A DNA stretch of 64,000 nucleotides, from contig JANWIJ010000042.1 in NCBI GenBank assembly GCA_025449935.1, positions 54,112 through 118,111 on the forward strand. The letters are read 5' to 3'. Within the stretch, counting starts at the first letter, position 1, and each line of letters starts with the position of its first letter. Position numbers and translations under genes: made by a program. Positions 1 to 64,000 of the stretch are shown here, piece after piece. This DNA comes from Chitinophagaceae bacterium. GTDB lineage: Bacteria; Bacteroidota; Bacteroidia; Chitinophagales; Chitinophagaceae. The notes below the pieces were generated by a model. The model saw only the letters and a program-made list of their open reading frames with translations, did not search any database and had not been told where the DNA came from.

Positions 1-3000
1 TTGGCCCGCTTGTCTGCGCCAAACTTTACCAACAATTGGGCGGCGGCCAGGTTATTACTGTAAGCTGCAGCCATAAGCGGGGTGAACATACCTGCTGACT
101 CATTTGTGTAATTGATATTAACGCCGTTATTAACAAGCCATTCAAGGCTTTGCTGCTTTTTCTGAAAAATGGCCACAAAAACTGCACTAATGCCTTCTCC
201 ATAGTGCCAGTAATCAAGGTCCAGTTTTTCTGCTTTATAAATTGAATCAGCGGATAATACGTTCCCGGAAGCCAGGAAACGCATCATCTCATAATGAATG
301 CTTTCCCGTTGTTTTACTTTTTTAAAATCCGCCAGCATGGACAAAATAAAAGGGGTGGAGCGCAGCTTCAGTGTATCCATGTGCCAGGACAGATCAACCT
401 GTTCTTTCACCACGGCGCCCTTATCCAGCAAATAATAGACGATTTTTTCATGCCGGTTAATAGCGGCAAGGTATAAACAGCTGAATGGAAATTCTGATTT
501 CAGGCTCATATCGGCCTTTTTCTCCAGGAGGTACTTTACGGCGGTAAAAGCGCCTTGCCGGCAGGCATAATGCAGGGCGGTGAAACCCCGTTCATCTTTT
601 TTATTCACCGGAATTTTTTCCTGTTCAAGGCAAATTTTCAGTGTGGGAAGATGGTTGTTTTGTGCGGCCCAAAGGAATGCAGCAAAATAGGAATCACCGG
701 ATGAGAGCATGGCAATATCCTGGTATAAATTAGCCTGCCGGAATGAGGGTTGCTGCCTTCCTTTTGAAAGTCTTTTCACCATGGATGATACATAGTGCTG
801 GAGTTCGCTGATAGAAAGAATGCTGTCCTTATCAAGATCGGCATCACCTGATTTGAAAGCCGTAAGCAGGCTATAGGTAAATAACCCATTTTTTAAACTA
901 TCCGTTTCGAAGGCATATTCATTACCTGCGGAAGCGGCCATGATGTCTACGCCGTTGCCCTGGTTAAAATGATTGAATGCGAAATTAACTATGGAAGAAC
1001 GCTGTGATTTATTTTTTACCTTAAATCCCCTTGCCACGACGGCGCTCGTATCATCGCCCATGGTCTCTTCATAGATCATCGCCTCATCATCCGACAGCCC
1101 GCTGTTGCAGGCATCAATCATCATTATCTTTTTCCGGGCCGGGCTTGCCGCTACGGCATTATTTAAATCATCGATGTTGAGTCCTGTCGCAGCTGGATTG
1201 CCGGCTTCCCAATTATATGAAGACAAATAATAACTCCCTGATGCAGTATCCAGCATGCCATGTCCTGCATAATAAACAATCACCTGGTCCCTGGCCCTTG
1301 CTTTTTGGAGAAAGAGGCGAACACTGTCAATCGTCCTTGCTGATACCCGCTCGTTGGAACTTGTATAGGCATGGACATTTTCAAAGCTGGAAGTTGTTTT
1401 GAAATATTTGTAAATATCCAGCATGTCTTTCGCGGCGTAACGGAGATTATTCCGGGGGTCATTATATTGTGAAAGCCCGATTCCAACAAAATAAAGGTCC
1501 TTCTTCTTTTCGGGCATGGCATTCACATAAACATAATCACCGGGTGTTTCTTTTCCATCTTTGTCAGTAAGACAAACGCGGATATGATTACCGGCATCCA
1601 CGAGACTTATTTCAGCAGTGAAGATTTTATTGCTATTAAATATTGCGGCTGGTTTTCCGGGCGTGGGCCATAAGGCTGTCCCGTTTACATAGATCATCAG
1701 GCCCTGGACACCGGTTGCCGGGCCTTCCAGGGATATTGACAGGTTGACGCTTTGTTTTGAAAAATAAGGAACATTGTTCTTCCCGCTAATAACCACATCA
1801 GCTGCGATGTCAGCGATTGAAAATCGCCTGGCCCTTTTTCCCGTCATATTGCTGATAGCGTTGATAACCTTGCTGTCGGCATAACCGAAAGCATCCAATA
1901 CTTTGTCGGGACGATGAAATTTCGCATCCATCTGGAATGCCGGGTATTCTTTATCCTGTTCGGTCCAGGAAAGCATGTTGTAATATTTATTCTCGCCCAT
2001 ATAATTCCCGTCGGGCAGCAGAACAAGGTAGCTGGGTTGCAGTTCTCCCAATTCGTTGTAAGTTCCCCGGTTGGCATCTAAAACAATTTCAGCCAGCTGC
2101 CTGCTTTTGCCGGCATCCCATACTTTTATCTTTTCATCGCGGCCAAGTGTATATACCAGTGAGCTATGGGGATCTGCGGTTATTTTTTCAATACCCGACT
2201 GCGAACCCGCAACAGCCATTTTTTTCACGGAATTATCCCAGGTGACAAGCTCATCCTCCTTTGTATAATATTCCATGATAAAACTGATATATCGTTTATC
2301 AGGACTTACAACAAACCTGTCGGCGAAGGAATAACCTTCCGGGAAAGGGGTAACCTGGGTACTGTCAGCCAACTGAAAAATACCATGACCGGTGACAAAC
2401 TGTTTGCCGCCGGGCAGTACAAGGAGATCTCTTACCCGCCATTTACGCAATATTTTTTTTTCATCCAGCTTTATGATATGGATCAGTTTGGTTAAGCTGG
2501 TGGTTTGAGATTCCCAGTAGATGGTGAGTATGGAAGAGCTGCTGTCAAAACTGAATGCATCATACTTCCAGGACTGTTGAACAGGGTTTCCCTCATCATC
2601 TGTTAGCTTAATTGTGTGGAGGAGCAGTTGTTTGATATCATACCATTGCATTTCCCCTTTTTGTTTATTTAAAGCTGCCAGCGCATTCGGGAGGTGAATC
2701 CTGCAGCTGTCCGTTCCCGGGATATTCATCCGGAGATCAGTTCCCTTTTGCCATAAACCTGCCGGGGTATATGCCCGTCTGGCGGGACTATATAATTTTT
2801 TTGTAGCGGCAAGGGGTTTATAATCTTTGCTTCCCAGGAACCGGGCGGTATTGATGTGATAGTCCTTCCGCAAGCCAACCGGTTCCATTTTACCGTTTGA
2901 CAGGTCAAGAAATACGCCGTCGGAGAAATGACTGTTGACCTGCACCAGCAATTTACCCGGCTCGTCCGTCAGGTAAAAATTATCAATGGAAATGTTTTTG

Positions 3001-4130
3001 CGGGTGAGGCTGAAAAGATGCCCGGTATTCCGGAGCACTATATCTGCCCTGTCCTGTTGTGAATCTTCAATGAATGCGAAACAGCCCGTCGCAGGGCAAT
3101 AGGCAAAATCGATTGCCACCTCTTTATACAAATCCCGGAAAGCCGCCGGTTCCGAAGTCAATAACGGGTAACTGATGGTTCCCTTGTTGATTTTGGCAAC
3201 ATAATAAATACGATTCCTTATTTCTGTGGCGGATTGCTGCCGCCTGGTATTGGTCAGCCACACAGCTCCCGCCTCGTCCAGGACAAATGAATGATTTAAC
3301 CGCATACGTGAAGCAAACTGGTAATCCTGTTCGCCCAGTGCAAAAAAATCTTTCACGGAAACCTTATCCAGCAGCTTCATCCCGCGTATGTCAAACCATT
3401 GCAGGTAACCGGACAATAACACCAGGGTATCATTCCGGAATTGCATATTGGCAAAGAGGTCGCCTTCTTCAGGGACGGACAGCATCTTTTCAAAACGATC
3501 CCCTTTTTGTTTTAGAACAGCACGGGAAGTGGCCACCCATATTTCGCCATTGATGGTTTGAATGGCATTCACAGTTTCATGATCAATACCGCGTATATGC
3601 TGCAATATTTTTCCTTCGGCAGAAAATTCTACGATCTGTTGCGGCATGGCAGTTGAAAATTCTCCCTCGTTATAGCATAGCCGGAGTTTCCGGGTACTAA
3701 AATCAATGTCAACCAGCGGGTAATATCCGAAACGTGGCATACTGAGTTCAGGAGACCTGATAGTTTTCGGTATGGGTGTGGAATGCACTACCGACCCGGA
3801 AGGAAATTGTCTTTTTTGCAGGTAAAGGCTGTCTTTAGTTTCTGTGAGGGTATAAAAAAATGGCGCTGATGGATCGGCGATTAATAAGTCCGGTATAATT
3901 CCCGGGATTTTAGCAACAGGTATTCTTTTTTTCAGATCCGAGATAACAGCTGCATGGTCATCACCGGTGGTAACCAGGTACTGGCCGTCCGCGGAAAAGA
4001 CAGTTTTTTTTATATCAAAATTTTCGTGCCAGGGAAGCAGGACAGGTTTTACGCCCGGTTGCTGGGCCTTTCCAGCAGAATAAAAAAAGCAAAGTATCAG
4101 AAAGAGGGCCGGATTAAAGCATCTTTTCAT
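1..4130 (-). CDS. Secreted propeller / caspase-like / EF-hand / ankyrin-repeat protein (3' end outside window)
   Basis: An uninterrupted reading frame runs from an ATG at 4130 to the window edge, so at least 1376 residues are present and the C-terminus is missing. Seen: a signal peptide ending near SAGKAQ, a long beta-propeller-like region (about residues 25-800), an Ig-like segment, then a peptidase C14 (caspase) domain starting near residue 878 with catalytic His957 (YYAGHG) and Cys1008 (DACNSG). A canonical EF-hand loop, DLDKDSILSISE, follows at 1098-1109, and ankyrin repeats (TALHYA, TPLMAAAY) run from about 1145 to the edge. Inference: an exported, possibly calcium-regulated cysteine protease of Arg/Lys or Asp specificity with protein-binding modules at both ends. 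It is divergent from the small Tyr/Trp/Cys gene at 4323. The linker before the caspase resembles that of the protein at 10438, so the two are paralogues. Substrate unknown. Confidence 0.88.
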   Translation of the reverse strand, partial: MKRCFNPALFLILCFFYSAGKAQQPGVKPVLLPWHENFDIKKTVFSADGQYLVTTGDDHAAVISDLKKRIPVAKIPGIIPDLLIADPSAPFFYTLTETKDSLYLQKRQFPSGSVVHSTPIPKTIRSPELSMPRFGYYPLVDIDFSTRKLRLCYNEGEFSTAMPQQIVEFSAEGKILQHIRGIDHETVNAIQTINGEIWVATSRAVLKQKGDRFEKMLSVPEEGDLFANMQFRNDTLVLLSGYLQWFDIRGMKLLDKVSVKDFFALGEQDYQFASRMRLNHSFVLDEAGAVWLTNTRRQQSATEIRNRIYYVAKINKGTISYPLLTSEPAAFRDLYKEVAIDFAYCPATGCFAFIEDSQQDRADIVLRNTGHLFSLTRKNISIDNFYLTDEPGKLLVQVNSHFSDGVFLDLSNGKMEPVGLRKDYHINTARFLGSKDYKPLAATKKLYSPARRAYTPAGLWQKGTDLRMNIPGTDSCRIHLPNALAALNKQKGEMQWYDIKQLLLHTIKLTDDEGNPVQQSWKYDAFSFDSSSSILTIYWESQTTSLTKLIHIIKLDEKKILRKWRVRDLLVLPGGKQFVTGHGIFQLADSTQVTPFPEGYSFADRFVVSPDKRYISFIMEYYTKEDELVTWDNSVKKMAVAGSQSGIEKITADPHSSLVYTLGRDEKIKVWDAGKSRQLAEIVLDANRGTYNELGELQPSYLVLLPDGNYMGENKYYNMLSWTEQDKEYPAFQMDAKFHRPDKVLDAFGYADSKVINAISNMTGKRARRFSIADIAADVVISGKNNVPYFSKQSVNLSISLEGPATGVQGLMIYVNGTALWPTPGKPAAIFNSNKIFTAEISLVDAGNHIRVCLTDKDGKETPGDYVYVNAMPEKKKDLYFVGIGLSQYNDPRNNLRYAAKDMLDIYKYFKTTSSFENVHAYTSSNERVSARTIDSVRLFLQKARARDQVIVYYAGHGMLDTASGSYYLSSYNWEAGNPAATGLNIDDLNNAVAASPARKKIMMIDACNSGLSDDEAMIYEETMGDDTSAVVARGFKVKNKSQRSSIVNFAFNHFNQGNGVDIMAASAGNEYAFETDSLKNGLFTYSLLTAFKSGDADLDKDSILSISELQHYVSSMVKRLSKGRQQPSFRQANLYQDIAMLSSGDSYFAAFLWAAQNNHLPTLKICLEQEKIPVNKKDERGFTALHYACRQGAFTAVKYLLEKKADMSLKSEFPFSCLYLAAINRHEKIVYYLLDKGAVVKEQVDLSWHMDTLKLRSTPFILSMLADFKKVKQRESIHYEMMRFLASGNVLSADSIYKAEKLDLDYWHYGEGISAVFVAIFQKKQQSLEWLVNNGVNINYTNESAGMFTPLMAAAYSNNLAAAQLLVKFGADKRA

Positions 4131-4233
4131 AGCTTAAAAATAGGGATAATAATTCTTGCCGGATCCTGGCGTCCGTAACAGGCATCCAGCAGGAGGCAGC
4201 GGGAACGTATTTGGTTGCCCGGAAGAACAGGAA

Positions 4234-4279
4234 TACTCAATATTAGGTATTGGAGCAAATAGTGACATCGGTAAATTGC
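4234..4279 (+). promoter_or_regulatory. Cluster-type promoter: inverted-repeat site plus -7 box, for the first small peptide gene
   Basis: The site TACTCAATATTAGGTA (4234-4249) is the weakest member of the repeated TAC-N10-GTA family in this cluster. It is followed after 22 bp by TAAATTGC (4272-4279), a degenerate TAnnTTTG box, and a TTG at 4250-4252 gives a -33 element with N19 spacing. The inferred transcript starts about 40 bases before the ATG at 4323. Leftward, a possible -7 box for the propeller-caspase gene lies 24 bp away (4209-4202, TACGTTCC), which is off the usual spacing. Confidence 0.5.
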
Positions 4280-4322
4280 TGATCCAAAAAGATCATATTT
4301 TCAAAACCTAAATTTTAATCAT

Positions 4323-4733
4323 ATGAACAAGATCAAAATGTTGTTCTTCTTCCTGATGCTAACGGCTACCGTGGCATACGGGCAAAACGACAACGAAAAG
4401 AAAGTGACCAAAATTGAAAAGGGGGCAGTATTAACTGATGCTGACCTGGGGTTTTTAAGTATGGTGACCAATGCCGAACTGGCGGGTAACCGCAGTGCTG
4501 CCAAAATCGAAGCCACTGTTGACGGGAAAACCTATACGGTAGGCCAAACGCTCACAAAAGCTGACGCTAAAGCTATTAATAATGCCATCAAGGAATACCA
4601 GAAAGCGAATCCCGGGGAGAAAAATCCGACAAGGAATACAGAGAGTGCCCGTGGCGGTCTTTGCTACTACTGGTATTGGTATTGCGATGGCTATGGAAAC
4701 TGCTGGTGGTATAAGTACTGGTACTACTGTTAA
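4323..4733 (+). CDS. Small secreted protein with Tyr/Trp/Cys-rich C-terminal tail (paralogue 1)
   Basis: 136 residues. A signal peptide ends near AYGQ (residue 21). The middle part, with LTDADLGFLSMV and an alternating Ala/Lys helical stretch, matches the protein at 9855 closely. The last 23 residues (114-136) contain 14 Tyr/Trp and four Cys at 114, 121, 127 and 136 (C-X6-C-X5-C-X8-C), the last Cys being the final residue. An Arg-Gly-Gly sits directly before the tail (Arg110). I do not recognise a family. Inference: an exported precursor whose tail is a disulfide-bonded or cross-linked aromatic peptide, perhaps cut at the conserved Arg by a neighbouring caspase-like protease. Alternatives are a surface adhesin, a bacteriocin-like toxin or a structural peptide. 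No modifying enzyme gene is adjacent. Confidence 0.85.
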   Translation: MNKIKMLFFFLMLTATVAYGQNDNEKKVTKIEKGAVLTDADLGFLSMVTNAELAGNRSAAKIEATVDGKTYTVGQTLTKADAKAINNAIKEYQKANPGEKNPTRNTESARGGLCYYWYWYCDGYGNCWWYKYWYYC

Positions 4734-4754
4734 CAGGCCATTCTTAAAAGATTG

Positions 4755-4780
4755 AACCGGTTCCATGAGCCGGTTTTTTT
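4755..4780 (+). terminator. Rho-independent terminator after first small peptide gene
   Basis: Stem AACCGG (4755-4760) and CCGGTT (4770-4775) around a 9-base loop, followed by a run of T to 4780. It lies 22 bases after the stop codon. The same AACCGG-type stem follows the paralogue at 10244. Confidence 0.8.
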
Positions 4781-4802
4781 ATGCAGCAGACTATGCACTT
4801 TC

Positions 4803-7250
4803 TTATTTGTCGGGGAAATATTTTTTCAGCAGGGCTTTAAATGCCGGCATGTTCCGTACAGGTTCCAGGTCCGCATCATACTTCAGGGTAAAATAATTTC
4901 CGTATCCCAGTTTCAACGCTTTTTCAAGACTTTCCAGGGCAGCATTGTTATCCTGTGCCATGGCTTTATAACAAGCATGATGATACCAGGTCAGCGCTTC
5001 ATGCTGTTTGTAATTGAAAAGAAGATCCAGGAGAAAATTGGTGTTTTCTGTATTGACCAGCATACCCGGTGTGCGGAGGTAGGCATAAAATATCGACAGG
5101 TAGGAGAGATACTGCATATTGAATGTATGCGACTTGCTTTTAAATTCAGCAATTTCCTTTTCATCCGTAGCGGTGTAGGTTTTTCCAAAATACAGCTGCA
5201 GGTTCGTCACAAAACCTTCGGTAAACGTGGGTGCATACTGGACGGTTTTAATAAACCGGGCCATGGCATCCTTCACACTGTCTTCCCTTAATTCTACTGT
5301 CGCCAGGTTGAAATTGGCAAAGGGTTCAGTGCTGTCTGCAGCCAGTACCAGCCGGAAATATTTTTTGGCTGAATCAGGCTGGTTGTTCACGAAATAGATA
5401 TGACCGATATTATTATCGCAGATACTGCAGATGCCGCTATTATTCTTTTTGGCCAGGTTGTAATAATGGATGGCACTGTCGAGGTTATTATTTTTTGAAT
5501 AATAAATGCCTTTAAAGAAATAACCGTTTGATTTATCCTGGGGAGAATTAATCAGTTCATCAATGATGGCGAGGGCTTTGGAAGTTTTATCGTTAAACAT
5601 GTAAGCATTGGACAGTTGAATTTTTAAATCCGTTACGGCCGGGTATTCTTTTACCAGTCCCTCGTAAATACTTTCCGCCTTGTCAAACCGTTTCAGGTTT
5701 ACATAGATGGCCCCGAGCGTATATTTTGCATAATAATCATTGGGGCGCAGGTCCAGGTATTTCTGGAACACTTTATTGGCCTTGTCAAACTCGTACACAA
5801 AATTGTAGTTGACCCCGAGTGCCGACAGGGTATAGGCGGCATTGGGTTCCAGTTTTTCTGATTGCTCAAGCAGGTCGATGGATTTTAATACGGTGGGTTT
5901 ATAACCAATATTGTATTCCGTTTCAGACAATGCCCAGGTAAGCGCCATCGCATCCATGAATAATTTGCGGGCTTTGAGATTGGTGAACATGTAGTGCTGT
6001 TCTCCCAGCAGTTTGAGGCAGCTGTCCAGTTCAGCGGCGGCATAATAGCATTCGTCACGGGTAGAATAACTTGTTTCTCCCTTCAATAATGGGCTCACGA
6101 TGCCATTGAACCGTTCATTCAGCGCTGCCGCGAGGTTCCTTCGCATAACGGGTGTAAGCGGGTTGTCGGCATACCTTTTTACAAACAGTTTATAATCCCG
6201 GAGTGCATTGGTGTCGGTTGGCCAGATAAGCTTCCTGGCTTCCACATTGTCTTTAAAGGACGCGTATATCTTTTTTCCCGGTTCATCCAGCGAGTCTGTG
6301 TATTTTTCTTCATTGCCCTTTGTGTTGGCTACTGCCAGCATGGGATAGTTCTCTGCTTTTTGTTTTTTTAATGCCGCCAATACGGCCGGGTTCACCGAAG
6401 CAATTGCTTTGCTCAGGTCGCCACTGATCAGCGGGATTTGCTTGCCTTCGCTGTATTTTGCCACATTGGACTGGATATAACTCTGCAATTCAAACATGCT
6501 GACGATGCCGTTATTATCCATATCGGCCAGTCCTTTTATTCCTTCTTCCAGTTGCAACGAGAATAAACCCCGGCCACCGCCCCATTCCGCACTTTCAAGT
6601 GATAACTGGTTGGGCTGGCAGGAAAGTATCTTATATTCTTTGCCCCAGGCGGAGGCAAGGGCAGAAGCCGTCTGCTGAACACCTTCCACGCCACCTTTCA
6701 GGTTACCGGAGTGGCAGGCATCCACGATAAATATCATCTCAATTCCCTTTTGGGCCAGTGGCGACAGGTAGCGTTTCAGATCCAGAATTTCGAGCACATC
6801 ATCGTTCATGCCGAAATAATTTCCATTGGGGCTGTTGTACAGCAATAAAAGACCGTTTTCGATTTGCGTCAGGTCTTCCATATCACCATGTCCCGCGAAA
6901 AAGAAGTAGATCCGGTCCCCGGGTTTGGCTTTCCTGGCGAGCACCGAGATGGCGTCGCCGACATTGGTGCGGGTGGCATGCTCATTTAAAAATGTTTCAA
7001 TACTGGTCGCAGGAATTTTACCGCCTGCTTCGCTCAGTAAAAAACGTTCAAATGCCTGCGCATCCTTATCAGCATATTGGAGATCAGGCACTACTTTATA
7101 ATTGCTGATCCCGACGATGATCGCATAGGTATTTCCTGTTACCACCGAAGAATCCTGCTTTTTTTTCAGCCCGCGCTCATCCGGTTGGGCAGCAAGCTGC
7201 AGGGTGATACCCGCAAATAACAGTAATATGCAAAAACTTCGTAATGCCAC
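4803..7250 (-). CDS. Secreted caspase-like protease with EF-hand and TPR repeats
   Basis: 815 residues with a signal peptide (cleavage near LAAQP). The peptidase C14 domain begins at YAIIVGISNY (residue 42) and carries His121 (FFAGHGD) and Cys179 (VDACHSG), both needed for catalysis. An EF-hand loop, DMDNNGIVSMFE, occupies 243-254 just after the domain. From about residue 430 to the end there are TPR-like helical repeats (for example NDYYAKYTLGAIYVNLKRFD). Known: C14 proteases of bacteria cleave after basic or acidic residues, and TPRs bind proteins. Inference: an exported protease with a scaffold tail, possibly calcium dependent. It is divergent from the tandem caspase gene at 7372 and shares one inverted-repeat site with it. 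Its 3' end faces the first small peptide gene. Confidence 0.9.
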   Translation of the reverse strand: MALRSFCILLLFAGITLQLAAQPDERGLKKKQDSSVVTGNTYAIIVGISNYKVVPDLQYADKDAQAFERFLLSEAGGKIPATSIETFLNEHATRTNVGDAISVLARKAKPGDRIYFFFAGHGDMEDLTQIENGLLLLYNSPNGNYFGMNDDVLEILDLKRYLSPLAQKGIEMIFIVDACHSGNLKGGVEGVQQTASALASAWGKEYKILSCQPNQLSLESAEWGGGRGLFSLQLEEGIKGLADMDNNGIVSMFELQSYIQSNVAKYSEGKQIPLISGDLSKAIASVNPAVLAALKKQKAENYPMLAVANTKGNEEKYTDSLDEPGKKIYASFKDNVEARKLIWPTDTNALRDYKLFVKRYADNPLTPVMRRNLAAALNERFNGIVSPLLKGETSYSTRDECYYAAAELDSCLKLLGEQHYMFTNLKARKLFMDAMALTWALSETEYNIGYKPTVLKSIDLLEQSEKLEPNAAYTLSALGVNYNFVYEFDKANKVFQKYLDLRPNDYYAKYTLGAIYVNLKRFDKAESIYEGLVKEYPAVTDLKIQLSNAYMFNDKTSKALAIIDELINSPQDKSNGYFFKGIYYSKNNNLDSAIHYYNLAKKNNSGICSICDNNIGHIYFVNNQPDSAKKYFRLVLAADSTEPFANFNLATVELREDSVKDAMARFIKTVQYAPTFTEGFVTNLQLYFGKTYTATDEKEIAEFKSKSHTFNMQYLSYLSIFYAYLRTPGMLVNTENTNFLLDLLFNYKQHEALTWYHHACYKAMAQDNNAALESLEKALKLGYGNYFTLKYDADLEPVRNMPAFKALLKKYFPDK

Positions 7251-7280
7251 TTGCCGGAATATTCTTTTGAGAATTAATTT

Positions 7281-7356
7281 TAAAGGTAATAAAGTTTGAT
7301 TATGAACAACTACCCGCCGGAGGGTATTAAAAACTGCCGTTATAGTTATATCTTTT
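7281..7356. promoter_or_regulatory. Divergent promoter pair sharing one central inverted repeat
   Basis: The palindrome TACCCGCCGGAGGGTA (7311-7326) has a -7 box exactly 22 bp away on each side: TATCTTTT (7349-7356, plus strand, for the gene at 7372) and TACCTTTA (7288-7281, minus strand, for the gene starting at 7250). Neither box has a TTG at N19; the palindrome ends where the -33 element would lie. If -7 boxes sit at their usual place, the palindrome centres near -42 on both transcripts, the position of a class II activator. The activator is not identified. Confidence 0.65.
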
Positions 7357-7371
7357 CAGCAAATCGCGAGC

Positions 7372-9606
7372 ATGCCCGGCCTGCAAAAAATAATAATTAC
7401 CTGTTTATCAGTTTTTGGCTTGCTGTACGGTCCCCGTTCATTCGCTTATACGGGTATAAATGCCGGGACCACAATAGTCCTGGAGCACAGCCAGTATCCT
7501 CCAGCCATAAAAAAATATAATGCAAGTGAAGCATATGTGCTCTATTGGGGTACCGGGTTTGGTGCAAAACAGTTACAGGGGACTATTCTTCGCAAGGATA
7601 CCATCATCAATTATAAAAAATTCACGGAATCATTTCCCAATGGGACCGGTTTCCGGCTGGTTTATTCAACGGGAGATAATATTGACAGTGTTTATCAGCT
7701 GGATGCAAAATCCAGGATCACAGCTAAAGCCTATAACCTGGGCAACGGGAAGCTCCATATACTGGCTTTTGATACCCTGATGAAAAAAGTGGATGAGTTT
7801 ATCTACAATTATGCTGAAAAAATTGCAGCTATGGCCAACACCCGCGGTAAATCAGCCGGCGGGGAAGGCAGGTCCCTTGAATTGCTGCTAAGGCAATACG
7901 AGATTTACGATTCTTATGACAGGAATAATTATGCCCTGGCTTCTGTGTGGATACTTTCCATTGGTATTGACGACTACGGCCCGGAGCAATACGCCACCTG
8001 TAAATCCGATGCCCGGTCCTATGCTGAATTTTTCCGGAAACAATATACCCTTGGGCAGAACGCTGACCTTCATGCTTCATTAGTTCATGAATATGTGTTG
8101 CTCGATCAAAATGCTACCCGTGAAGCGATCCTGGATGCGTTGAAAGACATCGCCAGGAAATCTTCGTTGAACGATTATTTTATTTTTAATTTCAGTGGGT
8201 GCAGCAATGTTCTCAAAAATGACCCGGTAAACAGTGGTACCCACTTTTTCCCTTATGACGTGATTGTTGTCAGCCAGGCTTCAAGCGGGGCGGGACTTAA
8301 GAACAGGGATAGCAGGGATACTTCCGATCCTTATAAGAAAACAATTTCACTAAAAATACTCCAGGAGCATATACAGGCAATTCCCGCCAATAACCAGTTG
8401 TTTATTTCCGAAGCAGGGCCTTCCGGGAAATTTAAGACGGAGTTTATACGGACCCTGATGCAAAACTCCCCGGAGGTGGCCAGCATCCTGAACAAGAACA
8501 GGATTATCATCGTTCCTAATGGATTTGGCTACGATGGGGTAAGCTGCCTGGGAACTTTCATCGCAAAAGGACCTATCAATTATTATATAACCTCCCTGGA
8601 TTCAGCGAATATCTATGATCTTTTTAAAGAGGAGTCCCGGGCCAGCCCAATCGCTTTTAAGATAAAAAATAAGGCCTGGAACTGCCGGTCATTTAAAGAG
8701 GAGTATTTCGATATTTTTTTCGAAAGAAAATTCCTGAAGGAATACCAGGAAATTTTCGTGGACAGTGAAGGTCAATCCCGGGGACTGAAGCCCAAAGCAA
8801 AGGAACTGAGGGAAGTGGCTAATATATCGGGTAAACAATATGCCCTGGTGGTGGGCACGGATAATTATAAAGGAACGGGTTGGAAAAAACTACCCAATGC
8901 GATCAATGATGCAAGAGCCGTTCGCGATGAACTGGAGCGGGGTTATGGTTTCGAGGTTCAGTTACTCGAGGACAAACCGCTGGATACGATCTATAGAGCG
9001 ATCGGGGAGTACTACCGTATTTTGCAACCCGGCGATCAGTTTATCCTCTATTTTGCAGGTCATGGAGATATGGAAACCGAGTTCATGGATGATGGGTTTA
9101 TTGTCTGCACCGATTCAAAGTCCCGGGATGATGACCCTACCCGGAATACTTATATACAATATATCAAGCTGCAAAAAATGATTAACAAGATACCCGCGCG
9201 GCAGATACTTGTAATGCTGGATGTTTGTCATGGCGGTGTTTTCAACCAAAAAAGAAGCGATCCTGTCAGGACCTTGTCCAACAGGAATGTCCGACAGTTC
9301 CTCGCAGATCAGTCGCAATACACCTGCCGGAAATTTTTATCCTCGGTAGGGACCGACGAAGCTTTTGATGGCAAGCCGGGAGAACATTCGCCCTTTGCCA
9401 ACCTGTTATTGCAGGTATTGAGAGCCAGGGGAAACACTTCCAACGGCATTGTGACGCTATCGCATATTTTTTCGGTGCTCCAGACAGCCAGTATGAATGA
9501 AACAGCAACGCTGAAAATTTCTCCGCAAAAAGATGGGTTTGGGAAAGATAACCCGGAGAGTGATTTTATACTGATACCTGTACAAAACACTGGGGATAAA
9601 CAATAA
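7372..9606 (+). CDS. Secreted tandem caspase-like protein: inactive first domain, active second domain
   Basis: 744 residues with a hydrophobic leader (residues 5-25). Two C14-type domains are seen. The first starts near VWILSIGIDDYG (192); where active caspases have SGH it has SGCS (Cys277), and where they have DACHSG it has EAGPSG (347-352), so both catalytic residues are gone. The second starts near YALVVGTDNY (490) and keeps His564 (YFAGHGD) and Cys619 (LDVCHGG). Inference: a pseudo-protease fused to an active protease; the dead domain may bind a partner or substrate, or hold the active one in check. It is transcribed in the same direction as the small peptide gene at 9855 and the large caspase gene at 10438. 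The start is set by the leader and by the promoter ending only 15 bases upstream. Confidence 0.87.
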   Translation: MPGLQKIIITCLSVFGLLYGPRSFAYTGINAGTTIVLEHSQYPPAIKKYNASEAYVLYWGTGFGAKQLQGTILRKDTIINYKKFTESFPNGTGFRLVYSTGDNIDSVYQLDAKSRITAKAYNLGNGKLHILAFDTLMKKVDEFIYNYAEKIAAMANTRGKSAGGEGRSLELLLRQYEIYDSYDRNNYALASVWILSIGIDDYGPEQYATCKSDARSYAEFFRKQYTLGQNADLHASLVHEYVLLDQNATREAILDALKDIARKSSLNDYFIFNFSGCSNVLKNDPVNSGTHFFPYDVIVVSQASSGAGLKNRDSRDTSDPYKKTISLKILQEHIQAIPANNQLFISEAGPSGKFKTEFIRTLMQNSPEVASILNKNRIIIVPNGFGYDGVSCLGTFIAKGPINYYITSLDSANIYDLFKEESRASPIAFKIKNKAWNCRSFKEEYFDIFFERKFLKEYQEIFVDSEGQSRGLKPKAKELREVANISGKQYALVVGTDNYKGTGWKKLPNAINDARAVRDELERGYGFEVQLLEDKPLDTIYRAIGEYYRILQPGDQFILYFAGHGDMETEFMDDGFIVCTDSKSRDDDPTRNTYIQYIKLQKMINKIPARQILVMLDVCHGGVFNQKRSDPVRTLSNRNVRQFLADQSQYTCRKFLSSVGTDEAFDGKPGEHSPFANLLLQVLRARGNTSNGIVTLSHIFSVLQTASMNETATLKISPQKDGFGKDNPESDFILIPVQNTGDKQ

Positions 9607-9620
9607 GTACCGGGAAAAAA

Positions 9621-9667
9621 TACCAAATTCCGGGTATTGGAAACAGGTTTCCATGGGGGTATCTTTT
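9621..9667 (+). promoter_or_regulatory. Cluster-type promoter, distal, for second small peptide gene
   Basis: TACCAAATTCCGGGTA (9621-9636, one mismatch in the 5+5 arms) is followed after 23 bp by TATCTTTT (9660-9667). It lies 15 bases after the end of the tandem caspase gene and predicts a leader of about 180 bases. Confidence 0.5.
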
Positions 9668-9713
9668 CGAAAATTTTCAGCGCATGAATACCCGATAAAA
9701 AATAACCCCGGCG

Positions 9714-9760
9714 TACTCCAAATGGAGTATAGGCGGGATGTAGTAACCGACATAGATTTA
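9714..9760 (+). promoter_or_regulatory. Cluster-type promoter, proximal, for second small peptide gene
   Basis: TACTCCAAATGGAGTA (9714-9729) is a perfect inverted repeat with 7-base arms. A TAGATTTA box follows at 9753-9760 after 23 bp. The predicted leader to the ATG at 9855 is about 90 bases. Confidence 0.6.
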
Positions 9761-9854
9761 CGGGAATTTCAAAAATTCACTAAAAAAAGCTACCATTATC
9801 ATAGCAAAGAAGTTTTAATCAAACATCCATTTTAACACGTTAAATCGAACAATT

Positions 9855-10244
9855 ATGAAGAGAATTAAAATGCTATTATCAGCTTCCCTGCTGCTGATGT
9901 GTTCAGTAGCATTCGGGCAGGCTGAAAAAACAGTATCCGCCTTGCAGGCAGGAACCAAATTAACCGACAGCGACATTGGCTTTTTAAGCATGGTAGCTGG
10001 TGCAAGTATTGATGCAAACCGGGGTGCCGGCGAGCGTGAAGCAACTATTGGTAATGTTAGCTACAAAGCTGGGCACACACTCAGCAGCGCAGAAGCCAAG
10101 TCACTGGACAAAGCGGTCAAGAATTTCCAGAAAACGTACAAAGCTCCCGATGCATCACGGGGTGCCGGACTTTGCTACTACTGGTATTATTATTGTGATG
10201 GTTACGGGTATTGCTACTGGTATAAATATTGGTACTACTGTTAA
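9855..10244 (+). CDS. Small secreted protein with Tyr/Trp/Cys-rich C-terminal tail (paralogue 2)
   Basis: 129 residues, paralogous along its length to the protein at 4323. A signal peptide ends near AFGQ. The core contains LTDSDIGFLSMV and SSAEAKSLDKAVKNFQ. The last 23 residues (107-129) hold 15 Tyr/Trp and Cys107, 114, 120 and 129, the same C-X6-C-X5-C-X8-C spacing as its sister, again ending in Cys. Arg102 precedes Gly-Ala-Gly at the tail border, in the same place as Arg110 of the sister. The family is unknown to me. Inference: leader plus tail precursor, exported, perhaps processed at the conserved Arg. It lies between two caspase genes on the same strand and has its own promoters and terminator, so it can be made in excess of them. 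Confidence 0.85.
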   Translation: MKRIKMLLSASLLLMCSVAFGQAEKTVSALQAGTKLTDSDIGFLSMVAGASIDANRGAGEREATIGNVSYKAGHTLSSAEAKSLDKAVKNFQKTYKAPDASRGAGLCYYWYYYCDGYGYCYWYKYWYYC

Positions 10245-10256
10245 AAGATTTTCTTT

Positions 10257-10283
10257 AAACCGGTTCCCTGAACCGGTTTTTTT
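10257..10283 (+). terminator. Rho-independent terminator after second small peptide gene
   Basis: A perfect 10-bp stem AAACCGGTTC (10257-10266) / GAACCGGTTT (10270-10279) with loop CCT and a T run to 10283. The stem core matches the terminator at 4755, which suggests the peptide gene was duplicated together with its terminator. Confidence 0.88.
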
Positions 10284-10320
10284 ATTCCCGGTTGTCAACC
10301 GGCCGGTCTGTACATAAAGC

Positions 10321-10366
10321 TACCCACCCGCTGGTATGGCCAAAGGCATTTAAAATCCTATTTTTC
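10321..10366 (+). promoter_or_regulatory. Cluster-type promoter, distal, for the 1490-residue caspase gene
   Basis: TACCCACCCGCTGGTA (10321-10336, one arm mismatch) is followed after 22 bp by TATTTTTC (10359-10366). It lies just downstream of the peptide terminator, so the next gene has its own start of transcription. Confidence 0.5.
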
Positions 10367-10378
10367 TGAGACCCGATT

Positions 10379-10424
10379 TACCCTCCATGGGGTATTCTGA
10401 TAAGAATGGATAGTAGTAATTTTC
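10379..10424 (+). promoter_or_regulatory. Cluster-type promoter, proximal, for the 1490-residue caspase gene
   Basis: TACCCTCCATGGGGTA (10379-10394; arms TACCC/GGGTA) is followed after 22 bp by TAATTTTC (10417-10424). The predicted transcript would begin about 8 bases before the ATG at 10438, giving a very short leader. It repeats the layout of the site at 10321, 58 bp upstream. Confidence 0.55.
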
Positions 10425-10437
10425 GTAAAATTTTTAG

Positions 10438-13400
10438 ATGGAGGCCCGTCAGATATATCCAGTACTCATAAGTATTCTTTTGGCAGTAAACCTGCAGGCA
10501 CAGCCCATCCAGCCGCTGCCGCGCAGTGTATTTACCAGGGAGGAGTCAATGATCCGCACGACGCTCTATGTGCCTGATAGCAACCAGTTATTGGTTTTTC
10601 ACCAGAATAAATGCTGGCTTACCGACCGGGAAGGAAAGATTCTTCGTGGTCCCTTTATCCTCCAGGATGATGGAACTGATGCGTGGTACCCTCGCATTTC
10701 GGCGTCCGGAAAAACCGTGGTTTTCTATATCCCAGAGCCAGATTGGATGGCCGACAATGACCGGATGGCTTTGTACAATCTTGATTCGGGGTATATCGTG
10801 GGGACGTACAAAATACCGATGATGAGTGATATTGACCGGGTACGTTTTTCCGGGGATTCCATATTTCACTATTATACAAGCTATGACAAATACAAAGGCA
10901 TTTATACCTGGTACACGGGTATGGGTAAAGTGAAGCTTGAGTCGCTGGTAGAAGACAGTTCGCACAGTGGCGTGTACGACCTGGCCTATTACAAGGATAG
11001 GATCGTGGGAGCGGTTCGTTCTGCGGATACACTTTTGCTCGTTAGTACCGATAGCAAGCGCCAGTTCTTTGAGGTCTTTAAACTGGGCAGTGTTTCCGTA
11101 AAAAATATCGTGCAGTTCTCGCAGGGTTATCCATATGCCCTGGCAGGTGATGAAGGTACCGGGCAGACAAGAATATTTAAACCCGCGGATACCAGTTTTA
11201 TACTTATCGCTACCCTGCCCCTTTTACCGGAAATATATGCAGCTGCCGGTACTGGTGAAAACTGTTATATCCTGTACCGTGATACAGCCTCAAAAAATGA
11301 CAGGACCCTGAAATTATTTGATACGAGGAGCGGTACGGCGAGGCCGGTGACCGGGGTTCCCCCGGATGCTGCAGGTTATATATATAATATATACCCGGAA
11401 AAAGAATTATTTACTGCCAGTCACCCAACCAATGGCACCATCACGGCTTTTAATCTTACCGACACAAAAGAGGCCTGGACCACATCCCCGAAACCCGCGT
11501 CCGCCATCTCAGTAAATAATAAACCCGGCAGCACCGACAACCGCCTCTTTAAGGTGTTGATCAAACAGGGCAGTGAGAATGTTGCAAGTTCCCATTACAA
11601 CGCCGGGACCAACCAGATTTCCCTGGTAAAGAATAATGGTAAACTGGTCACCGTGGACGCTGATGCCAAATGCGCAGTTCGGTGGGAACAATTTTATAAA
11701 GATGATAACCGCCTGAGCATAGTAAAACTGTTGCCGGGCACCAAATACATTTTATACAGCGAAGAAAAATGGAAAAAGAACCTGAATGCTGACGACCTGG
11801 ATGTGGAGCGGTTTAGTTACCAGTATCCTTATGCCGCCAAAGTCTTTGACCGGGAGTCAGCGAAAATAATTTTTAACCTGCAGTCACAGGATCCCGCGGA
11901 TATCCGTGTCCTCAATGATTCGTTGATTTACTGGCTGGGAGAAATGATCCCGGAGGGCAGGCATTCTGTCACCATCTATAACCTGAACACGGGTGTGGCA
12001 AAAAATATCCGCCCTTTCCCCCCGGGAGATATAACCGGGTATACTGTCAATTTTATCAATGGCAGGTTTTATTACCTCATGACAACGGGAGATAAAAAAT
12101 TAATGCTGGCAAATGAGTCGGGCAAAATTATCTTCCGCGAGCCATATCCTTACGAAAATGAGTTGGAGGACACGTACTTATATGTTGATAACTCTCCCTA
12201 TTTCTATTTTAATGGAAGCGAAAAGAAAACAGGGTCCCCGTTGTATAAAATACAGGGGGACTCAGTCCTGTTGATAAAAAGGCTCCCCCCCGGTATATCC
12301 GTCCTCGCTGCCAAATCAACTCCCACGGGGGTCTATTTCATGTATAAGAAGGAATATGTAAGAAAAAAAGAGAATGTTTATCATTACCGGCTCATCAATA
12401 TGATGACGGGAAAGGACAGGTTGATTGACTCGGTTGGTATTTATAATGATAAAACCTACGCGAAGTACGAACCATTCCCGGAAGAAAATTACTATACAAA
12501 AAATACGGATAATATCATCAGCTGGCATGATCTCAACAGCGGGTATGAGTTTAAAAATTTTGGCCGGGATGAAACCAGCATTATCTCGATCGCGTATAGC
12601 CCGGAGGGACGTTACCTGGCAGCCGCTAACCCGGATGGAAAAGTGATGTTATGGGACCTGGGAACAGGAAAAGAAACCCGGACATTAACCGTAGGAACGG
12701 GTGGGTATATTACCAAACTGGCTTTTAGTGGTGACGGTCAATACCTGGCTGCCTCCAGTGGTGATATCTGGGAAACCGCCACCGGTAAGAATGTAGTAAG
12801 TGTTACCGATGGGAGTATATGGGCGGTCAACAGTATTGATTTTTCCCTGGATGGTAAGCGAATTATCAGCGGCGGGGCCTGTGTGATCAGCTGGGATGCC
12901 GCCGACGGAAGCAAGCTCATTTATCACCAGGAACCGGGCGAAAAAGATATGGACAAGACAAACCAATGCTGGAACCGGTATGGTTGTGTAAGTCCTGATT
13001 ATAAATTTATGGTGCACAGTACAGCGATCCATCCAAACAGCCAGGATTTTGTTGTCGGGAACATGAGCGGGGTAATCCAAAAATGGAATACTGAATTACG
13101 TGCACTCCAGGCCTATAAAGTCCTGGAATATGTTGCCGGGCAAACAGACCGGAAAGTATACGACCTGAAATATACCCGGGATGGTAATTATGTTATTGCT
13201 GTCCAGCAAAAATGTATTTACCGCCTGGACGCAACTACTTTAGCGGTGCAGGATTCTTTGCTGATTCCCGAAGGAGAAGAGATACTGGGGATTGATATGG
13301 GATATGATAATCTTGTATTCGGCTGCATCACCCGCCGGAAGAACGAGCGGATTTTCCAGATAAGAAATATCACGGACCTTAAAGTGAAACAGGAGTTTTA

Positions 13401-14910
13401 TGCCGAAGGTGCATCGTTTAATAAAATATCCTTTTCACCCAATAAAACACAGGCCGCCACCGCCAGTGATGACGGGTTCTGTACTATCTGGGACCTCGCA
13501 AGCGGCAAGCCGGTGATGTACCTGAGCACGATCGGTGAATATGGTAATATCATGGTTACACCGGATAATTATTATATGGCTTCCAAATCCGCACTGGAAG
13601 GAGTTACATTTTTTAAGGACAGCAGCTTTTATTCTTTCGACCAGTTTGACCTCTATCTCAACCGCCCCGATATTGTCTTAAACAGGCTAGGGTATGCATC
13701 TCCTGAACTCCTGAATTTTTACAGGAATGCTTATTACAAACGGCTAAAAAAAATTACGGGAAATGTAAATGACACCGTGGTGAACGACTATGTGCCTTCG
13801 CTGAAGCTCAGCAATAAAAAATCAATCCCGGTAGTTACGGACACAGGATCGGCTGCGCTGGTATTTGAGATTGCCGATTCTTCGGCACAGAAGGGAACTA
13901 TTCGCATTTACATCAACGGGAACCTGGTAAAGGAACACCGCTTTACTGAAACAATCCCGTCTTCATTAACTTATGCTGACTCGGTAGTCCTCAGCCAGGG
14001 TATTAATAATATTGAAGCGGTCTACAGTTCGCAGTCATCCATTGAAAGCCGGAAAGAAAAAGTGTCTGTTGCTTATTCCCCGCGGAAACGGGTACAACCG
14101 AAGGTTTGGTTTATCGGGGTGGGTATATCCAAATACCGGGATGCCGACATGAATCTGAAATACCCGGTGAAAGATATCCGGGACATTGCCCGCGACTTCA
14201 AGAAAAAATATCCCGGCATCATCATCGATACGCTGCTCAATGAAAAAGCGACCCGGGAAAATATACTGGCCCTTCACGATAAATTAATGAATACGTCGGT
14301 CAACGATAAAGTAATCGTTTCGTTCAGCGGGCATGGATTGTTAAGTGACAGCCTGGACTGGTATTTCGCTACGCAGGATATTGATTTTAAAAAGCCAGAG
14401 CAACGCGGGCTGCCCTATTCCATGATGGAAGGCATACTGAACGGGATACCGGCCCGGCAGAAATTATTGCTGCTGGACGCCTGCCATAGCGGGGAAGTGG
14501 ACAAAGAATCCGATATCACCTTTGCTAATAAAGAAACGGGAATGGAGGAAGACGTTGTAGCCACGGCGAAAGGGGTGATCATAAAAGGAAGGAGCCAGGT
14601 AGGATTACAGACAAGTTTTGAACTGATGCAGGATATGTTTGCCAATCTCGGCAAGGGAAATGGCACTACGGTACTTTCGGCAGCCGGCGGAAAAGAATAT
14701 GCTTTTGAAAGTGATAAATGGAAGAACGGGGTCTTTACCTACAGCCTCCTGAAAGCATTAAAAGATCCGGCCACTGATGAAAACCAAAATAAAAAAATAT
14801 CCGTCCGGGAATTGAAAAAAGCCGTTTTCGATGCCGTCAAAAAACTAACCGGCGGGCGACAGAAACCTACCAGCCGGGTGGAAGTGCTGGATGACTGGGA
14901 CATCTGGTAA
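10438..14910 (+). CDS. Large secreted beta-propeller (WD40-like) / caspase-like / EF-hand protein
   Basis: 1490 residues. A signal peptide ends near LQAQP. An irregular propeller region covers about residues 30-690, clear WD40 repeats follow at about 700-1070 (SPEGRYLAAANPDGKVMLWD), then a linker (LNRPDIVLNRLGYASPELL, about 1075), an Ig-like segment, and a C14 caspase domain from about 1223 with His1299 (SFSGHG) and Cys1349 (LDACHSG). A degenerate EF-hand loop, DENQNKKISVRE, lies at 1447-1458. Layout and linker match the partial gene at 1-4130, except that this protein stops after the EF-hand and has no ankyrin repeats. Inference: an exported protease with a large substrate-binding or anchoring propeller, controlled together with the other three caspases and the two peptides. 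Substrate unknown. Confidence 0.9.
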   Translation: MEARQIYPVLISILLAVNLQAQPIQPLPRSVFTREESMIRTTLYVPDSNQLLVFHQNKCWLTDREGKILRGPFILQDDGTDAWYPRISASGKTVVFYIPEPDWMADNDRMALYNLDSGYIVGTYKIPMMSDIDRVRFSGDSIFHYYTSYDKYKGIYTWYTGMGKVKLESLVEDSSHSGVYDLAYYKDRIVGAVRSADTLLLVSTDSKRQFFEVFKLGSVSVKNIVQFSQGYPYALAGDEGTGQTRIFKPADTSFILIATLPLLPEIYAAAGTGENCYILYRDTASKNDRTLKLFDTRSGTARPVTGVPPDAAGYIYNIYPEKELFTASHPTNGTITAFNLTDTKEAWTTSPKPASAISVNNKPGSTDNRLFKVLIKQGSENVASSHYNAGTNQISLVKNNGKLVTVDADAKCAVRWEQFYKDDNRLSIVKLLPGTKYILYSEEKWKKNLNADDLDVERFSYQYPYAAKVFDRESAKIIFNLQSQDPADIRVLNDSLIYWLGEMIPEGRHSVTIYNLNTGVAKNIRPFPPGDITGYTVNFINGRFYYLMTTGDKKLMLANESGKIIFREPYPYENELEDTYLYVDNSPYFYFNGSEKKTGSPLYKIQGDSVLLIKRLPPGISVLAAKSTPTGVYFMYKKEYVRKKENVYHYRLINMMTGKDRLIDSVGIYNDKTYAKYEPFPEENYYTKNTDNIISWHDLNSGYEFKNFGRDETSIISIAYSPEGRYLAAANPDGKVMLWDLGTGKETRTLTVGTGGYITKLAFSGDGQYLAASSGDIWETATGKNVVSVTDGSIWAVNSIDFSLDGKRIISGGACVISWDAADGSKLIYHQEPGEKDMDKTNQCWNRYGCVSPDYKFMVHSTAIHPNSQDFVVGNMSGVIQKWNTELRALQAYKVLEYVAGQTDRKVYDLKYTRDGNYVIAVQQKCIYRLDATTLAVQDSLLIPEGEEILGIDMGYDNLVFGCITRRKNERIFQIRNITDLKVKQEFYAEGASFNKISFSPNKTQAATASDDGFCTIWDLASGKPVMYLSTIGEYGNIMVTPDNYYMASKSALEGVTFFKDSSFYSFDQFDLYLNRPDIVLNRLGYASPELLNFYRNAYYKRLKKITGNVNDTVVNDYVPSLKLSNKKSIPVVTDTGSAALVFEIADSSAQKGTIRIYINGNLVKEHRFTETIPSSLTYADSVVLSQGINNIEAVYSSQSSIESRKEKVSVAYSPRKRVQPKVWFIGVGISKYRDADMNLKYPVKDIRDIARDFKKKYPGIIIDTLLNEKATRENILALHDKLMNTSVNDKVIVSFSGHGLLSDSLDWYFATQDIDFKKPEQRGLPYSMMEGILNGIPARQKLLLLDACHSGEVDKESDITFANKETGMEEDVVATAKGVIIKGRSQVGLQTSFELMQDMFANLGKGNGTTVLSAAGGKEYAFESDKWKNGVFTYSLLKALKDPATDENQNKKISVRELKKAVFDAVKKLTGGRQKPTSRVEVLDDWDIW

Positions 14911-14914
14911 CGAT

Positions 14915-15043
14915 GCCGTTGTTGGTGTGGAGGTTCACTGTATCAAGGGCCTTTTATTGCAACACCAACAATGGCGCCGGAGAGTTGTTGGTGAGGAGAA
15001 TCTGAGATGCAGGACACCGTTATCGCAACACCAACAACGGCGC
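14915..15043. repeat. Interspersed inverted and direct repeats between convergent genes
   Basis: The core GTTGTTGGTG / CACCAACAAY occurs four times in alternating orientation (about 14918, 14963, 14984 and 15030). The plus-strand copies extend to a 19-base direct repeat (14959-14977 and 15025-15043) differing at one base. They can pair as hairpins. There is no strong T run, so this may be a bidirectional terminator or a small REP-like element. The 154-bp gap holds nothing else that I see. Confidence 0.6.
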
Positions 15044-15064
15044 GGTGCCACTATCCCGACGTTA

Positions 15065-16180
15065 TCAAAACTTTACCACCTCCCAATAAGCTTTTTTCGG
15101 TTTCAGGTCCTTGTCAAAAAGCAGGGGATAATCTTTTCTTCCCCTGACCGGGAAATTATCGAGCCAGCTGTGCCGGTCCGATATATTCCAGAAAGTGATG
15201 CCGGATAATACATGTTTGTATTTGCGGAATATTTTAAAACACATTTTGTATACTTCAACTTGCTTTGCTTCCCTTTCCGCTGTATAGGTTGTATCATAGT
15301 CGGACGATTTTCTTTCCCTCGCATTGTGTTCTTTCGGATAAACGGAAATATCCAGCTCGGTTACCTGGAGCTTCAGGCCTAACTCAGCAAAACGGCTCAT
15401 CGTGCTGTCCAGTTGTTGTTCTGTAGGCTCGTTCAGGGCCCAGTGACCCTGCAGGCCAAGTCCATGAATGGGGACCCCGGCATCCTTCAACCCCTTTACC
15501 AGTTTGAAGATCTTTTCCCGCTTCACGGCGTTGATCTCATTATAGTCGTTGTAAAATAATAAGGCATCCGGGTCTGCTTCATGGGCATACTGGAATGCTT
15601 TGGCCACAAAATCTTCACCACAGATTTTATAGAATTCCGAAGGGCGGAAATATTCGTCTCCTTTATCAGAAATAACTTCATTCACCACATCCCAGGCATA
15701 AATGATTCCCTTATAACGTTTAACCACCATAGTAATATGATCCTTCAGGCGTTGCAGCAGCACCTCTTTGCTCACTGGATTGCCCGCGGCATCTTTGAAG
15801 AACCAGTTGGGAGCCTGGTTATGCCAGCAAAGGGTATGGCCACGCAGTTTCAGGTTATTTCTTTTTGCAAAAGCCGCAATGGAGTCGGCGCCTTCCCAGT
15901 TATACTCATTCTCCTTCGGATGAACAGGACCCATCTTCATCGCATTCTCCGGCGTCATGCTGTTGAACTCCTGTAAGATCAGCGCGGCTTCATCTGTTTT
16001 TAAGGCGCGGGGAGATACCGCCACGCCTACCGGGAAATACCCGGCATAATAATCCTTCAGTCCCTTGCCTTCATCTATAGTTGTATGGATGGATGGTTGT
16101 TGCGATTGCCCGGACGAGCCACAATGGATCCCTGGAAAAGCAGTTAAAGCAAAAAGTCCAATGTTGAAAAGTCTTTTCAT
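15065..16180 (-). CDS. Endo-1,4-beta-xylanase, GH10
   Basis: 371 residues, hydrolyses the beta-1,4-xylan backbone. GH10 motifs are seen in order: HTLCWH (115-120), WDVVNEV with acid/base Glu168, and LQVTELDIS with nucleophile Glu275. The leader ends in GIHC-GSSGQ; Cys20 may be lipidated although the lipobox is poor, so the enzyme is probably a surface or periplasmic lipoprotein. It is the last gene of the long leftward arm of the xylan locus, 17 bp after the GntP permease gene. Length fits a single-domain GH10 without a binding module. Being the only endo-xylanase in the window, it likely produces the oligosaccharides taken up by the SusC/SusD pair. Confidence 0.95.
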   Translation of the reverse strand: MKRLFNIGLFALTAFPGIHCGSSGQSQQPSIHTTIDEGKGLKDYYAGYFPVGVAVSPRALKTDEAALILQEFNSMTPENAMKMGPVHPKENEYNWEGADSIAAFAKRNNLKLRGHTLCWHNQAPNWFFKDAAGNPVSKEVLLQRLKDHITMVVKRYKGIIYAWDVVNEVISDKGDEYFRPSEFYKICGEDFVAKAFQYAHEADPDALLFYNDYNEINAVKREKIFKLVKGLKDAGVPIHGLGLQGHWALNEPTEQQLDSTMSRFAELGLKLQVTELDISVYPKEHNARERKSSDYDTTYTAEREAKQVEVYKMCFKIFRKYKHVLSGITFWNISDRHSWLDNFPVRGRKDYPLLFDKDLKPKKAYWEVVKF

Positions 16181-16197
16181 AAATAAAATTTTACCGG

Positions 16198-17508
16198 TTA
16201 AATAAAAAGCTCCAGCAATAACACGCCTCCCAGTCCTAAAATAGAAATGACAGTCTCCATCACCGTCCAGGAGAGAAAGGTTTGCTTTAATGATAATTGG
16301 AAAAATTCTTTAAACATCCAGAAACCCGAATCGTTGATATGGGAGCCAAAGACACTGCCCGTGCCTACCGCCAGCACCATCAGTTCGGGGGATACCGTTC
16401 CTCCTGCAACGAGCGGTGATACTACACCGGCCGCGGTGATGCCTGCCACCGTCGCTGAACCAATCGTCACTCTCAATAAGGCGGTGACCACCCAGCCAAA
16501 AAGGAGAGGAGGCATTTGCCATTGACTGCTGAAAGAAGCAATATATGCACCGGTGCCGCTGTCGGTCAAGACCTGTTTGAATACCCCACCCGCTGTAATG
16601 ATTAATAGTATCATCGCGATACCGGACACGGCATCACTCAGCCATTTCATGACGGTTTCCATTGGGTGGCCAGCCCGGATTCCGAAATACCAGCCTGCCA
16701 TCAACACCGCGATTAATAAGGCAATCGTTGAATCACCCGTAAACAATAATATTTTCCGGATCATTGTGCCGGCAGAGAAAAAACTATTTGCCAATACTGC
16801 CAGTGTTATTAAAAGCACAGGTAACAAGGCAATAAAAAAACTTGGAAACGCTGCCGGTAATTTTTTTAAGGCAGGCTGATCCGTTCCAAACAGGTTGCTT
16901 ACATTCACTTTTACCCCCTGCAGCAATCTCCCGAGAAAAGGTCCCGCAAGGATCACTACCGGTATAGCTATCACGAGTCCATACAGTAATGTTTTTCCCA
17001 TATCAGCGTCAAACGCATTGACAAGCACAACAGGCCCCGGGTGTGGCGGCAGGAAACAATGAGTGGTGGATAGCGAGGCAGCCATCGGGATGGCAATATA
17101 TAATAAGGGTAAGCCTGTTTTTTTTGCGATGGAAAAAATCAGCGGCACCAGGATTACAAACCCTGCATTATAGTAAAGGGGAATGCCGATCAGGAAACCG
17201 GTTAACAGTACCGCCCATTGGATATTCTTTTCTCCAAAATTTTTAATGAGTGTCGTTGATATTTTTTCCGCGGCACCGCTTGCTTCCAGGATCTTTCCCA
17301 GGATCGCGCCAAGGCATATTATTAATGCCAGCCCGCCCAATGTGCTGCCAACTCCTTTTTCAATGGATTTTAAAAGATCTATGGGCTGCATGCCCAGCAA
17401 TAACCCGGCAATAATGGCGACAATCAACAAAGACAAAAAAGGACTGACTTTCCGGGCAGTCAGGAAAACCTGCAGGGCAATCGCAAATATGATAATAGCG
17501 AAAGTCAT
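16198..17508 (-). CDS. GntP-family aldonate:H+ symporter
   Basis: 436 residues, almost entirely hydrophobic with about 12-14 membrane segments. GntP motifs are seen: FLPPHPGPVVLVNAF near residue 152 and GSHINDSGFWMFKEFF near 390. Known: this family imports gluconate and related sugar acids. In context, 2 bp after the FAH-family dehydratase gene and downstream of lactonase and sugar-acid dehydratase genes, the likely substrate is xylonate or arabinonate formed in the periplasm. Gluconate itself cannot be ruled out. Confidence 0.9.
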   Translation of the reverse strand: MTFAIIIFAIALQVFLTARKVSPFLSLLIVAIIAGLLLGMQPIDLLKSIEKGVGSTLGGLALIICLGAILGKILEASGAAEKISTTLIKNFGEKNIQWAVLLTGFLIGIPLYYNAGFVILVPLIFSIAKKTGLPLLYIAIPMAASLSTTHCFLPPHPGPVVLVNAFDADMGKTLLYGLVIAIPVVILAGPFLGRLLQGVKVNVSNLFGTDQPALKKLPAAFPSFFIALLPVLLITLAVLANSFFSAGTMIRKILLFTGDSTIALLIAVLMAGWYFGIRAGHPMETVMKWLSDAVSGIAMILLIITAGGVFKQVLTDSGTGAYIASFSSQWQMPPLLFGWVVTALLRVTIGSATVAGITAAGVVSPLVAGGTVSPELMVLAVGTGSVFGSHINDSGFWMFKEFFQLSLKQTFLSWTVMETVISILGLGGVLLLELFI

Positions 17509-17510
17509 GC

Positions 17511-18344
17511 TTACCGGACAGTATTGATTAGCGTGCCGATATGATCAATGGTAATTTTAATCTCATCACCGGACTTTAATGTAAAATCAGGGCCGGGCAC
17601 TATTCCCGTTCCGGTCATGATTAAGCAACCAACGGGGAAAGAACACTCCCGGTAGACAAACGATACCAATTCCTCCTGGGTTCGTTTCATCTGGCTGACC
17701 GGCACGTTGCCTTCGAATATTTTTGAATTTTCCCTTTTTATTTCAAGTTGTATCAGGCTGTTGTTGTCAAGTGGTTTGTCAGCAACATAAATACAGGGTC
17801 CAAGCGAGGCACAGCCGTCATAGGTTTTGGCCTGTGGCAAATAGAGTGGGTTTTCTCCTTCAATGCTGCGGCTGCTCATATCATTGCCTATTGTATATCC
17901 AACTATTTTACCGGAGGAAGTGACCACCAGTGTTAATTCCGGTTCGGGTACATCCCAGGCAGAATCCTTCCGGATGTTGACTTTGGCCCGATGCCCGACA
18001 ATGCGATGGGGAGTGGATTTAAAAAACACTTCGGGCCTGTCCGCTTCATATACCCTGGCATAAAAATCAGCGCCTCCGGCTGTTTTTGATTCTTCCTGTC
18101 TTCCCAGTTTACTTCGGAGGTAAGTAACACCGCATGCCCAAAGTTCCTGGTTGCCAACTGGCGGCAATATATCAGCTTCATTTAATCCGTTTGTCGTGGT
18201 AGCTTTCCCGGAACGCAGAAATTCTGCCAGTTTTTGAAAAAGCAAGTCATCATTGATAAAATGGTCCCATTCAGTTATCGGTAAACTATAATGTTGCCCG
18301 TTGTCATCGACAAGCACCCCCTGTTTTAGCTTATAGATCTTCAT
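17511..18344 (-). CDS. FAH-family 2-dehydro-3-deoxy-pentonate dehydratase
   Basis: 277 residues, fumarylacetoacetate hydrolase fold. The metal-binding region PEPELTLV and the run GNDMSSRSIEGENPLYLP then YDGCASLGP are typical of the subgroup that dehydrates 2-dehydro-3-deoxy-D-xylonate or arabinonate to 2-oxoglutarate semialdehyde. The neighbours (IlvD/Edd dehydratase, lactonase, GntP permease) support that role. There is no signal peptide, so it is cytoplasmic. The next enzyme, 2-oxoglutarate semialdehyde dehydrogenase, is not in the window. Exact substrate stereochemistry is inferred, not seen. Confidence 0.82.
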   Translation of the reverse strand: MKIYKLKQGVLVDDNGQHYSLPITEWDHFINDDLLFQKLAEFLRSGKATTTNGLNEADILPPVGNQELWACGVTYLRSKLGRQEESKTAGGADFYARVYEADRPEVFFKSTPHRIVGHRAKVNIRKDSAWDVPEPELTLVVTSSGKIVGYTIGNDMSSRSIEGENPLYLPQAKTYDGCASLGPCIYVADKPLDNNSLIQLEIKRENSKIFEGNVPVSQMKRTQEELVSFVYRECSFPVGCLIMTGTGIVPGPDFTLKSGDEIKITIDHIGTLINTVR

Positions 18345-18354
18345 GGTACAATTT

Positions 18355-19359
18355 TTATTTTCTCATTTTAAGTCTCAGGACATACATGTCATTGGTGATA
18401 TAGAGTGTTTTTTCATCGGGAGAGAGGGCGATATTGGATGCTGCTTCATCCAGTTTTATTTTACCCAGCAGCCTGCCTTCAAACGAAAAAATCCATACAC
18501 CCCCCGGGCCCGTGGCAAATACATTTCCTTTTTTATCGATTTTTAATCCATCCGGCAAACCTTTCCATGCTTTGTCATGACCGGCAGCTGAATAAAATAG
18601 AAGTCCATTGGTTAACGAATCGCCATTTACATCAAACAGGTACCAGTTTGGTTTTGCCGGGTCCGAAGAGGCTACTATTAATTTCTTTTCACCCGGCAGA
18701 AAAGCAAGACCATTTGGTTTTGAAATACTGTCCACCAATAATATTACCTGGCCATTCTTTTTGACTTTATAAACCCCGTTGAACGGGATTTCTTTTCCGG
18801 GGTCCTTATCACTTTGCGTGATCAATCCATACGGCGGGTCTGTAAAAAAAAGTTCTCCTTCGCTGTTAAACACGGCATCATTCGGGCTGCTGAACCGCTT
18901 CCCGTTGTATTGATCCGCGATCGTGATAAATTTTCCCACGGGTTTGTCAACCGGGGCATCCATTCCGGCCATTTGCCGGTTGCCGTGCTGGCATAAAACG
19001 AGGTTTCCATCCGGGTCAAGCAATAAGCCGTTGGAGCCCATCTCCCCATTTCTTTTAATGCTGCCGGTGTAACCGGAAAGTTCCAGGTAAAGTTCTTTCC
19101 CTATTTGTTCGGTCCATTTATATATGGTATTCCGCGGTACATCAGAGAAAAGTAACATCCGGTGCGCTTCTACCCAAAGAGGGCCTTCACTCCATTCAAA
19201 ACCTTCAGCAATGATTTCAGGCTTTACACCGGCATCTATGATTGAATCCATCGCGGGATCGATCCGTTCAATTTGCCCCGTTGTTTTAAAGTTTTCTTTC
19301 TGCTGGCATGCCGCCATGATGCTTATTATTAACAGGGGGAAAATCATTTTCATCGACAA
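18355..19359 (-). CDS. SMP-30/gluconolactonase-family lipoprotein (probable pentonolactonase)
   Basis: 334 residues with a lipoprotein leader (SIMAAC, Cys18). SMP-30 features include EGFEWSEGPLWV, SSPNDAVFNSEGELFFTDPP and DGLKIDKKGNVFATGPGG, which supply the metal ligands of the six-bladed propeller. Known: the family opens sugar lactones to aldonates. Its export as a lipoprotein together with the Tat-exported oxidoreductase at 21106 suggests lactone hydrolysis in the periplasm. It lies 6 bp after the dehydratase gene in one transcript. Which lactone is used (xylono-, arabinono- or glucono-) is not visible. Confidence 0.87.
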   Translation of the reverse strand: MSMKMIFPLLIISIMAACQQKENFKTTGQIERIDPAMDSIIDAGVKPEIIAEGFEWSEGPLWVEAHRMLLFSDVPRNTIYKWTEQIGKELYLELSGYTGSIKRNGEMGSNGLLLDPDGNLVLCQHGNRQMAGMDAPVDKPVGKFITIADQYNGKRFSSPNDAVFNSEGELFFTDPPYGLITQSDKDPGKEIPFNGVYKVKKNGQVILLVDSISKPNGLAFLPGEKKLIVASSDPAKPNWYLFDVNGDSLTNGLLFYSAAGHDKAWKGLPDGLKIDKKGNVFATGPGGVWIFSFEGRLLGKIKLDEAASNIALSPDEKTLYITNDMYVLRLKMRK

Positions 19360-19365
19360 TAGTAT

Positions 19366-21081
19366 TTAGTGCAAATCCCGGGTTACTTCTGCGCCCGAAC
19401 CTCCCTGCAAAATATCAAGGTCAGCTCCCAGGTGCGCCTGCTGCACATGGTCAATATAAAATTTTACATATCCGCGTGTCGCCATTGGCGCGGGGGCTAT
19501 CCAGGCATCCCTTCTTTTTTTTAATTCCTTTTCGCTGACATCTAGATGCAATTTTCTTTTTTCTACGTCCAGTTCTATCATGTCCCCATCTTTTACCAGG
19601 GCCAATACACCTCCCACTGAAGATTCCGGTGAGATATGCAGCACCACCGTGCCTGCGGCTGTACCACTCATTCTTCCATCAGAAATACGCACAATATCTT
19701 TTACTCCTTTCCGGATCAGTTTTTCAGGCAGGTCCACATTACCCACTTCCGGCATGCCGGGATAACCCACCGGGCCAACCCCTTTTAAGACGATGATGCA
19801 GTTCTCATCAATGTCCAACCCGGGATCATCAATCCGGGCATGATAATCTTCCATGGTTTCAAACACGACGGCCCGACCACGGTGCTTCATCAGCGATTTA
19901 GTGGCAGCAGACGGCTTAATGATGGCGCCGTCTTCACATAAATTTCCTTTTAATACCGCAATGCCCGCCGCTGGTTGCAGGGGGGCATCCACCGATGCGA
20001 TCACTTCGCGGTTATAACAGGGGGGTTGGTTATTATTCTCTCCAATGGATTTCCCGTTAACCGTAACGGCATCGTTGTGTAAGTATTTTTTCAGTTCATG
20101 TATCACTACGGGCAAACCCCCGGCATAATAAAAATCTTCCATCAAATATTTACCCGAGGGTTTCAGGTTCACCAGTAAAGGAATCTTGCTCCCGATCGTG
20201 TCAAAGTCTTCCAGGGAAAGATCAATGCCAATTCTTCCCGCGATAGCCAGCAGGTGGATGATAAGATTCGTAGAACCGCCAACACCCGCGTTGACGATAA
20301 TCGAATTTTCAAAGGCTTTCCTCGTCAGGATGGTTGAAATTTTCAGGTCTTCTTTAACCATTTCCACAATCCTTCTCCCCGACAATTGCGCCAGTACTTT
20401 TTTTCTTGAATCCACGGCAGGGATAGCAGCTGCCCCCGGCAATGTTAGTCCCAGGGCTTCTACCATGCAGGCCATGGTGGAAGCAGTCCCCATACTCATG
20501 CAATGTCCCTGGCTGCGGGCAGAGCCGATCTCGGCCTCATGTATATCTTCGGCCGTATAATTTTCTACCAGGGTTTTTTCTTTCACCATCCAGTTGAAGG
20601 AACCTGAACCAAGACATTCACCTTTAAAACGACCATTGAGCATCGGTCCGCCGGGAACAACAATCGTAGGCAGGTCCACACTGCAGGCACCCATCACTGT
20701 GCTGGGTGTGGTTTTGTCACAGCCGGTGAGCAAGACAACGCCATCAATAGGATTTGCCCGGATACTCTCTTCTACATCCATGCTTGCCAGGTTCCTGAAA
20801 AGCATCGTTGTTGGCCGCATGATGGTTTCTCCGAGGGATGTTACAGGAAATTCCAATGGAAACCCGCCTGCTTCGGCCACACCGCGCTTGACTATCTCCG
20901 CAAAATCACGAAGATGCCCGTTGCAGGGAGTTAGTTCACTCCAGGTATTGCAAATTCCAATGACGGGCCTCCCTTTGAAATAGTCATCGGGGTAACCCTG
21001 GTTGCGTAACCAGGAGCGATGCACAAAACCCATTTTATCATCCTTGCCAAACCAATCGTAGCTTCTTAATTTTTTACGCAT
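19366..21081 (-). CDS. IlvD/Edd-family sugar-acid dehydratase (xylonate/arabinonate dehydratase)
   Basis: 571 residues, cytoplasmic. The three Fe-S cysteines of the family are visible: Cys53 (TPCNGH), Cys121 (TGCDKTTP) and Cys194 (QGHCMSMG). The length and the N-terminal GKDDKMGFVHRSWL fit the pentonate/hexonate dehydratase branch rather than branched-chain amino acid IlvD; the neighbours are sugar-acid genes and no ilv genes are present. Likely reaction: pentonate to 2-dehydro-3-deoxy-pentonate plus water. It is co-transcribed with the lactonase and the FAH-family dehydratase. Confidence 0.87.
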   Translation of the reverse strand: MRKKLRSYDWFGKDDKMGFVHRSWLRNQGYPDDYFKGRPVIGICNTWSELTPCNGHLRDFAEIVKRGVAEAGGFPLEFPVTSLGETIMRPTTMLFRNLASMDVEESIRANPIDGVVLLTGCDKTTPSTVMGACSVDLPTIVVPGGPMLNGRFKGECLGSGSFNWMVKEKTLVENYTAEDIHEAEIGSARSQGHCMSMGTASTMACMVEALGLTLPGAAAIPAVDSRKKVLAQLSGRRIVEMVKEDLKISTILTRKAFENSIIVNAGVGGSTNLIIHLLAIAGRIGIDLSLEDFDTIGSKIPLLVNLKPSGKYLMEDFYYAGGLPVVIHELKKYLHNDAVTVNGKSIGENNNQPPCYNREVIASVDAPLQPAAGIAVLKGNLCEDGAIIKPSAATKSLMKHRGRAVVFETMEDYHARIDDPGLDIDENCIIVLKGVGPVGYPGMPEVGNVDLPEKLIRKGVKDIVRISDGRMSGTAAGTVVLHISPESSVGGVLALVKDGDMIELDVEKRKLHLDVSEKELKKRRDAWIAPAPMATRGYVKFYIDHVQQAHLGADLDILQGGSGAEVTRDLH

Positions 21082-21105
21082 GGCATGTTTTATTTCAGGT
21101 TATTT

Positions 21106-22233
21106 TCAGAGAGCCACTCTTTTGCCGGTCCGCATGGCTTCGTAAATAGCTGTGATGATTTTCATATCCCTCCTTCCCATTTCACCGGGAACGGGCGAGG
21201 AACGGTTGTTTTTTATGGCTAATGCAAAATCGTCCATTTGTCTTGCCTGTTGTGACAATGCCGGGTATTCCATCGTTCCGCCGGATGTTTTTCCTTTCAG
21301 TCCCGAATAATTAAAAGCAGGCGATAATTCAAACCACCCTTTTTCCGCTTCAGCCCTCAGCATATTCATTCTTTGCGAATAGCTGGTAGTACAGGCAGCG
21401 ATCAGGCCATCCGGCATTTCCATTTGCCAGGTCAGCGTTTCTTCAATATCAACAAATTTTTCTTTATCGCTGATGGGTGCTGATTGCGCCGTTACCGCCA
21501 CGGGTTCCATCCCGGTGGTATAGCAAATTCCCTGGAGACAATAAATCCCCAGGTCCATCAACGGTCCGCCGCCCGCCATTTTTTTATCCAGCCGCCAGAT
21601 GCCTTTGGGAGCCACGAATGAAAACCCGGCATTCATTTTTTTTATGGGGCCGTATATCTTTTGTGTTCCCAGCCTGACCATCTCCAGGTGATAAGGGTCA
21701 AAATGAAGGCGATAACCGATGGATAGCATTTTGCCGGCCATTTTAGAAGCATCGATCATCCTGTCGCAATCTTCAACGGTTATCGCCATTGGCTTTTCAC
21801 AAATAACATGTTTGCCGGCCTGCGCAGCACGGATGCTGTATTCAGCATGCATGGCATTGGGCAGCACCACATATACAATATCAATATCCGGGTTGTCTTT
21901 TATCGCATCATAATTTTCATAATTATAAATATTTGATTGGGGTATGTTATATTTCTGTTTCCAGGTTTCAGCTTTGGAAGGGGTACCGGTTACTATCCCC
22001 GCGAGGTAGCAATGTTCGGTTTGTTGCAACGCAGGTGCCAGCTGCCCGGTTGAATAACCACCGAGACCCACCAGGGCAATACCCAGTTTACCTGCTTTTC
22101 TATTTTTATCTGTCATCGCGTTCGGATTTGATTTTTTATCCTCCCCACATTGACCGTTACCGGAAATAACCGGGATACTTAAACCCGCAAGTCCAAGGTT
22201 GAATAAGAACTTTCTTCTTGTCTGGGTCTTCAT
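21106..22233 (-). CDS. Tat-exported Gfo/Idh/MocA oxidoreductase, glucose-fructose-oxidoreductase-like
   Basis: 375 residues from the ATG at 22233. Upstream in-frame codons overlap the esterase gene and lack leader character, so I reject the longer form. The leader has a twin-arginine motif (TRRKFLFNLG). The Rossmann motif GIALVGLGGYSTGQ, YVVLPNAMHAEY and CEKPMA (Gfo family Lys) are seen, and the pattern resembles Zymomonas GFOR, a periplasmic enzyme that carries bound NADP. Inference: it oxidises a pentose (xylose or arabinose) to the lactone in the periplasm, feeding the SMP-30 lipoprotein. Alternative: a deacetylating or epimerising oxidoreductase acting on oligosaccharides. Confidence 0.85.
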   Translation of the reverse strand: MKTQTRRKFLFNLGLAGLSIPVISGNGQCGEDKKSNPNAMTDKNRKAGKLGIALVGLGGYSTGQLAPALQQTEHCYLAGIVTGTPSKAETWKQKYNIPQSNIYNYENYDAIKDNPDIDIVYVVLPNAMHAEYSIRAAQAGKHVICEKPMAITVEDCDRMIDASKMAGKMLSIGYRLHFDPYHLEMVRLGTQKIYGPIKKMNAGFSFVAPKGIWRLDKKMAGGGPLMDLGIYCLQGICYTTGMEPVAVTAQSAPISDKEKFVDIEETLTWQMEMPDGLIAACTTSYSQRMNMLRAEAEKGWFELSPAFNYSGLKGKTSGGTMEYPALSQQARQMDDFALAIKNNRSSPVPGEMGRRDMKIITAIYEAMRTGKRVAL

Positions 22234-22249
22234 AAAACTATTTTTAGTT

Positions 22250-24187
22250 TTAAAACGGTGTAGTTCCAAATGGTGATGCAGGCAGGCCTTCGCGGTTATA
22301 CAAATTAGCCCCGGCAGGGTTATCCGCCCAGGCATACCTGACTGCGACCGGCTCCGGGACTTCATCACTCCATACAATTACCTTATTCCCTTTTATTTCA
22401 GCATTTGCCCACACATATTTATTATCAGGACCTGCGATAGAAAAATATTTTAGCGGAAGCCCTCCTTTATTAATTAAGCCGCTGCCTGTATTCGTAAAAC
22501 TAAGCACGATGGTTTTGCCTTCTCTTTTCATGGAATGGTATAACGGGCCGGAGCTGATTATTTTGGTTTCCCCATAAGCCAATCTTTTTGCCAGGAGCGC
22601 CAATCTTAGCCCAACATCTTTTTTGTTTTCAGGGTGAATATCATTCCAGTCACCCAGGTCAATCGCAACAGCCATTCCCGTATTCGCCACCGCCAGCGTG
22701 TTGAGTTGTGCCTGCCGGGTGGCCGCCCAGTTACTTTCAGAAGGGGCTGACTTTGATTCCATGAAATTGGCCAGTTGTACAAACAGGAATGGGAAATTGC
22801 CCTGTTTCCATTTTAAGCGCCAGTTGGTTATGAGTGTTTCCATTAACCGGCTGTATTCGGCAGGATTCCTTGTGTTGGCTTCTCCCTGGTACCAGATCAC
22901 ACCTTTGATAGGATAGTTGACAAGCGGCGCAATCATGGCATTATACAGGCCCATTGGTTTCCATCGTATAAACGTTTGCCCGGGAAGAGCATCCATGAAC
23001 GCCCCGGGTTTATATTTCCAGCTTCCTGTCAAACTGATCGAATCATTTTTTGTTTTCAGGTAATAGGGTTTATCCAATACAAATCCCCCCCGCCCGGAAT
23101 TACTGACGACTTTTATTACCATTACGTTTTTCCCCTGCTTTAGTATGCCGGCCGGCACTTCATATCTTCTTGGAGGGTATTGATAAGTAGTGTTTCCAAT
23201 AAATACGCCGTTGATGAAAACGGAATCTGCATCCACGATCCTCCCCAGTTCAAGTTTTGCAGGTTTATCTGCCAAGGAAGCCGGTACCATAAAATCTTTC
23301 CGGAACCAGACAACGCCATTCACGGGCCCTAATTCCCCGGTGGCCCAATAGCCCGGAATATTCATTTGATTCCAGCCTGCATCATCAAAGCCGGGGTCCT
23401 TCCAGTTATCCTTCAAGCCCTCGTCCTTTTGATTTAAAAGTTTATACCAGTTGTTATTGATGACCTTGTCCTGGTTTTCTACCTGGGCTATAAGATCTTT
23501 ATTTTTATATTTTTCAGCTTCCGCGTAATAGTTTGGAAATTTCCGCAGCGCATCCTCGCTGATCCACGCTTCGGCCGGTGAGCCGCCCAGCGCGGTATTG
23601 ATCAGTCCAACCGGGATTTTATATTTCGCATAAATTTCTTTTGCGAAGAAATAAGCGACAGCAGAAAACTTCAGCCTCCTGGTGCCGGTGGCGTCCATCC
23701 ATTCTCCTGCAGGGAGATCGTCTTCAGGGAAATTAAAATTATATTTATCCGGTACGGTGAACTGCCGGATTTTTGGATTGCCGGGGGAGGCTATTTCAGC
23801 GGCATATCTTTCTGCCACCCTGTTCATTTCAAGTTCCATATTCGATTGCCCGGAGCAGATCCAAACATCGCCAAAGAGGATATTGCTGATCGTAATTTCA
23901 TTGCTGGCTTTAAATGTCATTGTATAGGGACCCCCGGCTTTTTGAGGCGGCAGGCTGATGGTCCACTTACCCGAATCAGTTGTTTTTGTTTTTACTTTTT
24001 TCCCGTTGAATGAAACAGTTACTTCTTCCTTTGGCTGGGCCCAACCCCAAAGCTGGATGGTTTTATTTCGTTGCAGCACCATTCCATCACTGATAAGACG
24101 GGGCAGCCTGAGCTGGCTGGTAGCGTGATGGGTTATGATCAACCCCAAAAGGAATAATATGATCCTGTATTGTTTCATCGTACTCAT
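22250..24187 (-). CDS. Secreted SGNH sialate/acetylxylan O-acetylesterase-like protein
   Basis: 645 residues, signal peptide ending near HHATSQ. Block I ICSGQSNME (nucleophile Ser115), WYQGEAN and DIHPENK (catalytic Asp-x-x-His type block) identify the sialate O-acetylesterase family, with a galactose-binding/GH2-like insert at about residues 260-400. Known: members in xylan loci remove acetyl groups from xylan. Since acetylated glucuronoxylan is the apparent substrate of this locus, acetylxylan esterase is the best guess. ATG at 24178 is an equally good start. Confidence 0.87.
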   Translation of the reverse strand: MSTMKQYRIILFLLGLIITHHATSQLRLPRLISDGMVLQRNKTIQLWGWAQPKEEVTVSFNGKKVKTKTTDSGKWTISLPPQKAGGPYTMTFKASNEITISNILFGDVWICSGQSNMELEMNRVAERYAAEIASPGNPKIRQFTVPDKYNFNFPEDDLPAGEWMDATGTRRLKFSAVAYFFAKEIYAKYKIPVGLINTALGGSPAEAWISEDALRKFPNYYAEAEKYKNKDLIAQVENQDKVINNNWYKLLNQKDEGLKDNWKDPGFDDAGWNQMNIPGYWATGELGPVNGVVWFRKDFMVPASLADKPAKLELGRIVDADSVFINGVFIGNTTYQYPPRRYEVPAGILKQGKNVMVIKVVSNSGRGGFVLDKPYYLKTKNDSISLTGSWKYKPGAFMDALPGQTFIRWKPMGLYNAMIAPLVNYPIKGVIWYQGEANTRNPAEYSRLMETLITNWRLKWKQGNFPFLFVQLANFMESKSAPSESNWAATRQAQLNTLAVANTGMAVAIDLGDWNDIHPENKKDVGLRLALLAKRLAYGETKIISSGPLYHSMKREGKTIVLSFTNTGSGLINKGGLPLKYFSIAGPDNKYVWANAEIKGNKVIVWSDEVPEPVAVRYAWADNPAGANLYNREGLPASPFGTTPF

Positions 24188-24259
24188 TTAAAAAACCTGG
24201 ATGCAAATTCCATAAACACTGGTAGTCCGGGTCCGGTAAATGCCCGTGCCTTTATCCAA

Positions 24260-25387
24260 TTATTCATTTTTCTTCCTCAACAAGGCGCTTGCACACCAGA
24301 GTAGCGGTCCCTGTCCATGCATATCACCCGTGATCCGTTTGCGGTCCATATAATACTGGCGGTCATTTTTCTTACCGGTTCCCTCGCATACATCAGTTAA
24401 TTCGTTGTTTTCATTTATATAGCTAACAAGCGCCAGCCAGCCTTTTCTTGCCGCGGGGCCGTATGTCTTCGCATCAAGCCATCCATTTTTCACGCCGGTT
24501 ATCATGGCAAAGGTGAACATAGCTGTGCAGGATGTTTCAGGCCAGAAGGCCGGGTCATCTATTAATTGCCGCCACATTCCCTCTGTGGTTTGGTAGTTGA
24601 GCAGCGAAGCCATCATGGTTTTATAGGCTTTCAGGATGGTTTGATAATTCAAATTGTTTTCTGGTAAAACCCTTAGCAGCTCTGTCATCCCGGCTGCCAT
24701 CCAGCCATTACCTCTTCCCCAGAAAAAAGGAGCATCAGGGGCATGATAAAAAAGTCCATTCGGTTGCTGCAGTTCGCTTAAATAGAAAACCATTTCATTG
24801 GCGGCCTTTTCAATGTATTGTTTGTCTCCGGTAACCCGGTATGCCTGTGCCTGCACCATGCTTATCATATACATATCATCGATCCACAACCTTGTTTGCC
24901 AGCTGAGGCCTTTATTATAATAAGTATAAGATTCAGGTATTACCCGGGGACCTTCCGGAGCACTCCATTGTTTGTCAGCATAATGTTTACCCAGCTCAAA
25001 ATATTTTTTGTCCTTTGTCTGGAGATATATCTCTGATGGGATGGTGCCAAATACCGTGTAATCCACATGGTCCGGAACAGGAAGCAATGCGGAGTCTTTA
25101 CCAAATAGCGGTGTGAACCTGTGTACCAGTTTTTCGCGGAGATCCTTGTTGTTACTCAGATCCGCAAAGCTGAGCGCCCCGTACCAGGTGCATACTTCAA
25201 AGTAGGGGATATGCGGTATAGCCCCATACCCGTAAACACCGTGCGGCGATTCAAGAAAATGTTCTGAGACCCGCAACCCGATTTCTTCCGGCTTAGCCCC
25301 GGCCGGCCAATTGTTTAACTGCCCATAAACATTTATGGTGGTGAGTAAAGTAATGAGCATACTTAATCGTCTGAATGTCTTTCTCAT
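24260..25387 (-). CDS. GH105-family glycoside hydrolase
   Basis: 375 residues with a signal peptide ending near NVYGQ. An (alpha/alpha)6 barrel protein with WIDDMYM, FWGRGNGWMAAG, ETSCTAMF and GDMHGQGPLLW, as in the unsaturated uronyl hydrolases of GH105 (YteR/YesR relatives). Known members act on delta-4,5-unsaturated galacturonides from pectin lyases. No lyase gene is present here, so its job in a xylan locus is unclear; a role on side-chain disaccharides is possible. It begins 1 bp from the end of the GH3 gene. Confidence 0.85.
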   Translation of the reverse strand: MRKTFRRLSMLITLLTTINVYGQLNNWPAGAKPEEIGLRVSEHFLESPHGVYGYGAIPHIPYFEVCTWYGALSFADLSNNKDLREKLVHRFTPLFGKDSALLPVPDHVDYTVFGTIPSEIYLQTKDKKYFELGKHYADKQWSAPEGPRVIPESYTYYNKGLSWQTRLWIDDMYMISMVQAQAYRVTGDKQYIEKAANEMVFYLSELQQPNGLFYHAPDAPFFWGRGNGWMAAGMTELLRVLPENNLNYQTILKAYKTMMASLLNYQTTEGMWRQLIDDPAFWPETSCTAMFTFAMITGVKNGWLDAKTYGPAARKGWLALVSYINENNELTDVCEGTGKKNDRQYYMDRKRITGDMHGQGPLLWCASALLRKKNE

Positions 25388-25388
25388 C

Positions 25389-28016
25389 TTATAATACAGT
25401 TATGATTTTAGTGAGTGAGTTGGAACTTGTTTTATTCTTCACGCCCGGCTGTCCCCCACCAACACTGATCATTAGTTTTCCTTTTAATTGCTTTAATATG
25501 CCCTGCTCATTCACAACAGACAGATCCTCTGGCCGGAGCCGGAACTGTACCAGTTTGCTTTCTCCAGCTTTTAACGGAATTCTCCTGAAGCCTTTCAATG
25601 CCCTGAGTGGTGCGTGGATAGTTTTATCCAGGGTTGATACATATAACTGCACCACTTCCTCACCCTGCAGCTTCCCGGTATTGGTAACCCTTACCGTTAA
25701 CGTAACAGGCTTACCTGATTTTACAAGAGCAGGCAGGACCAGGTTATCATAGTTGAAACTTGTATAGCTTAATCCATACCCAAAAGGGTAGAGGGCATCT
25801 CCTTTAAAATAACGGTAGGTTCTGCCGGTCATATCATAACTCATGAATGCAGGCAGATCTGTATCATTTTTGTAAAAGGTCACGGGCAGCCTGCCGGCAG
25901 GGTTATAATCTCCAAACAATACATCCGCCAGGGCTGTACCGGCACTTTGTCCTCCATACCAGGCGTTCACAATAGCCGGAATATTTTCAGATTCCCAGGG
26001 TGTTGCAATAGCGCTCCCGGTCATCATGACAAAAATCACGGGTATGCCGGTTGCTTTCAATGATCTCATTAATTCTGTTTGTATCGCAGGCAACAAGATA
26101 CTGGTCCTGTCGCCACCTTTAAATCCCGGTACCGCAACCGGCATTTCTTCCCCTTCGAGTTGGGGAGAGATCCCACCGGCAAAGACAATGGCATCCGCCC
26201 CGGTGAGTCGTTTTTGTAAAGCCGTAAAATCTGTTTTTTCATAATGCCCTGACTTCAGCCGGATGGATGCATTCCCTTCCGACTGGTAGAACTCAACAAC
26301 CATTTTATAGGTACTGTCTTTCTTTACGGGTAACCGGAATTGTTTGGCACCCCAGCGGTTCCTTAGCCAGGAATCCACCACCGGTTTATTATTTATAAAA
26401 ATGCGGTACCCGTCGTCCCCTTCAATTTCAAGATTGATGATTTCATCCTTTACCGGCACCAGGCTGGTCGTGTAACGGGCTGAATAATGGATGCTGCTGA
26501 TACCGGGGGCCGGTACCTGGCCCTCTGACCAGTAATGATCAATGTCTTTTTCAATGGCCGTGTAAGCAGGCTCACCTTCCAGTTTTTCGTTGGTAAAATA
26601 TTCTGCTTTTACACCCGGTTTTTCACCAGTCCGGTAATAACGGCTGATGTCGTCATACACCATCAGGGTGTCATTGACAAAATTGATGGCCTTTTCATAT
26701 ACCACTTCCACACTATTACCCAGCTTTTCCCTGATTCCTTCCAGCACCGTCACCACGCGGGTGGGGATACCGTTGTAATTACCGAGTATTGCAATTTTAT
26801 TATCGGCATTGGGTCCGAGCACTACGATCTTTTTTATTTTTTTACTCAGTGGCAAGAACTGGTTTTCATTTTTCAGCAGCACGATCGACTGCTGTGCCAT
26901 TTTCAAAGCATGTTCCTGGTGGAGCGGGCTTTCAAGAACGTTTGAGGGTGTCTGCGCATACTTCACAATGGATGGTGGATCAAACATTCCCAGCCGGTAC
27001 CGGATCGTAAACAGCCTCCGCAGCGAGATATCCAGCTGTGTTTCTTTTATCAAACCATTCTTCACTGCATCCACCAGCGTTTTATAAACTGTTTGCCCGC
27101 ATTCCACATCCGTTCCGTGCATTACAGCATCCACGGCAGAAGTGGTGGCGTCAGTATGTGTTTTGTGATAGCGGAAAAAATCGTCGATCGCCCAGCAGTC
27201 ACTTGTTACATAACCTGTAAACTTCCATTGTTTCCGTAAAATATCGTTCATCAGCAGGTCACTCGCACAACAGGGTTGTGTGTTCACCGCATTGTACGCA
27301 CACATCACACCGGCTACATTCGCGTGCACAATTAATTCTTTGAAAGCCGGTAAGTAGGTGTCCCAGAGATCATAGGCAGAGGGATTAAAATTATCAGAAT
27401 GTCTTGATGGTTCAGGCCCGCTGTGCACCGCAAAATGTTTGGCGCAGGCGGCTGCTTTCAGGTATTTGGGATCTTCGCCCTGCAGTCCTCTTACAAAAGC
27501 TTTGGCCAGCATGGCCGTCAGGAAAGGGTCTTCGCCATAGGTTTCCTGCCCGCGACCCCAGCGGGGATCACGGAAAATATTAATGTTGGGCGTCCAGTAA
27601 GTCAACCCGAGGTATCTTTCATTTGTTCTGCCCAGTTCAATTGCTTTGTTATGAATAGCTCTTCCTTCAAGAGCTGAATAATCGGCCATCCTGTATAATG
27701 AATTCGTATCCCATGTTGCGGCCATGGCAATGGCCTGCGGGTAAGAAGTAACGCGGAAGGGCGTTCTCGCCACTCCATGCAACACTTCATTCCACCAGTC
27801 GTATGCCGGTATGCCTAAGCGTGGAATGGCGGGTGTTGCATTCAGCATCTGCGCCACTTTCTCTTCCAGGGTCAGCCGGCTTACCAGGTCATTCACTCTT
27901 TGCTCAAACGGTAGTTTATAATTCCACATGGGAAACGATTGGTAATCGTTCTGTGCTTCACCCGGCGTGGAAGTCAACAACAAAAGGACGATAATTAGTT
28001 TAACTGGAACTTTCAT
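25389..28016 (-). CDS. GH3 beta-xylosidase with PA14 insert
   Basis: 875 residues, signal peptide ending near GEAQ. The N-terminal GH3 barrel has NIFRDPRWGRGQETYGEDP and nucleophile Asp273 (YVTSDCWAI). A PA14 domain sits at about residues 460-600, inside the second GH3 domain, and a fibronectin-III-like domain ends the protein. The pattern matches PA14-bearing xylan beta-xylosidases. It probably releases xylose from xylo-oligosaccharides in the periplasm. 119 bp separate it from the GH115 gene; I see no promoter there. Confidence 0.92.
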   Translation of the reverse strand: MKVPVKLIIVLLLLTSTPGEAQNDYQSFPMWNYKLPFEQRVNDLVSRLTLEEKVAQMLNATPAIPRLGIPAYDWWNEVLHGVARTPFRVTSYPQAIAMAATWDTNSLYRMADYSALEGRAIHNKAIELGRTNERYLGLTYWTPNINIFRDPRWGRGQETYGEDPFLTAMLAKAFVRGLQGEDPKYLKAAACAKHFAVHSGPEPSRHSDNFNPSAYDLWDTYLPAFKELIVHANVAGVMCAYNAVNTQPCCASDLLMNDILRKQWKFTGYVTSDCWAIDDFFRYHKTHTDATTSAVDAVMHGTDVECGQTVYKTLVDAVKNGLIKETQLDISLRRLFTIRYRLGMFDPPSIVKYAQTPSNVLESPLHQEHALKMAQQSIVLLKNENQFLPLSKKIKKIVVLGPNADNKIAILGNYNGIPTRVVTVLEGIREKLGNSVEVVYEKAINFVNDTLMVYDDISRYYRTGEKPGVKAEYFTNEKLEGEPAYTAIEKDIDHYWSEGQVPAPGISSIHYSARYTTSLVPVKDEIINLEIEGDDGYRIFINNKPVVDSWLRNRWGAKQFRLPVKKDSTYKMVVEFYQSEGNASIRLKSGHYEKTDFTALQKRLTGADAIVFAGGISPQLEGEEMPVAVPGFKGGDRTSILLPAIQTELMRSLKATGIPVIFVMMTGSAIATPWESENIPAIVNAWYGGQSAGTALADVLFGDYNPAGRLPVTFYKNDTDLPAFMSYDMTGRTYRYFKGDALYPFGYGLSYTSFNYDNLVLPALVKSGKPVTLTVRVTNTGKLQGEEVVQLYVSTLDKTIHAPLRALKGFRRIPLKAGESKLVQFRLRPEDLSVVNEQGILKQLKGKLMISVGGGQPGVKNKTSSNSLTKIITVL

Positions 28017-28135
28017 ATAGCGTAATTTGTTATAACCAACTGCGTAACTATTCCCAACTACATTTTACCTGCATGCCATTCAGCAGGCCGCACACACCAG
28101 GGTTCAGCCGCTACCGGGCACCTATCCGCCTCAAC

Positions 28136-30694
28136 TTATTTAACAATCGTTTCCGGTGGGCCGAGATAACTTGGTTTTACTCCACCAAAATCAATTACTA
28201 ATTTTTGGAGTACTACTCCAGGATTCACCATCCAGTATTTCAAAACATGTTTTCCGGGTTTGGAAATGCGGTGATGTGAGGTTCTGACAATAATGTTGCC
28301 GGCCACCCACTGGCCCCATATTCTTACGTTATTATCCTCTTTATTCAGGCTGATGAGCTGTGGCGGGTCATCATCAATGGAAAGCGCAAATTGTAAACCT
28401 GCTTCAGCATTGTGAAAATTAAGGGTCGGAGAAAAATAACTCAGCAATTTTAAACTGTCTTTGCTGTAGGTGTAGAATTCATATTGGAGGTGTGGCGCAT
28501 TCCCCCCTGGCTTTTGCCTGGCCGCGGTAACCGGGAAGGGAGTAACAGCAGCACCCGTTTTTCCATGATCAGGTAAGATTTTCCAGCTGACTCCCTTTAC
28601 AGTTACCGCCTTTGTATAGTGCATTGCTTCGATTGATACATAGCGGTCCATTTCATAAAAGAGATTTCGTTTGGCCGGATTGGGTATGGGCTTGTCATAA
28701 ATGGTAACAGCATTTACAGTTGAATCCCGCTCAGCAGCAGTTGAAGCGCCTGGCAGGTATTGTACTACCGGAATTTTTTGCTGGGGAGGTTGTTGCCAAT
28801 AGGTATAACCGATATGCGTTTGGCTCATCATATGGTTCCATTTCCCATTATTCAGTTGATGATATTGCAGGCTGATCAGCGAGTCATTATTGTATAACTC
28901 CTTTACCTTATCCGCATAGTTATTGGCTGCGGCATACTTGTTTTGATAAGCGAACCTGTTTAGTGCTGCATGAAAATACATGTCGTATAAATTTGCCATT
29001 GCTTTTACCGGGTGCAGTACCAGTTGAAAATAAGCATCCCGCTGATCTGCAGGCAATTCTTTTTGAACTTTTTCTGCCCTGTTTAAAAGCACTTTGTATT
29101 CCCGGGCGACACGCTCAAACTCCCCGTAGTTTTCCAGGCTGTAGGTGTCAGCATCCAGCAGTTCAGGTTTTCTCCTCCCGTTGTATTTGCTGTAGGTGGA
29201 AATGATGGCGGCAATCTCTTTGCCATGCTGACTGCCAAATTGTTCCTTACTCCATTGTTCCGTGTAGCGCTGGACGTCATCCGCACCGATCTTTTCCGGG
29301 TTCCAAGCATAATCAAGGAAAAACGAAATGGGAAATTCCATCGGTTTGATATCCCCCACATTCACAATCCATATCTCTCTTGCTTTGTATTCCCAGGCCA
29401 GGTGCATTTGTTCCCACACACGCGGAATAGGATTTGTATTGAGCCATTTATAATTTCTCGGTCCGCCGACATAATCAAAATGATAATAAATTCCATAACC
29501 ACCTTTCCTGGGCTTTTCATTCAGCCCGGGCAGCTTCCGTATATTACCCCAGTTGTCATCGCATAGTAGTAAGGTTACATCATCCGGAACCCGCATGCCT
29601 TTGTCATAATAATCCTGAACTTCCTTATATAACGCCCAGAGCTGGGGTGTTTCAGCGGCTGGTTTACCGGTTACTTCTTCAATAATTTTCCGCTGGCCGG
29701 CAACAATTCTTTCCAGCAGGGCGGTAGCGGTTTCTCTTGTCATGGGTTCATCCCCATCACCCCGCATCCCCACAGTTACTATTTTTTCGTTAGTGGCTCT
29801 TTGCATCCCGCCGCGCCAGAATTCTTTTAATCCGGATTCTGTACTGTCAAAGTTCCATTTTTGTTTGCGGCCATATCTTCTCCACTCATCGTGTGCGCGC
29901 ATCAGGGGTTCATGGTGAGAGGTGCCGATTACGATCCCATACTCATCAGCCGCTTTTATATTCAATGAATCATCATCATAAAAGGCATTACCCCACATAG
30001 CCGGCCATAAATAATTCGCTTTCAGCCGGAGCATCAGTTCAAAAACTTTTTGATAGAACTGGTGGTTAAAGCCGCCAAATTTTTCTTTGGTCCAGTTGCT
30101 CAGTGCCGGGGCTTCATCATTGATAAATATTCCCCGGTATTTTACTTTCGGCGCATCAGTAATTAAGCTCCCTTTTTTTATGTATACAGACCTTTTTTTT
30201 CTTACGGGAACATCGGCCCACCAGTACCAGGGAGAAACACCCAGTTGCCTGGAAAATTCAAAGACACCATAGGCAGTTCCCCGCCTGTCGCTTCCCACGA
30301 TGACCAGGGCATTGTCAACAGCTTCCAGCGGGTTTTCGATAACCTGGATCTGGAAGGTTTCCCATTTTCCTTTTAGTCCATTAATGTCGATTTTTTTTTC
30401 GCGGACCAGTTGATTCACCAGTCCTGATTTCCCGGCAGAACCAATAATGATCAGGGTTTTTGTTCCGGGTGCAGGCAGGCAGGTCAATACCGGCTCTTTG
30501 CCGGTCACGGCATAAATATCCTGTTTCAGCAGTGAAGCAGCGATCAGTACAGCGCTTTCATCGTTGGGATCCACGCAGACCGCTATATTATCGAGTAAGA
30601 AAGAATGGGGGGAAGCTTTATCTGAAATAAGCGATTGTGCAGTGGATACCACCGCAAGCAAGAGACAACCGGTAATCGTAACAAATAATTTCAT
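28136..30694 (-). CDS. GH115 xylan alpha-1,2-glucuronidase
   Basis: 852 residues from the ATG at 30694, which opens a good signal peptide (cleavage near VSTAQS). An upstream ATG at 30730 would overlap the SDR gene and bury the leader. GH115 signatures are seen: TSHHEPLMRAHDEW, VGMRGDGDEPM and LLCDDNWGNIRKLP. Known: GH115 removes (4-O-methyl)glucuronic acid from internal as well as terminal xylose of polymeric xylan. It lies 10 bp after the SDR gene and downstream of the GH67 gene, which removes the same sugar only from chain ends. Confidence 0.94.
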   Translation of the reverse strand: MKLFVTITGCLLLAVVSTAQSLISDKASPHSFLLDNIAVCVDPNDESAVLIAASLLKQDIYAVTGKEPVLTCLPAPGTKTLIIIGSAGKSGLVNQLVREKKIDINGLKGKWETFQIQVIENPLEAVDNALVIVGSDRRGTAYGVFEFSRQLGVSPWYWWADVPVRKKRSVYIKKGSLITDAPKVKYRGIFINDEAPALSNWTKEKFGGFNHQFYQKVFELMLRLKANYLWPAMWGNAFYDDDSLNIKAADEYGIVIGTSHHEPLMRAHDEWRRYGRKQKWNFDSTESGLKEFWRGGMQRATNEKIVTVGMRGDGDEPMTRETATALLERIVAGQRKIIEEVTGKPAAETPQLWALYKEVQDYYDKGMRVPDDVTLLLCDDNWGNIRKLPGLNEKPRKGGYGIYYHFDYVGGPRNYKWLNTNPIPRVWEQMHLAWEYKAREIWIVNVGDIKPMEFPISFFLDYAWNPEKIGADDVQRYTEQWSKEQFGSQHGKEIAAIISTYSKYNGRRKPELLDADTYSLENYGEFERVAREYKVLLNRAEKVQKELPADQRDAYFQLVLHPVKAMANLYDMYFHAALNRFAYQNKYAAANNYADKVKELYNNDSLISLQYHQLNNGKWNHMMSQTHIGYTYWQQPPQQKIPVVQYLPGASTAAERDSTVNAVTIYDKPIPNPAKRNLFYEMDRYVSIEAMHYTKAVTVKGVSWKILPDHGKTGAAVTPFPVTAARQKPGGNAPHLQYEFYTYSKDSLKLLSYFSPTLNFHNAEAGLQFALSIDDDPPQLISLNKEDNNVRIWGQWVAGNIIVRTSHHRISKPGKHVLKYWMVNPGVVLQKLVIDFGGVKPSYLGPPETIVK

Positions 30695-30704
30695 CCTTGC
30701 TAAA

Positions 30705-31457
30705 CTAAAATCCGATTGAGTTTCCACCATCTACCGGCAACACAATTCCCGTCACATATTTTGCTTCGCCATTGGCGAGGTATAAGGCAGCGTTCGCAAT
30801 ATCCACGGGGTCACCTAAATGTCCCATAGGGGTCCTGCTCATCACTTTTTGTTTTCTTTCCAGGTCGCCGTTGAGGGCTTTGGCGCTCATATCGGTTGCA
30901 ATAAATCCCGGGGCTATGCAATTGACACGGATACCCAGCGGGGAAAGTTCAACCGCCATGGCCCTGGTCATGCCTTCAATCGCCGATTTGGAAGCCGTAT
31001 AAGCAATGACTTTTGGTAACCCATATTGGGAAGCCATAGAACTGATATTTATGATTGCACCTTTTCGTTTTTTCTTCATGTATTTCACGGTTTCCCTGGA
31101 CAAAGCAAAAACAGCACTGACATTGGTCAGTAAAATCTTCTGGAATTCTTCGTCTGTTACTTCAGTAAAATCTTTCTTCATATTGATGCCGGCATTGTTG
31201 ACCAGCACGTCAACCTGCCCAAACTGCCGCACTATGTCTTTTACGAGCAACGGAATACCCGCCAGGTTACCAAGGTCAAATGATATGGTATGACATAATT
31301 TGCCCAACTTTTTTTTGGCCTGGCTCAGTTTAGTCTTATCCCTTCCTATAATGATTGTTTGCAGACCATCTTCAACGAATTTCCCAGCAATAGCAAACCC
31401 AATGCCCGAGGCACCCCCCGTTACGATGGCAACCCGTTTTTTGTTTGTTGATTTCAT
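30705..31457 (-). CDS. Short-chain dehydrogenase, probable D-mannonate oxidoreductase (fructuronate reductase)
   Basis: 250 residues, classical SDR: TGGASGIG cofactor loop, NNAG, and catalytic Ser/Tyr/Lys (NISS, YTASK). Sequence type is close to gluconate 5-dehydrogenase. Set between two alpha-glucuronidase genes, with a mannonate dehydratase (UxuA) gene in the other arm and no classical UxuB present, it likely reduces fructuronate to mannonate. Other sugar-acid oxidoreductions are possible. Cytoplasmic, no leader. Confidence 0.85.
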   Translation of the reverse strand: MKSTNKKRVAIVTGGASGIGFAIAGKFVEDGLQTIIIGRDKTKLSQAKKKLGKLCHTISFDLGNLAGIPLLVKDIVRQFGQVDVLVNNAGINMKKDFTEVTDEEFQKILLTNVSAVFALSRETVKYMKKKRKGAIINISSMASQYGLPKVIAYTASKSAIEGMTRAMAVELSPLGIRVNCIAPGFIATDMSAKALNGDLERKQKVMSRTPMGHLGDPVDIANAALYLANGEAKYVTGIVLPVDGGNSIGF

Positions 31458-31497
31458 GTTTTACAATTAAAAAAGATCCCGAAATACTCACAGCTCA

Positions 31498-33663
31498 TTA
31501 ATTACCCGGGGCATACGGAAACCGGAGGTTTTTATAATACTCCAGCGTCTTATCCGGTTGCTCGTACGCGGAAGGTATTGGCATTTTCGAAAAGCCCTGG
31601 AAATAAAGCAGGCAGGCATTCCGCCACCATATTGCTTCTTTTACCTGGATAGCCAGTAACATTCTTAAATGTTCGAATCTTTCTTTGTCAACATCGTTTT
31701 CCAGCTGATTCCATTGTTGCTGCATCAACCTTGCCTGTTCAACGCCACTGTAATATTTATAGCAAAGTTCCTCCCATAAGGTTCTGCCTGATTTCATAAT
31801 ATGTTTCCAGCTTACATGATGAAACCAGAGCAGGTATTTTTCATCGCAGTCACCCGGGTCTTCATATCGATGGCGAACTTCGGCAGAATATTGGGCCAGT
31901 GCATTTGAACCGGTTGATGTCCTGTCGAAACCAATCCCGGCAGAGTCAGCGCGGTGATAATAAACCGGGTTCCAGTCAGGTCTTGGCAGGTTATCACTCC
32001 AGGGGGCAGGACCATAATGATGACCATTGCCCATGATATGATGCAATCCCAGGGGTGTCATGTAAGAAACCATGGCTTCATGGGAACTGAGCATGATCTT
32101 TTTTACCGTGCTGACCAGGAATGCTTTGTTATTAAATGTCTGCCGTATCCATTCATCAGCAATTTGTTCGCTGCTCAATTCATAGTTCCATGCCAGCCGG
32201 CCCAATGTATACCAGTTAGCCTGCCCGAAGAGATGGCCCGTCCAATTGATGTCATTTCCAATATTTGCCACCCCCGCCATACCATTCAGCGAATGATTAT
32301 ACAAACTCCCATCCACGACTTTCGCCACGGTAGCACCCTTGCCTTTTACATAAGTATCTGCCTGGAGTACTTCTTTGAACATGGGTGCTTCAAAAACAAG
32401 ATGGGTGCCTTGTCCCAGGTATTCCTGTGTTAACTGGAATTCCATCATCAGCGGAGTTTTCTCCATCGCACCGAAAAGCGGCGAAAAAGGTTCCCTGGGT
32501 TGAAAATCTATCGGGCCGTTCTTTACCTGTACCAAAACATTTTTTCTGAATTGTCCATCAAGCGGTTTGAATTCTTCGTAAGCCTGTTTGAACCGGTCAT
32601 TCGATTGCTGGCTGTATACAAATGCACGCCACATGACTATTCCCTGGTAAGGAGCAACGGCATCGGCGAGCAGGTTAGCCCCGTCGGCATGATTTCGTCC
32701 ATAATTCTGCGGCCCCGGTTGACCTTCGGAATTGGCTTTTACAAGGAAGCCTCCAAAATCAGGAATCAAAGAATAAATTTCCTTTGCTTTATTACTCCAC
32801 CAATGCTGCACGCTATCGTTCAGCGGATCGGCAGTGGATAATTTCCCGATTTCTATTGGCGCGCTGAAACGGGCCGTCAGGTAAACCCTGATGCCGTAAG
32901 GGCGGAAAATGGCAGCCAATGCAGCTACCTTTTCCAGGTAGGGCCTTGTCAGTACCATGGCGTTCGCATTTACATTTGTCAGCGATACTCCATTGATTCC
33001 AACCGATGCATTGGCCCTTGCATAGTCCTTATACCTCGGATCCCTGTAATCGGGCAACGTGTGCCAGTTCCAGATGGAAAATCCGGCATATCCTCTTTCT
33101 ACATGCCTGTCCAGGTTATCCCAATGATTTAATAAACGCAGTTGCAGGGAAGGAGAAGATTGAATAGCAAGATCAGCCAGGGACTGTTGGGTTTGCAGGA
33201 TTCGTAAAAAATGAAAAACTCCATACAACACACTTATATCGGTATTGCCCGTGATAATGATTATTCTTTTATTCCGGACGACAGCCGACCGGATGATAAA
33301 TCCTTCCTTACCCGAACTGGCCAGCAGTTCTTTTGAAATAACACGGGAAACAATATCAGAAGCGGCAGCCTTTACGGCCATAACAGAACCGTTCTGTAAC
33401 AGGTTATGCTCCGGCAGTTTTTTACCAAGAAGACCGTTTAATCCTTTTTCCAATTCTTCCTTTGCAGCCAGCAGGGTGGGGGAGGCGGCATTGATATTGA
33501 TACCGGTGACCGTCTGCCGGTAATGAGCAAGCCGTCCCGCATCATTGACTATTTTGTAACGTAACCAGAGGTCATAACCATCCTCAGCCAGCAAACAAGC
33601 CGGCACAAACAATAAAATAAATATTCCAGCTGTCTTTGTTATATCGGAAACAACCCGTTTCAA
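31498..33663 (-). CDS. GH67 alpha-glucuronidase
   Basis: 721 residues, exported (hydrophobic leader; Cys23 in VPAC may be lipidated). The catalytic set by comparison with the family is Glu313 (GFLVKANSEG) as acid and the pair Asp386 / Glu414, whose 28-residue spacing fits the family. Removes (4-O-methyl)glucuronic acid from the non-reducing end of xylo-oligosaccharides. Its ATG overlaps the stop of the LacI gene by 4 bp, so it is translationally coupled to its probable regulator. Confidence 0.94.
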   Translation of the reverse strand: MKRVVSDITKTAGIFILLFVPACLLAEDGYDLWLRYKIVNDAGRLAHYRQTVTGININAASPTLLAAKEELEKGLNGLLGKKLPEHNLLQNGSVMAVKAAASDIVSRVISKELLASSGKEGFIIRSAVVRNKRIIIITGNTDISVLYGVFHFLRILQTQQSLADLAIQSSPSLQLRLLNHWDNLDRHVERGYAGFSIWNWHTLPDYRDPRYKDYARANASVGINGVSLTNVNANAMVLTRPYLEKVAALAAIFRPYGIRVYLTARFSAPIEIGKLSTADPLNDSVQHWWSNKAKEIYSLIPDFGGFLVKANSEGQPGPQNYGRNHADGANLLADAVAPYQGIVMWRAFVYSQQSNDRFKQAYEEFKPLDGQFRKNVLVQVKNGPIDFQPREPFSPLFGAMEKTPLMMEFQLTQEYLGQGTHLVFEAPMFKEVLQADTYVKGKGATVAKVVDGSLYNHSLNGMAGVANIGNDINWTGHLFGQANWYTLGRLAWNYELSSEQIADEWIRQTFNNKAFLVSTVKKIMLSSHEAMVSYMTPLGLHHIMGNGHHYGPAPWSDNLPRPDWNPVYYHRADSAGIGFDRTSTGSNALAQYSAEVRHRYEDPGDCDEKYLLWFHHVSWKHIMKSGRTLWEELCYKYYSGVEQARLMQQQWNQLENDVDKERFEHLRMLLAIQVKEAIWWRNACLLYFQGFSKMPIPSAYEQPDKTLEYYKNLRFPYAPGN

Positions 33664-34697
33664 ATATGTTTATTTTTTTTAAGTGATGATTTGCGGATGA
33701 TCAGTTCAGAACGCACCACGATCGTTTGCGTATGCTTGATATTGGAAACGCCCTTTAAATGATTGATCAGGTTCCGGGCCGCGATTTCTCCCATATCGAT
33801 CCCCGGGTAGTGTACGGTGGTTAACTGGGGTTCCACGATCTTGCTGATGGCGTCGTTATTGAATCCCACAATCGCAATATCATCCGGGATACGGATGCCG
33901 GATTCTTTCAATGTCTGCATGCAGACCGCGGCCGAGAAATCATTTGTTATAAAAGCGCCATCGGGAAGAGGTTTCATTTTCAGAATCTGCAGGGCAGCTT
34001 CCACACCGCATTGTTCACTCAGGTCCTTTATCAGCACATAGTCTTTATTGAAGGGGATTCCATTATCATATAAAGCATCGGTATAGCCCTTGTGACGCTG
34101 TGCATACACATTTCGCTTTAAGTTGGCAGTGACCAGGACAATTCGTTTACAACCCTGTTCCACCAGGTGTTGCGTTGCCTGGTAGCCACACTTATAATTA
34201 TCAATAATGACCTTGGTGCTTTCACTTTTTTCTTCCACCCGGTCAAAGAAAATAACCGGTATACCTTTTTCTTCAAAGGATTTATAATGGTCAAGACCTT
34301 TCGTGTCAAATGCCAGCGAAGCGATGAGTCCATCCACGCGTTTATGAAAAAGGTTCAGTGCATTGGCCGCTTCCTTTTCATAGCTTTCGGAGGAGTGGGC
34401 GATGATCAGATCGTAGCCCGCTTCGGTAGTTACTTTTTCTATACCCGCCAATACGGATGTAATGAAGTTACTGTTCAATTCATGCACGATCACGCCAATC
34501 GTATTGGTCTTTTGTTTGCGCAGGCTGCTGGCAAAAGTATTGTGGCGGTAACCGAGTTCCTTTGCGGCATCCTGTATCTTCTTCCTTGTGTTTTTATTAA
34601 TGGCAGGATGGTCCTTCAACCCACGGCTTACCGTAGCCGAAGAAAGTTCCAGTTTCTGGGCGATATCGTAGATAGTTATGTCTTTTTTAGGCTTCAT
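33660..34697 (-). CDS. LacI-family transcriptional regulator 1
   Basis: 345 residues. An N-terminal helix-turn-helix (ITIYDIAQKLELSSATVSRG) with hinge helix is followed by a periplasmic-binding-protein-like effector domain. It is a close paralogue of the regulator at 34737, with near-identical DNA-binding residues. A symmetric TGCAATCGGTTGCA operator starts 3 bases before its ATG, suggesting autoregulation. It overlaps the GH67 gene. Effector unknown; a xylan breakdown product such as xylobiose or an aldobiouronic acid is likely. Confidence 0.93.
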   Translation of the reverse strand: MKPKKDITIYDIAQKLELSSATVSRGLKDHPAINKNTRKKIQDAAKELGYRHNTFASSLRKQKTNTIGVIVHELNSNFITSVLAGIEKVTTEAGYDLIIAHSSESYEKEAANALNLFHKRVDGLIASLAFDTKGLDHYKSFEEKGIPVIFFDRVEEKSESTKVIIDNYKCGYQATQHLVEQGCKRIVLVTANLKRNVYAQRHKGYTDALYDNGIPFNKDYVLIKDLSEQCGVEAALQILKMKPLPDGAFITNDFSAAVCMQTLKESGIRIPDDIAIVGFNNDAISKIVEPQLTTVHYPGIDMGEIAARNLINHLKGVSNIKHTQTIVVRSELIIRKSSLKKNKHI

Positions 34698-34699
34698 AC

Positions 34700-34713
34700 T
34701 GCAATCGGTTGCA
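34700..34713. promoter_or_regulatory. LacI-type operator before regulator 1
   Basis: TGCAATCGGTTGCA, the LacI/PurR-type pattern with central CG, lies directly upstream of the ATG at 34697. It is identical over 14 bases to the operator at 35808. Position inside the untranslated leader suggests a block to transcript elongation or to initiation. Confidence 0.8.
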
Positions 34714-34736
34714 TAAAAATCGCAAAAAAAATCAAA

Positions 34737-35771
34737 TTATGAAGTTTTGTTTTTGAGGGAAGAGCCGCGGATGATGAGATCAGATCGCAGAACAATTGAA
34801 TTGGTGGTTTTAATACTGGAGATCCTGTTCAGGTCGTTGGTCAGGCTTGTCACGGCCGCTTCACCAACGCTGTAACCCGAGTAGTTCACGGTGGTGAGAT
34901 TGGGTTCGATGACTTTGCTGATGGGATCATTGTTGAAACCGGCAAACGCGATGTCTTCCGGGATACGGATACCGGCCGCTTTTAGCCGGATCATGCAAAA
35001 AACCGCCGCCGTATCATTTGCAGAAAAAACGGCATCAGGTTTTTCCTTCATCTTTAGTATATATTCTGCGGACCTGGTACCGGATTCTTCATCCAGCTTG
35101 CTGGTATAGATAAGTTTTTCCTCAAAGGATATTTTATGGTCTTTGAGGGCCTGTTTGTATCCTTTTACCCTTTCCGCGTACACGTTCCGGAGCAGGTTGC
35201 CGGCCAGGTGCATGATTCGCCTGGAACCGTTGTCTATTAAGTGTTTCGTGACATTATAAGCAGCCTGGTAATTGTCGATAATGATGCTGGTGCTGTCGGG
35301 GTGCGGCCAGGTACGGTCGAAAAAAACAACTGGTATGCCCTTCCGGAAGAAAGGTTGAAGGTGATCGATGTTCTCCGTATTATAAGCGAGCGAGACCAGC
35401 AATCCATCCACCCGTTTATTAAACATAGTGTGAGCATTGGTTACTTCGTTCGATACTTCTTCAAGTGAATGACTGATAATCAGGTTATAACCCTCCCGGT
35501 TCGCCGCGTCCTGCATACCGGCTAAAACACTGGCCACAAAATAGCTGTTTAGCCTGGGCACTATAACCCCGATGGTGTGGGTTTTCCTGCTCCGTAAGCT
35601 GCTGGCAAATGTATTGGAGCGATACCCGAGCGCCTTTGCCGCCTCAGCGATTTTTTTTCTTGTGTTCTTATTAATGGCGGGATGGTCCTTCAATCCCCGG
35701 CTCACGGTGGTGGCAGAAATGTTCAGATGCCTGGCGATATCATATATAGTTATATCCTTGTCCGGAGTCAT
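34737..35771 (-). CDS. LacI-family transcriptional regulator 2
   Basis: 344 residues from the ATG at 35771. This start matches the N-terminus of the paralogue; a longer frame to 35822 would run through the operator. Same HTH (ITIYDIARHLNISATTVSRG) and binding domain as regulator 1. Divergent from susC, with an operator 36 bp upstream of its start. Two regulators with matching DNA-recognition helices probably compete for the same sites while sensing different sugars. Activator or repressor role is not visible. Confidence 0.92.
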   Translation of the reverse strand: MTPDKDITIYDIARHLNISATTVSRGLKDHPAINKNTRKKIAEAAKALGYRSNTFASSLRSRKTHTIGVIVPRLNSYFVASVLAGMQDAANREGYNLIISHSLEEVSNEVTNAHTMFNKRVDGLLVSLAYNTENIDHLQPFFRKGIPVVFFDRTWPHPDSTSIIIDNYQAAYNVTKHLIDNGSRRIMHLAGNLLRNVYAERVKGYKQALKDHKISFEEKLIYTSKLDEESGTRSAEYILKMKEKPDAVFSANDTAAVFCMIRLKAAGIRIPEDIAFAGFNNDPISKVIEPNLTTVNYSGYSVGEAAVTSLTNDLNRISSIKTTNSIVLRSDLIIRGSSLKNKTS

Positions 35772-35801
35772 CCAACAAATAAAAGCAGCATTTTTCAAAA
35801 A

Positions 35802-35846
35802 AAAAATTGCAATCGGTTGCAATTTTTAAAAAAACCATTATATTCG
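35802..35846 (+). promoter_or_regulatory. LacI-type operator overlapping the susC promoter
   Basis: The operator TGCAATCGGTTGCA (35808-35821) is extended by A/T arms to a 26-base dyad (35802-35827). Its right half contains TTG (35817-35819), followed by exactly 19 bases and TATATTCG (35839-35846), a Bacteroidota -33/-7 promoter pointing to susC. Binding would cover the -33 element, so repression is expected. The 367-bp gap to 36138 also holds a leader of about 290 bases before the chosen susC start; I see no further conserved element in it. Confidence 0.78.
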
Positions 35847-36138
35847 TCATGCCAAGATCAATATTACTGATTGCTGAAAAGATAAAAGCGCCGGAATCGC
35901 ATAACTGCTGTATGAAAAAAATCAGGCTAAATAACCTCGTTTCATCGCCGCTGTTTCTTTTTTTTGCGGTCATCTTTCACAGCAGTTTACTTCACCTGTA
36001 TCCCGTTTCTCCCGGGACTTCGTTTACGGACAAGCTTCTGCAACAAACCAACATATCCTTCACGGGTAAACAGCCATACCCATCTTGTTCACTTAACAGA
36101 TGTATCAAAACTCTTCAATTGCCAAAAAGTTCATTATT

Positions 36139-39100
36139 ATGAAACAAACTGCAAACTCCAGAAAATTATTCCACGGCAACAGGATTTTAATGAAGCCTGG
36201 TTTATTCATCGCAGCACTTTTATTTCAGTTTTTATTTATAGCTGAAAAAAGCTTTGCGCAGAATATTACAGTTAAGGGCCGTGTCGTACAGGAAGACGGG
36301 CAGGCGGTCCAGCGTGCTTCTGTATTGGTAAAAGGTACCGCCACCGGTACCACGACCAATGACAACGGGTATTATGAGATTTCCGTGCTGCCGGATGGTA
36401 CCTTAATTATTTCCTCTGTTGATTTCGTAACACAGGAAATAAGAGTAGGCAACAAAACAAATATCAATGTATCGCTGGTGTCTGTTGAAAAGAGTCTCGG
36501 CGAAGTAGTGGTGGTAGGATATGGTACACAGCGAAAAGAAGCTATTACGGGCTCGGTTGCCTCGATCAATGGCGATAAGATGCGCGAGGTCCCGGCGCCG
36601 AATATCTCCCAGGCCCTGCAGGGGCGGTTAGCCGGTGTAGAGATATCCCAGACCTCAACCCGGCCCGGTGCTACCATGCAGATCCGTGTCAGGGGTCTCC
36701 GTTCACTGAGTGCGGATAATAATCCGCTGATCGTTCTTGACGGGATACCTTTTATGGGACCCCTGGGCGATGTAAACCCCAATGACATCAAGAGCATCGA
36801 GATACTTAAAGATGCTTCGGCAACTGCGATTTACGGATCCCGTGGTGCCAACGGCGTTATACTTATTACAACCGATAAAGGATCGAAGAATCGAAAACCA
36901 CAAATAAGCTATAACGCTTATGTTGGTTCACAATCCGTTTTTGCCAATTACCCCATGATGAACGGGCCGGAATTCGTTGCGCTCCGTGCTGCCAGGGGTC
37001 AATACGTTAACGGGCCTGATGAAGCAAACGATATTGATACAGACTGGCAGGACCTGTTTTACAAAACGGGCATGGTGACAGATCATAACATCGGACTTTC
37101 AGGAGGCACCCCGACTGGTAATTATAACTTCGGGCTCGGTTATCACCTCAACCAGGGCGTGGTTCCCACGCAACAATACAAACGCTATTCATTCAGGGGA
37201 TCTTTGGATCAGCAGGTAGGGAAATATTTCAGGCTTGGGTTCACTTCGTATACCAACTATAATGAAAGCGCGGGGAACCAGGTAGGCTTGTTTAACGCGT
37301 TAAGTATGTCGCCTATTTCAAGTCCCTATAACCCGGATGGAACAATGAAGAGAATAATAAGGATGGCATCGGACGATCAGTTCATTTTTACGAAAGATGT
37401 AGTGGATAAATTAACGGAGAACGATCAATGGATTAATGAAACACGGGGTTTTGCCTCTTACAATGCTATTTATGCCGAAGTGAAAGCTCCGTTTCTTGAT
37501 GGATTGAAGTATAGGATGAACCTTGGGCTGGATTATATACAAGCCGGTAATGGTGCCTATACAGGGCAAGGCGTAGGCAGTGTCAATCCTGCCAGTATAT
37601 CATCAGCTTCTATTGACAACAGGCACACTTATCACTGGACAGTCGAGAACATACTTAGCTACGACCGGACTATTGCAGGAAAACATACGGTGAATGCAGT
37701 GGCCCTGTACTCTGCGGAACAAAATAAATACAACAGGTCAAATATGTCGGCACAGGATATACCTGCCGATGCATTTCAATTTTATAACATTGGGCAGGGC
37801 GGTACAGCCCTGACGGTTAATCCCGACAACCAGGACTACCAGTTATGGGGCCTGCAATCCGTGATGGGCCGTGTAATGTATTCTTTCAAGAACCGTTACA
37901 TGGTCTCAGCAACCGTACGTTCCGATGCTTCATCAAGGCTGGCTGAAGGACATAAATGGCATACCTATCCCGCTGTATCCGTGGGTTGGAATATCTCCAA
38001 TGAATCATTTATGAACGGGGTTAATTTTATTAACAACCTGAAATTGCGCGCGGGCTTTGGTGAAACTTCCAACCAGGCTATTGCTCCTTATGCCACACTC
38101 GGCCGACTGAGCACAAGACCTTACAACTTTGGACCATCCACTTATGGGACCGGGTACTATGTATCCCAATTACCCAATGTAGACCTGGGATGGGAATTCT
38201 CCAGGACACTGAATTTTGGACTTGACTTTTCTATACTTAAGAACCGCTTGTCCGGAACAGTTGAATATTATGTAACAAAAACCGAAGACATTCTTCTTGG
38301 TCTTGGCCTGCCACCCACATCCGGAGTGACCGGCTACACGGCAAACATCGGATCCACACAGAACAAAGGATTTGAACTTAGTTTGAATGGTACGATCCTC
38401 GACAATGTGAATGGCTGGACCTGGGAAGCCGGACTTAACTTCTATACAAACAAGAACAAACTGGTTTCACTTGCCTCAGGTCAAACCAGGGATGAAAATA
38501 ACTGGTGGTTTGTAGGACATAATATCAATGCCATTTATGACTACGAAAGGATCGGGCTTTGGACCACTACCAAGGATAGCGTGGATAATCATATGAATAT
38601 CCTGGAACCGGGTGGAAGGGTTGGCATGATCAAAGTGCGCTATACCGGCGCTTATAATCCAGACGGAACCCCGGTCAGGGCGATCGGAACGGCCGACAGG
38701 CAGATTATAGATGTGGATCCTGATTGGCAGGGAGGTTTTAATACCCGTGTAGCTTTTAAAGGATTTGACCTGGGCATCGTTGGTTTTTTCAGGCACGGGG
38801 GCATTTTGTTCAGCACTATCCATGGTGCGGCGGGTTATCTTAATACACTCACCGGGCGACGAAATAATTTAAGTGTGGATTACTGGACGCCGGACAATAC
38901 CGATGCCAAATATCCCAATCCAGCAGGGCCTATCAGCAATGACAACCCCAAGTATGGCAGCACCCTCAGTTACTTTGATGGTTCGTACATGAAGATCCGT
39001 ACCATCACCCTGGGGTATGACTTCAGCCGGAGCCTGTTAAAAAAATCCGCCATTAAATTACGGATGTATGTTACTGCTCAGAACCCGTTTGTCATGTTCT

Positions 39101-39276
39101 CACCGTTCCACAAGGAATCGGGCCTGGATCCTGAAACCAATTCATTCGGGAACCAGAATGTGTCTTCAACCGGGGCGATCAGTGCAAATAACAACCTGCT
39201 GAATCGACTCCTGATTGTCGGGTATAACAGCCCTTCAACCCGGAACTATATTGTCGGCGTTAACTTGACCTTTTAA
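36139..39276 (+). CDS. SusC-like TonB-dependent outer-membrane transporter
   Basis: 1045 residues from the ATG at 36139 (an earlier ATG at 36100 and a later one at 36190 are possible). A leader ends near EKSFAQ, followed by a carboxypeptidase-regulatory-like domain (NITVKGRVVQEDGQ), a TonB-box region (GEVVVVGYGTQRKE), the plug (LIVLDGIPF; IEILKDASATAIYGSRGANG) and a C-terminal beta barrel ending in Phe. Together with SusD it imports xylo-oligosaccharides across the outer membrane. It is first gene of the rightward arm, under the LacI-type operator. Confidence 0.96.
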   Translation: MKQTANSRKLFHGNRILMKPGLFIAALLFQFLFIAEKSFAQNITVKGRVVQEDGQAVQRASVLVKGTATGTTTNDNGYYEISVLPDGTLIISSVDFVTQEIRVGNKTNINVSLVSVEKSLGEVVVVGYGTQRKEAITGSVASINGDKMREVPAPNISQALQGRLAGVEISQTSTRPGATMQIRVRGLRSLSADNNPLIVLDGIPFMGPLGDVNPNDIKSIEILKDASATAIYGSRGANGVILITTDKGSKNRKPQISYNAYVGSQSVFANYPMMNGPEFVALRAARGQYVNGPDEANDIDTDWQDLFYKTGMVTDHNIGLSGGTPTGNYNFGLGYHLNQGVVPTQQYKRYSFRGSLDQQVGKYFRLGFTSYTNYNESAGNQVGLFNALSMSPISSPYNPDGTMKRIIRMASDDQFIFTKDVVDKLTENDQWINETRGFASYNAIYAEVKAPFLDGLKYRMNLGLDYIQAGNGAYTGQGVGSVNPASISSASIDNRHTYHWTVENILSYDRTIAGKHTVNAVALYSAEQNKYNRSNMSAQDIPADAFQFYNIGQGGTALTVNPDNQDYQLWGLQSVMGRVMYSFKNRYMVSATVRSDASSRLAEGHKWHTYPAVSVGWNISNESFMNGVNFINNLKLRAGFGETSNQAIAPYATLGRLSTRPYNFGPSTYGTGYYVSQLPNVDLGWEFSRTLNFGLDFSILKNRLSGTVEYYVTKTEDILLGLGLPPTSGVTGYTANIGSTQNKGFELSLNGTILDNVNGWTWEAGLNFYTNKNKLVSLASGQTRDENNWWFVGHNINAIYDYERIGLWTTTKDSVDNHMNILEPGGRVGMIKVRYTGAYNPDGTPVRAIGTADRQIIDVDPDWQGGFNTRVAFKGFDLGIVGFFRHGGILFSTIHGAAGYLNTLTGRRNNLSVDYWTPDNTDAKYPNPAGPISNDNPKYGSTLSYFDGSYMKIRTITLGYDFSRSLLKKSAIKLRMYVTAQNPFVMFSPFHKESGLDPETNSFGNQNVSSTGAISANNNLLNRLLIVGYNSPSTRNYIVGVNLTF

Positions 39277-39287
39277 AACTTACGAAT

Positions 39288-41264
39288 ATGAAGAATATAC
39301 AAATAAGATTCATCTGCCTGGCCGCGGCGTTTATGCTGTTATTTTCAGGATGTAAAAAGATCCTTGAAGAGCAACCCCGCAGTATATATACACCGGAATT
39401 CTTTAAGACAGAAAAAGGTGTTTTGGGTGGTATCACTTCCCAGTATGCGCACCTGCGCTTCATATATGGGCAGCCCTATTATTTCAACAGCCTGGAAACC
39501 GGGACCGACGAATATACCTATGGTCAAAGTGCTGATGCAAACCAGCGGGACCTGGATTACAGCGGTGTTGGAAATTTAACTGGTGCTACCAGCCGTTCTG
39601 ATGTATTGTGGGGAGTTGCCTTTTCAAATATCAACACCGCCAGTGGTATCATCGAAAATGGTGGAGCCGTGGGTGTTTCCGCCGCGCTGATCGCGGAAGC
39701 CAGGTTCTTCCGGGCCTTTGATTATTTTATGTTAGTGCAAACTTTTGGTGGTGTACCACTAGACCTGGGTGCAGGAGAACTTAAGTTCAATACAACCCCC
39801 TCGAGAGTGTCTGTACGCAATACAGTTGCTGAAGTTTATACCAAGGGAGTATTCCCCGACCTGATCCAGGCTATAGATGAATTACCGGTTGCCGGCAGGG
39901 TTACCGGCGGCGTAACAAAAACAGCTGCCCGTCTTTACCTGTCAAAGGCTTACCTGTCTTACGGTTGGTGGTTGCAAAATCCGAATAACATCCCCACTTA
40001 CCCGGAAGTTACAAGAACTGATCCCGATGGTCATGATGCGACCTGGTATTTTCAAAGGTCATATGATATAGCAATAGAGGCAATTGACAATCCCGGACCT
40101 TTTGGCCTCGCAGACTTTTTTTATGATGTGCATGCAGGAGGTAATGACCGCAATAAAGAAATGGTACTCTATGCTGACCACACTGAACAAAGTGAATTTT
40201 ACAACGGATCTCCTTTAACGGGCTTTCAAAGTGAAGTGGGTAATGACGGCAGAAATAGCGCCGTTTGGTTTGTAACCTGCAACTATACGGTGCTCACAAG
40301 TGCAGTGAACCCGGACGGAACTGGTGCTTCTGTTAGCTCTGTTCAGCGGGAAGCGATACAGCCATTAGGACGTCCATATATCCGCATGGCACCTCCCATC
40401 GGCGTTTTTACAAACACTTTTGCTGAAAAAACCCTGGATTCACGTTACGATGGAACATTTAGTACGGTTTACCGTGGGAATTGGAATAAAGGAGGGAATA
40501 ATACGCCAACGCTTTACAATGCCAATGATATGGCGGTTACACCGGGTAGCGCTATTCTCAGCTTCCTGGAGTATGATGCACAGGCGGTCGGTATTGTATA
40601 TCCTGCCGGGCAAAGATTCCCCGGAAAATCCTCCAATAATGTTGGTGCAGGTCAATTGCCCGGTCGGGCAGATTTTGTAATTGCTCCCAGTGGTATAAGC
40701 AGGATCATATTTCCCGGACTTTGGAAAATGGGTGTATATCGTACCGGGAATGTCGGGCTTGGCGAGCCAAATGCTCCCAGTACCCGTCCATTTAAGATTG
40801 CAAAATTCTCCGAGCTCTACCTGATAGCTGCCGAAGCTGCAGTGAAGGGTGCTACACCGGCTGCCGGTAAGAGTGCCCGCGACCTGGTTAATGTGCTTCG
40901 TGCACGGGCAGGTAAGTGGAAATTTTCCAATAAGAACAATGCTGTATTTGCTGCAGACAACAGTGTGGCAGTGACGACAGCAACGCCGGCGATCATTGAC
41001 ATTAATTATATCCTGGCTGAGCGTTCACGTGAGTATTTCGGAGAAGGTCTTCGCTGGTTCGACCTGGTTCGAACTCAAAAGTGGAACGAGCTTGCCGGTT
41101 CATATACAATCTGCGGTGCAACTTATGGAAATCATACACCACAGACCATTACACGAACTATTCAGCCTTTTCATTACCTCCGGCCCGTTCCGCAGGGCCA
41201 GCTTGACGGAATGGATATGACAACAGCAGAAAAAGCAGCCTATCAAAACCCGGGCTATCAATAA
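39288..41264 (+). CDS. SusD/RagB-family surface glycan-binding lipoprotein
   Basis: 658 residues, lipoprotein leader with LFSGC (Cys22). N-terminal SusD-like region (YTPEFFKTEKGVLGGITSQY), TPR core and C-terminal RagB/SusD motif (RSREYFGEGLRWFDLVR). It forms the lid of the SusC pore and binds the oligosaccharide at the cell surface. 11 bp after susC. Somewhat longer than many SusD proteins. Confidence 0.96.
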   Translation: MKNIQIRFICLAAAFMLLFSGCKKILEEQPRSIYTPEFFKTEKGVLGGITSQYAHLRFIYGQPYYFNSLETGTDEYTYGQSADANQRDLDYSGVGNLTGATSRSDVLWGVAFSNINTASGIIENGGAVGVSAALIAEARFFRAFDYFMLVQTFGGVPLDLGAGELKFNTTPSRVSVRNTVAEVYTKGVFPDLIQAIDELPVAGRVTGGVTKTAARLYLSKAYLSYGWWLQNPNNIPTYPEVTRTDPDGHDATWYFQRSYDIAIEAIDNPGPFGLADFFYDVHAGGNDRNKEMVLYADHTEQSEFYNGSPLTGFQSEVGNDGRNSAVWFVTCNYTVLTSAVNPDGTGASVSSVQREAIQPLGRPYIRMAPPIGVFTNTFAEKTLDSRYDGTFSTVYRGNWNKGGNNTPTLYNANDMAVTPGSAILSFLEYDAQAVGIVYPAGQRFPGKSSNNVGAGQLPGRADFVIAPSGISRIIFPGLWKMGVYRTGNVGLGEPNAPSTRPFKIAKFSELYLIAAEAAVKGATPAAGKSARDLVNVLRARAGKWKFSNKNNAVFAADNSVAVTTATPAIIDINYILAERSREYFGEGLRWFDLVRTQKWNELAGSYTICGATYGNHTPQTITRTIQPFHYLRPVPQGQLDGMDMTTAEKAAYQNPGYQ

Positions 41265-41282
41265 TAGTGGCCAAATCATCTT

Positions 41283-41325
41283 CCCGGAAAAGAAAAGAGA
41301 CGCAGGTGCTCTCTTCTTTTCCGGG
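41283..41325 (+). terminator. Strong hairpin after susD (RNA processing or partial terminator)
   Basis: A 17-bp stem with one mismatch (41283-41299 against 41309-41325) and a 9-base loop lies 18 bases after the susD stop. No T run follows, so it is more likely a transcript-stabilising or processing hairpin that lets susCD mRNA outlive the downstream part. Confidence 0.6.
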
Positions 41326-41390
41326 TTCAGTGTATCCTATGCATTTAGTTGACAAATCCTTTATCCGGACATTTATTATATCCCCTGAAG

Positions 41391-41421
41391 TTGCGGGAAG
41401 TATACATCATTATACAATTTG
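41391..41421 (+). promoter_or_regulatory. Possible promoter upstream of xylB
   Basis: TTG (41391-41393), 19 bases, then TACAATTTG (41413-41421), one base longer than the TAnnTTTG box. It would start transcription just before the terminator at 41456. Weak support. Confidence 0.3.
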
Positions 41422-41455
41422 CAGAGCAGAGCAGTTCTTATATAAGCAATCGTCA

Positions 41456-41491
41456 GGAGGGATGAATTCTTTCATCCTTCCTTTTGTTTTT
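41456..41491 (+). terminator. Rho-independent terminator between susD and xylB
   Basis: An 11-bp stem (41456-41466 with 41471-41481, one G-T pair), loop TTCT, then TTTTGTTTTT. Only 35 bases separate it from the xylB ATG, so xylB-side transcription must read through it or start inside that short stretch. Confidence 0.75.
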
Positions 41492-41526
41492 AATCAGTAA
41501 CTTAAATAGGGAAATGGAATAAATAA

Positions 41527-43005
41527 ATGCTACTGCTTGGGATTGATATCGGTACTTCTGCTATTAAAGTTTCTGTCATGGATGCGGATACACAGCAATG
41601 CATTGGTTCAGCACATTATCCCGATGAAGAATCGGGTATTATCAGCCCGAAACCCGGCTGGGCAGAACAGTCACCAGACATGTGGTGGGAACATGTGCAG
41701 CTGGCAATACTGAAACTGCATGCGCAGCGCAAATACAACCCGAAGAACATTGCAGCTATTGGCATAGCATACCAGATGCATGGCCTGGTGATGGTCGATA
41801 AGCATCAACATTCCCTGCGCAACAGTATTATCTGGTGCGACAGCCGTGCAGTTGAAACCGGCGAGAACGCCTTTGAATCCATTGGAAAAGAAAAATGCCT
41901 GCTTCATTTACTGAATTCCCCGGGAAACTTCACTGCTTCCAAACTGGCCTGGGTAAAACAACATGAGCCGGGTATCTATGCCGCTGCAGATAAAATAATG
42001 CTGCCGGGCGATTTTATTGCAATGAAACTGACCGGCACGATCACCACAAGTATTGCTGCGTTATCTGAAGGGATCTTCTGGGATTTTCAAACTAATGAAC
42101 TATCCAAGGATGTTTTTGACTTTTATGGATTATCCACCACACTGATTCCGGAAATAAAAGAAGTTTTTGCAGAGCATGGCCAGTTAACAGCCAATGTTGC
42201 CGCATCATTATCACTGAAAGAAGGAATACCCGTGACCTACAAAGCCGGCGATCAACCGAATAATGCTTTAGCGTTGAATGTGCTTCAACCCGGCGAAGTT
42301 GCTGCTTCGGCCGGCACTTCCGGGGTTATATATGGGGTCAGTGATCAGCTGACTTATGATAACGGTTCAAGAGTGAACAGCTTTGCGCATGTAAATTATA
42401 CGGCAGAACAAAAAAGACTGGGAGTTTTATTGTGCATTAACGGGACCGGTATATTAAACCGGTGGGTAAAAAATATTGCCGGGGCCGGTCTGGACTATAA
42501 GGGAATAAATAAAGCCGCCAGTACAATTCCGCCGGGAAGTGATGGCTTATTGGTTTTTCCTTTTGGAAATGGTGCGGAACGTATGCTGGGTAACAGGATG
42601 GTCCATGCCCACATTCACAATCTTGATCTGAATAAACATGGACAGTCGCATTTATACCGGGCCGCACAGGAGGGAATTGCATTTGCCTTCCGCTATGGGT
42701 TGGATATTCTGAGAGAGAATGGGATGAACCCGCAGGTTATACGGGCGGGTAAAGCTAATATGTTTTTAAGCGATGTCTTCACCACTTCTTTTGTCAACAC
42801 ACTCAATATCCCGGTCGAAATGTATCATAGCGATGGTAGTTCGGGGGCAGCAACAGGTGCGGGATTGGGGGCAAAAATTTATGCCTCCCCCAAAGAAGCA
42901 TTCCTCCATTTTAAACCGCTTGAACTGGTGAAACCGTCTTCGCATACTATTTATGACGGGTATTACCAAAAATGGCTTGAGCAGTTACAAAAACAATTAA
43001 CCTGA
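41527..43005 (+). CDS. xylB: Xylulokinase
   Basis: 492 residues, FGGY sugar kinase: N-terminal phosphate loop GIDIGTSAIK, substrate region YQMHGLVMVD and IIWCDSRA, and ATP-site AGTSGVIYG near residue 262. Phosphorylates D-xylulose to xylulose 5-phosphate in the cytoplasm. Next to xylA, 24 bp apart, which settles the assignment among FGGY kinases. Confidence 0.95.
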   Translation: MLLLGIDIGTSAIKVSVMDADTQQCIGSAHYPDEESGIISPKPGWAEQSPDMWWEHVQLAILKLHAQRKYNPKNIAAIGIAYQMHGLVMVDKHQHSLRNSIIWCDSRAVETGENAFESIGKEKCLLHLLNSPGNFTASKLAWVKQHEPGIYAAADKIMLPGDFIAMKLTGTITTSIAALSEGIFWDFQTNELSKDVFDFYGLSTTLIPEIKEVFAEHGQLTANVAASLSLKEGIPVTYKAGDQPNNALALNVLQPGEVAASAGTSGVIYGVSDQLTYDNGSRVNSFAHVNYTAEQKRLGVLLCINGTGILNRWVKNIAGAGLDYKGINKAASTIPPGSDGLLVFPFGNGAERMLGNRMVHAHIHNLDLNKHGQSHLYRAAQEGIAFAFRYGLDILRENGMNPQVIRAGKANMFLSDVFTTSFVNTLNIPVEMYHSDGSSGAATGAGLGAKIYASPKEAFLHFKPLELVKPSSHTIYDGYYQKWLEQLQKQLT

Positions 43006-43029
43006 ATTCACAACTAAAACAGGCAGACT

Positions 43030-44358
43030 ATGGCAGTAGTTACAGGGAGAAAAGAATTTTTTACAGGTATCGGGAAGATCAGCTATGAAGGTCCGGGGTC
43101 TGGTAACCCCCTGGCATACCGCTGGTATGATGAAAATAAAATGGTGGCCGGTAAAACGATGAAGGAATACCTGAGGTTTGCCTGTGCTTACTGGCACAGC
43201 TTCTGTGGCAATGGTGCCGACCCTTTTGGTGAGCCCACTCATTTATTTCCCTGGACGGAGAAAACCGATCCGGTAGAAAGGGCAAAGGATAAAGCAGATG
43301 CAGCTTTTGAGTTTATCAGCAAACTGGGTTTGCCGTATTACTGCTTTCATGATGTGGATGCTGTGGATTATACCAATGATATAGTGGAGAATGAAAAGCG
43401 GCTGAAATCCATCACCGCTTATTTAAAGGACAAGCAAAAAGCCAGCGGGGTAAAACTTCTCTGGGGAACAGCCAATCTTTTCTCCAATCGCAGGTATATG
43501 AACGGGGCTGCCACCAATCCCGATTTTCATGTCCTCGCACATGCGGGGGCGCAGGTAAAGGCGGCGTTGGATGCGACCATTGAATTGGGGGGAGAAAATT
43601 ATGTGTTCTGGGGAGGCCGGGAAGGATACATGAGTTTGCTGAACACCAATATGAAAAGGGAAAAGGAACACCTTGCCAGGTTCCTGCACACCGCGAAAGA
43701 TTATGCAAGAAAAAATGGGTTTAAAGGAAAATTTTTTATTGAACCAAAACCCTGCGAACCCTCCAAGCATCAATATGACTATGACAGTGAAACCGTCATT
43801 GGCTTCTTACGCCAGTATGATTTACTGAATGACTTCAGCCTGAATATTGAGGTGAACCATGCAACGCTGGCGGGTCACACTTTCACACATGAACTCCAGG
43901 CGGCGGCGGATGCAGGTTTACTTGGGAGCATCGATGCCAACCGTGGCGATTACCAGAATGGCTGGGATACTGACCAGTTCCCAAATGATCTGAATGAATT
44001 GACCGAAGCGATGCTCGTCATATTGGAAGCAGGAGGCTTAAAAGGCGGGGGCATCAACTTTGACGCAAAAATCCGCCGCAATTCAACAGACCCCGAAGAT
44101 CTTTTTCATGCCCATATCGGCGGGATGGATGTATTTGCCCGCGCATTGATCATCGCGGATAATATTTTACAGCAATCCGGGTATAAGCAATTCAGGCAGG
44201 AACGATATTCCTCTTATGACCGCGGAAGGGGTAAAGAATTTGAAGAGGGCAAACTTTCGCTGGAGGAATTGAGAAAGTATGCTGTTGAAAATGGTGAACC
44301 GGGAATAAAGAGCGGCAGGCAGGAATATTTAGAAAACTTAATAAACAGGTATATCTGA
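43030..44358 (+). CDS. xylA: Xylose isomerase
   Basis: 442 residues, class II xylose isomerase. YYCFHDVD (His107, Asp110), [23 protein letters not shown] (metal Glu and base Lys), [13 protein letters not shown] and [14 protein letters not shown] are all present. Converts D-xylose to D-xylulose. Between xylB and the sugar symporter gene. Confidence 0.97.
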
Positions 44359-44383
44359 TTATAAACAGCCAAAATCAACGCGT

Positions 44384-46009
44384 ATGCATTTTTTAGGAAC
44401 CATTGATATTATTTTTGTCATCCTGTATCTCCTGGTCATTGCCGGTGTTTCCGTATGGTCAATAAGAAAAAGTAAAGCATCTCCCACCGATTATTTTTTG
44501 GCCAACCGTAACCTGGGCTGGTGGGTCATAGGTGCTTCCATACTAGCTTCGAATGTGGGTTCGGAACATATTGTGGGACTTGCCGGTACGGCAGCATCCT
44601 CCGGCCTGGTGATGGGGCACTATGAACTTCACTCCTATATTGTGCTGATACTGGGTTGGGTATTTGTTCCTTTTTACATGCGCAGCATGGTATATACTAT
44701 GCCTGAATTCCTGGAAAGGCGTTTTAATGCAAAGGCACGGCGGCTATTATCCATCATACAACTGTTAAGCTATGTTATTGCAAAAGCTTCCGTCACCATT
44801 TTTGCCGGGGCTCTTGTATTTAATGCTTTTTTAGGAGTTGATTTCTGGACAGGTGCCATCATACTGGTCGTGATTACGGGGATATACACCATACTCGGAG
44901 GTTTGCATACCGTGATGTATACGGAAGCGGTGCAGGCAATCATATTACTGGTGGGTTCCGCTGTATTATTGTTTATCGGGCTGGAAAAAGTGGGAGGCTG
45001 GAATGCCATGATTGCTTCTGTACCGAAAGAAAAACTGAATATGTTCCGGCCCTTAAGTGATCCTGATTTTCCCTGGCTGGGCATTTTGCTGGCCTCGCCG
45101 ATCGTAGGCATCTGGTATTGGTGTACCGACCAGCATATTGTTCAGCGTTGCCTGGCAGGCAAAAACGAAAAGGAGGCAAGAAGAGGAACCATCTTCGCCG
45201 CCTACCTCAAACTCCTGCCTTTTTTTATTTTTCTTATTCCCGGTTTAATCGCCGTAGCCATGGTCAACCAGGGAACATTAACCCTGACCGATAACAATGC
45301 CGCTTTTCCAACGCTGGTGAAAGAGATCATGCCAATCGGACTAAGAGGTTTATTGGCCGGCGGATTGCTGGCCGCACTGATGAGTTCACTCGCTTCTGTG
45401 TATAATGCCTGTTCCACTTTGTTCACGATGGATATCTACCAGAAAATGAGGCCGGAAGCCAGTGGAAAGGAGCTGGTGAAAGTTGGACGTATAGCCACCG
45501 GTGTGGTGGTATTGCTGGGCATGGCCTGGATACCGCTGATGGGAAGAATATCAGGAACATTATATCAATACCTCCAGAGTGTGCAGTCTTACCTGGCTCC
45601 ACCGATTGCGGCTGTTTTCCTGCTGGGTGTATTTTTTAAAAGGCTCAACGCAACTGGCGCTTACACGGCCATGGTTGTTGGATTCATTATTGGTATCATA
45701 AAACTTACCCTGGAACTTTTTCAGAAAGACCTGGGCGGCGTCCTTCTGGATTTTGCAACCATTAATTTCCTTTATTTCTGTATTTACTTATTCCTTTTTT
45801 CTATCGTGATAATGGTGGTGGTCAGCCTGCTGACACCCAAACCAAATGAGAACCAGATCAGGGGATTGACATTTGCTACCACCGTGGCGGAAGACAGGGC
45901 TGCCAGCAGGGCCAGCTGGAACAAGTGGGATGTAATTCTTTCATTGATTGTTGTTGCCATTATCATATCAATCTTTATTTATTTCTCGCCATTAGGCGTA
46001 GCCGGTTAA
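44384..46009 (+). CDS. SSS-family sodium:sugar symporter, probable xylose importer
   Basis: 541 residues with about 14 membrane segments. Features of the SGLT-like group: ASNVGSEHIVGLAG, YTMPEFLERRF and WYWCTDQHIVQR. Inner-membrane import of free xylose (or another monosaccharide) with Na+. Located 25 bp after xylA and 4 bp before the GH3 gene, which supports xylose as the substrate. Confidence 0.9.
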   Translation: MHFLGTIDIIFVILYLLVIAGVSVWSIRKSKASPTDYFLANRNLGWWVIGASILASNVGSEHIVGLAGTAASSGLVMGHYELHSYIVLILGWVFVPFYMRSMVYTMPEFLERRFNAKARRLLSIIQLLSYVIAKASVTIFAGALVFNAFLGVDFWTGAIILVVITGIYTILGGLHTVMYTEAVQAIILLVGSAVLLFIGLEKVGGWNAMIASVPKEKLNMFRPLSDPDFPWLGILLASPIVGIWYWCTDQHIVQRCLAGKNEKEARRGTIFAAYLKLLPFFIFLIPGLIAVAMVNQGTLTLTDNNAAFPTLVKEIMPIGLRGLLAGGLLAALMSSLASVYNACSTLFTMDIYQKMRPEASGKELVKVGRIATGVVVLLGMAWIPLMGRISGTLYQYLQSVQSYLAPPIAAVFLLGVFFKRLNATGAYTAMVVGFIIGIIKLTLELFQKDLGGVLLDFATINFLYFCIYLFLFSIVIMVVVSLLTPKPNENQIRGLTFATTVAEDRAASRASWNKWDVILSLIVVAIIISIFIYFSPLGVAG

Positions 46010-46013
46010 TATT

Positions 46014-48341
46014 ATGAGAAAACTTTTTTTATTTGTCACCACCATTGGCTGTCTCATGACAACTATTGCGCAACAGCCTGCCTATAAAAACAAATCACTT
46101 TCCCCGGAAGCCAGGGCAGGCGATTTACTGACCCGGATGACGTTGGATGAAAAAGTAATGCAGACCCAATGTTTGTGGATCCAGAAGTCACGGATATTAA
46201 ATGACCAGGGGGAATTTGATGAAATAAAAGCAAAAGAAGCCTTAAAGCATGGGCTCGGCGAATTGGGAAGGCTCAATGAAAATGCGGGTCCCAACAGTTA
46301 TGGCTATCATCCCAAACAGGCCGCTGAATTATACAATAAGATCCAGCGGTTCTTTATTGAAAAAACAAGATTGGGCATCCCGGTAATGACGCATGAAGAA
46401 TCATTGCATGGCCAGCAAACACAGGATGCGACAAATTTTCCCATCCCGATTGGTTTGGCCAGCACCTGGAACGAAAACCTGATGACCGAGATATTTTCCA
46501 GTGTTGCCGAAGAAGTCCGGGCAAGGGGCGGTCACCATGTACTGGCGCCGGTAGTGGATGTAACAAGAGATCCGCGTTGGGGTAGAACGGAAGAAACGAT
46601 GGGAGAAGATCCTTTTCTTATCTCCAGGCTCGCCGTAGCACAGGTAAAAGCCTACCAGGGTAACAGCGTTTACCTGGGTAAGAAAAATGTTGCCACAACG
46701 CTCAAACATTTTGGTATTCACGGGCAGAGCGAAGGTGGTATCAATGTCGCACCCAGTAATATCGATGAAAGAACAGCACGTGAAGTTTTCTTTCCGCCTT
46801 TCAAAGCAGCAGTGCAGGAAGCCAAAGCCATGAATGTGATGGCAACCTATAACGAGATATTTGGTGTGCCGGCTCATATTAATAAATACCTGCTTACTGA
46901 TATCCTGCGGAAAGAATGGGGTTTTACCGGCGTGGTAGTGTCCGACTATTTTGCTGTCCGGGATGTAAGCACGCTGCATAAGATTGTGCCAACTTACGAT
47001 GAAGCCGGGATACTGGCATTTAAGGCAGGAATAGATATGGAAACACCCGACCCGGATGGTTTTGTACACCTGAAAAAATTTGTAACGGAAGGAAAAATTT
47101 CAGTAAAAGAATTAGATGCGGCCGTTAGGCGGATACTGGTTTCTAAATTCCGCCTCGGTTTATTTGATGACCCTTATGTCGATCCGCTTAAAGCCGAACA
47201 AATTGTCGGCAGCGGTCAAAACAGGGCAATAGCCTATAAAGCCGCGCAGGAAGCGATGGTGTTATTGAAAAATGACAATAATTTTTTACCGCTTGATAAG
47301 CATACCGTGAAAACGATAGCCCTGGTAGGTCCCAATGCTGATAAATGTTTATTGGGAGGTTATTCCAGTCAACCCAGGATTTGTATTTCCCCGTTGCAGG
47401 CAATCAAAGAAAAGTATGGCGGTAGTATGAAGGTGTTGTATGCAGAAGGGGTGAAGCTGACCGACAAAAACAACTGGTTTGCAGATACGATTAACCTGGC
47501 CGGTAATGCGGACGCAAAAGCAAAACTGGCTGAAGCCCTAGCCGTGGCCCGGCAGGCTGATGTGGTGGTATTGTTTGTAGGGGGAAACGAAAGTATGAGC
47601 CGGGAAGGCTGGGCCGGTAATCACCTCGGTGACCTGCCAACCCTGGAATTATTGAACGGTCAAAACGAACTGGTGAAAGAAATTGTTGCTTTGGGTAAAC
47701 CTGTCTGTGCATTTGTCAACAGCGGTCCGCCGCTGAGTATTTCAGAACTGGTAAATGCGGTACCCGCCGTCATGCAGTGTTGGTACCTGGGACAGGAAGG
47801 GGGTTATGCGATGGCCGATGCATTGTTTGGAGAAATAAACCCATCTGGCAAACTTCCTATTTCTTTTCCGCGAACGGCCGGTCATATTCCTGCTTATTAT
47901 AATTACAAGCCTTCTGCCCGCCGCGGATACAACCTGGGATTCGAAGTAACCCCGTTGTTTTCATTCGGGCATGGATTAAGTTATACTACTTTCCAGTATA
48001 GCAAACCCACCATTTCTGCGGCCAGCATGAAAGCAAACGAGCGGGTTACCGTAAGCGTGAATGTGAAGAATACGGGCAGCAGGAAGGGAGCGGAAGTGGT
48101 TCAATTGTATATCCGGGATGAATATGCATCTGTAACCAGGCCGGTAAAGGAACTTAAGGGTTTTAAGAAAATCTGGCTGGAGCCACGACAGGCACAAACC
48201 ATATCATTTGAGATCCACCGGGAACTCTTATCTTTTTACGATGCAAATATGAAATGGGTGGTGGAGCCTGGTGATTTTACCATAATGGTCGGCACGGCTT
48301 CTGATAAAACAGAAAGCGTGAAGCTGACAGTTTTAAAATGA
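46014..48341 (+). CDS. GH3 beta-glycosidase (beta-xylosidase/beta-glucosidase, BglX-like layout)
   Basis: 775 residues, leader ending near TTIAQQP. GH3 motifs: VVDVTRDPRWGRTEETMGEDP, KHFGIHGQSEGG and nucleophile Asp311 (GVVVSDYFAV), then the second GH3 domain and a fibronectin-III-like C-terminus. It lacks the PA14 insert of the GH3 protein at 25389. In this locus a beta-xylosidase acting on short xylo-oligosaccharides is likely; beta-glucosidase is the alternative. Confidence 0.92.
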   Translation: MRKLFLFVTTIGCLMTTIAQQPAYKNKSLSPEARAGDLLTRMTLDEKVMQTQCLWIQKSRILNDQGEFDEIKAKEALKHGLGELGRLNENAGPNSYGYHPKQAAELYNKIQRFFIEKTRLGIPVMTHEESLHGQQTQDATNFPIPIGLASTWNENLMTEIFSSVAEEVRARGGHHVLAPVVDVTRDPRWGRTEETMGEDPFLISRLAVAQVKAYQGNSVYLGKKNVATTLKHFGIHGQSEGGINVAPSNIDERTAREVFFPPFKAAVQEAKAMNVMATYNEIFGVPAHINKYLLTDILRKEWGFTGVVVSDYFAVRDVSTLHKIVPTYDEAGILAFKAGIDMETPDPDGFVHLKKFVTEGKISVKELDAAVRRILVSKFRLGLFDDPYVDPLKAEQIVGSGQNRAIAYKAAQEAMVLLKNDNNFLPLDKHTVKTIALVGPNADKCLLGGYSSQPRICISPLQAIKEKYGGSMKVLYAEGVKLTDKNNWFADTINLAGNADAKAKLAEALAVARQADVVVLFVGGNESMSREGWAGNHLGDLPTLELLNGQNELVKEIVALGKPVCAFVNSGPPLSISELVNAVPAVMQCWYLGQEGGYAMADALFGEINPSGKLPISFPRTAGHIPAYYNYKPSARRGYNLGFEVTPLFSFGHGLSYTTFQYSKPTISAASMKANERVTVSVNVKNTGSRKGAEVVQLYIRDEYASVTRPVKELKGFKKIWLEPRQAQTISFEIHRELLSFYDANMKWVVEPGDFTIMVGTASDKTESVKLTVLK

Positions 48342-48421
48342 CGAGAAAAAAATGAGGGATCATACAATTTACTGTTGACCATTATTTCTTACAAAACTTC
48401 AATACAGCAGGTTTAAAAACT

Positions 48422-49597
48422 ATGACAAGATTAATGCATCAGACCATGCGATGGTTCGGGCCCGGTGACCCGGTGAGTTTGGCGGATATCCGCCAGGCCG
48501 GTTGTGCGGGCGTTGTGACAGCCCTTCATCATATTCCTGTGGGAGAACCCTGGATCGTTGATGAGATCAATAAAAGAAAGGAAATGATTGAAGAGGCCGG
48601 GATGACCTGGACCGTTATTGAAAGCCTGCCTGTAAGCGAGGACATCAAAAAACAAAGCGGGCATTATAAAAAGCATATTGAAAATTATAAGGAAAGCCTG
48701 AAAAATGTCGCGGCCTGCGGGTTGAAAGTGGTGACGTACAATTTTATGCCGGTACTGGACTGGATGCGGACGGATATTTCATATGTCATGCCGGATGGAA
48801 GTAAAGCCCTGTATTTTGAACGATCCGCTTTTATCGCGTTTGATTTGTTTTTATTAAAACGACCCGGTGCTGAAAAGGATTATACAAAAGAGGAAATTAA
48901 AAAAGCAAAACTCAGGTTAAGCCGGATGACCGACCAGGAAGAAGAAACACTTTTCCGGAATGCTTTGCTGGGACTTCCGGGAAGTGAAGAACAGTTTACC
49001 GAAGAGCAGATATTAGCCGCGCTGAAAACCTATGAAGGCATTGATGCCATCAAACTGAAACAGCATCTTTTTTATTTCCTGTGGCAGGTTGTGCCCGTGG
49101 CGGAAGAATACGGGTTAAAACTGGCCATTCACCCGGATGATCCGCCTTATCCGGTGCTGGGTTTGCCAAGAATTGTGAGCACGGAACAGGATGCCGCTGA
49201 TTTACTGAATGCGGCACCATCACCGGCCAATGGCTTATGTTTTTGTACGGGTTCTTTTGGTGCAAGACCCGACAATGACCTGGTAAGAATGCTGAAAAGG
49301 TTTGGCGATCATATTCATTTCCTTCATTTAAGAAACACTAAACGGGATGAGGAGGGGAATTTTTATGAAGCGGATCATTTAGATGGCGATACCGATATGC
49401 ACGGGATTATAAAAGAAATAGTGCAGATCATGCAACGCCGGGATCTCTCCATCCCCATGCGGCCCGATCATGGTCACCAGATGCTGGATGACCTGAAAAA
49501 GAAAACATACCCGGGCTATTCCGCGATCGGCAGGTTAAGAGGCCTCGCGGAACTGAGGGGCGTTGAATACGCGGTCAGCAAAAGTCTATCATCTTAA
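48422..49597 (+). CDS. uxuA: D-mannonate dehydratase
   Basis: 391 residues with [32 protein letters not shown] and [15 protein letters not shown], all typical of UxuA. Converts D-mannonate to 2-dehydro-3-deoxy-D-gluconate, part of glucuronate breakdown after release by GH67/GH115. Glucuronate isomerase, KDG kinase and KDPG aldolase are not in the window. 80 bp after the GH3 gene. Confidence 0.95.
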
Positions 49598-49610
49598 ATG
49601 GGTAGCCGCC

Positions 49611-51296
49611 ATGAAAAGTTTATTAAAGTTGCTGGTAATAAATGGCCTGCTTTGTTGTTCGCTCCAATTAACGGCACAATCATTTACCAATCCCATCCTC
49701 GCCGGATTTTATCCCGATCCTTCTATCTGCCGCGCCGGCGATGATTTTTATATTGTCAACTCTTCCTTTTCCTACTATCCCGGCTTACCCATTTTTCACA
49801 GCAAGGATCTATTGAACTGGCAACAGGTGGGTTATGCGATGAACAGGCCGGAGCAGTTAAACCTGGACGGGGCCGGTGTTTCGAGGGGCTTGTTTGCTCC
49901 GGCTATCAGTTACCACAAGGGTACATATTATATAGTGTGCACGCTGATAGATAAACTTGGCAATTTTGTTATTACTGCTAAGGATCCCGCTGGTCCCTGG
50001 AGCAACCCGGTGGCCCTGCCACAGGTAAACGGGATTGATCCATCCCTATTTTTTGATGACAACGGGAAGTCATATATCCTTTTCAACAGCATTCCACCCG
50101 GGAATATTTCCCTGCATGACGGTCACCGTACGATCAGGATGTTTGAATTTGATGCGCAAAAATTAAAAGTGGTGGGGGAAGAAAAACTATTGATCAACGG
50201 GGGAACGGATATGGCGAAGAAACCGGTTTGGATAGAAGGACCACATATCATCAAAAAAGATGGCTGGTATTATTTACTGTGCGCAGAAGGTGGTACCGGT
50301 TACAATCATTCGGAGGTGGTATTCAGAAGTAAATCTGTGGAAGGGCCTTTTATTTCCTTTGCCAACAATCCAATTCTTACGCAGCGGCATTTAGACCCGC
50401 GCAGGAATAATCCCATCACAACAACCGGGCATGCCGATCTGGTGGAAGATAAAGATGGAAAATGGTGGGCGGTATTTTTAGGTTGCCGGCCTTACGAGGG
50501 AGATTATTACAATACGGGACGTGAAACATTTATGACACCGTTGGAATGGAAGGACGGCTGGCCGCTGATCAATCCGGGTTATGAAGAAGTGCAATATGTT
50601 TACCCCATTAATGCGATACTCAATAAGAACGCAGAAAGATTCAGCGGTAACTATTATTTCCGTGATGATTTTACCGCCACGGAATTGAATACCCGTTACA
50701 GTTTCTTAAGAACAAAGCGTGATAACTGGTATAGTCTTCACGATAAACCCGGAAGCCTGGCAGTGAAGCTAAGACCAGAGACCTGCAGCGGTGAGGGCAA
50801 CCCGTCTTTTGTGGGTTTCCGGCAACCGTACCAGCAAGGATATGCTGCCACTGCTCTAAACTTTAAGGCAACCGCAGAGAATGAAAAGGCAGGGCTGCTG
50901 ATTTTTCAAAGCGAATACCATTATTATTACCTGTGTCAATCAGTCAGCAATGGAAAGATGGTTGTGCAATTATACAAGGGGCCGGGAAATGAAAATAAAA
51001 CGGGCAAACCCGAACTGGTGGCCGAACAAACCATTACTAACAGAAAAATTAAGAAACTCCTTTTTAAGATTGAAGCGGACAGGGATAAATATCATTTTTA
51101 TTACGCGGTAAAAAAGGAAAACTGGATTTTGATAAAGGGGGGGATGGATGGAAAGTTTCTCAGTACCAAAGGGGCCGGTGGTTTCGTTGGCTGTATGTAT
51201 GCCCTGTATGCAACTTCAGGCAATAGCCCCTCTTCCAATACAGCTTTTTTCCATTGGTTTGAGAGTAAAGGGAATGACGCTGTTTACAGGAAATAA
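49611..51296 (+). CDS. GH43 beta-xylosidase / alpha-L-arabinofuranosidase
   Basis: 561 residues from the ATG at 49611, which opens the signal peptide (cleavage near LTAQS); a start at 49563 would overlap uxuA. Five-bladed propeller with Asp36 (FYPDPSIC, base), Asp143 (GIDPSLFF) and Glu209 (WIEGPHII, acid), then a C-terminal beta-sandwich as in xylosidase-type GH43. Removes xylose or arabinose from short oligosaccharides. Last gene of the rightward arm. Confidence 0.93.
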   Translation: MKSLLKLLVINGLLCCSLQLTAQSFTNPILAGFYPDPSICRAGDDFYIVNSSFSYYPGLPIFHSKDLLNWQQVGYAMNRPEQLNLDGAGVSRGLFAPAISYHKGTYYIVCTLIDKLGNFVITAKDPAGPWSNPVALPQVNGIDPSLFFDDNGKSYILFNSIPPGNISLHDGHRTIRMFEFDAQKLKVVGEEKLLINGGTDMAKKPVWIEGPHIIKKDGWYYLLCAEGGTGYNHSEVVFRSKSVEGPFISFANNPILTQRHLDPRRNNPITTTGHADLVEDKDGKWWAVFLGCRPYEGDYYNTGRETFMTPLEWKDGWPLINPGYEEVQYVYPINAILNKNAERFSGNYYFRDDFTATELNTRYSFLRTKRDNWYSLHDKPGSLAVKLRPETCSGEGNPSFVGFRQPYQQGYAATALNFKATAENEKAGLLIFQSEYHYYYLCQSVSNGKMVVQLYKGPGNENKTGKPELVAEQTITNRKIKKLLFKIEADRDKYHFYYAVKKENWILIKGGMDGKFLSTKGAGGFVGCMYALYATSGNSPSSNTAFFHWFESKGNDAVYRK

Positions 51297-51327
51297 CAGT
51301 TATAAAAAGTTGGGGTATCCTGGCATA

Positions 51328-51364
51328 AATAATCCCACCATGGTAACTGGTGGGATTATTTTTT
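51328..51364. terminator. Strong (bidirectional) terminator at the end of the xylan locus
   Basis: A perfect 13-bp stem (51328-51340 with 51348-51360), 7-base loop, and T run to 51364. It ends the rightward arm and, read on the other strand, lies just past the 3' end of the tRNA gene. Confidence 0.9.
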
Positions 51365-51365
51365 G

Positions 51366-51437
51366 TAGCCCGTACGGGATTCGAACCCGTATCACCACCG
51401 TGAAAGGGTGGTGTCCTAGCCCTTAGACGAACGGGCC
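51366..51437 (-). tRNA. tRNA-Glu (anticodon TTC)
   Basis: 72 bases on the minus strand. The acceptor stem GGCCCGT pairs with ACGGGCT (one G-T pair at the end), the anticodon loop is CTTTCAC on stem CCACC/GGTGG, and the T-loop is GTTCGAATC. CCA is not encoded. Confidence 0.95.
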
Positions 51438-51562
51438 GTTTTAAGGGACGGCAAAGATAGGTCTGCACCGCTTTTTGGCCAAATGTTTTTCCTGTCTTGG
51501 TATGCCTCCCTGCAATGGTCATTTTGCTCAAATCTGATACAGTTCAGCAATGCCGGTTTTCT

Positions 51563-51570
51563 TACCTTCG
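51563..51570 (+). promoter_or_regulatory. Possible -7 box for the gap gene
   Basis: TACCTTCG resembles the TAnnTTTG box and lies about 60 bases before the gap ATG. No TTG is found at N19, so support is weak. Confidence 0.35.
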
Positions 51571-51631
51571 CACCCTTGTCCGCCATCCTGGAAGCGAAGC
51601 GGACGGATAAAATAAAAAACACTAATTAATT

Positions 51632-52645
51632 ATGAGCACAGTTAAAGTTGCCATCAATGGTTTTGGCCGCATCGGCCGGTTGGTTTACCGCCAGATCTAT
51701 AACATGAAAGGGATTGATGTAGTTGCCATCAACGATCTTACCAGCCCAAAAGTGTTGGCTCACCTGCTGAAGTACGACAGTGCGCAGGGACGTTTTGATG
51801 CCGAAGTAAAAGCTACCGAAGACTCCATCGTGGTGAACGGAGACAGCGTAAGAATATATGCACAAAAAGATCCCGCCCAGATTCCCTGGGGCACCCATGA
51901 TGTGGATGTCGTGATTGAGAGCACAGGTTTTTTTACCGATAAGGACAAAGCCGCAGCCCATATAACGGCTGGTGCCAAAAGAGTAGTAATCTCTGCCCCC
52001 GCCACCGGGGAACTGAAAACAGTGGTATTTAATGTGAATCATGATGTACTGGACGGCACCGAGACCATAATTTCCTGCGCATCCTGTACTACAAACTGTT
52101 TGGCTCCCATGGCGAAAGTGCTAAATGATAAATTTGGAATTGTTACCGGTATCATGACCACCATTCATGCCTATACCAACGACCAGAATACGCTCGATGC
52201 GCCTCACCCCAAAGGCGATCTTCGCCGGGCAAGGGCCGCCGCCGCCAATATTGTTCCCAACAGCACCGGGGCGGCCAAAGCGATCGGTCTTGTACTGCCG
52301 GAACTAAAAGGTAAACTGGATGGAGGTGCCCAGCGGGTTCCGATCATTACCGGGTCATTGACAGAACTTACCACGATATTAAATAAAACGGTGACTGCGG
52401 ATGAAGTAAATGCCGCGATGAAGGCAGCCAGCAATGAAAGCTTTGGATATAACGAAGATGAAATTGTAAGCAGTGATATTATTGGTATCCATTTTGGTTC
52501 CCTGTTTGATGCCACACAAACCAAGGTAATGACGATGGGCGATAAACAACTGGTAAAAACAGTGAGCTGGTATGATAATGAAATGAGTTACGTAAGCCAG
52601 CTGGTCCGTACCGTGAATTATTTTGCCAAACTGATCAGTAAGTAG
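51632..52645 (+). CDS. gap: Glyceraldehyde-3-phosphate dehydrogenase, type I
   Basis: 337 residues, NAD-binding [10 protein letters not shown] at the N-terminus, catalytic Cys in [12 protein letters not shown] near residue 153, and the C-terminal [12 protein letters not shown]. Glycolytic oxidation of glyceraldehyde 3-phosphate. Followed by a small membrane protein gene and pgk. Confidence 0.98.
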
Positions 52646-52710
52646 CGCTTTTTAATTTTTAATACCGCCCAAATCATAGAACAGGGTGCGGTATCTTTCA
52701 ACAGCTTATC

Positions 52711-53067
52711 ATGCGTATTAAAAATATTGAAGGTCTTTCTGCTTATGACTTGCAGCAGGAAGCGGAAAGGGGCGGAAGGTTTATTTATTATGCTTTTACC
52801 ATTTCACTCGTAATTCTTACTTTTAAAAGGACCTCGGGTGTTTACCTGATCCGTTCCGGCAAAAATGCAGTCGCCAAGGGTTTCCCGTTTACTCTTTTGT
52901 CGGTCATTTTTGGTTGGTGGGGTATACCTTATGGTCCGAAATATACCCTCGAAAGCATTCGTACCAACCTGCGGGGTGGAAAAGATGTGACCGACGAGGT
53001 AATGGCAACCGTGGCAGGTCATATTTTGTTCCGGGAAACACAGGCAGCTAAGATTCCCCAGCAATAA
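52711..53067 (+). CDS. Conserved small membrane-associated protein of unknown function
   Basis: 118 residues. A hydrophobic stretch at about 25-40 (YYAFTISLVILTF) and a second at about 57-72 (PFTLLSVIFGWWGIPYG) suggest two membrane segments with a charged N-terminus and a soluble C-terminal part. I do not recognise a named family. It sits between gap and pgk with gaps of 65 and 17 bp, on the same strand. Confidence 0.75.
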   Translation: MRIKNIEGLSAYDLQQEAERGGRFIYYAFTISLVILTFKRTSGVYLIRSGKNAVAKGFPFTLLSVIFGWWGIPYGPKYTLESIRTNLRGGKDVTDEVMATVAGHILFRETQAAKIPQQ

Positions 53068-53084
53068 TTCTTTAATGAACTACT

Positions 53085-54281
53085 ATGTCAGCATTTTCAG
53101 CCTACAATTTCAGGAATCAGAAAGCATTGGTCCGGGTTGACTTTAATGTTCCCCTGGACGAAAAATTTGTGATCACGGATGACACCCGGATGAAAGCGGC
53201 TGTTCCAACGATCAAAAAGATTTTAGCGGACGGGGGCATGGTGATCTTAATGAGTCATTTCGGAAGACCAAAAGATGGCCCTTCAGACAAATATTCCCTG
53301 AAGCACTTAATCAAACACCTTAGTGAATTGCTGGGGGGAACAACGGTGTTATTCGCCAATGATTGTACGGGGGAGCAGGCTTACCTGACAGCAAGCATGA
53401 TGCGTCCCGGCGAAGTGCTTTTGCTGGAAAACCTGCGCTTTCACCCGGAGGAGGAAAAAGGTGATGTGAAGTTTGCAGAAAAACTGTCAAAACTGGGGGA
53501 TGTGTGGGTTAATGATGCTTTTGGAACAGCGCACCGGGCCCATGCTTCCACGGCGGTGATTGCCCAATTTTTCCCAGCCGATAAGAAAATGTTTGGTTTG
53601 CTGATGGAAGGGGAAGTGGCCAGCGCAGAAAAAGTGCTTCACAGTGCACAAAAACCCTTTGTCGCAATTATCGGTGGCGCAAAAGTCAGTGATAAGATTC
53701 TTATTATTGAAAACCTCCTGGACAGGGCAACAGATATTATCATTGGAGGCGGCATGGCGTATACATTTATGAAAGCGGAAGGCGGGAAGATCGGTAATTC
53801 ACTTTGTGAGGAAGACCGGCTGGAAACGGCCCGGGAGATTTTGAAAAAGGCCCGCGAAAAAAATGTTTGTATTCATTTGCCTTCCGATTCAGTGATTGCT
53901 GACAAGTTTTCCGCTGAAGCACAAACTTCGGCGGCACCCAGTAATAATATCCCGGATGGTTGGATGGGGCTGGACATTGGTGCCAATGCCTGTGAACAGT
54001 TTTGTAATGTGATCAAACACTCTAAAACCATTTTATGGAATGGCCCGATGGGCGTTTTTGAAATGCCCAAATTTCAGCATGGCACCAAAGCGGTGGCGGT
54101 TGCTATTGCAGAAGCTACCCAAAAAGGTGCTTTTTCTCTGGTAGGTGGGGGCGATTCTGTTGCGGCAGTTAATCAATTTGGTTTTGCCGGTAAGGTCAGC
54201 TATGTATCAACTGGTGGAGGCGCTATGCTGGAATATTTTGAAGGAAAGACCCTGCCGGGGATCGCTGCCGTACAATCTTAA
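53085..54281 (+). CDS. pgk: Phosphoglycerate kinase
   Basis: 398 residues. [29 protein letters not shown], the nucleotide site GGAKVSDKI and the C-terminal GGGDSVAAV / [10 protein letters not shown] are all seen. Transfers phosphate from 1,3-bisphosphoglycerate to ADP. Grouped with gap. Confidence 0.98.
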
Positions 54282-54335
54282 AAAATTTTTCCCGGTTTCA
54301 ATTTTTGCATGATCTTTAGCAGGTAAACTCTTGCT

Positions 54336-54833
54336 ATGAAAAGAATATTCTTTTTCCCGGGTTTGTTATTTGCATTTATTAGTGTTTCTGCCCAAAAAAT
54401 AATCCCGATTGAATATAAAGGGAAAAAATATGAAGCACTTGACCTCGTCGCCAAAGGCAAGGTGATGTGGGGCGGTTATGAAGAGATTGCCGCGGATGCT
54501 GCGAAAAGTGAATCAAACGGATCGGCAAACACAACGGCGATTGTAACAACCGTCGGCAAGAACGCCGGTTATGACGGTAAACCCTATGCTGCGAGGATGT
54601 GCAGCGAATCTACCCATGGCAACAAAGACGACTGGTACCTGCCCTCCAAAGAAGAAACCGACGCAATCTATGCGTTCAAAGATTTATTCAGTGTAGAAGA
54701 AAGAGGAACGATCTGGTCCTCTACCGAAGCCAGCGGCACTACAGCCATAACCAAATATTGGTACACCGGCGCTTATTATAATAACCAGAAAGTAGAAGAG
54801 TACCACGTAGTGTGCATCCGGAGAGTTGAGTAA
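54336..54833 (+). CDS. Secreted DUF1566-like (Lcl-type) protein
   Basis: 165 residues, signal peptide ending near SVSAQ. DDWYLPSKEETDAIY and IWSSTEAS are the hallmarks of DUF1566 (also called Lcl C-terminal) domains, a lectin-like fold found in surface proteins. Function here unknown. Convergent with the sugar dehydrogenase gene, 14 bp apart. Confidence 0.8.
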   Translation: MKRIFFFPGLLFAFISVSAQKIIPIEYKGKKYEALDLVAKGKVMWGGYEEIAADAAKSESNGSANTTAIVTTVGKNAGYDGKPYAARMCSESTHGNKDDWYLPSKEETDAIYAFKDLFSVEERGTIWSSTEASGTTAITKYWYTGAYYNNQKVEEYHVVCIRRVE

Positions 54834-54847
54834 GGGATTACCTGCTA

Positions 54848-55948
54848 TTATTGTTTCCGGACCTCGATGATCTGATCATTATTCCCCCCATTGCTGGTAC
54901 AGATATACACTTTACCATCCGGGGAGATACAGACATCCCGCAACCTTCCATAGTCATTGACAAAATATTCGGTGATAGTGGTGATATCCGTAAAGGATGC
55001 ATTTAATTTCAGTTGGTAAAGCCTCGAATCTTTCAGTGTGGCCAGCAGTAAGGAGTTTTTCCACTGGGGTATCTGGTTGTTGTTGTAATAATCCATTCCG
55101 CAGGCAGCAATGGTGGGTGTCCACGCTTCAAGGGGTTCCCGGACCGTAGTAGCGTTGCAAAACGCGGCTTCCGGCGTTTCATTGCAATAGCCTCTTACGT
55201 CCGGCCAACCGTAGTTGCTTCCTTTTTCAATGATATTTATTTCATCATCCGTTGTTGGACCGTGTTCTGAACTATACAGCCTGTTGTTGGCAAAAACCAG
55301 TCCCTGTGGATTGCGGTGCCCCGAGGACCAGTAAGCATTACCGGGCACAGGATTATCTGCCGGGATACTCCCATCAAGGTTTAATCGTAGTATTTTACCA
55401 TTTAGCGAGGCAATGTTTTGCGGTAATGAAGTATTGGCGGCATCCCCCGTAGTGATAAATAATTTCAGGTCCGGGGTGATTAACAGGCGGCAGCCGTTGT
55501 GAATGGAGGAGGCAGCAATATTCTCAATAATGGTGACGGGGTTGGTAAGCGTTGTTCCGTTGTAGGTAAAGCGAACAATCTTTTCTTTATAGCCACCTGC
55601 AGTATAGTTATACGCTGCAAATACATGGGGAGTGGTTAAGAAATTGGGGTGAAGGACCATTCCCAGCAATCCGCCTTCCCCGGTTGATACAACTTCGGTA
55701 ATGGTATGAACTGTCACCACGGCTCCGTTCACCGGGTTAACCCGGCTGATCTTACCACCCCGTTCTGTCATCCAGATAAAATTATCGGGTCCCCACAAAA
55801 TCTCCCAGGGATAGTTCAATCCATTGACAATAGCAGAATCTTTAATAGTAACTGACCCCGGACCAGGGGGATTCCCGGAATTTCCTGGTTTCCGGCATTG
55901 GAAACAAGCCAGTATGAAAAGAAAGAAAAGAAAGGATATCGGTTTCAT
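54848..55948 (-). CDS. Glucose/sorbosone dehydrogenase-family lipoprotein (PQQ-type propeller)
   Basis: 366 residues from the ATG at 55948, where a lipoprotein leader begins (FILAC, Cys15); the longer frame to 56086 has no leader function. Propeller motifs include LNYPWEILWGPDNFIWMTER, GLLGMVLHPNF, GHRNPQGLVF and EHGPTTDDEINII, typical of soluble PQQ-dependent aldose dehydrogenases. Could oxidise aldoses in the periplasm if PQQ is available; no PQQ synthesis genes are seen. Divergent from lemA. Confidence 0.85.
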   Translation of the reverse strand: MKPISFLFFLFILACFQCRKPGNSGNPPGPGSVTIKDSAIVNGLNYPWEILWGPDNFIWMTERGGKISRVNPVNGAVVTVHTITEVVSTGEGGLLGMVLHPNFLTTPHVFAAYNYTAGGYKEKIVRFTYNGTTLTNPVTIIENIAASSIHNGCRLLITPDLKLFITTGDAANTSLPQNIASLNGKILRLNLDGSIPADNPVPGNAYWSSGHRNPQGLVFANNRLYSSEHGPTTDDEINIIEKGSNYGWPDVRGYCNETPEAAFCNATTVREPLEAWTPTIAACGMDYYNNNQIPQWKNSLLLATLKDSRLYQLKLNASFTDITTITEYFVNDYGRLRDVCISPDGKVYICTSNGGNNDQIIEVRKQ

Positions 55949-56123
55949 AAAAAAGGCAAACACCGTGTTTACGGGGTATAATTGAAGAAAAATTAGCGCT
56001 AAAACCATGCCGTATAGGTACCAAAAAGGTGGTTTCACCGGTGCTGGTACTTGACTAACCGAAGATTTACCCTGAGGAAATACCAAAAGCGCTAATTTTA
56101 GCCCTTATTAAAAAATTACTACA

Positions 56124-56720
56124 ATGAAAGGAAGCCGTAATCTTACTTTATTAGTTGTACTGGGTCTTGTTCTCATACTGGGTGTATGGGGATGCAGTGG
56201 TTACAATAGTTTGGTAAAAGGTGATCAGAATGTAAAAAAATCCTGGGGTAACGTGGAAACCAATTACCAGCGCCGTACCGATCTGTACAGCAGTGTTATC
56301 AAGACCATTGAAGCATCAGCTAATTTTGAAAAATCGCTTTTGAAAGATGTGGTGGAAGCCCGGGCGAAGCTGGGATCAACAACGGTGAATGTGGACGACC
56401 AGGCCAGTATGGATAAATACCAGCAGGCCCAGGGACAAATGAAAAGCGCCTTTTCAAACCTGATGGGGTATGTAGAGAATTATCCTGATATCAAGACTAC
56501 CAAATCCTTCCAGGACTTCCAGACACAGATAGAAGGAACGGAGAACCGTATTAACGTGGCCCGCCAGGATTATAATAAATCAGTGGAATCCTATAACCTG
56601 AATGTAAAAAGGTTTCCCAAAAACCTGATTGCAGGGATCGCCGGGTTCAAAGAGAAAGCCTATTACAAATCTGATCCCGGGTCTGAGAAAGCTCCGGATG
56701 TGAATTTTAATATTAAGTAA
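56124..56720 (+). CDS. lemA: LemA-family protein
   Basis: 198 residues. A hydrophobic N-terminus ends in GVWGC (Cys24, possible lipoprotein), followed by YNSLVKGDQNVKKSWGNVETNYQRR, the LemA signature, and a long helical hairpin. Role poorly known; often found beside TPM-domain proteins, as here. Start of a three-gene unit with 8 and 6 bp gaps. Confidence 0.94.
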   Translation: MKGSRNLTLLVVLGLVLILGVWGCSGYNSLVKGDQNVKKSWGNVETNYQRRTDLYSSVIKTIEASANFEKSLLKDVVEARAKLGSTTVNVDDQASMDKYQQAQGQMKSAFSNLMGYVENYPDIKTTKSFQDFQTQIEGTENRINVARQDYNKSVESYNLNVKRFPKNLIAGIAGFKEKAYYKSDPGSEKAPDVNFNIK

Positions 56721-56728
56721 CCCGAGGA

Positions 56729-57184
56729 ATGTTTTCCCTTTTCAAACGGAAGAAAAAGTTTTTCAACGCTGAAGAACAGCGCCTGATTATTTCTGCTATA
56801 CAAAATGCTGAACGCTCCACCAGTGGTGAGGTTCGTGTTTATGTGGAGAGCCGCTGCAGTTATGTGGATGCACTGGACAGGGCGCTGGAGATATTTACCC
56901 AAATGGGTATGCAGGCTACCGAAGAACGGAATGCGGTTTTAGTTTACGTGGCGGTAAAGGATCACCAGCTTGCCGTGCTGGGCGATGAAGGCATTCACCG
57001 CAAAGTGGGCAATGAATACTGGAACCAGGAAGTAATGAAAATGATCAGGGATTTTAACAGGGAGGATTATGCAAAAGGCATCGCAGGCTGCGTGGAAGAT
57101 ATTGGCGAGGCCCTGCACCAGTTCTTCCCGTATACGGATAAGGATAAAAATGAACTTTCAGATGATATTGAATTTGGGAGATAA
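56729..57184 (+). CDS. TPM-domain protein, cytoplasmic form
   Basis: 151 residues, no leader. TPM (YgcG/DUF477) pattern: STSGEVRVYVES, AVLVYVAVKDHQLAVLGDEGIH and a final acidic stretch. The function of such proteins next to LemA is unclear; plant TPM proteins act as phosphatases. Middle gene of the lemA unit. Confidence 0.88.
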   Translation: MFSLFKRKKKFFNAEEQRLIISAIQNAERSTSGEVRVYVESRCSYVDALDRALEIFTQMGMQATEERNAVLVYVAVKDHQLAVLGDEGIHRKVGNEYWNQEVMKMIRDFNREDYAKGIAGCVEDIGEALHQFFPYTDKDKNELSDDIEFGR

Positions 57185-57190
57185 CCCTTC

Positions 57191-57964
57191 ATGAAACTTT
57201 TTTTAACCGCGATATTCTTCCTGTTTTCTTTTTGTGCCCTGGCACAGATCGAAACTGCCATTCCTAAAAAGCCCAGTCCTCCAAGGCTGGTGAATGATTT
57301 TACCAACACACTCACACCGGCGCAGGTACAGGCTTTGGAAAATAAGCTGGTGGCTTATGATGATTCGACCTCCAGCCAGGTGGCGGTGGTGATCGTTTCC
57401 AGCCTGCAGGGATATGATATAGCAGAGTACGCCCTGGCATTGGGAAGAGCCTGGCAGGTGGGCGGGAAAGAATTCAGTAACGGGGTAATAGTAGTGGTGG
57501 CCATGGAAGACCGCAAGTCGCGGATCGAAGTGGGCTACGGACTGGAAGGAGCTATTCCCGATATTACCGCCAAGAGCATTATTGATAATTCGATAACCCC
57601 GCATTTTAAAGAAGGCAATTATTACCGGGGTCTTGACCGGGCTACTGATGATATAATAAAGGCCGCGGCCGGCGAATACAAAGCACCGGCCGGGTATGGA
57701 AATAAAAAGAAGAAAGGACCGGGCCTCGGTTCAATCGTCGGGCTGCTCCTGCTTTTCTTAATACTTGGTGGGATGGGTGGGGGCCGGAGAGGTGGCGGAG
57801 GCGGAGCGATGTCCGGTGCTGGCTGGATTATTGGCAGTATGCTGGGAAGCGCTGGTCGTGGGGGAGGTGGTGGATGGTCAGGTGGTGGTGGAGGCAGCGG
57901 TGGAGGGTTTGGTGGTTTTGGAGGTGGAGGATTTGGCGGGGGTGGTGCCAGCGGCAGTTGGTAG
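57191..57964 (+). CDS. TPM-domain membrane protein with Gly-rich tail (YgcG-like)
   Basis: 257 residues: signal peptide (CALAQ), TPM domain (LVNDFTNTLTPAQVQALE; RIEVGYGLEGAIPD) to about residue 165, one membrane segment (IVGLLLLFLILGG, about 180-193) and a C-terminal tail of Gly and Ser with scattered Trp and Phe. This layout is standard for YgcG-type proteins. Third gene of the lemA unit. Confidence 0.92.
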   Translation: MKLFLTAIFFLFSFCALAQIETAIPKKPSPPRLVNDFTNTLTPAQVQALENKLVAYDDSTSSQVAVVIVSSLQGYDIAEYALALGRAWQVGGKEFSNGVIVVVAMEDRKSRIEVGYGLEGAIPDITAKSIIDNSITPHFKEGNYYRGLDRATDDIIKAAAGEYKAPAGYGNKKKKGPGLGSIVGLLLLFLILGGMGGGRRGGGGGAMSGAGWIIGSMLGSAGRGGGGGWSGGGGGSGGGFGGFGGGGFGGGGASGSW

Positions 57965-58007
57965 TTATAAAATAAGGAACAGCATATAAATTGATAAGGT
58001 ATAAAGT

Positions 58008-58041
58008 AAATGCCCTTCGGTTTAAGAAGGGCATTTGCTTT
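58008..58041. terminator. Terminator between lemA unit and M1 peptidase gene
   Basis: An 11-bp stem AAATGCCCTTC / GAAGGGCATTT (58008-58018 and 58026-58036) with a 7-base loop and a following CTTTTT. Lies between convergent genes and may serve both. Confidence 0.85.
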
Positions 58042-58064
58042 TTATACCAAAGTAACCTCTTTGT

Positions 58065-60584
58065 TTAAAATCCCTTCTTATCTTCCTCGGGCATTTTTGA
58101 CTTTATGTAATTCACCAGGTCGGCTAACTGGGTATCGCCGGTTGCTTCTTTTGACTTCTTTTGTTTATCGGCCAGAAGTCCTTTCAGCACGACACCATTA
58201 ATAAAGGGATCGGTTTGATTTCTGAATCCTTCTGGTATGGCATCCCGGAATTTTACAATTTCATCAATACCCCATTTGATTTTTTCAGCATTCTTAATGG
58301 CTGCGAGGTAGGTGCTGAGGCCATTCAGCGCCTGGAACTTTGCCTGGCTTAAAGGCATTTTTGAAAAATCACCGATTATTTTGTCAGCCATGTTTTCATC
58401 CCCCGATTTCAATATTTCATTCATCACCACTTCCTGTAAAGCTCCTTTGGCCGGCTTGTCGGCCAATTGTTTTACAATGGCGGATGAAGCTGCAGGGTCC
58501 ACTTTTCCCAATGCGACTAATGCATTACCCGCAACGGTATACGAAGAGTCTTGTATGGCTGATTTAAACAGTTCGGCATACGTCGTTTTTTTATACTCAC
58601 CGAGCTTCTGAATGGCATTGGCCCTGACGAGGCTATTTTTTTCAGTCTTTGCCAGCTGCAGCAACACCGGTTCAAAGGATGTTTTTACGGCTTCTTTCCG
58701 GAGGTCGGCTTTGCTGATCGCAAAATTGCGAAGCCCCTGGTATTTATCATTCAGGGCAGTTCTTACTAACTCTACCGCTTTGGGATCATCCAGCATTTTT
58801 GAGGCAAAGTCAATAGCCTCTCTCCGGTCTATATAATTACCTGCATATTTATACTGGTGTATATAATTATCCAGTGTCTTGTTGTCTTTTTTGGTCCAGA
58901 GTGTTATTTTATCTGCGTCCACATTTACGAGGTCGGGTCTCTTGCTGTACGTAAACGTGAAAGAGTCAACGGCATTCCTGCTCCAGACGGTGTGACGGGT
59001 TTTGGAAGATCCGTTATAAATGTCAACAGCCAGGGGAAGGGTAAAATACTTTCCGGTCTTCTGTGTTTGTTTGACGAATACGGTCACTTTGCCTGCAGCA
59101 TCATCATAACTGTAATCAATCTCAACACTGGGGTGGCCATTTCCAAAATACCATTGATTAAAATACCAGTTCAGGTCACGCCCGGTAATTTCCTCAAAGG
59201 CAAGACGGAGCTGGTGGGCCTCTGCTGATTTGAATTTATAAGTAGTAAGGTAGTTGTTGAGCGATTTGAAAAAAGCACTGTCACCCACAAAATGACGGAG
59301 CATATGGAGGATACGACCTCCTTTCTGGTAACTGACAGCATCGAACATGTCTTCGCGGTGCGCATACTGAAACCGGACGAGATCTTTTTTCTCACTACCG
59401 CTTTGCAAATAATTTTGCATGTCCTGGAAGTTTTGCGCGTCACCGGCATCTTTTCCATTCTTGTATTCATCCCACAGGGTTTCGCTGTAATTGGCAAACG
59501 ATTCGTTCAGCGTCAGGTTACTCCAGCTTTCCGTAGTTACATAATCCCCGAACCATTGGTGAAACAATTCATGGGCAATGGTGCTTTCCCAGTTGTTCCC
59601 GTCCACCAGCTCCCGGGCATCCTGCTGGGCGCTTTCCTGGTGAATGGTAGCCGTGGTATTTTCCATAGCTCCCGCCACATAATCCCGGCCAGTTATTTGC
59701 GAATATTTTACCCAGGGATACTCCACCCCGGTTATTTTCGAAAAAAATGTCATCATCTCAGGCGTGTTGCCAAATATTTTTTTTGCAACAGATGCATAAT
59801 CTTTCTCCACATAATAATTCACTTCCTTTCCTTTCCAGCTGTCTTTTACAATGGCATAGTCACCAACACCCAGGAAGAAAAGGTAGGGGGCATGTGGTAA
59901 ATCCATTTTCCAGTAATCGCTCCGCGTACCATCCGCGTTTTTCTTTTGCGATACCAGCTTGCCATTGCTCAGGGTCACGTATTTATTGTCTACGGTTACC
60001 GTAAGCTCCTGGGTGCAACGCTGGTTGGTCCTGTCAATGGTTGGGAACCATCCGGAGCTGGATTCAGTTTCACCCTGTGTCCATATCTGGGTGGGTTTAT
60101 CTTTTTCCTCTCCGCGGGGATTAATAAAATACAGGCCTTTTATACCGAGGAAACCGCCTTTCGAATACTTTTCTTCAAACTCATCGGGGCGGGCGGTATA
60201 ATCGATGTAGATCGTATATTTTTCACCGGCCTTGTAAACCCTGTCAAGCCTGATACGTATTTCAAAATCATCATAGCTGAATTTGAGCGGTATTTGCTGG
60301 CTGCCTTTTACCAGTGCAATCTTTTTTAAATCCATTCCTTTGGCATCCAGGGTCAGGGTGTCAGTTGTATAGAAATGGGGTTGCAGGGTAATCCATGCTT
60401 TTCCATATACATAGGATTTGCTGAAATCAGGTTTCAGCTCAAGTTTGGTATGTACCAGGTTGTTAATACGTGTGGCTGTTTCGCGGTATTCTTTTTTCCA
60501 GGATGTATCTTTTGGAGCACCCGGTTGGGCTGACACAGTATAACCTGTAGCAAGAAATAAAAAGGCAGATAGGAATTTATTCAT
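58065..60584 (-). CDS. M1-family metallo-aminopeptidase
   Basis: 839 residues, signal peptide ending near TVSAQ. GAMEN (305-309), zinc site HELFH (338-342) and the third ligand Glu361 (NESFANY) are intact. A HEAT-like helical C-terminal domain follows. Removes N-terminal residues from peptides in the periplasm. Divergent from the DUF4476 gene; a TAAATTTG -7 box lies at 60611-60604. Confidence 0.96.
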   Translation of the reverse strand: MNKFLSAFLFLATGYTVSAQPGAPKDTSWKKEYRETATRINNLVHTKLELKPDFSKSYVYGKAWITLQPHFYTTDTLTLDAKGMDLKKIALVKGSQQIPLKFSYDDFEIRIRLDRVYKAGEKYTIYIDYTARPDEFEEKYSKGGFLGIKGLYFINPRGEEKDKPTQIWTQGETESSSGWFPTIDRTNQRCTQELTVTVDNKYVTLSNGKLVSQKKNADGTRSDYWKMDLPHAPYLFFLGVGDYAIVKDSWKGKEVNYYVEKDYASVAKKIFGNTPEMMTFFSKITGVEYPWVKYSQITGRDYVAGAMENTTATIHQESAQQDARELVDGNNWESTIAHELFHQWFGDYVTTESWSNLTLNESFANYSETLWDEYKNGKDAGDAQNFQDMQNYLQSGSEKKDLVRFQYAHREDMFDAVSYQKGGRILHMLRHFVGDSAFFKSLNNYLTTYKFKSAEAHQLRLAFEEITGRDLNWYFNQWYFGNGHPSVEIDYSYDDAAGKVTVFVKQTQKTGKYFTLPLAVDIYNGSSKTRHTVWSRNAVDSFTFTYSKRPDLVNVDADKITLWTKKDNKTLDNYIHQYKYAGNYIDRREAIDFASKMLDDPKAVELVRTALNDKYQGLRNFAISKADLRKEAVKTSFEPVLLQLAKTEKNSLVRANAIQKLGEYKKTTYAELFKSAIQDSSYTVAGNALVALGKVDPAASSAIVKQLADKPAKGALQEVVMNEILKSGDENMADKIIGDFSKMPLSQAKFQALNGLSTYLAAIKNAEKIKWGIDEIVKFRDAIPEGFRNQTDPFINGVVLKGLLADKQKKSKEATGDTQLADLVNYIKSKMPEEDKKGF

Positions 60585-60603
60585 ACTTATAATTTAAGTG
60601 GTG

Positions 60604-60716
60604 CAAATTTATAGCAGCGGGGCCTGTATGGACGTATAAATTGGATAAAAGGTTACTGTATTTAACAACTTGTTGCAGCCCCCCTTAGTGAAGTCGAAAG
60701 ATTTAGATTAAATTTG
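60604..60716. promoter_or_regulatory. Divergent -7 boxes between M1 peptidase and DUF4476 genes
   Basis: TAAATTTG occurs on the minus strand at 60611-60604 and on the plus strand at 60709-60716. Both match TAnnTTTG; neither has a clean TTG at N19. Confidence 0.5.
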
Positions 60717-60739
60717 TCGGAACCACCAATACCGGGGAA

Positions 60740-62227
60740 ATGAACAAACTAATTCTGGCCCTCCTGTTCTTCTTTTCTGTACTTAGTGCTTCGGCCCAGA
60801 AGGTTTACTTTGTTTACATCCAGGCTGAAACTGATCAGTCCTTTTACCTGAAGTTTGGAGAAAAAACCTATAGTTCATCGGCCTCCGGTTATCTCATACT
60901 TCCCCGGTTAATTGACAGTACCTATGCTTTTAAGATTGGTTTTGCACAGAATAAGTGGCCGGAACAGGTTTTTTTGGTGCCGCTCAACAGGAAGGACCAC
61001 GGTTATTTGCTCAAAAATTTTGGAGAGAAAGGATGGGGGCTCTTTGATTTGCAAAGCCTGTCCGTCCTGATGTCATCATCACCGAATTCAAAAGCAGGGA
61101 ACACGGAGAAAACAGGAACTAACGATGTTTCAGTTTTTGCCGATATCCTCTCAAAAGCTTCCGATGATCCATCCTTAAAAGAAAAAACGGTTCAGCCCCA
61201 ACCGGTTGAAGAAACAAAAAAGGAAGCCGTGCTCCAGGAGGTTGCAAAAAAGGAAGAACCCAAACCAGTGAGAAAAGACACGATCAGCGGGCGTCAGACA
61301 GAAACCGTTGCGGCGCCGGAAATGAAAAAAGAAGAATCAAAGTCCGAACCAAAAGCGGCAGTATCCAAACCTGCTGAACAGCCACCAATCGAAAAAGAGA
61401 ATCGCCCGAAAGTTGAAGCTAGTAAGGAGAAACCCAAACCAGAGGCTAAAGAACCGGTGACGATAACACCCCTTGAAACAAATAAACAGCCTGTCGAAAA
61501 GGAGAATCCGGCGAAAGCAGTAGTTAGTAAGGAACAACCCGGCCCGGAATTGAAAGATCCGGTGAGAATTATACCCGTTGAAACAAATAAGCAGGAAATT
61601 AAGAAAGAAGAACCCCCGCAAAAATCCGCGGATACCCTGACGGCCCCCGCAGAAATCTATAAGAGGTCCCTGGTTACCAAAAAATCGGAAAGTTCCACTA
61701 CGCAGGGATTTGGACTAGTTTACTTCGACGAATACCCGGATGGCACCCGGGACACCATTAATATTATCATTCCAAATCCCAAACCCATTGTGGCAGCCGT
61801 AAGTGAGCAGCCCAAAGAAGAAAAGAAATTCCTGGATATAAGCAGTGAACCCGGCAAAAAAGAAGTGGAAAAAAAACCGGAAGTAAAAGTTGCAACAGTT
61901 GATACACCGGCGGTAACCGGTGTCACAAAAAATAATTGCCGTGCAGTTGCCGATGAGAATGATTTTTTCAAACTGCGCAAGAACATGGCAGCAGCCGAAG
62001 GAGATGATGACATGGTGGTGGAAGCAAGAAAATATTTTAAGGTAAAATGCTTTTCCGTTGCGCAGGTGAAGAACCTCGGCTCTCTTTTCTTATCAGATGA
62101 AGGGAAGTATAAGTTTTTTGATGCGGCCTATAATTACATAACTGGCCCGCAAAATTTCGCCTCCCTCCAGGCAGAACTAAAGGAGGAATACTACATAAAC
62201 AGGTTCAAAGCCATGTTGCGCAATTGA
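60740..62227 (+). CDS. Secreted DUF4476-like protein with Lys/Glu/Pro-rich linker
   Basis: 495 residues. A signal peptide (SASAQ) and a folded N-terminal region (to about 110) are followed by a long low-complexity Lys/Glu/Pro linker (about 140-390), and a C-terminal DUF4476-type domain (ENDFFKLRKNMAAAEGDDDM to the end). The linker includes two tandem 35-residue units (216-250 and 251-285), each beginning P-I/V-EKEN and ending ETNKQ. Function unknown. 6 bp before truA. Confidence 0.82.
   Translation: MNKLILALLFFFSVLSASAQKVYFVYIQAETDQSFYLKFGEKTYSSSASGYLILPRLIDSTYAFKIGFAQNKWPEQVFLVPLNRKDHGYLLKNFGEKGWGLFDLQSLSVLMSSSPNSKAGNTEKTGTNDVSVFADILSKASDDPSLKEKTVQPQPVEETKKEAVLQEVAKKEEPKPVRKDTISGRQTETVAAPEMKKEESKSEPKAAVSKPAEQPPIEKENRPKVEASKEKPKPEAKEPVTITPLETNKQPVEKENPAKAVVSKEQPGPELKDPVRIIPVETNKQEIKKEEPPQKSADTLTAPAEIYKRSLVTKKSESSTTQGFGLVYFDEYPDGTRDTINIIIPNPKPIVAAVSEQPKEEKKFLDISSEPGKKEVEKKPEVKVATVDTPAVTGVTKNNCRAVADENDFFKLRKNMAAAEGDDDMVVEARKYFKVKCFSVAQVKNLGSLFLSDEGKYKFFDAAYNYITGPQNFASLQAELKEEYYINRFKAMLRN
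61385..61594 (+). repeat. Two tandem 105-bp coding repeats
   Basis: In-frame units 61385-61489 and 61490-61594 inside the DUF4476 gene encode diverged 35-residue repeats of the Lys/Glu/Pro linker. They arose by internal duplication. Confidence 0.7.
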
Positions 62228-62233
62228 TTTATC

Positions 62234-62989
62234 ATGCCCCGTTATTTCCTAGAAATTTCCTACAAAGGCACAAATTACAGTGGTTTCCAGTCGCAGCAGA
62301 ATGCCAACACCATCCAGGCAGAAGTCGAGAAAGCGTTTATGATTCTTCAAAAACAGGCAGTTTTATTGACTGGTTCATCCCGGACAGATGCCGGCGTGCA
62401 TGCACTGCAGAATTTTTTTCATTTTGACTATGATGAAAATATCCATCCCCAGTTTGTCTATAAGATGAATGCGATTTTGCCTGCTGATATTGTTGTAAAA
62501 AGTCTTGTTGATGTTCCGTCGGACGCTCATTGCCGGTTTGATGCGGTAAGCAGGGAGTATTGTTATTATATTTACCGCAGCAAAGACGCTTTCCTGAGAG
62601 ACCGGGCTTTTTACTTTCCCTATAAAATGGATATCGGGAAATTACAGGAAGCAGCAGCTATTGTAAAGGATTACCATGATTTTACTTCTTTCTCAAAACG
62701 AAATACACAAGTCAGAACGTTTGATTGCCAGGTCGAAAAAAGTGAATGGAATTGGGAGAATAATTGTTTGGTTTACCGGGTAACGGCCAACCGCTTCCTG
62801 CGGGGAATGGTGAGGGCACTGACGGCGACCATGCTGAAAGTTGGTCGCAATAAACTTAGTTTGGCTGAATTCCGGGCTGTTATTGAAGCAAAGGACTGTA
62901 CCAGGGCCAGTTTTGCCGTCCCTTCTCATGGATTGTTCCTAATCAAGGTTGAATTCCCTGAGAGAGCCGGGGAAATTAATGTTAAATAA
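62234..62989 (+). CDS. truA: tRNA pseudouridine(38-40) synthase
   Basis: 251 residues. N-terminal YFLEISYKGTNYSGFQSQ and the catalytic motif SSRTDAGVHA (Asp52) identify TruA, which makes pseudouridine in the anticodon arm of tRNAs. Length is normal. Short gap after the DUF4476 gene suggests one transcript. Confidence 0.97.
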   Translation: MPRYFLEISYKGTNYSGFQSQQNANTIQAEVEKAFMILQKQAVLLTGSSRTDAGVHALQNFFHFDYDENIHPQFVYKMNAILPADIVVKSLVDVPSDAHCRFDAVSREYCYYIYRSKDAFLRDRAFYFPYKMDIGKLQEAAAIVKDYHDFTSFSKRNTQVRTFDCQVEKSEWNWENNCLVYRVTANRFLRGMVRALTATMLKVGRNKLSLAEFRAVIEAKDCTRASFAVPSHGLFLIKVEFPERAGEINVK

Positions 62990-63182
62990 CTGGTTTATAT
63001 ATAGTTACGCTCATTAATTTATCTTATTTTATTCTGGTGATGCCTTTGCCCGGGTATTTTTGATACAGCAGCCGGTTTCAATCCAGGTTCCTGGGGAAAC
63101 TATTTCAAAAAAAGTCTATCGTCTGTATGCCATGTCTGTGCTTCATTTCATTGGTTATTAACATTTTTCTTTTGAAATTTTG

Positions 63183-63213
63183 TTTGCCGGCAATTGTCAC
63201 ACCCTTATCTTTG
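63183..63213 (+). promoter_or_regulatory. rRNA promoter P1
   Basis: TTTG (63183-63186), 19 bases, then TATCTTTG (63206-63213): full match to the Bacteroidota -33/-7 consensus. A CCCGTT/AACGGG hairpin (63217-63235) starts right after the expected transcription start. The 190 bp between truA and P1 hold nothing I can name. Confidence 0.85.
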
Positions 63214-63297
63214 CCGCCCGTTCAAATAAAACGGGAAGTTCTCTGAAGATTGTGAACACAGATGTGGGGCAAATGTGAACAAAGGACAGACTAAAAA

Positions 63298-63328
63298 TTT
63301 GCTGGTAACTCCCGATGTGTTACCTTTG
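63298..63328 (+). promoter_or_regulatory. rRNA promoter P2
   Basis: TTTG (63298-63301), 19 bases, TACCTTTG (63321-63328). Followed by GCCGTCCG and an A-rich stretch, resembling the start regions of P1 and P3. Confidence 0.85.
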
Positions 63329-63423
63329 CCGTCCGCCTTAAAAAAATGAGGTGAGTTCTTCACAAAATAAATTGATTTTCACGCCGGAAGATTCGGTTTT
63401 TTTGAAAAATAAATGCCGAAAAT

Positions 63424-63454
63424 TTTGGTAGAAATAAAATGGCCCTTACCTTTG
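63424..63454 (+). promoter_or_regulatory. rRNA promoter P3
   Basis: TTTG (63424-63427), 19 bases, TACCTTTG (63447-63454). Followed by GCAATCCG and an A run. The closest promoter to 16S, giving a leader of about 180 bases in which I find no tRNA or clear boxA. Confidence 0.85.
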
Positions 63455-63637
63455 CAATCCGTTTGAAAAAATGGATGGCTGGTAAAGCCAAAAGATCTTT
63501 GAAAGTTGGGAAACAATAGCATCTGTTCCGATAGCCATCGGGACAGAAAAACAAAAGGTAAGTCAAGCGAAATACATTCGATTTGACACGTTAATTTTCT
63601 CTTGAGAATTTTATACTGTCAGTATCAAACAACATTT

Positions 63638-64000
<363 letters not shown>

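Follow-up and report, generated by a model that had tools for sequence, protein, structure and literature searches.

The window, a stretch of 64,000 nucleotides from a Chitinophagaceae genome, opens with an unbroken run (3-14910) of four genes for caspase-like (C14) proteins, here called A, B, C and D, and two small-protein paralogues, p1 and p2. An earlier note had reported these six genes side by side, and that observation is confirmed: the gaps between them measure 69-248 bp, and no other gene was seen between them within 3-14910. Their positions and main features are as follows.

3..4130, minus strand: gene A, C14 with ankyrin, signal-like start; crosses the left edge of the window (full frame 1402 aa)
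4323..4733, plus strand: p1, 136 aa, member of the aromatic-Cys peptide family, signal-like start
4491..4493, plus strand: Arg57 of p1, a mid-protein Arg (here R-S), possible upstream cut
4650..4652, plus strand: Arg110 of p1 in SAR-GG, predicted P1 residue of the maturation cut
4659..4733 (stop codon included), plus strand: p1 core, 24 aa, 4 Cys, 14 aromatic residues
4754..4776, plus strand: hairpin and T run 3' of p1, terminator-like
4803..7250, minus strand: gene B, signal-like start, N-terminal C14 domain (intact dyad), then TPR repeats
7372..9606, plus strand: gene C, signal-like start, tandem C14, domain 1 without His/Cys, domain 2 intact
9855..10244, plus strand: p2, 129 aa, paralogue of p1
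10020..10022, plus strand: Arg56 of p2 in NR-GAG, mid-protein motif, possible second cut
10158..10160, plus strand: Arg102 of p2 in SR-GAG, predicted P1 residue of the maturation cut, placed by the model in a loop that precedes the hairpin
10170..10244 (stop codon included), plus strand: p2 core, 24 aa, 4 Cys, 15 aromatic residues
10257..10279, plus strand: hairpin and T run 3' of p2, terminator-like
10438..14910, plus strand: gene D, WD40, signal-like start, C-terminal C14 domain (intact dyad)

The four C14 genes and two peptides are not the whole unit, as had been assumed, since further members lie just past the left edge of the window: another C14 gene, F (748 aa), one gene for a thioredoxin-like protein and one for an additional small protein, Sm3. 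With these the unit counts five C14 genes, one thioredoxin-like gene and three genes for small proteins with predicted secretion, and a GH10 gene forms its right boundary. Genome-wide, there are 17 C14 matches.

Protease domains and active sites

All five proteins score well above the curated Pfam cut-off for C14 (54.5-96.4 bits vs 21.4), and each of them keeps one domain with an intact His-Cys dyad; in A, the active-site residues are Asp 902, His 957 and Cys 1008 of the reading. Pfam finds two C14 stretches in C, the first of which has lost both His and Cys while the second retains them, which bears out its description as a tandem of a dead and an active domain. The partner domains that had been assigned hold in part: WD40 in D, ankyrin in A and TPR in B are recovered, whereas the propeller (WD40) of A stays below the cut-off and the "EF" of A, B and D is a resemblance of loops read from the letters. 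A and B each carry a strict 12-residue EF-like loop within the C14 domain and D a looser one, judged by eye, and the Pfam EF-hand model gave no match up to E 0.1 in A-D (for D, among the best 25 of 30 matches). The proposed export signals also stand, in that the starts of A, B, C, D, p1 and p2 resemble Sec signal peptides by eye.

Both metacaspase S1 positions are occupied by Asp in all 31 intact C14 domains examined. F aligns at both motifs with PDB chain 4f6o (entry name Metacaspase-1), which we take to be yeast Yca1. In the portion of PMC4357240 considered here, the potential S1 pocket of TbMCA2 includes Asp95 and Asp211, and the predicted S1 site is described as conserved in yeast Yca1. 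Acidic S1 residues may be general across the C14 family and do not single out the substrates at this locus. Moreover, the P1 residue cannot safely be read from family membership, because bacterial caspase-like proteins that cut after Leu are described in the part of PMC9612521 drawn on here. None of A, B, C, D, F or the thioredoxin-like protein matches a known peptide-modifying family of the kind expected for RiPPs; their matches are to C14 or thioredoxin models.

An arginine junction shared by two small-protein families

The paralogues p1 and p2 (129-136 aa, 53% identical) have signal-peptide-like starts and end in 24 residues with four Cys and many Tyr and Trp. They are the only matches of the peptide family in the window genome up to E 10. 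For the p2 core, the predicted model gives a beta-hairpin (106-114/120-128). Neither p1, p2 nor Sm3 matches a Pfam family, Foldseek and VIA-align returned no decisive match, be it to a pilin fold or to a gasdermin pore domain, and the aromatic four-Cys core found no family or fold match in the searches made. Across the family the core varies little, and it is here that the invariant and nearly invariant positions mostly fall.

When family members were gathered by similarity, all 123 peptide-family proteins proved to have an Arg followed by Gly, Ala or Ser before the first core Cys, with 2-6 residues between. The same Arg-Gly/Ala/Ser junction recurs in 68 of 69 Sm3 proteins, P0133 being the exception. 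The two families look unrelated, yet they have this junction before the mature part in common, and in predicted models of both the Arg lies in a loop preceding a well-predicted folded domain. As controls we used 56 other small open reading frames with signal-like starts from the same loci, chosen with a crude hydrophobicity rule for signal peptides. At least one [SNTAKP]RG motif occurs in 122/123 peptides and 69/69 Sm3 proteins vs 5/56 controls, and two such motifs in 87/123 and 56/69, respectively, vs 1/56. Looser patterns separate the groups less cleanly, with at least one RG in 12 controls and at least one [SNTAKP]R[GSA] in 15.

Gene neighbourhoods in related genomes

The earlier note had suggested asking whether homologues of the small proteins occur mostly without C14 neighbours. 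Across seven genomes (relatedness uncorrected), 6/10 peptide genes directly adjoin a C14 gene, one is separated from it by two genes, and three lie on contigs without any C14 match; solitary peptides occur in G425 and G074. The association is therefore real but not obligate. Chance is argued against by four genomes other than that of the window in which the same peptide is found next to C14 genes, in one case with the order rearranged. UBA2789 holds the same set (B, C, F-like, peptide, thioredoxin-like and Sm3-like genes) in another arrangement. Among 42 genomes of the genus, 5 have both the peptide and gene C, 1 the peptide only, 4 gene C only and 32 neither (Fisher p = 8e-4, relatedness uncorrected). 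Of the nine genomes in the genus that carry gene C, four have it next to an F-like gene but possess neither peptide nor Sm3, and the proteases therefore have other substrates or jobs there.

The pairing of Sm3 is stronger evidence than that of the peptides. A C14 gene is an immediate neighbour of Sm3 in 22 of the 25 genomes with a match, spread over seven genera and two families (relatedness uncorrected), and 18 of the 21 pairs found by profile are on the same strand, 42-199 bp apart. In G353 three genes intervene, and in G459 the 18 kb read contains no C14 gene near Sm3. All but one of the 25 genomes have the junction Arg; the exception, G158, has a doubtful 98-aa match and also no nearby C14 gene. 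A thioredoxin-like gene accompanies the small proteins that contain Cys (assigned by Pfam for the copy of the window genome and by resemblance for its relatives).

A candidate maturation system and its alternatives

Caspase homologues abound in bacteria, but substrates are known for few of them, and they are mostly treated as enzymes of cell death, stress or defence. The pairing of protease and proprotein genes described here points to a maturation role outside the cytoplasm. Gene order, intact dyads, acidic S1 residues, the Arg-Gly/Ala/Ser junction in two families and the Sm3-C14 pairing are read from the sequence itself, and we consider it probable that the C14 proteins are Arg-specific convertases for paired secreted proproteins. 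Both the proteases and the small proproteins would be exported, as their starts suggest by eye, and the proteases would then cut after the conserved Arg directly preceding the mature domain, releasing the mature product outside the cytoplasm; bacterial caspase relatives would in this way act outside the cell much as hormone-processing enzymes do. A second cut might fall at the mid-protein Arg, and disulfides presumably form in the four-Cys core with the help of the thioredoxin-like protein. The idea that the proteases process the peptides, raised in the earlier note, gains support from the invariant Arg before the core, the matching junction of Sm3 and the acidic S1 residues. This support does not directly extend to sensing or control, which the note also named, and its interpretation is upheld in part.

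We put forward more tentatively, and could well be wrong on, a broader version, namely that exported C14 relatives serve as dedicated convertases in Chitinophagaceae and in a second family of its order, each paired in its locus with its own secreted proprotein. In the lineage of the window several such pairs would have come together in a single cluster, and at least two unrelated products would mature there, among them a four-Cys hairpin of about 26 residues that is rich in Tyr and Trp and differs from known peptide families. If true, these small proteins would be the first matched set of secreted physiological substrates for bacterial caspase homologues. With a conserved protease-proprotein gene pair and a candidate cut site in hand, substrate, specificity and role become directly testable.

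An unlikely alternative, though the strongest, is that the peptides are passengers in a C14-rich locus with an unrelated function (stress, surface signalling or cell death), their Arg being cut by another protease or not at all. The solitary peptides and the pairs of C and F-like genes without small proteins fit this account, as does the link of prokaryotic metacaspases to signalling and cell death made in the consulted part of PMC3501461. It sits poorly, on the other hand, with the Sm3-C14 adjacency in seven genera, the reappearance of the gene set in another order and the co-occurrence of peptide and gene C within the genus.

Small protease inhibitors encoded beside proteases are a known gene arrangement, and Sm3 and the peptides might accordingly be dedicated inhibitors or activation switches, with the Arg loop serving as a pseudosubstrate or slow substrate. 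The tight one-to-one pairing of Sm3 and C14 genes and the conserved Arg in a predicted loop would suit such regulators, but we rate them as somewhat less likely still than passengers: in the models, a linker carrying the Arg leads into a distinct folded domain, as in a pro-region, the residues that are invariant or nearly so fall mostly in the peptide core, and for 3/10 peptide genes the contig shows no C14 match. A module for phage defence or conflict, with activated C14 proteases freeing a membrane-active peptide, is very improbable, for although the general caspase model of PADLOC matches A, B, C, D and F and gasdermin-protease pairs offer a precedent (PMC9612521, in part), the proteins look destined for export, no NTPase turned up in the scanned genes of the cluster, NCBIfam NF047832 (EACC1-caspase) stays below its cut-off of 140 in the three proteins scanned (B 55.7, C 80.5 and D 74 bits), and the peptide core shows little variation.

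The closest parallel to the proposed convertases is Arg-gingipain, which matures the FimA/Mfa1 pilins of Porphyromonas gingivalis (PMC5954841, in the part used) and is placed in clan CD, family C25, in the excerpted PMC4357240, our source for protease families. As far as these excerpts go, an Arg-specific protease of the caspase fold there removes the N-terminal pro-region of a secreted Bacteroidota protein outside the cytoplasm, which is what we propose for the C14 proteins too, and, as in the type V pilins so matured, Arg directly precedes the mature domain in 123/123 peptides and 68/69 Sm3 proteins. In contrast, the proteases here belong to C14 rather than C25, and their genes lie side by side with those of the substrates. 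Unlike those pilins, the peptide family has no conserved lipoprotein Cys, its signal-like region showing no conserved Cys, and neither it nor Sm3 gave a decisive match to a pilin.

Bacterial gasdermins resemble the present case in having the gene of a C14-type or related protease next to that of a small substrate. According to the sections of PMC9612521 considered, the cut follows Leu or Arg (in the case tested, the adjacent Gly was required) and falls about 20 residues before the C-terminus, whereas at our locus the pro-region is the N-terminal part and both partners seem to be exported. With orthocaspases and prokaryotic metacaspases, as treated in the portions of PMC3501461 and PMC6426788 considered, the proteins share the C14 domain, the His-Cys dyad, and WD40-type and other partner domains. 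Those portions of PMC3501461 already report possible signal peptides on C14 proteins and operons with multiple metacaspases, in Bacteroidetes among others. What sets our proposal apart is a secreted proprotein as a dedicated paired substrate, none being described in those portions of the two papers.

As to the products, our guess is that the mature aromatic hairpin is a conserved peptide acting at the surface or the membrane interface rather than a fast-evolving toxin, because its core hardly varies; it stands out as an unusual peptide. Most Sm3 proteins have Cys near position 13, within a hydrophobic segment that continues as far as Ala-Gln, and since Cys is common within this signal-like stretch, lipid attachment of Sm3 is possible.

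Cluster layout and the C14 proteases

The source genome (3.5 Mb) yielded 17 C14 matches in a whole-genome search, five of them within the cluster stretch. Over positions 3-14910 of the window the order is A (-), p1 (+), B (-), C (+), p2 (+), and D (+), and neighboring genes are 69-248 bp apart. A C14 (caspase-like) domain scores above the Pfam cut-off in each of A-D; p1 and p2 are paralogous small secreted-type proteins (the peptide family). The flanking genes are listed below, L001 being the stretch read around this locus.

Genes flanking the A-D cluster
L001:16738-17922, - strand: thioredoxin-like gene with a CGPC motif, left of the window
L001:14188-16434, - strand: F, fifth C14 gene, left of the window
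L001:13669-14070, - strand: Sm3, third small secreted protein, left of the window
Window 15065-16180: GH10 glycoside hydrolase gene, right border of the cluster

The thioredoxin-like gene is a single ORF in L001, L017, and L036 and is split into two ORFs in two metagenome assemblies (L018:3575-4796 and L022:3599-4843), which may reflect assembly error or decay.

We aligned 34 C14 domains, taken from the window genes, from some relatives, and from the genes paired with Sm3. The His-Cys dyad is intact in 31 of them, and all 31 bear Asp at both positions equivalent to the metacaspase S1 site. This correspondence was obtained by aligning F to PDB chain 4f6o (Metacaspase-1), which we take to be yeast Yca1, at GCIND and D-x-C-H-S-G. 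With both S1 Asp positions kept, these proteases are likely specific for Arg or Lys, as judged from their sequences. A review places Cys92, Asp95, Ser156, and Asp211 in the potential S1 pocket of TbMCA2 and states that Yca1 conserves this predicted site (PMC4357240). A bacterial caspase-like protein cutting after Leu has also been reported (PMC9612521). In the first C14 domain of gene C (window 7372-9606), both His and Cys are gone in the three genomes examined and one S1 Asp is kept; by its residues, this domain is a conserved pseudoprotease half.

Two small-protein families with a junction arginine

In its own genome the peptide family matches p1 and p2 only. Among approximately 5.8 billion proteins, p2 as query found 131 relatives and a profile 168; for the 120 matches listed per search, length is mostly 126-130 aa and organism names, where given, are Ferruginibacter or other Chitinophagaceae. 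Family members open with a signal-peptide-like stretch; after it come a conserved pro-region, the junction Ser-Arg-(Gly)-(Ala)-Gly, and a 24-residue core, which in the window copies holds four Cys and 14-15 aromatic residues. The pre-core Arg and the four Cys are invariant in a 37-row alignment; many rows also have a further Arg motif around residue 56, which one subgroup lacks. All 123 family proteins examined have the pre-core Arg, the next residue being G (94), A (23), or S (6). In an AlphaFold2 model of p2 (mean pLDDT 81.6) the core is predicted to fold as a hairpin (106-114 / 120-128), with Arg102 in the loop preceding it. A distant homologue in G392 (L023:143-688, E 3.7e-9) has no Arg ahead of its Cys-rich end, and the search of that genome (82% complete) gave no C14 match.

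The Sm3 family counts 69 relatives, Sm3 itself included. Its mature part, a predicted beta domain (65-132, mean pLDDT 84), looks unrelated to the peptide family; its pro-region shares the plan, with an Arg motif, a short stretch, and typically K-S-R-G right before the first Cys. R41 is kept in 68 and R62 in 69 of 70 alignment rows, and residues 37-64 are modeled as coil. By motif count the junction Arg is present in 68 of the 69 database proteins (P0133 being the sole exception), and the residue after it is G (65) or S (3). Distant copies in G403, G424, G422, and G074 retain the Arg and have no Cys after it. Cys is also common within the signal-like stretch of this family, so that release of a lipid-anchored form is possible there.

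The control set comprised 56 further small ORFs from the same loci whose starts look signal-like. At least one [SNTAKP]RG motif occurs in five of them, as against 122/123 peptide-family and 69/69 Sm3 proteins, and two such motifs in 1/56, 87/123, and 56/69, respectively. Looser patterns are commoner in the controls (RG 12/56, [SNTAKP]R[GSA] 15/56). Since signal-like starts were called by a crude hydrophobicity score and family members were gathered by similarity, the control speaks for the motif's relative rarity, not for its function.

Pairing of small-protein and C14 genes

The peptide is present in 6/42 genus genomes and 4/394 family genomes, one distant match counted; without that match the tally is 10 genes in 7 genomes. 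A named genome collection gave seven loci, apparently from the same genomes. A C14 gene directly adjoins six of the ten peptide genes (p1, p2, those of G289, G400, and G421, and one of two in G403), and the second G403 copy lies two genes away from one. Within the stretches read, the peptide genes of G425 and G074 (two copies) have no C14 gene; the whole-genome search placed no C14 match on their contigs (10-17 kb), and one of these genes begins 4 bases from a contig end.

Gene C, counted at E up to 1e-60, was found in 9/42 genus genomes, and its copies in the cluster or adjoining an F-like gene are 51-57% identical. Five of the nine are the genomes with the peptide in the cluster; in G410, G411, G418, and G426, gene C adjoins an F-like gene and neither peptide nor Sm3 is present. 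Co-occurrence of peptide and gene C in the genus has a Fisher p of 8e-4, ignoring relatedness. The G410 relative (G410:C12:45294-47477) carries one in-frame TGA.

Sm3 occurs in 8/42 genus, 16/394 family, and 12/376 order genomes, 25 distinct genomes altogether. Its immediate neighbor is a C14 gene in 22 of these, 21 by profile plus G383, where the contig starts within the adjoining gene and the C14 domain itself is off the contig; the C-terminal part of this neighbor shares 45% identity across 164 residues with the C-terminal part of G339's C14 partner. The pairs span seven genera and two families. Eighteen of the 21 profile-found pairs are on the same strand, 42-199 bp apart, with the C14 gene upstream in 15. 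Three genes separate Sm3 from a C14 gene in G353, no C14 gene lies near Sm3 in the 18 kb read for G459, and the match in G158 is doubtful (98 aa, without junction Arg or C14 neighbor).

Genes with a CHASE2 domain adjoin C14-Sm3 pairs in two other genera (L083:4727-5923 and L082:1798-2979) and, at another place in the genome that holds the window, a C14 gene (L005:7742-8995), which suggests an extracytoplasmic sensor partner. G339 also holds three tandem, mutually alike small secreted proteins (151-164 aa; L040:2201-4218), which a single 697-aa gene separates from a C14-like gene; they are possibly another paired small-protein family.

Readings and known systems

The simplest account, which we hold to be probable, is that exported Arg-specific convertases are maintained beside secreted proproteins. 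It rests on the gene pairing, the conserved junction, and the acidic S1 residues. Both the C14 proteases and the small proteins would be exported, as their starts, judged by eye, indicate; a C14 convertase would then cut the proprotein after the junction Arg, releasing 26 residues from p1 and 27 from p2, and the thioredoxin-like protein would form disulfides. Against this convertase account stand the solitary peptides, the C/F-like pairs without small proteins, and the two or three Sm3 genes that lack a C14 neighbor; acidic S1 residues may be general in C14. That the small proteins are passengers in the C14 locus is unlikely, that they are regulators of the proteases is slightly less likely still, and a defence system is very improbable.

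In its mode of working, the proposed proprotein conversion resembles the maturation of pilins by Arg-gingipain (PMC5954841). The proteases here, however, belong to family C14, the small proteins gave no decisive pilin match, and the peptide family is without a conserved lipoprotein Cys. Gasdermin-protease pairs, on the other hand, have a similar gene layout but differ in that the pro-region here is at the opposite end and the partners look exported.
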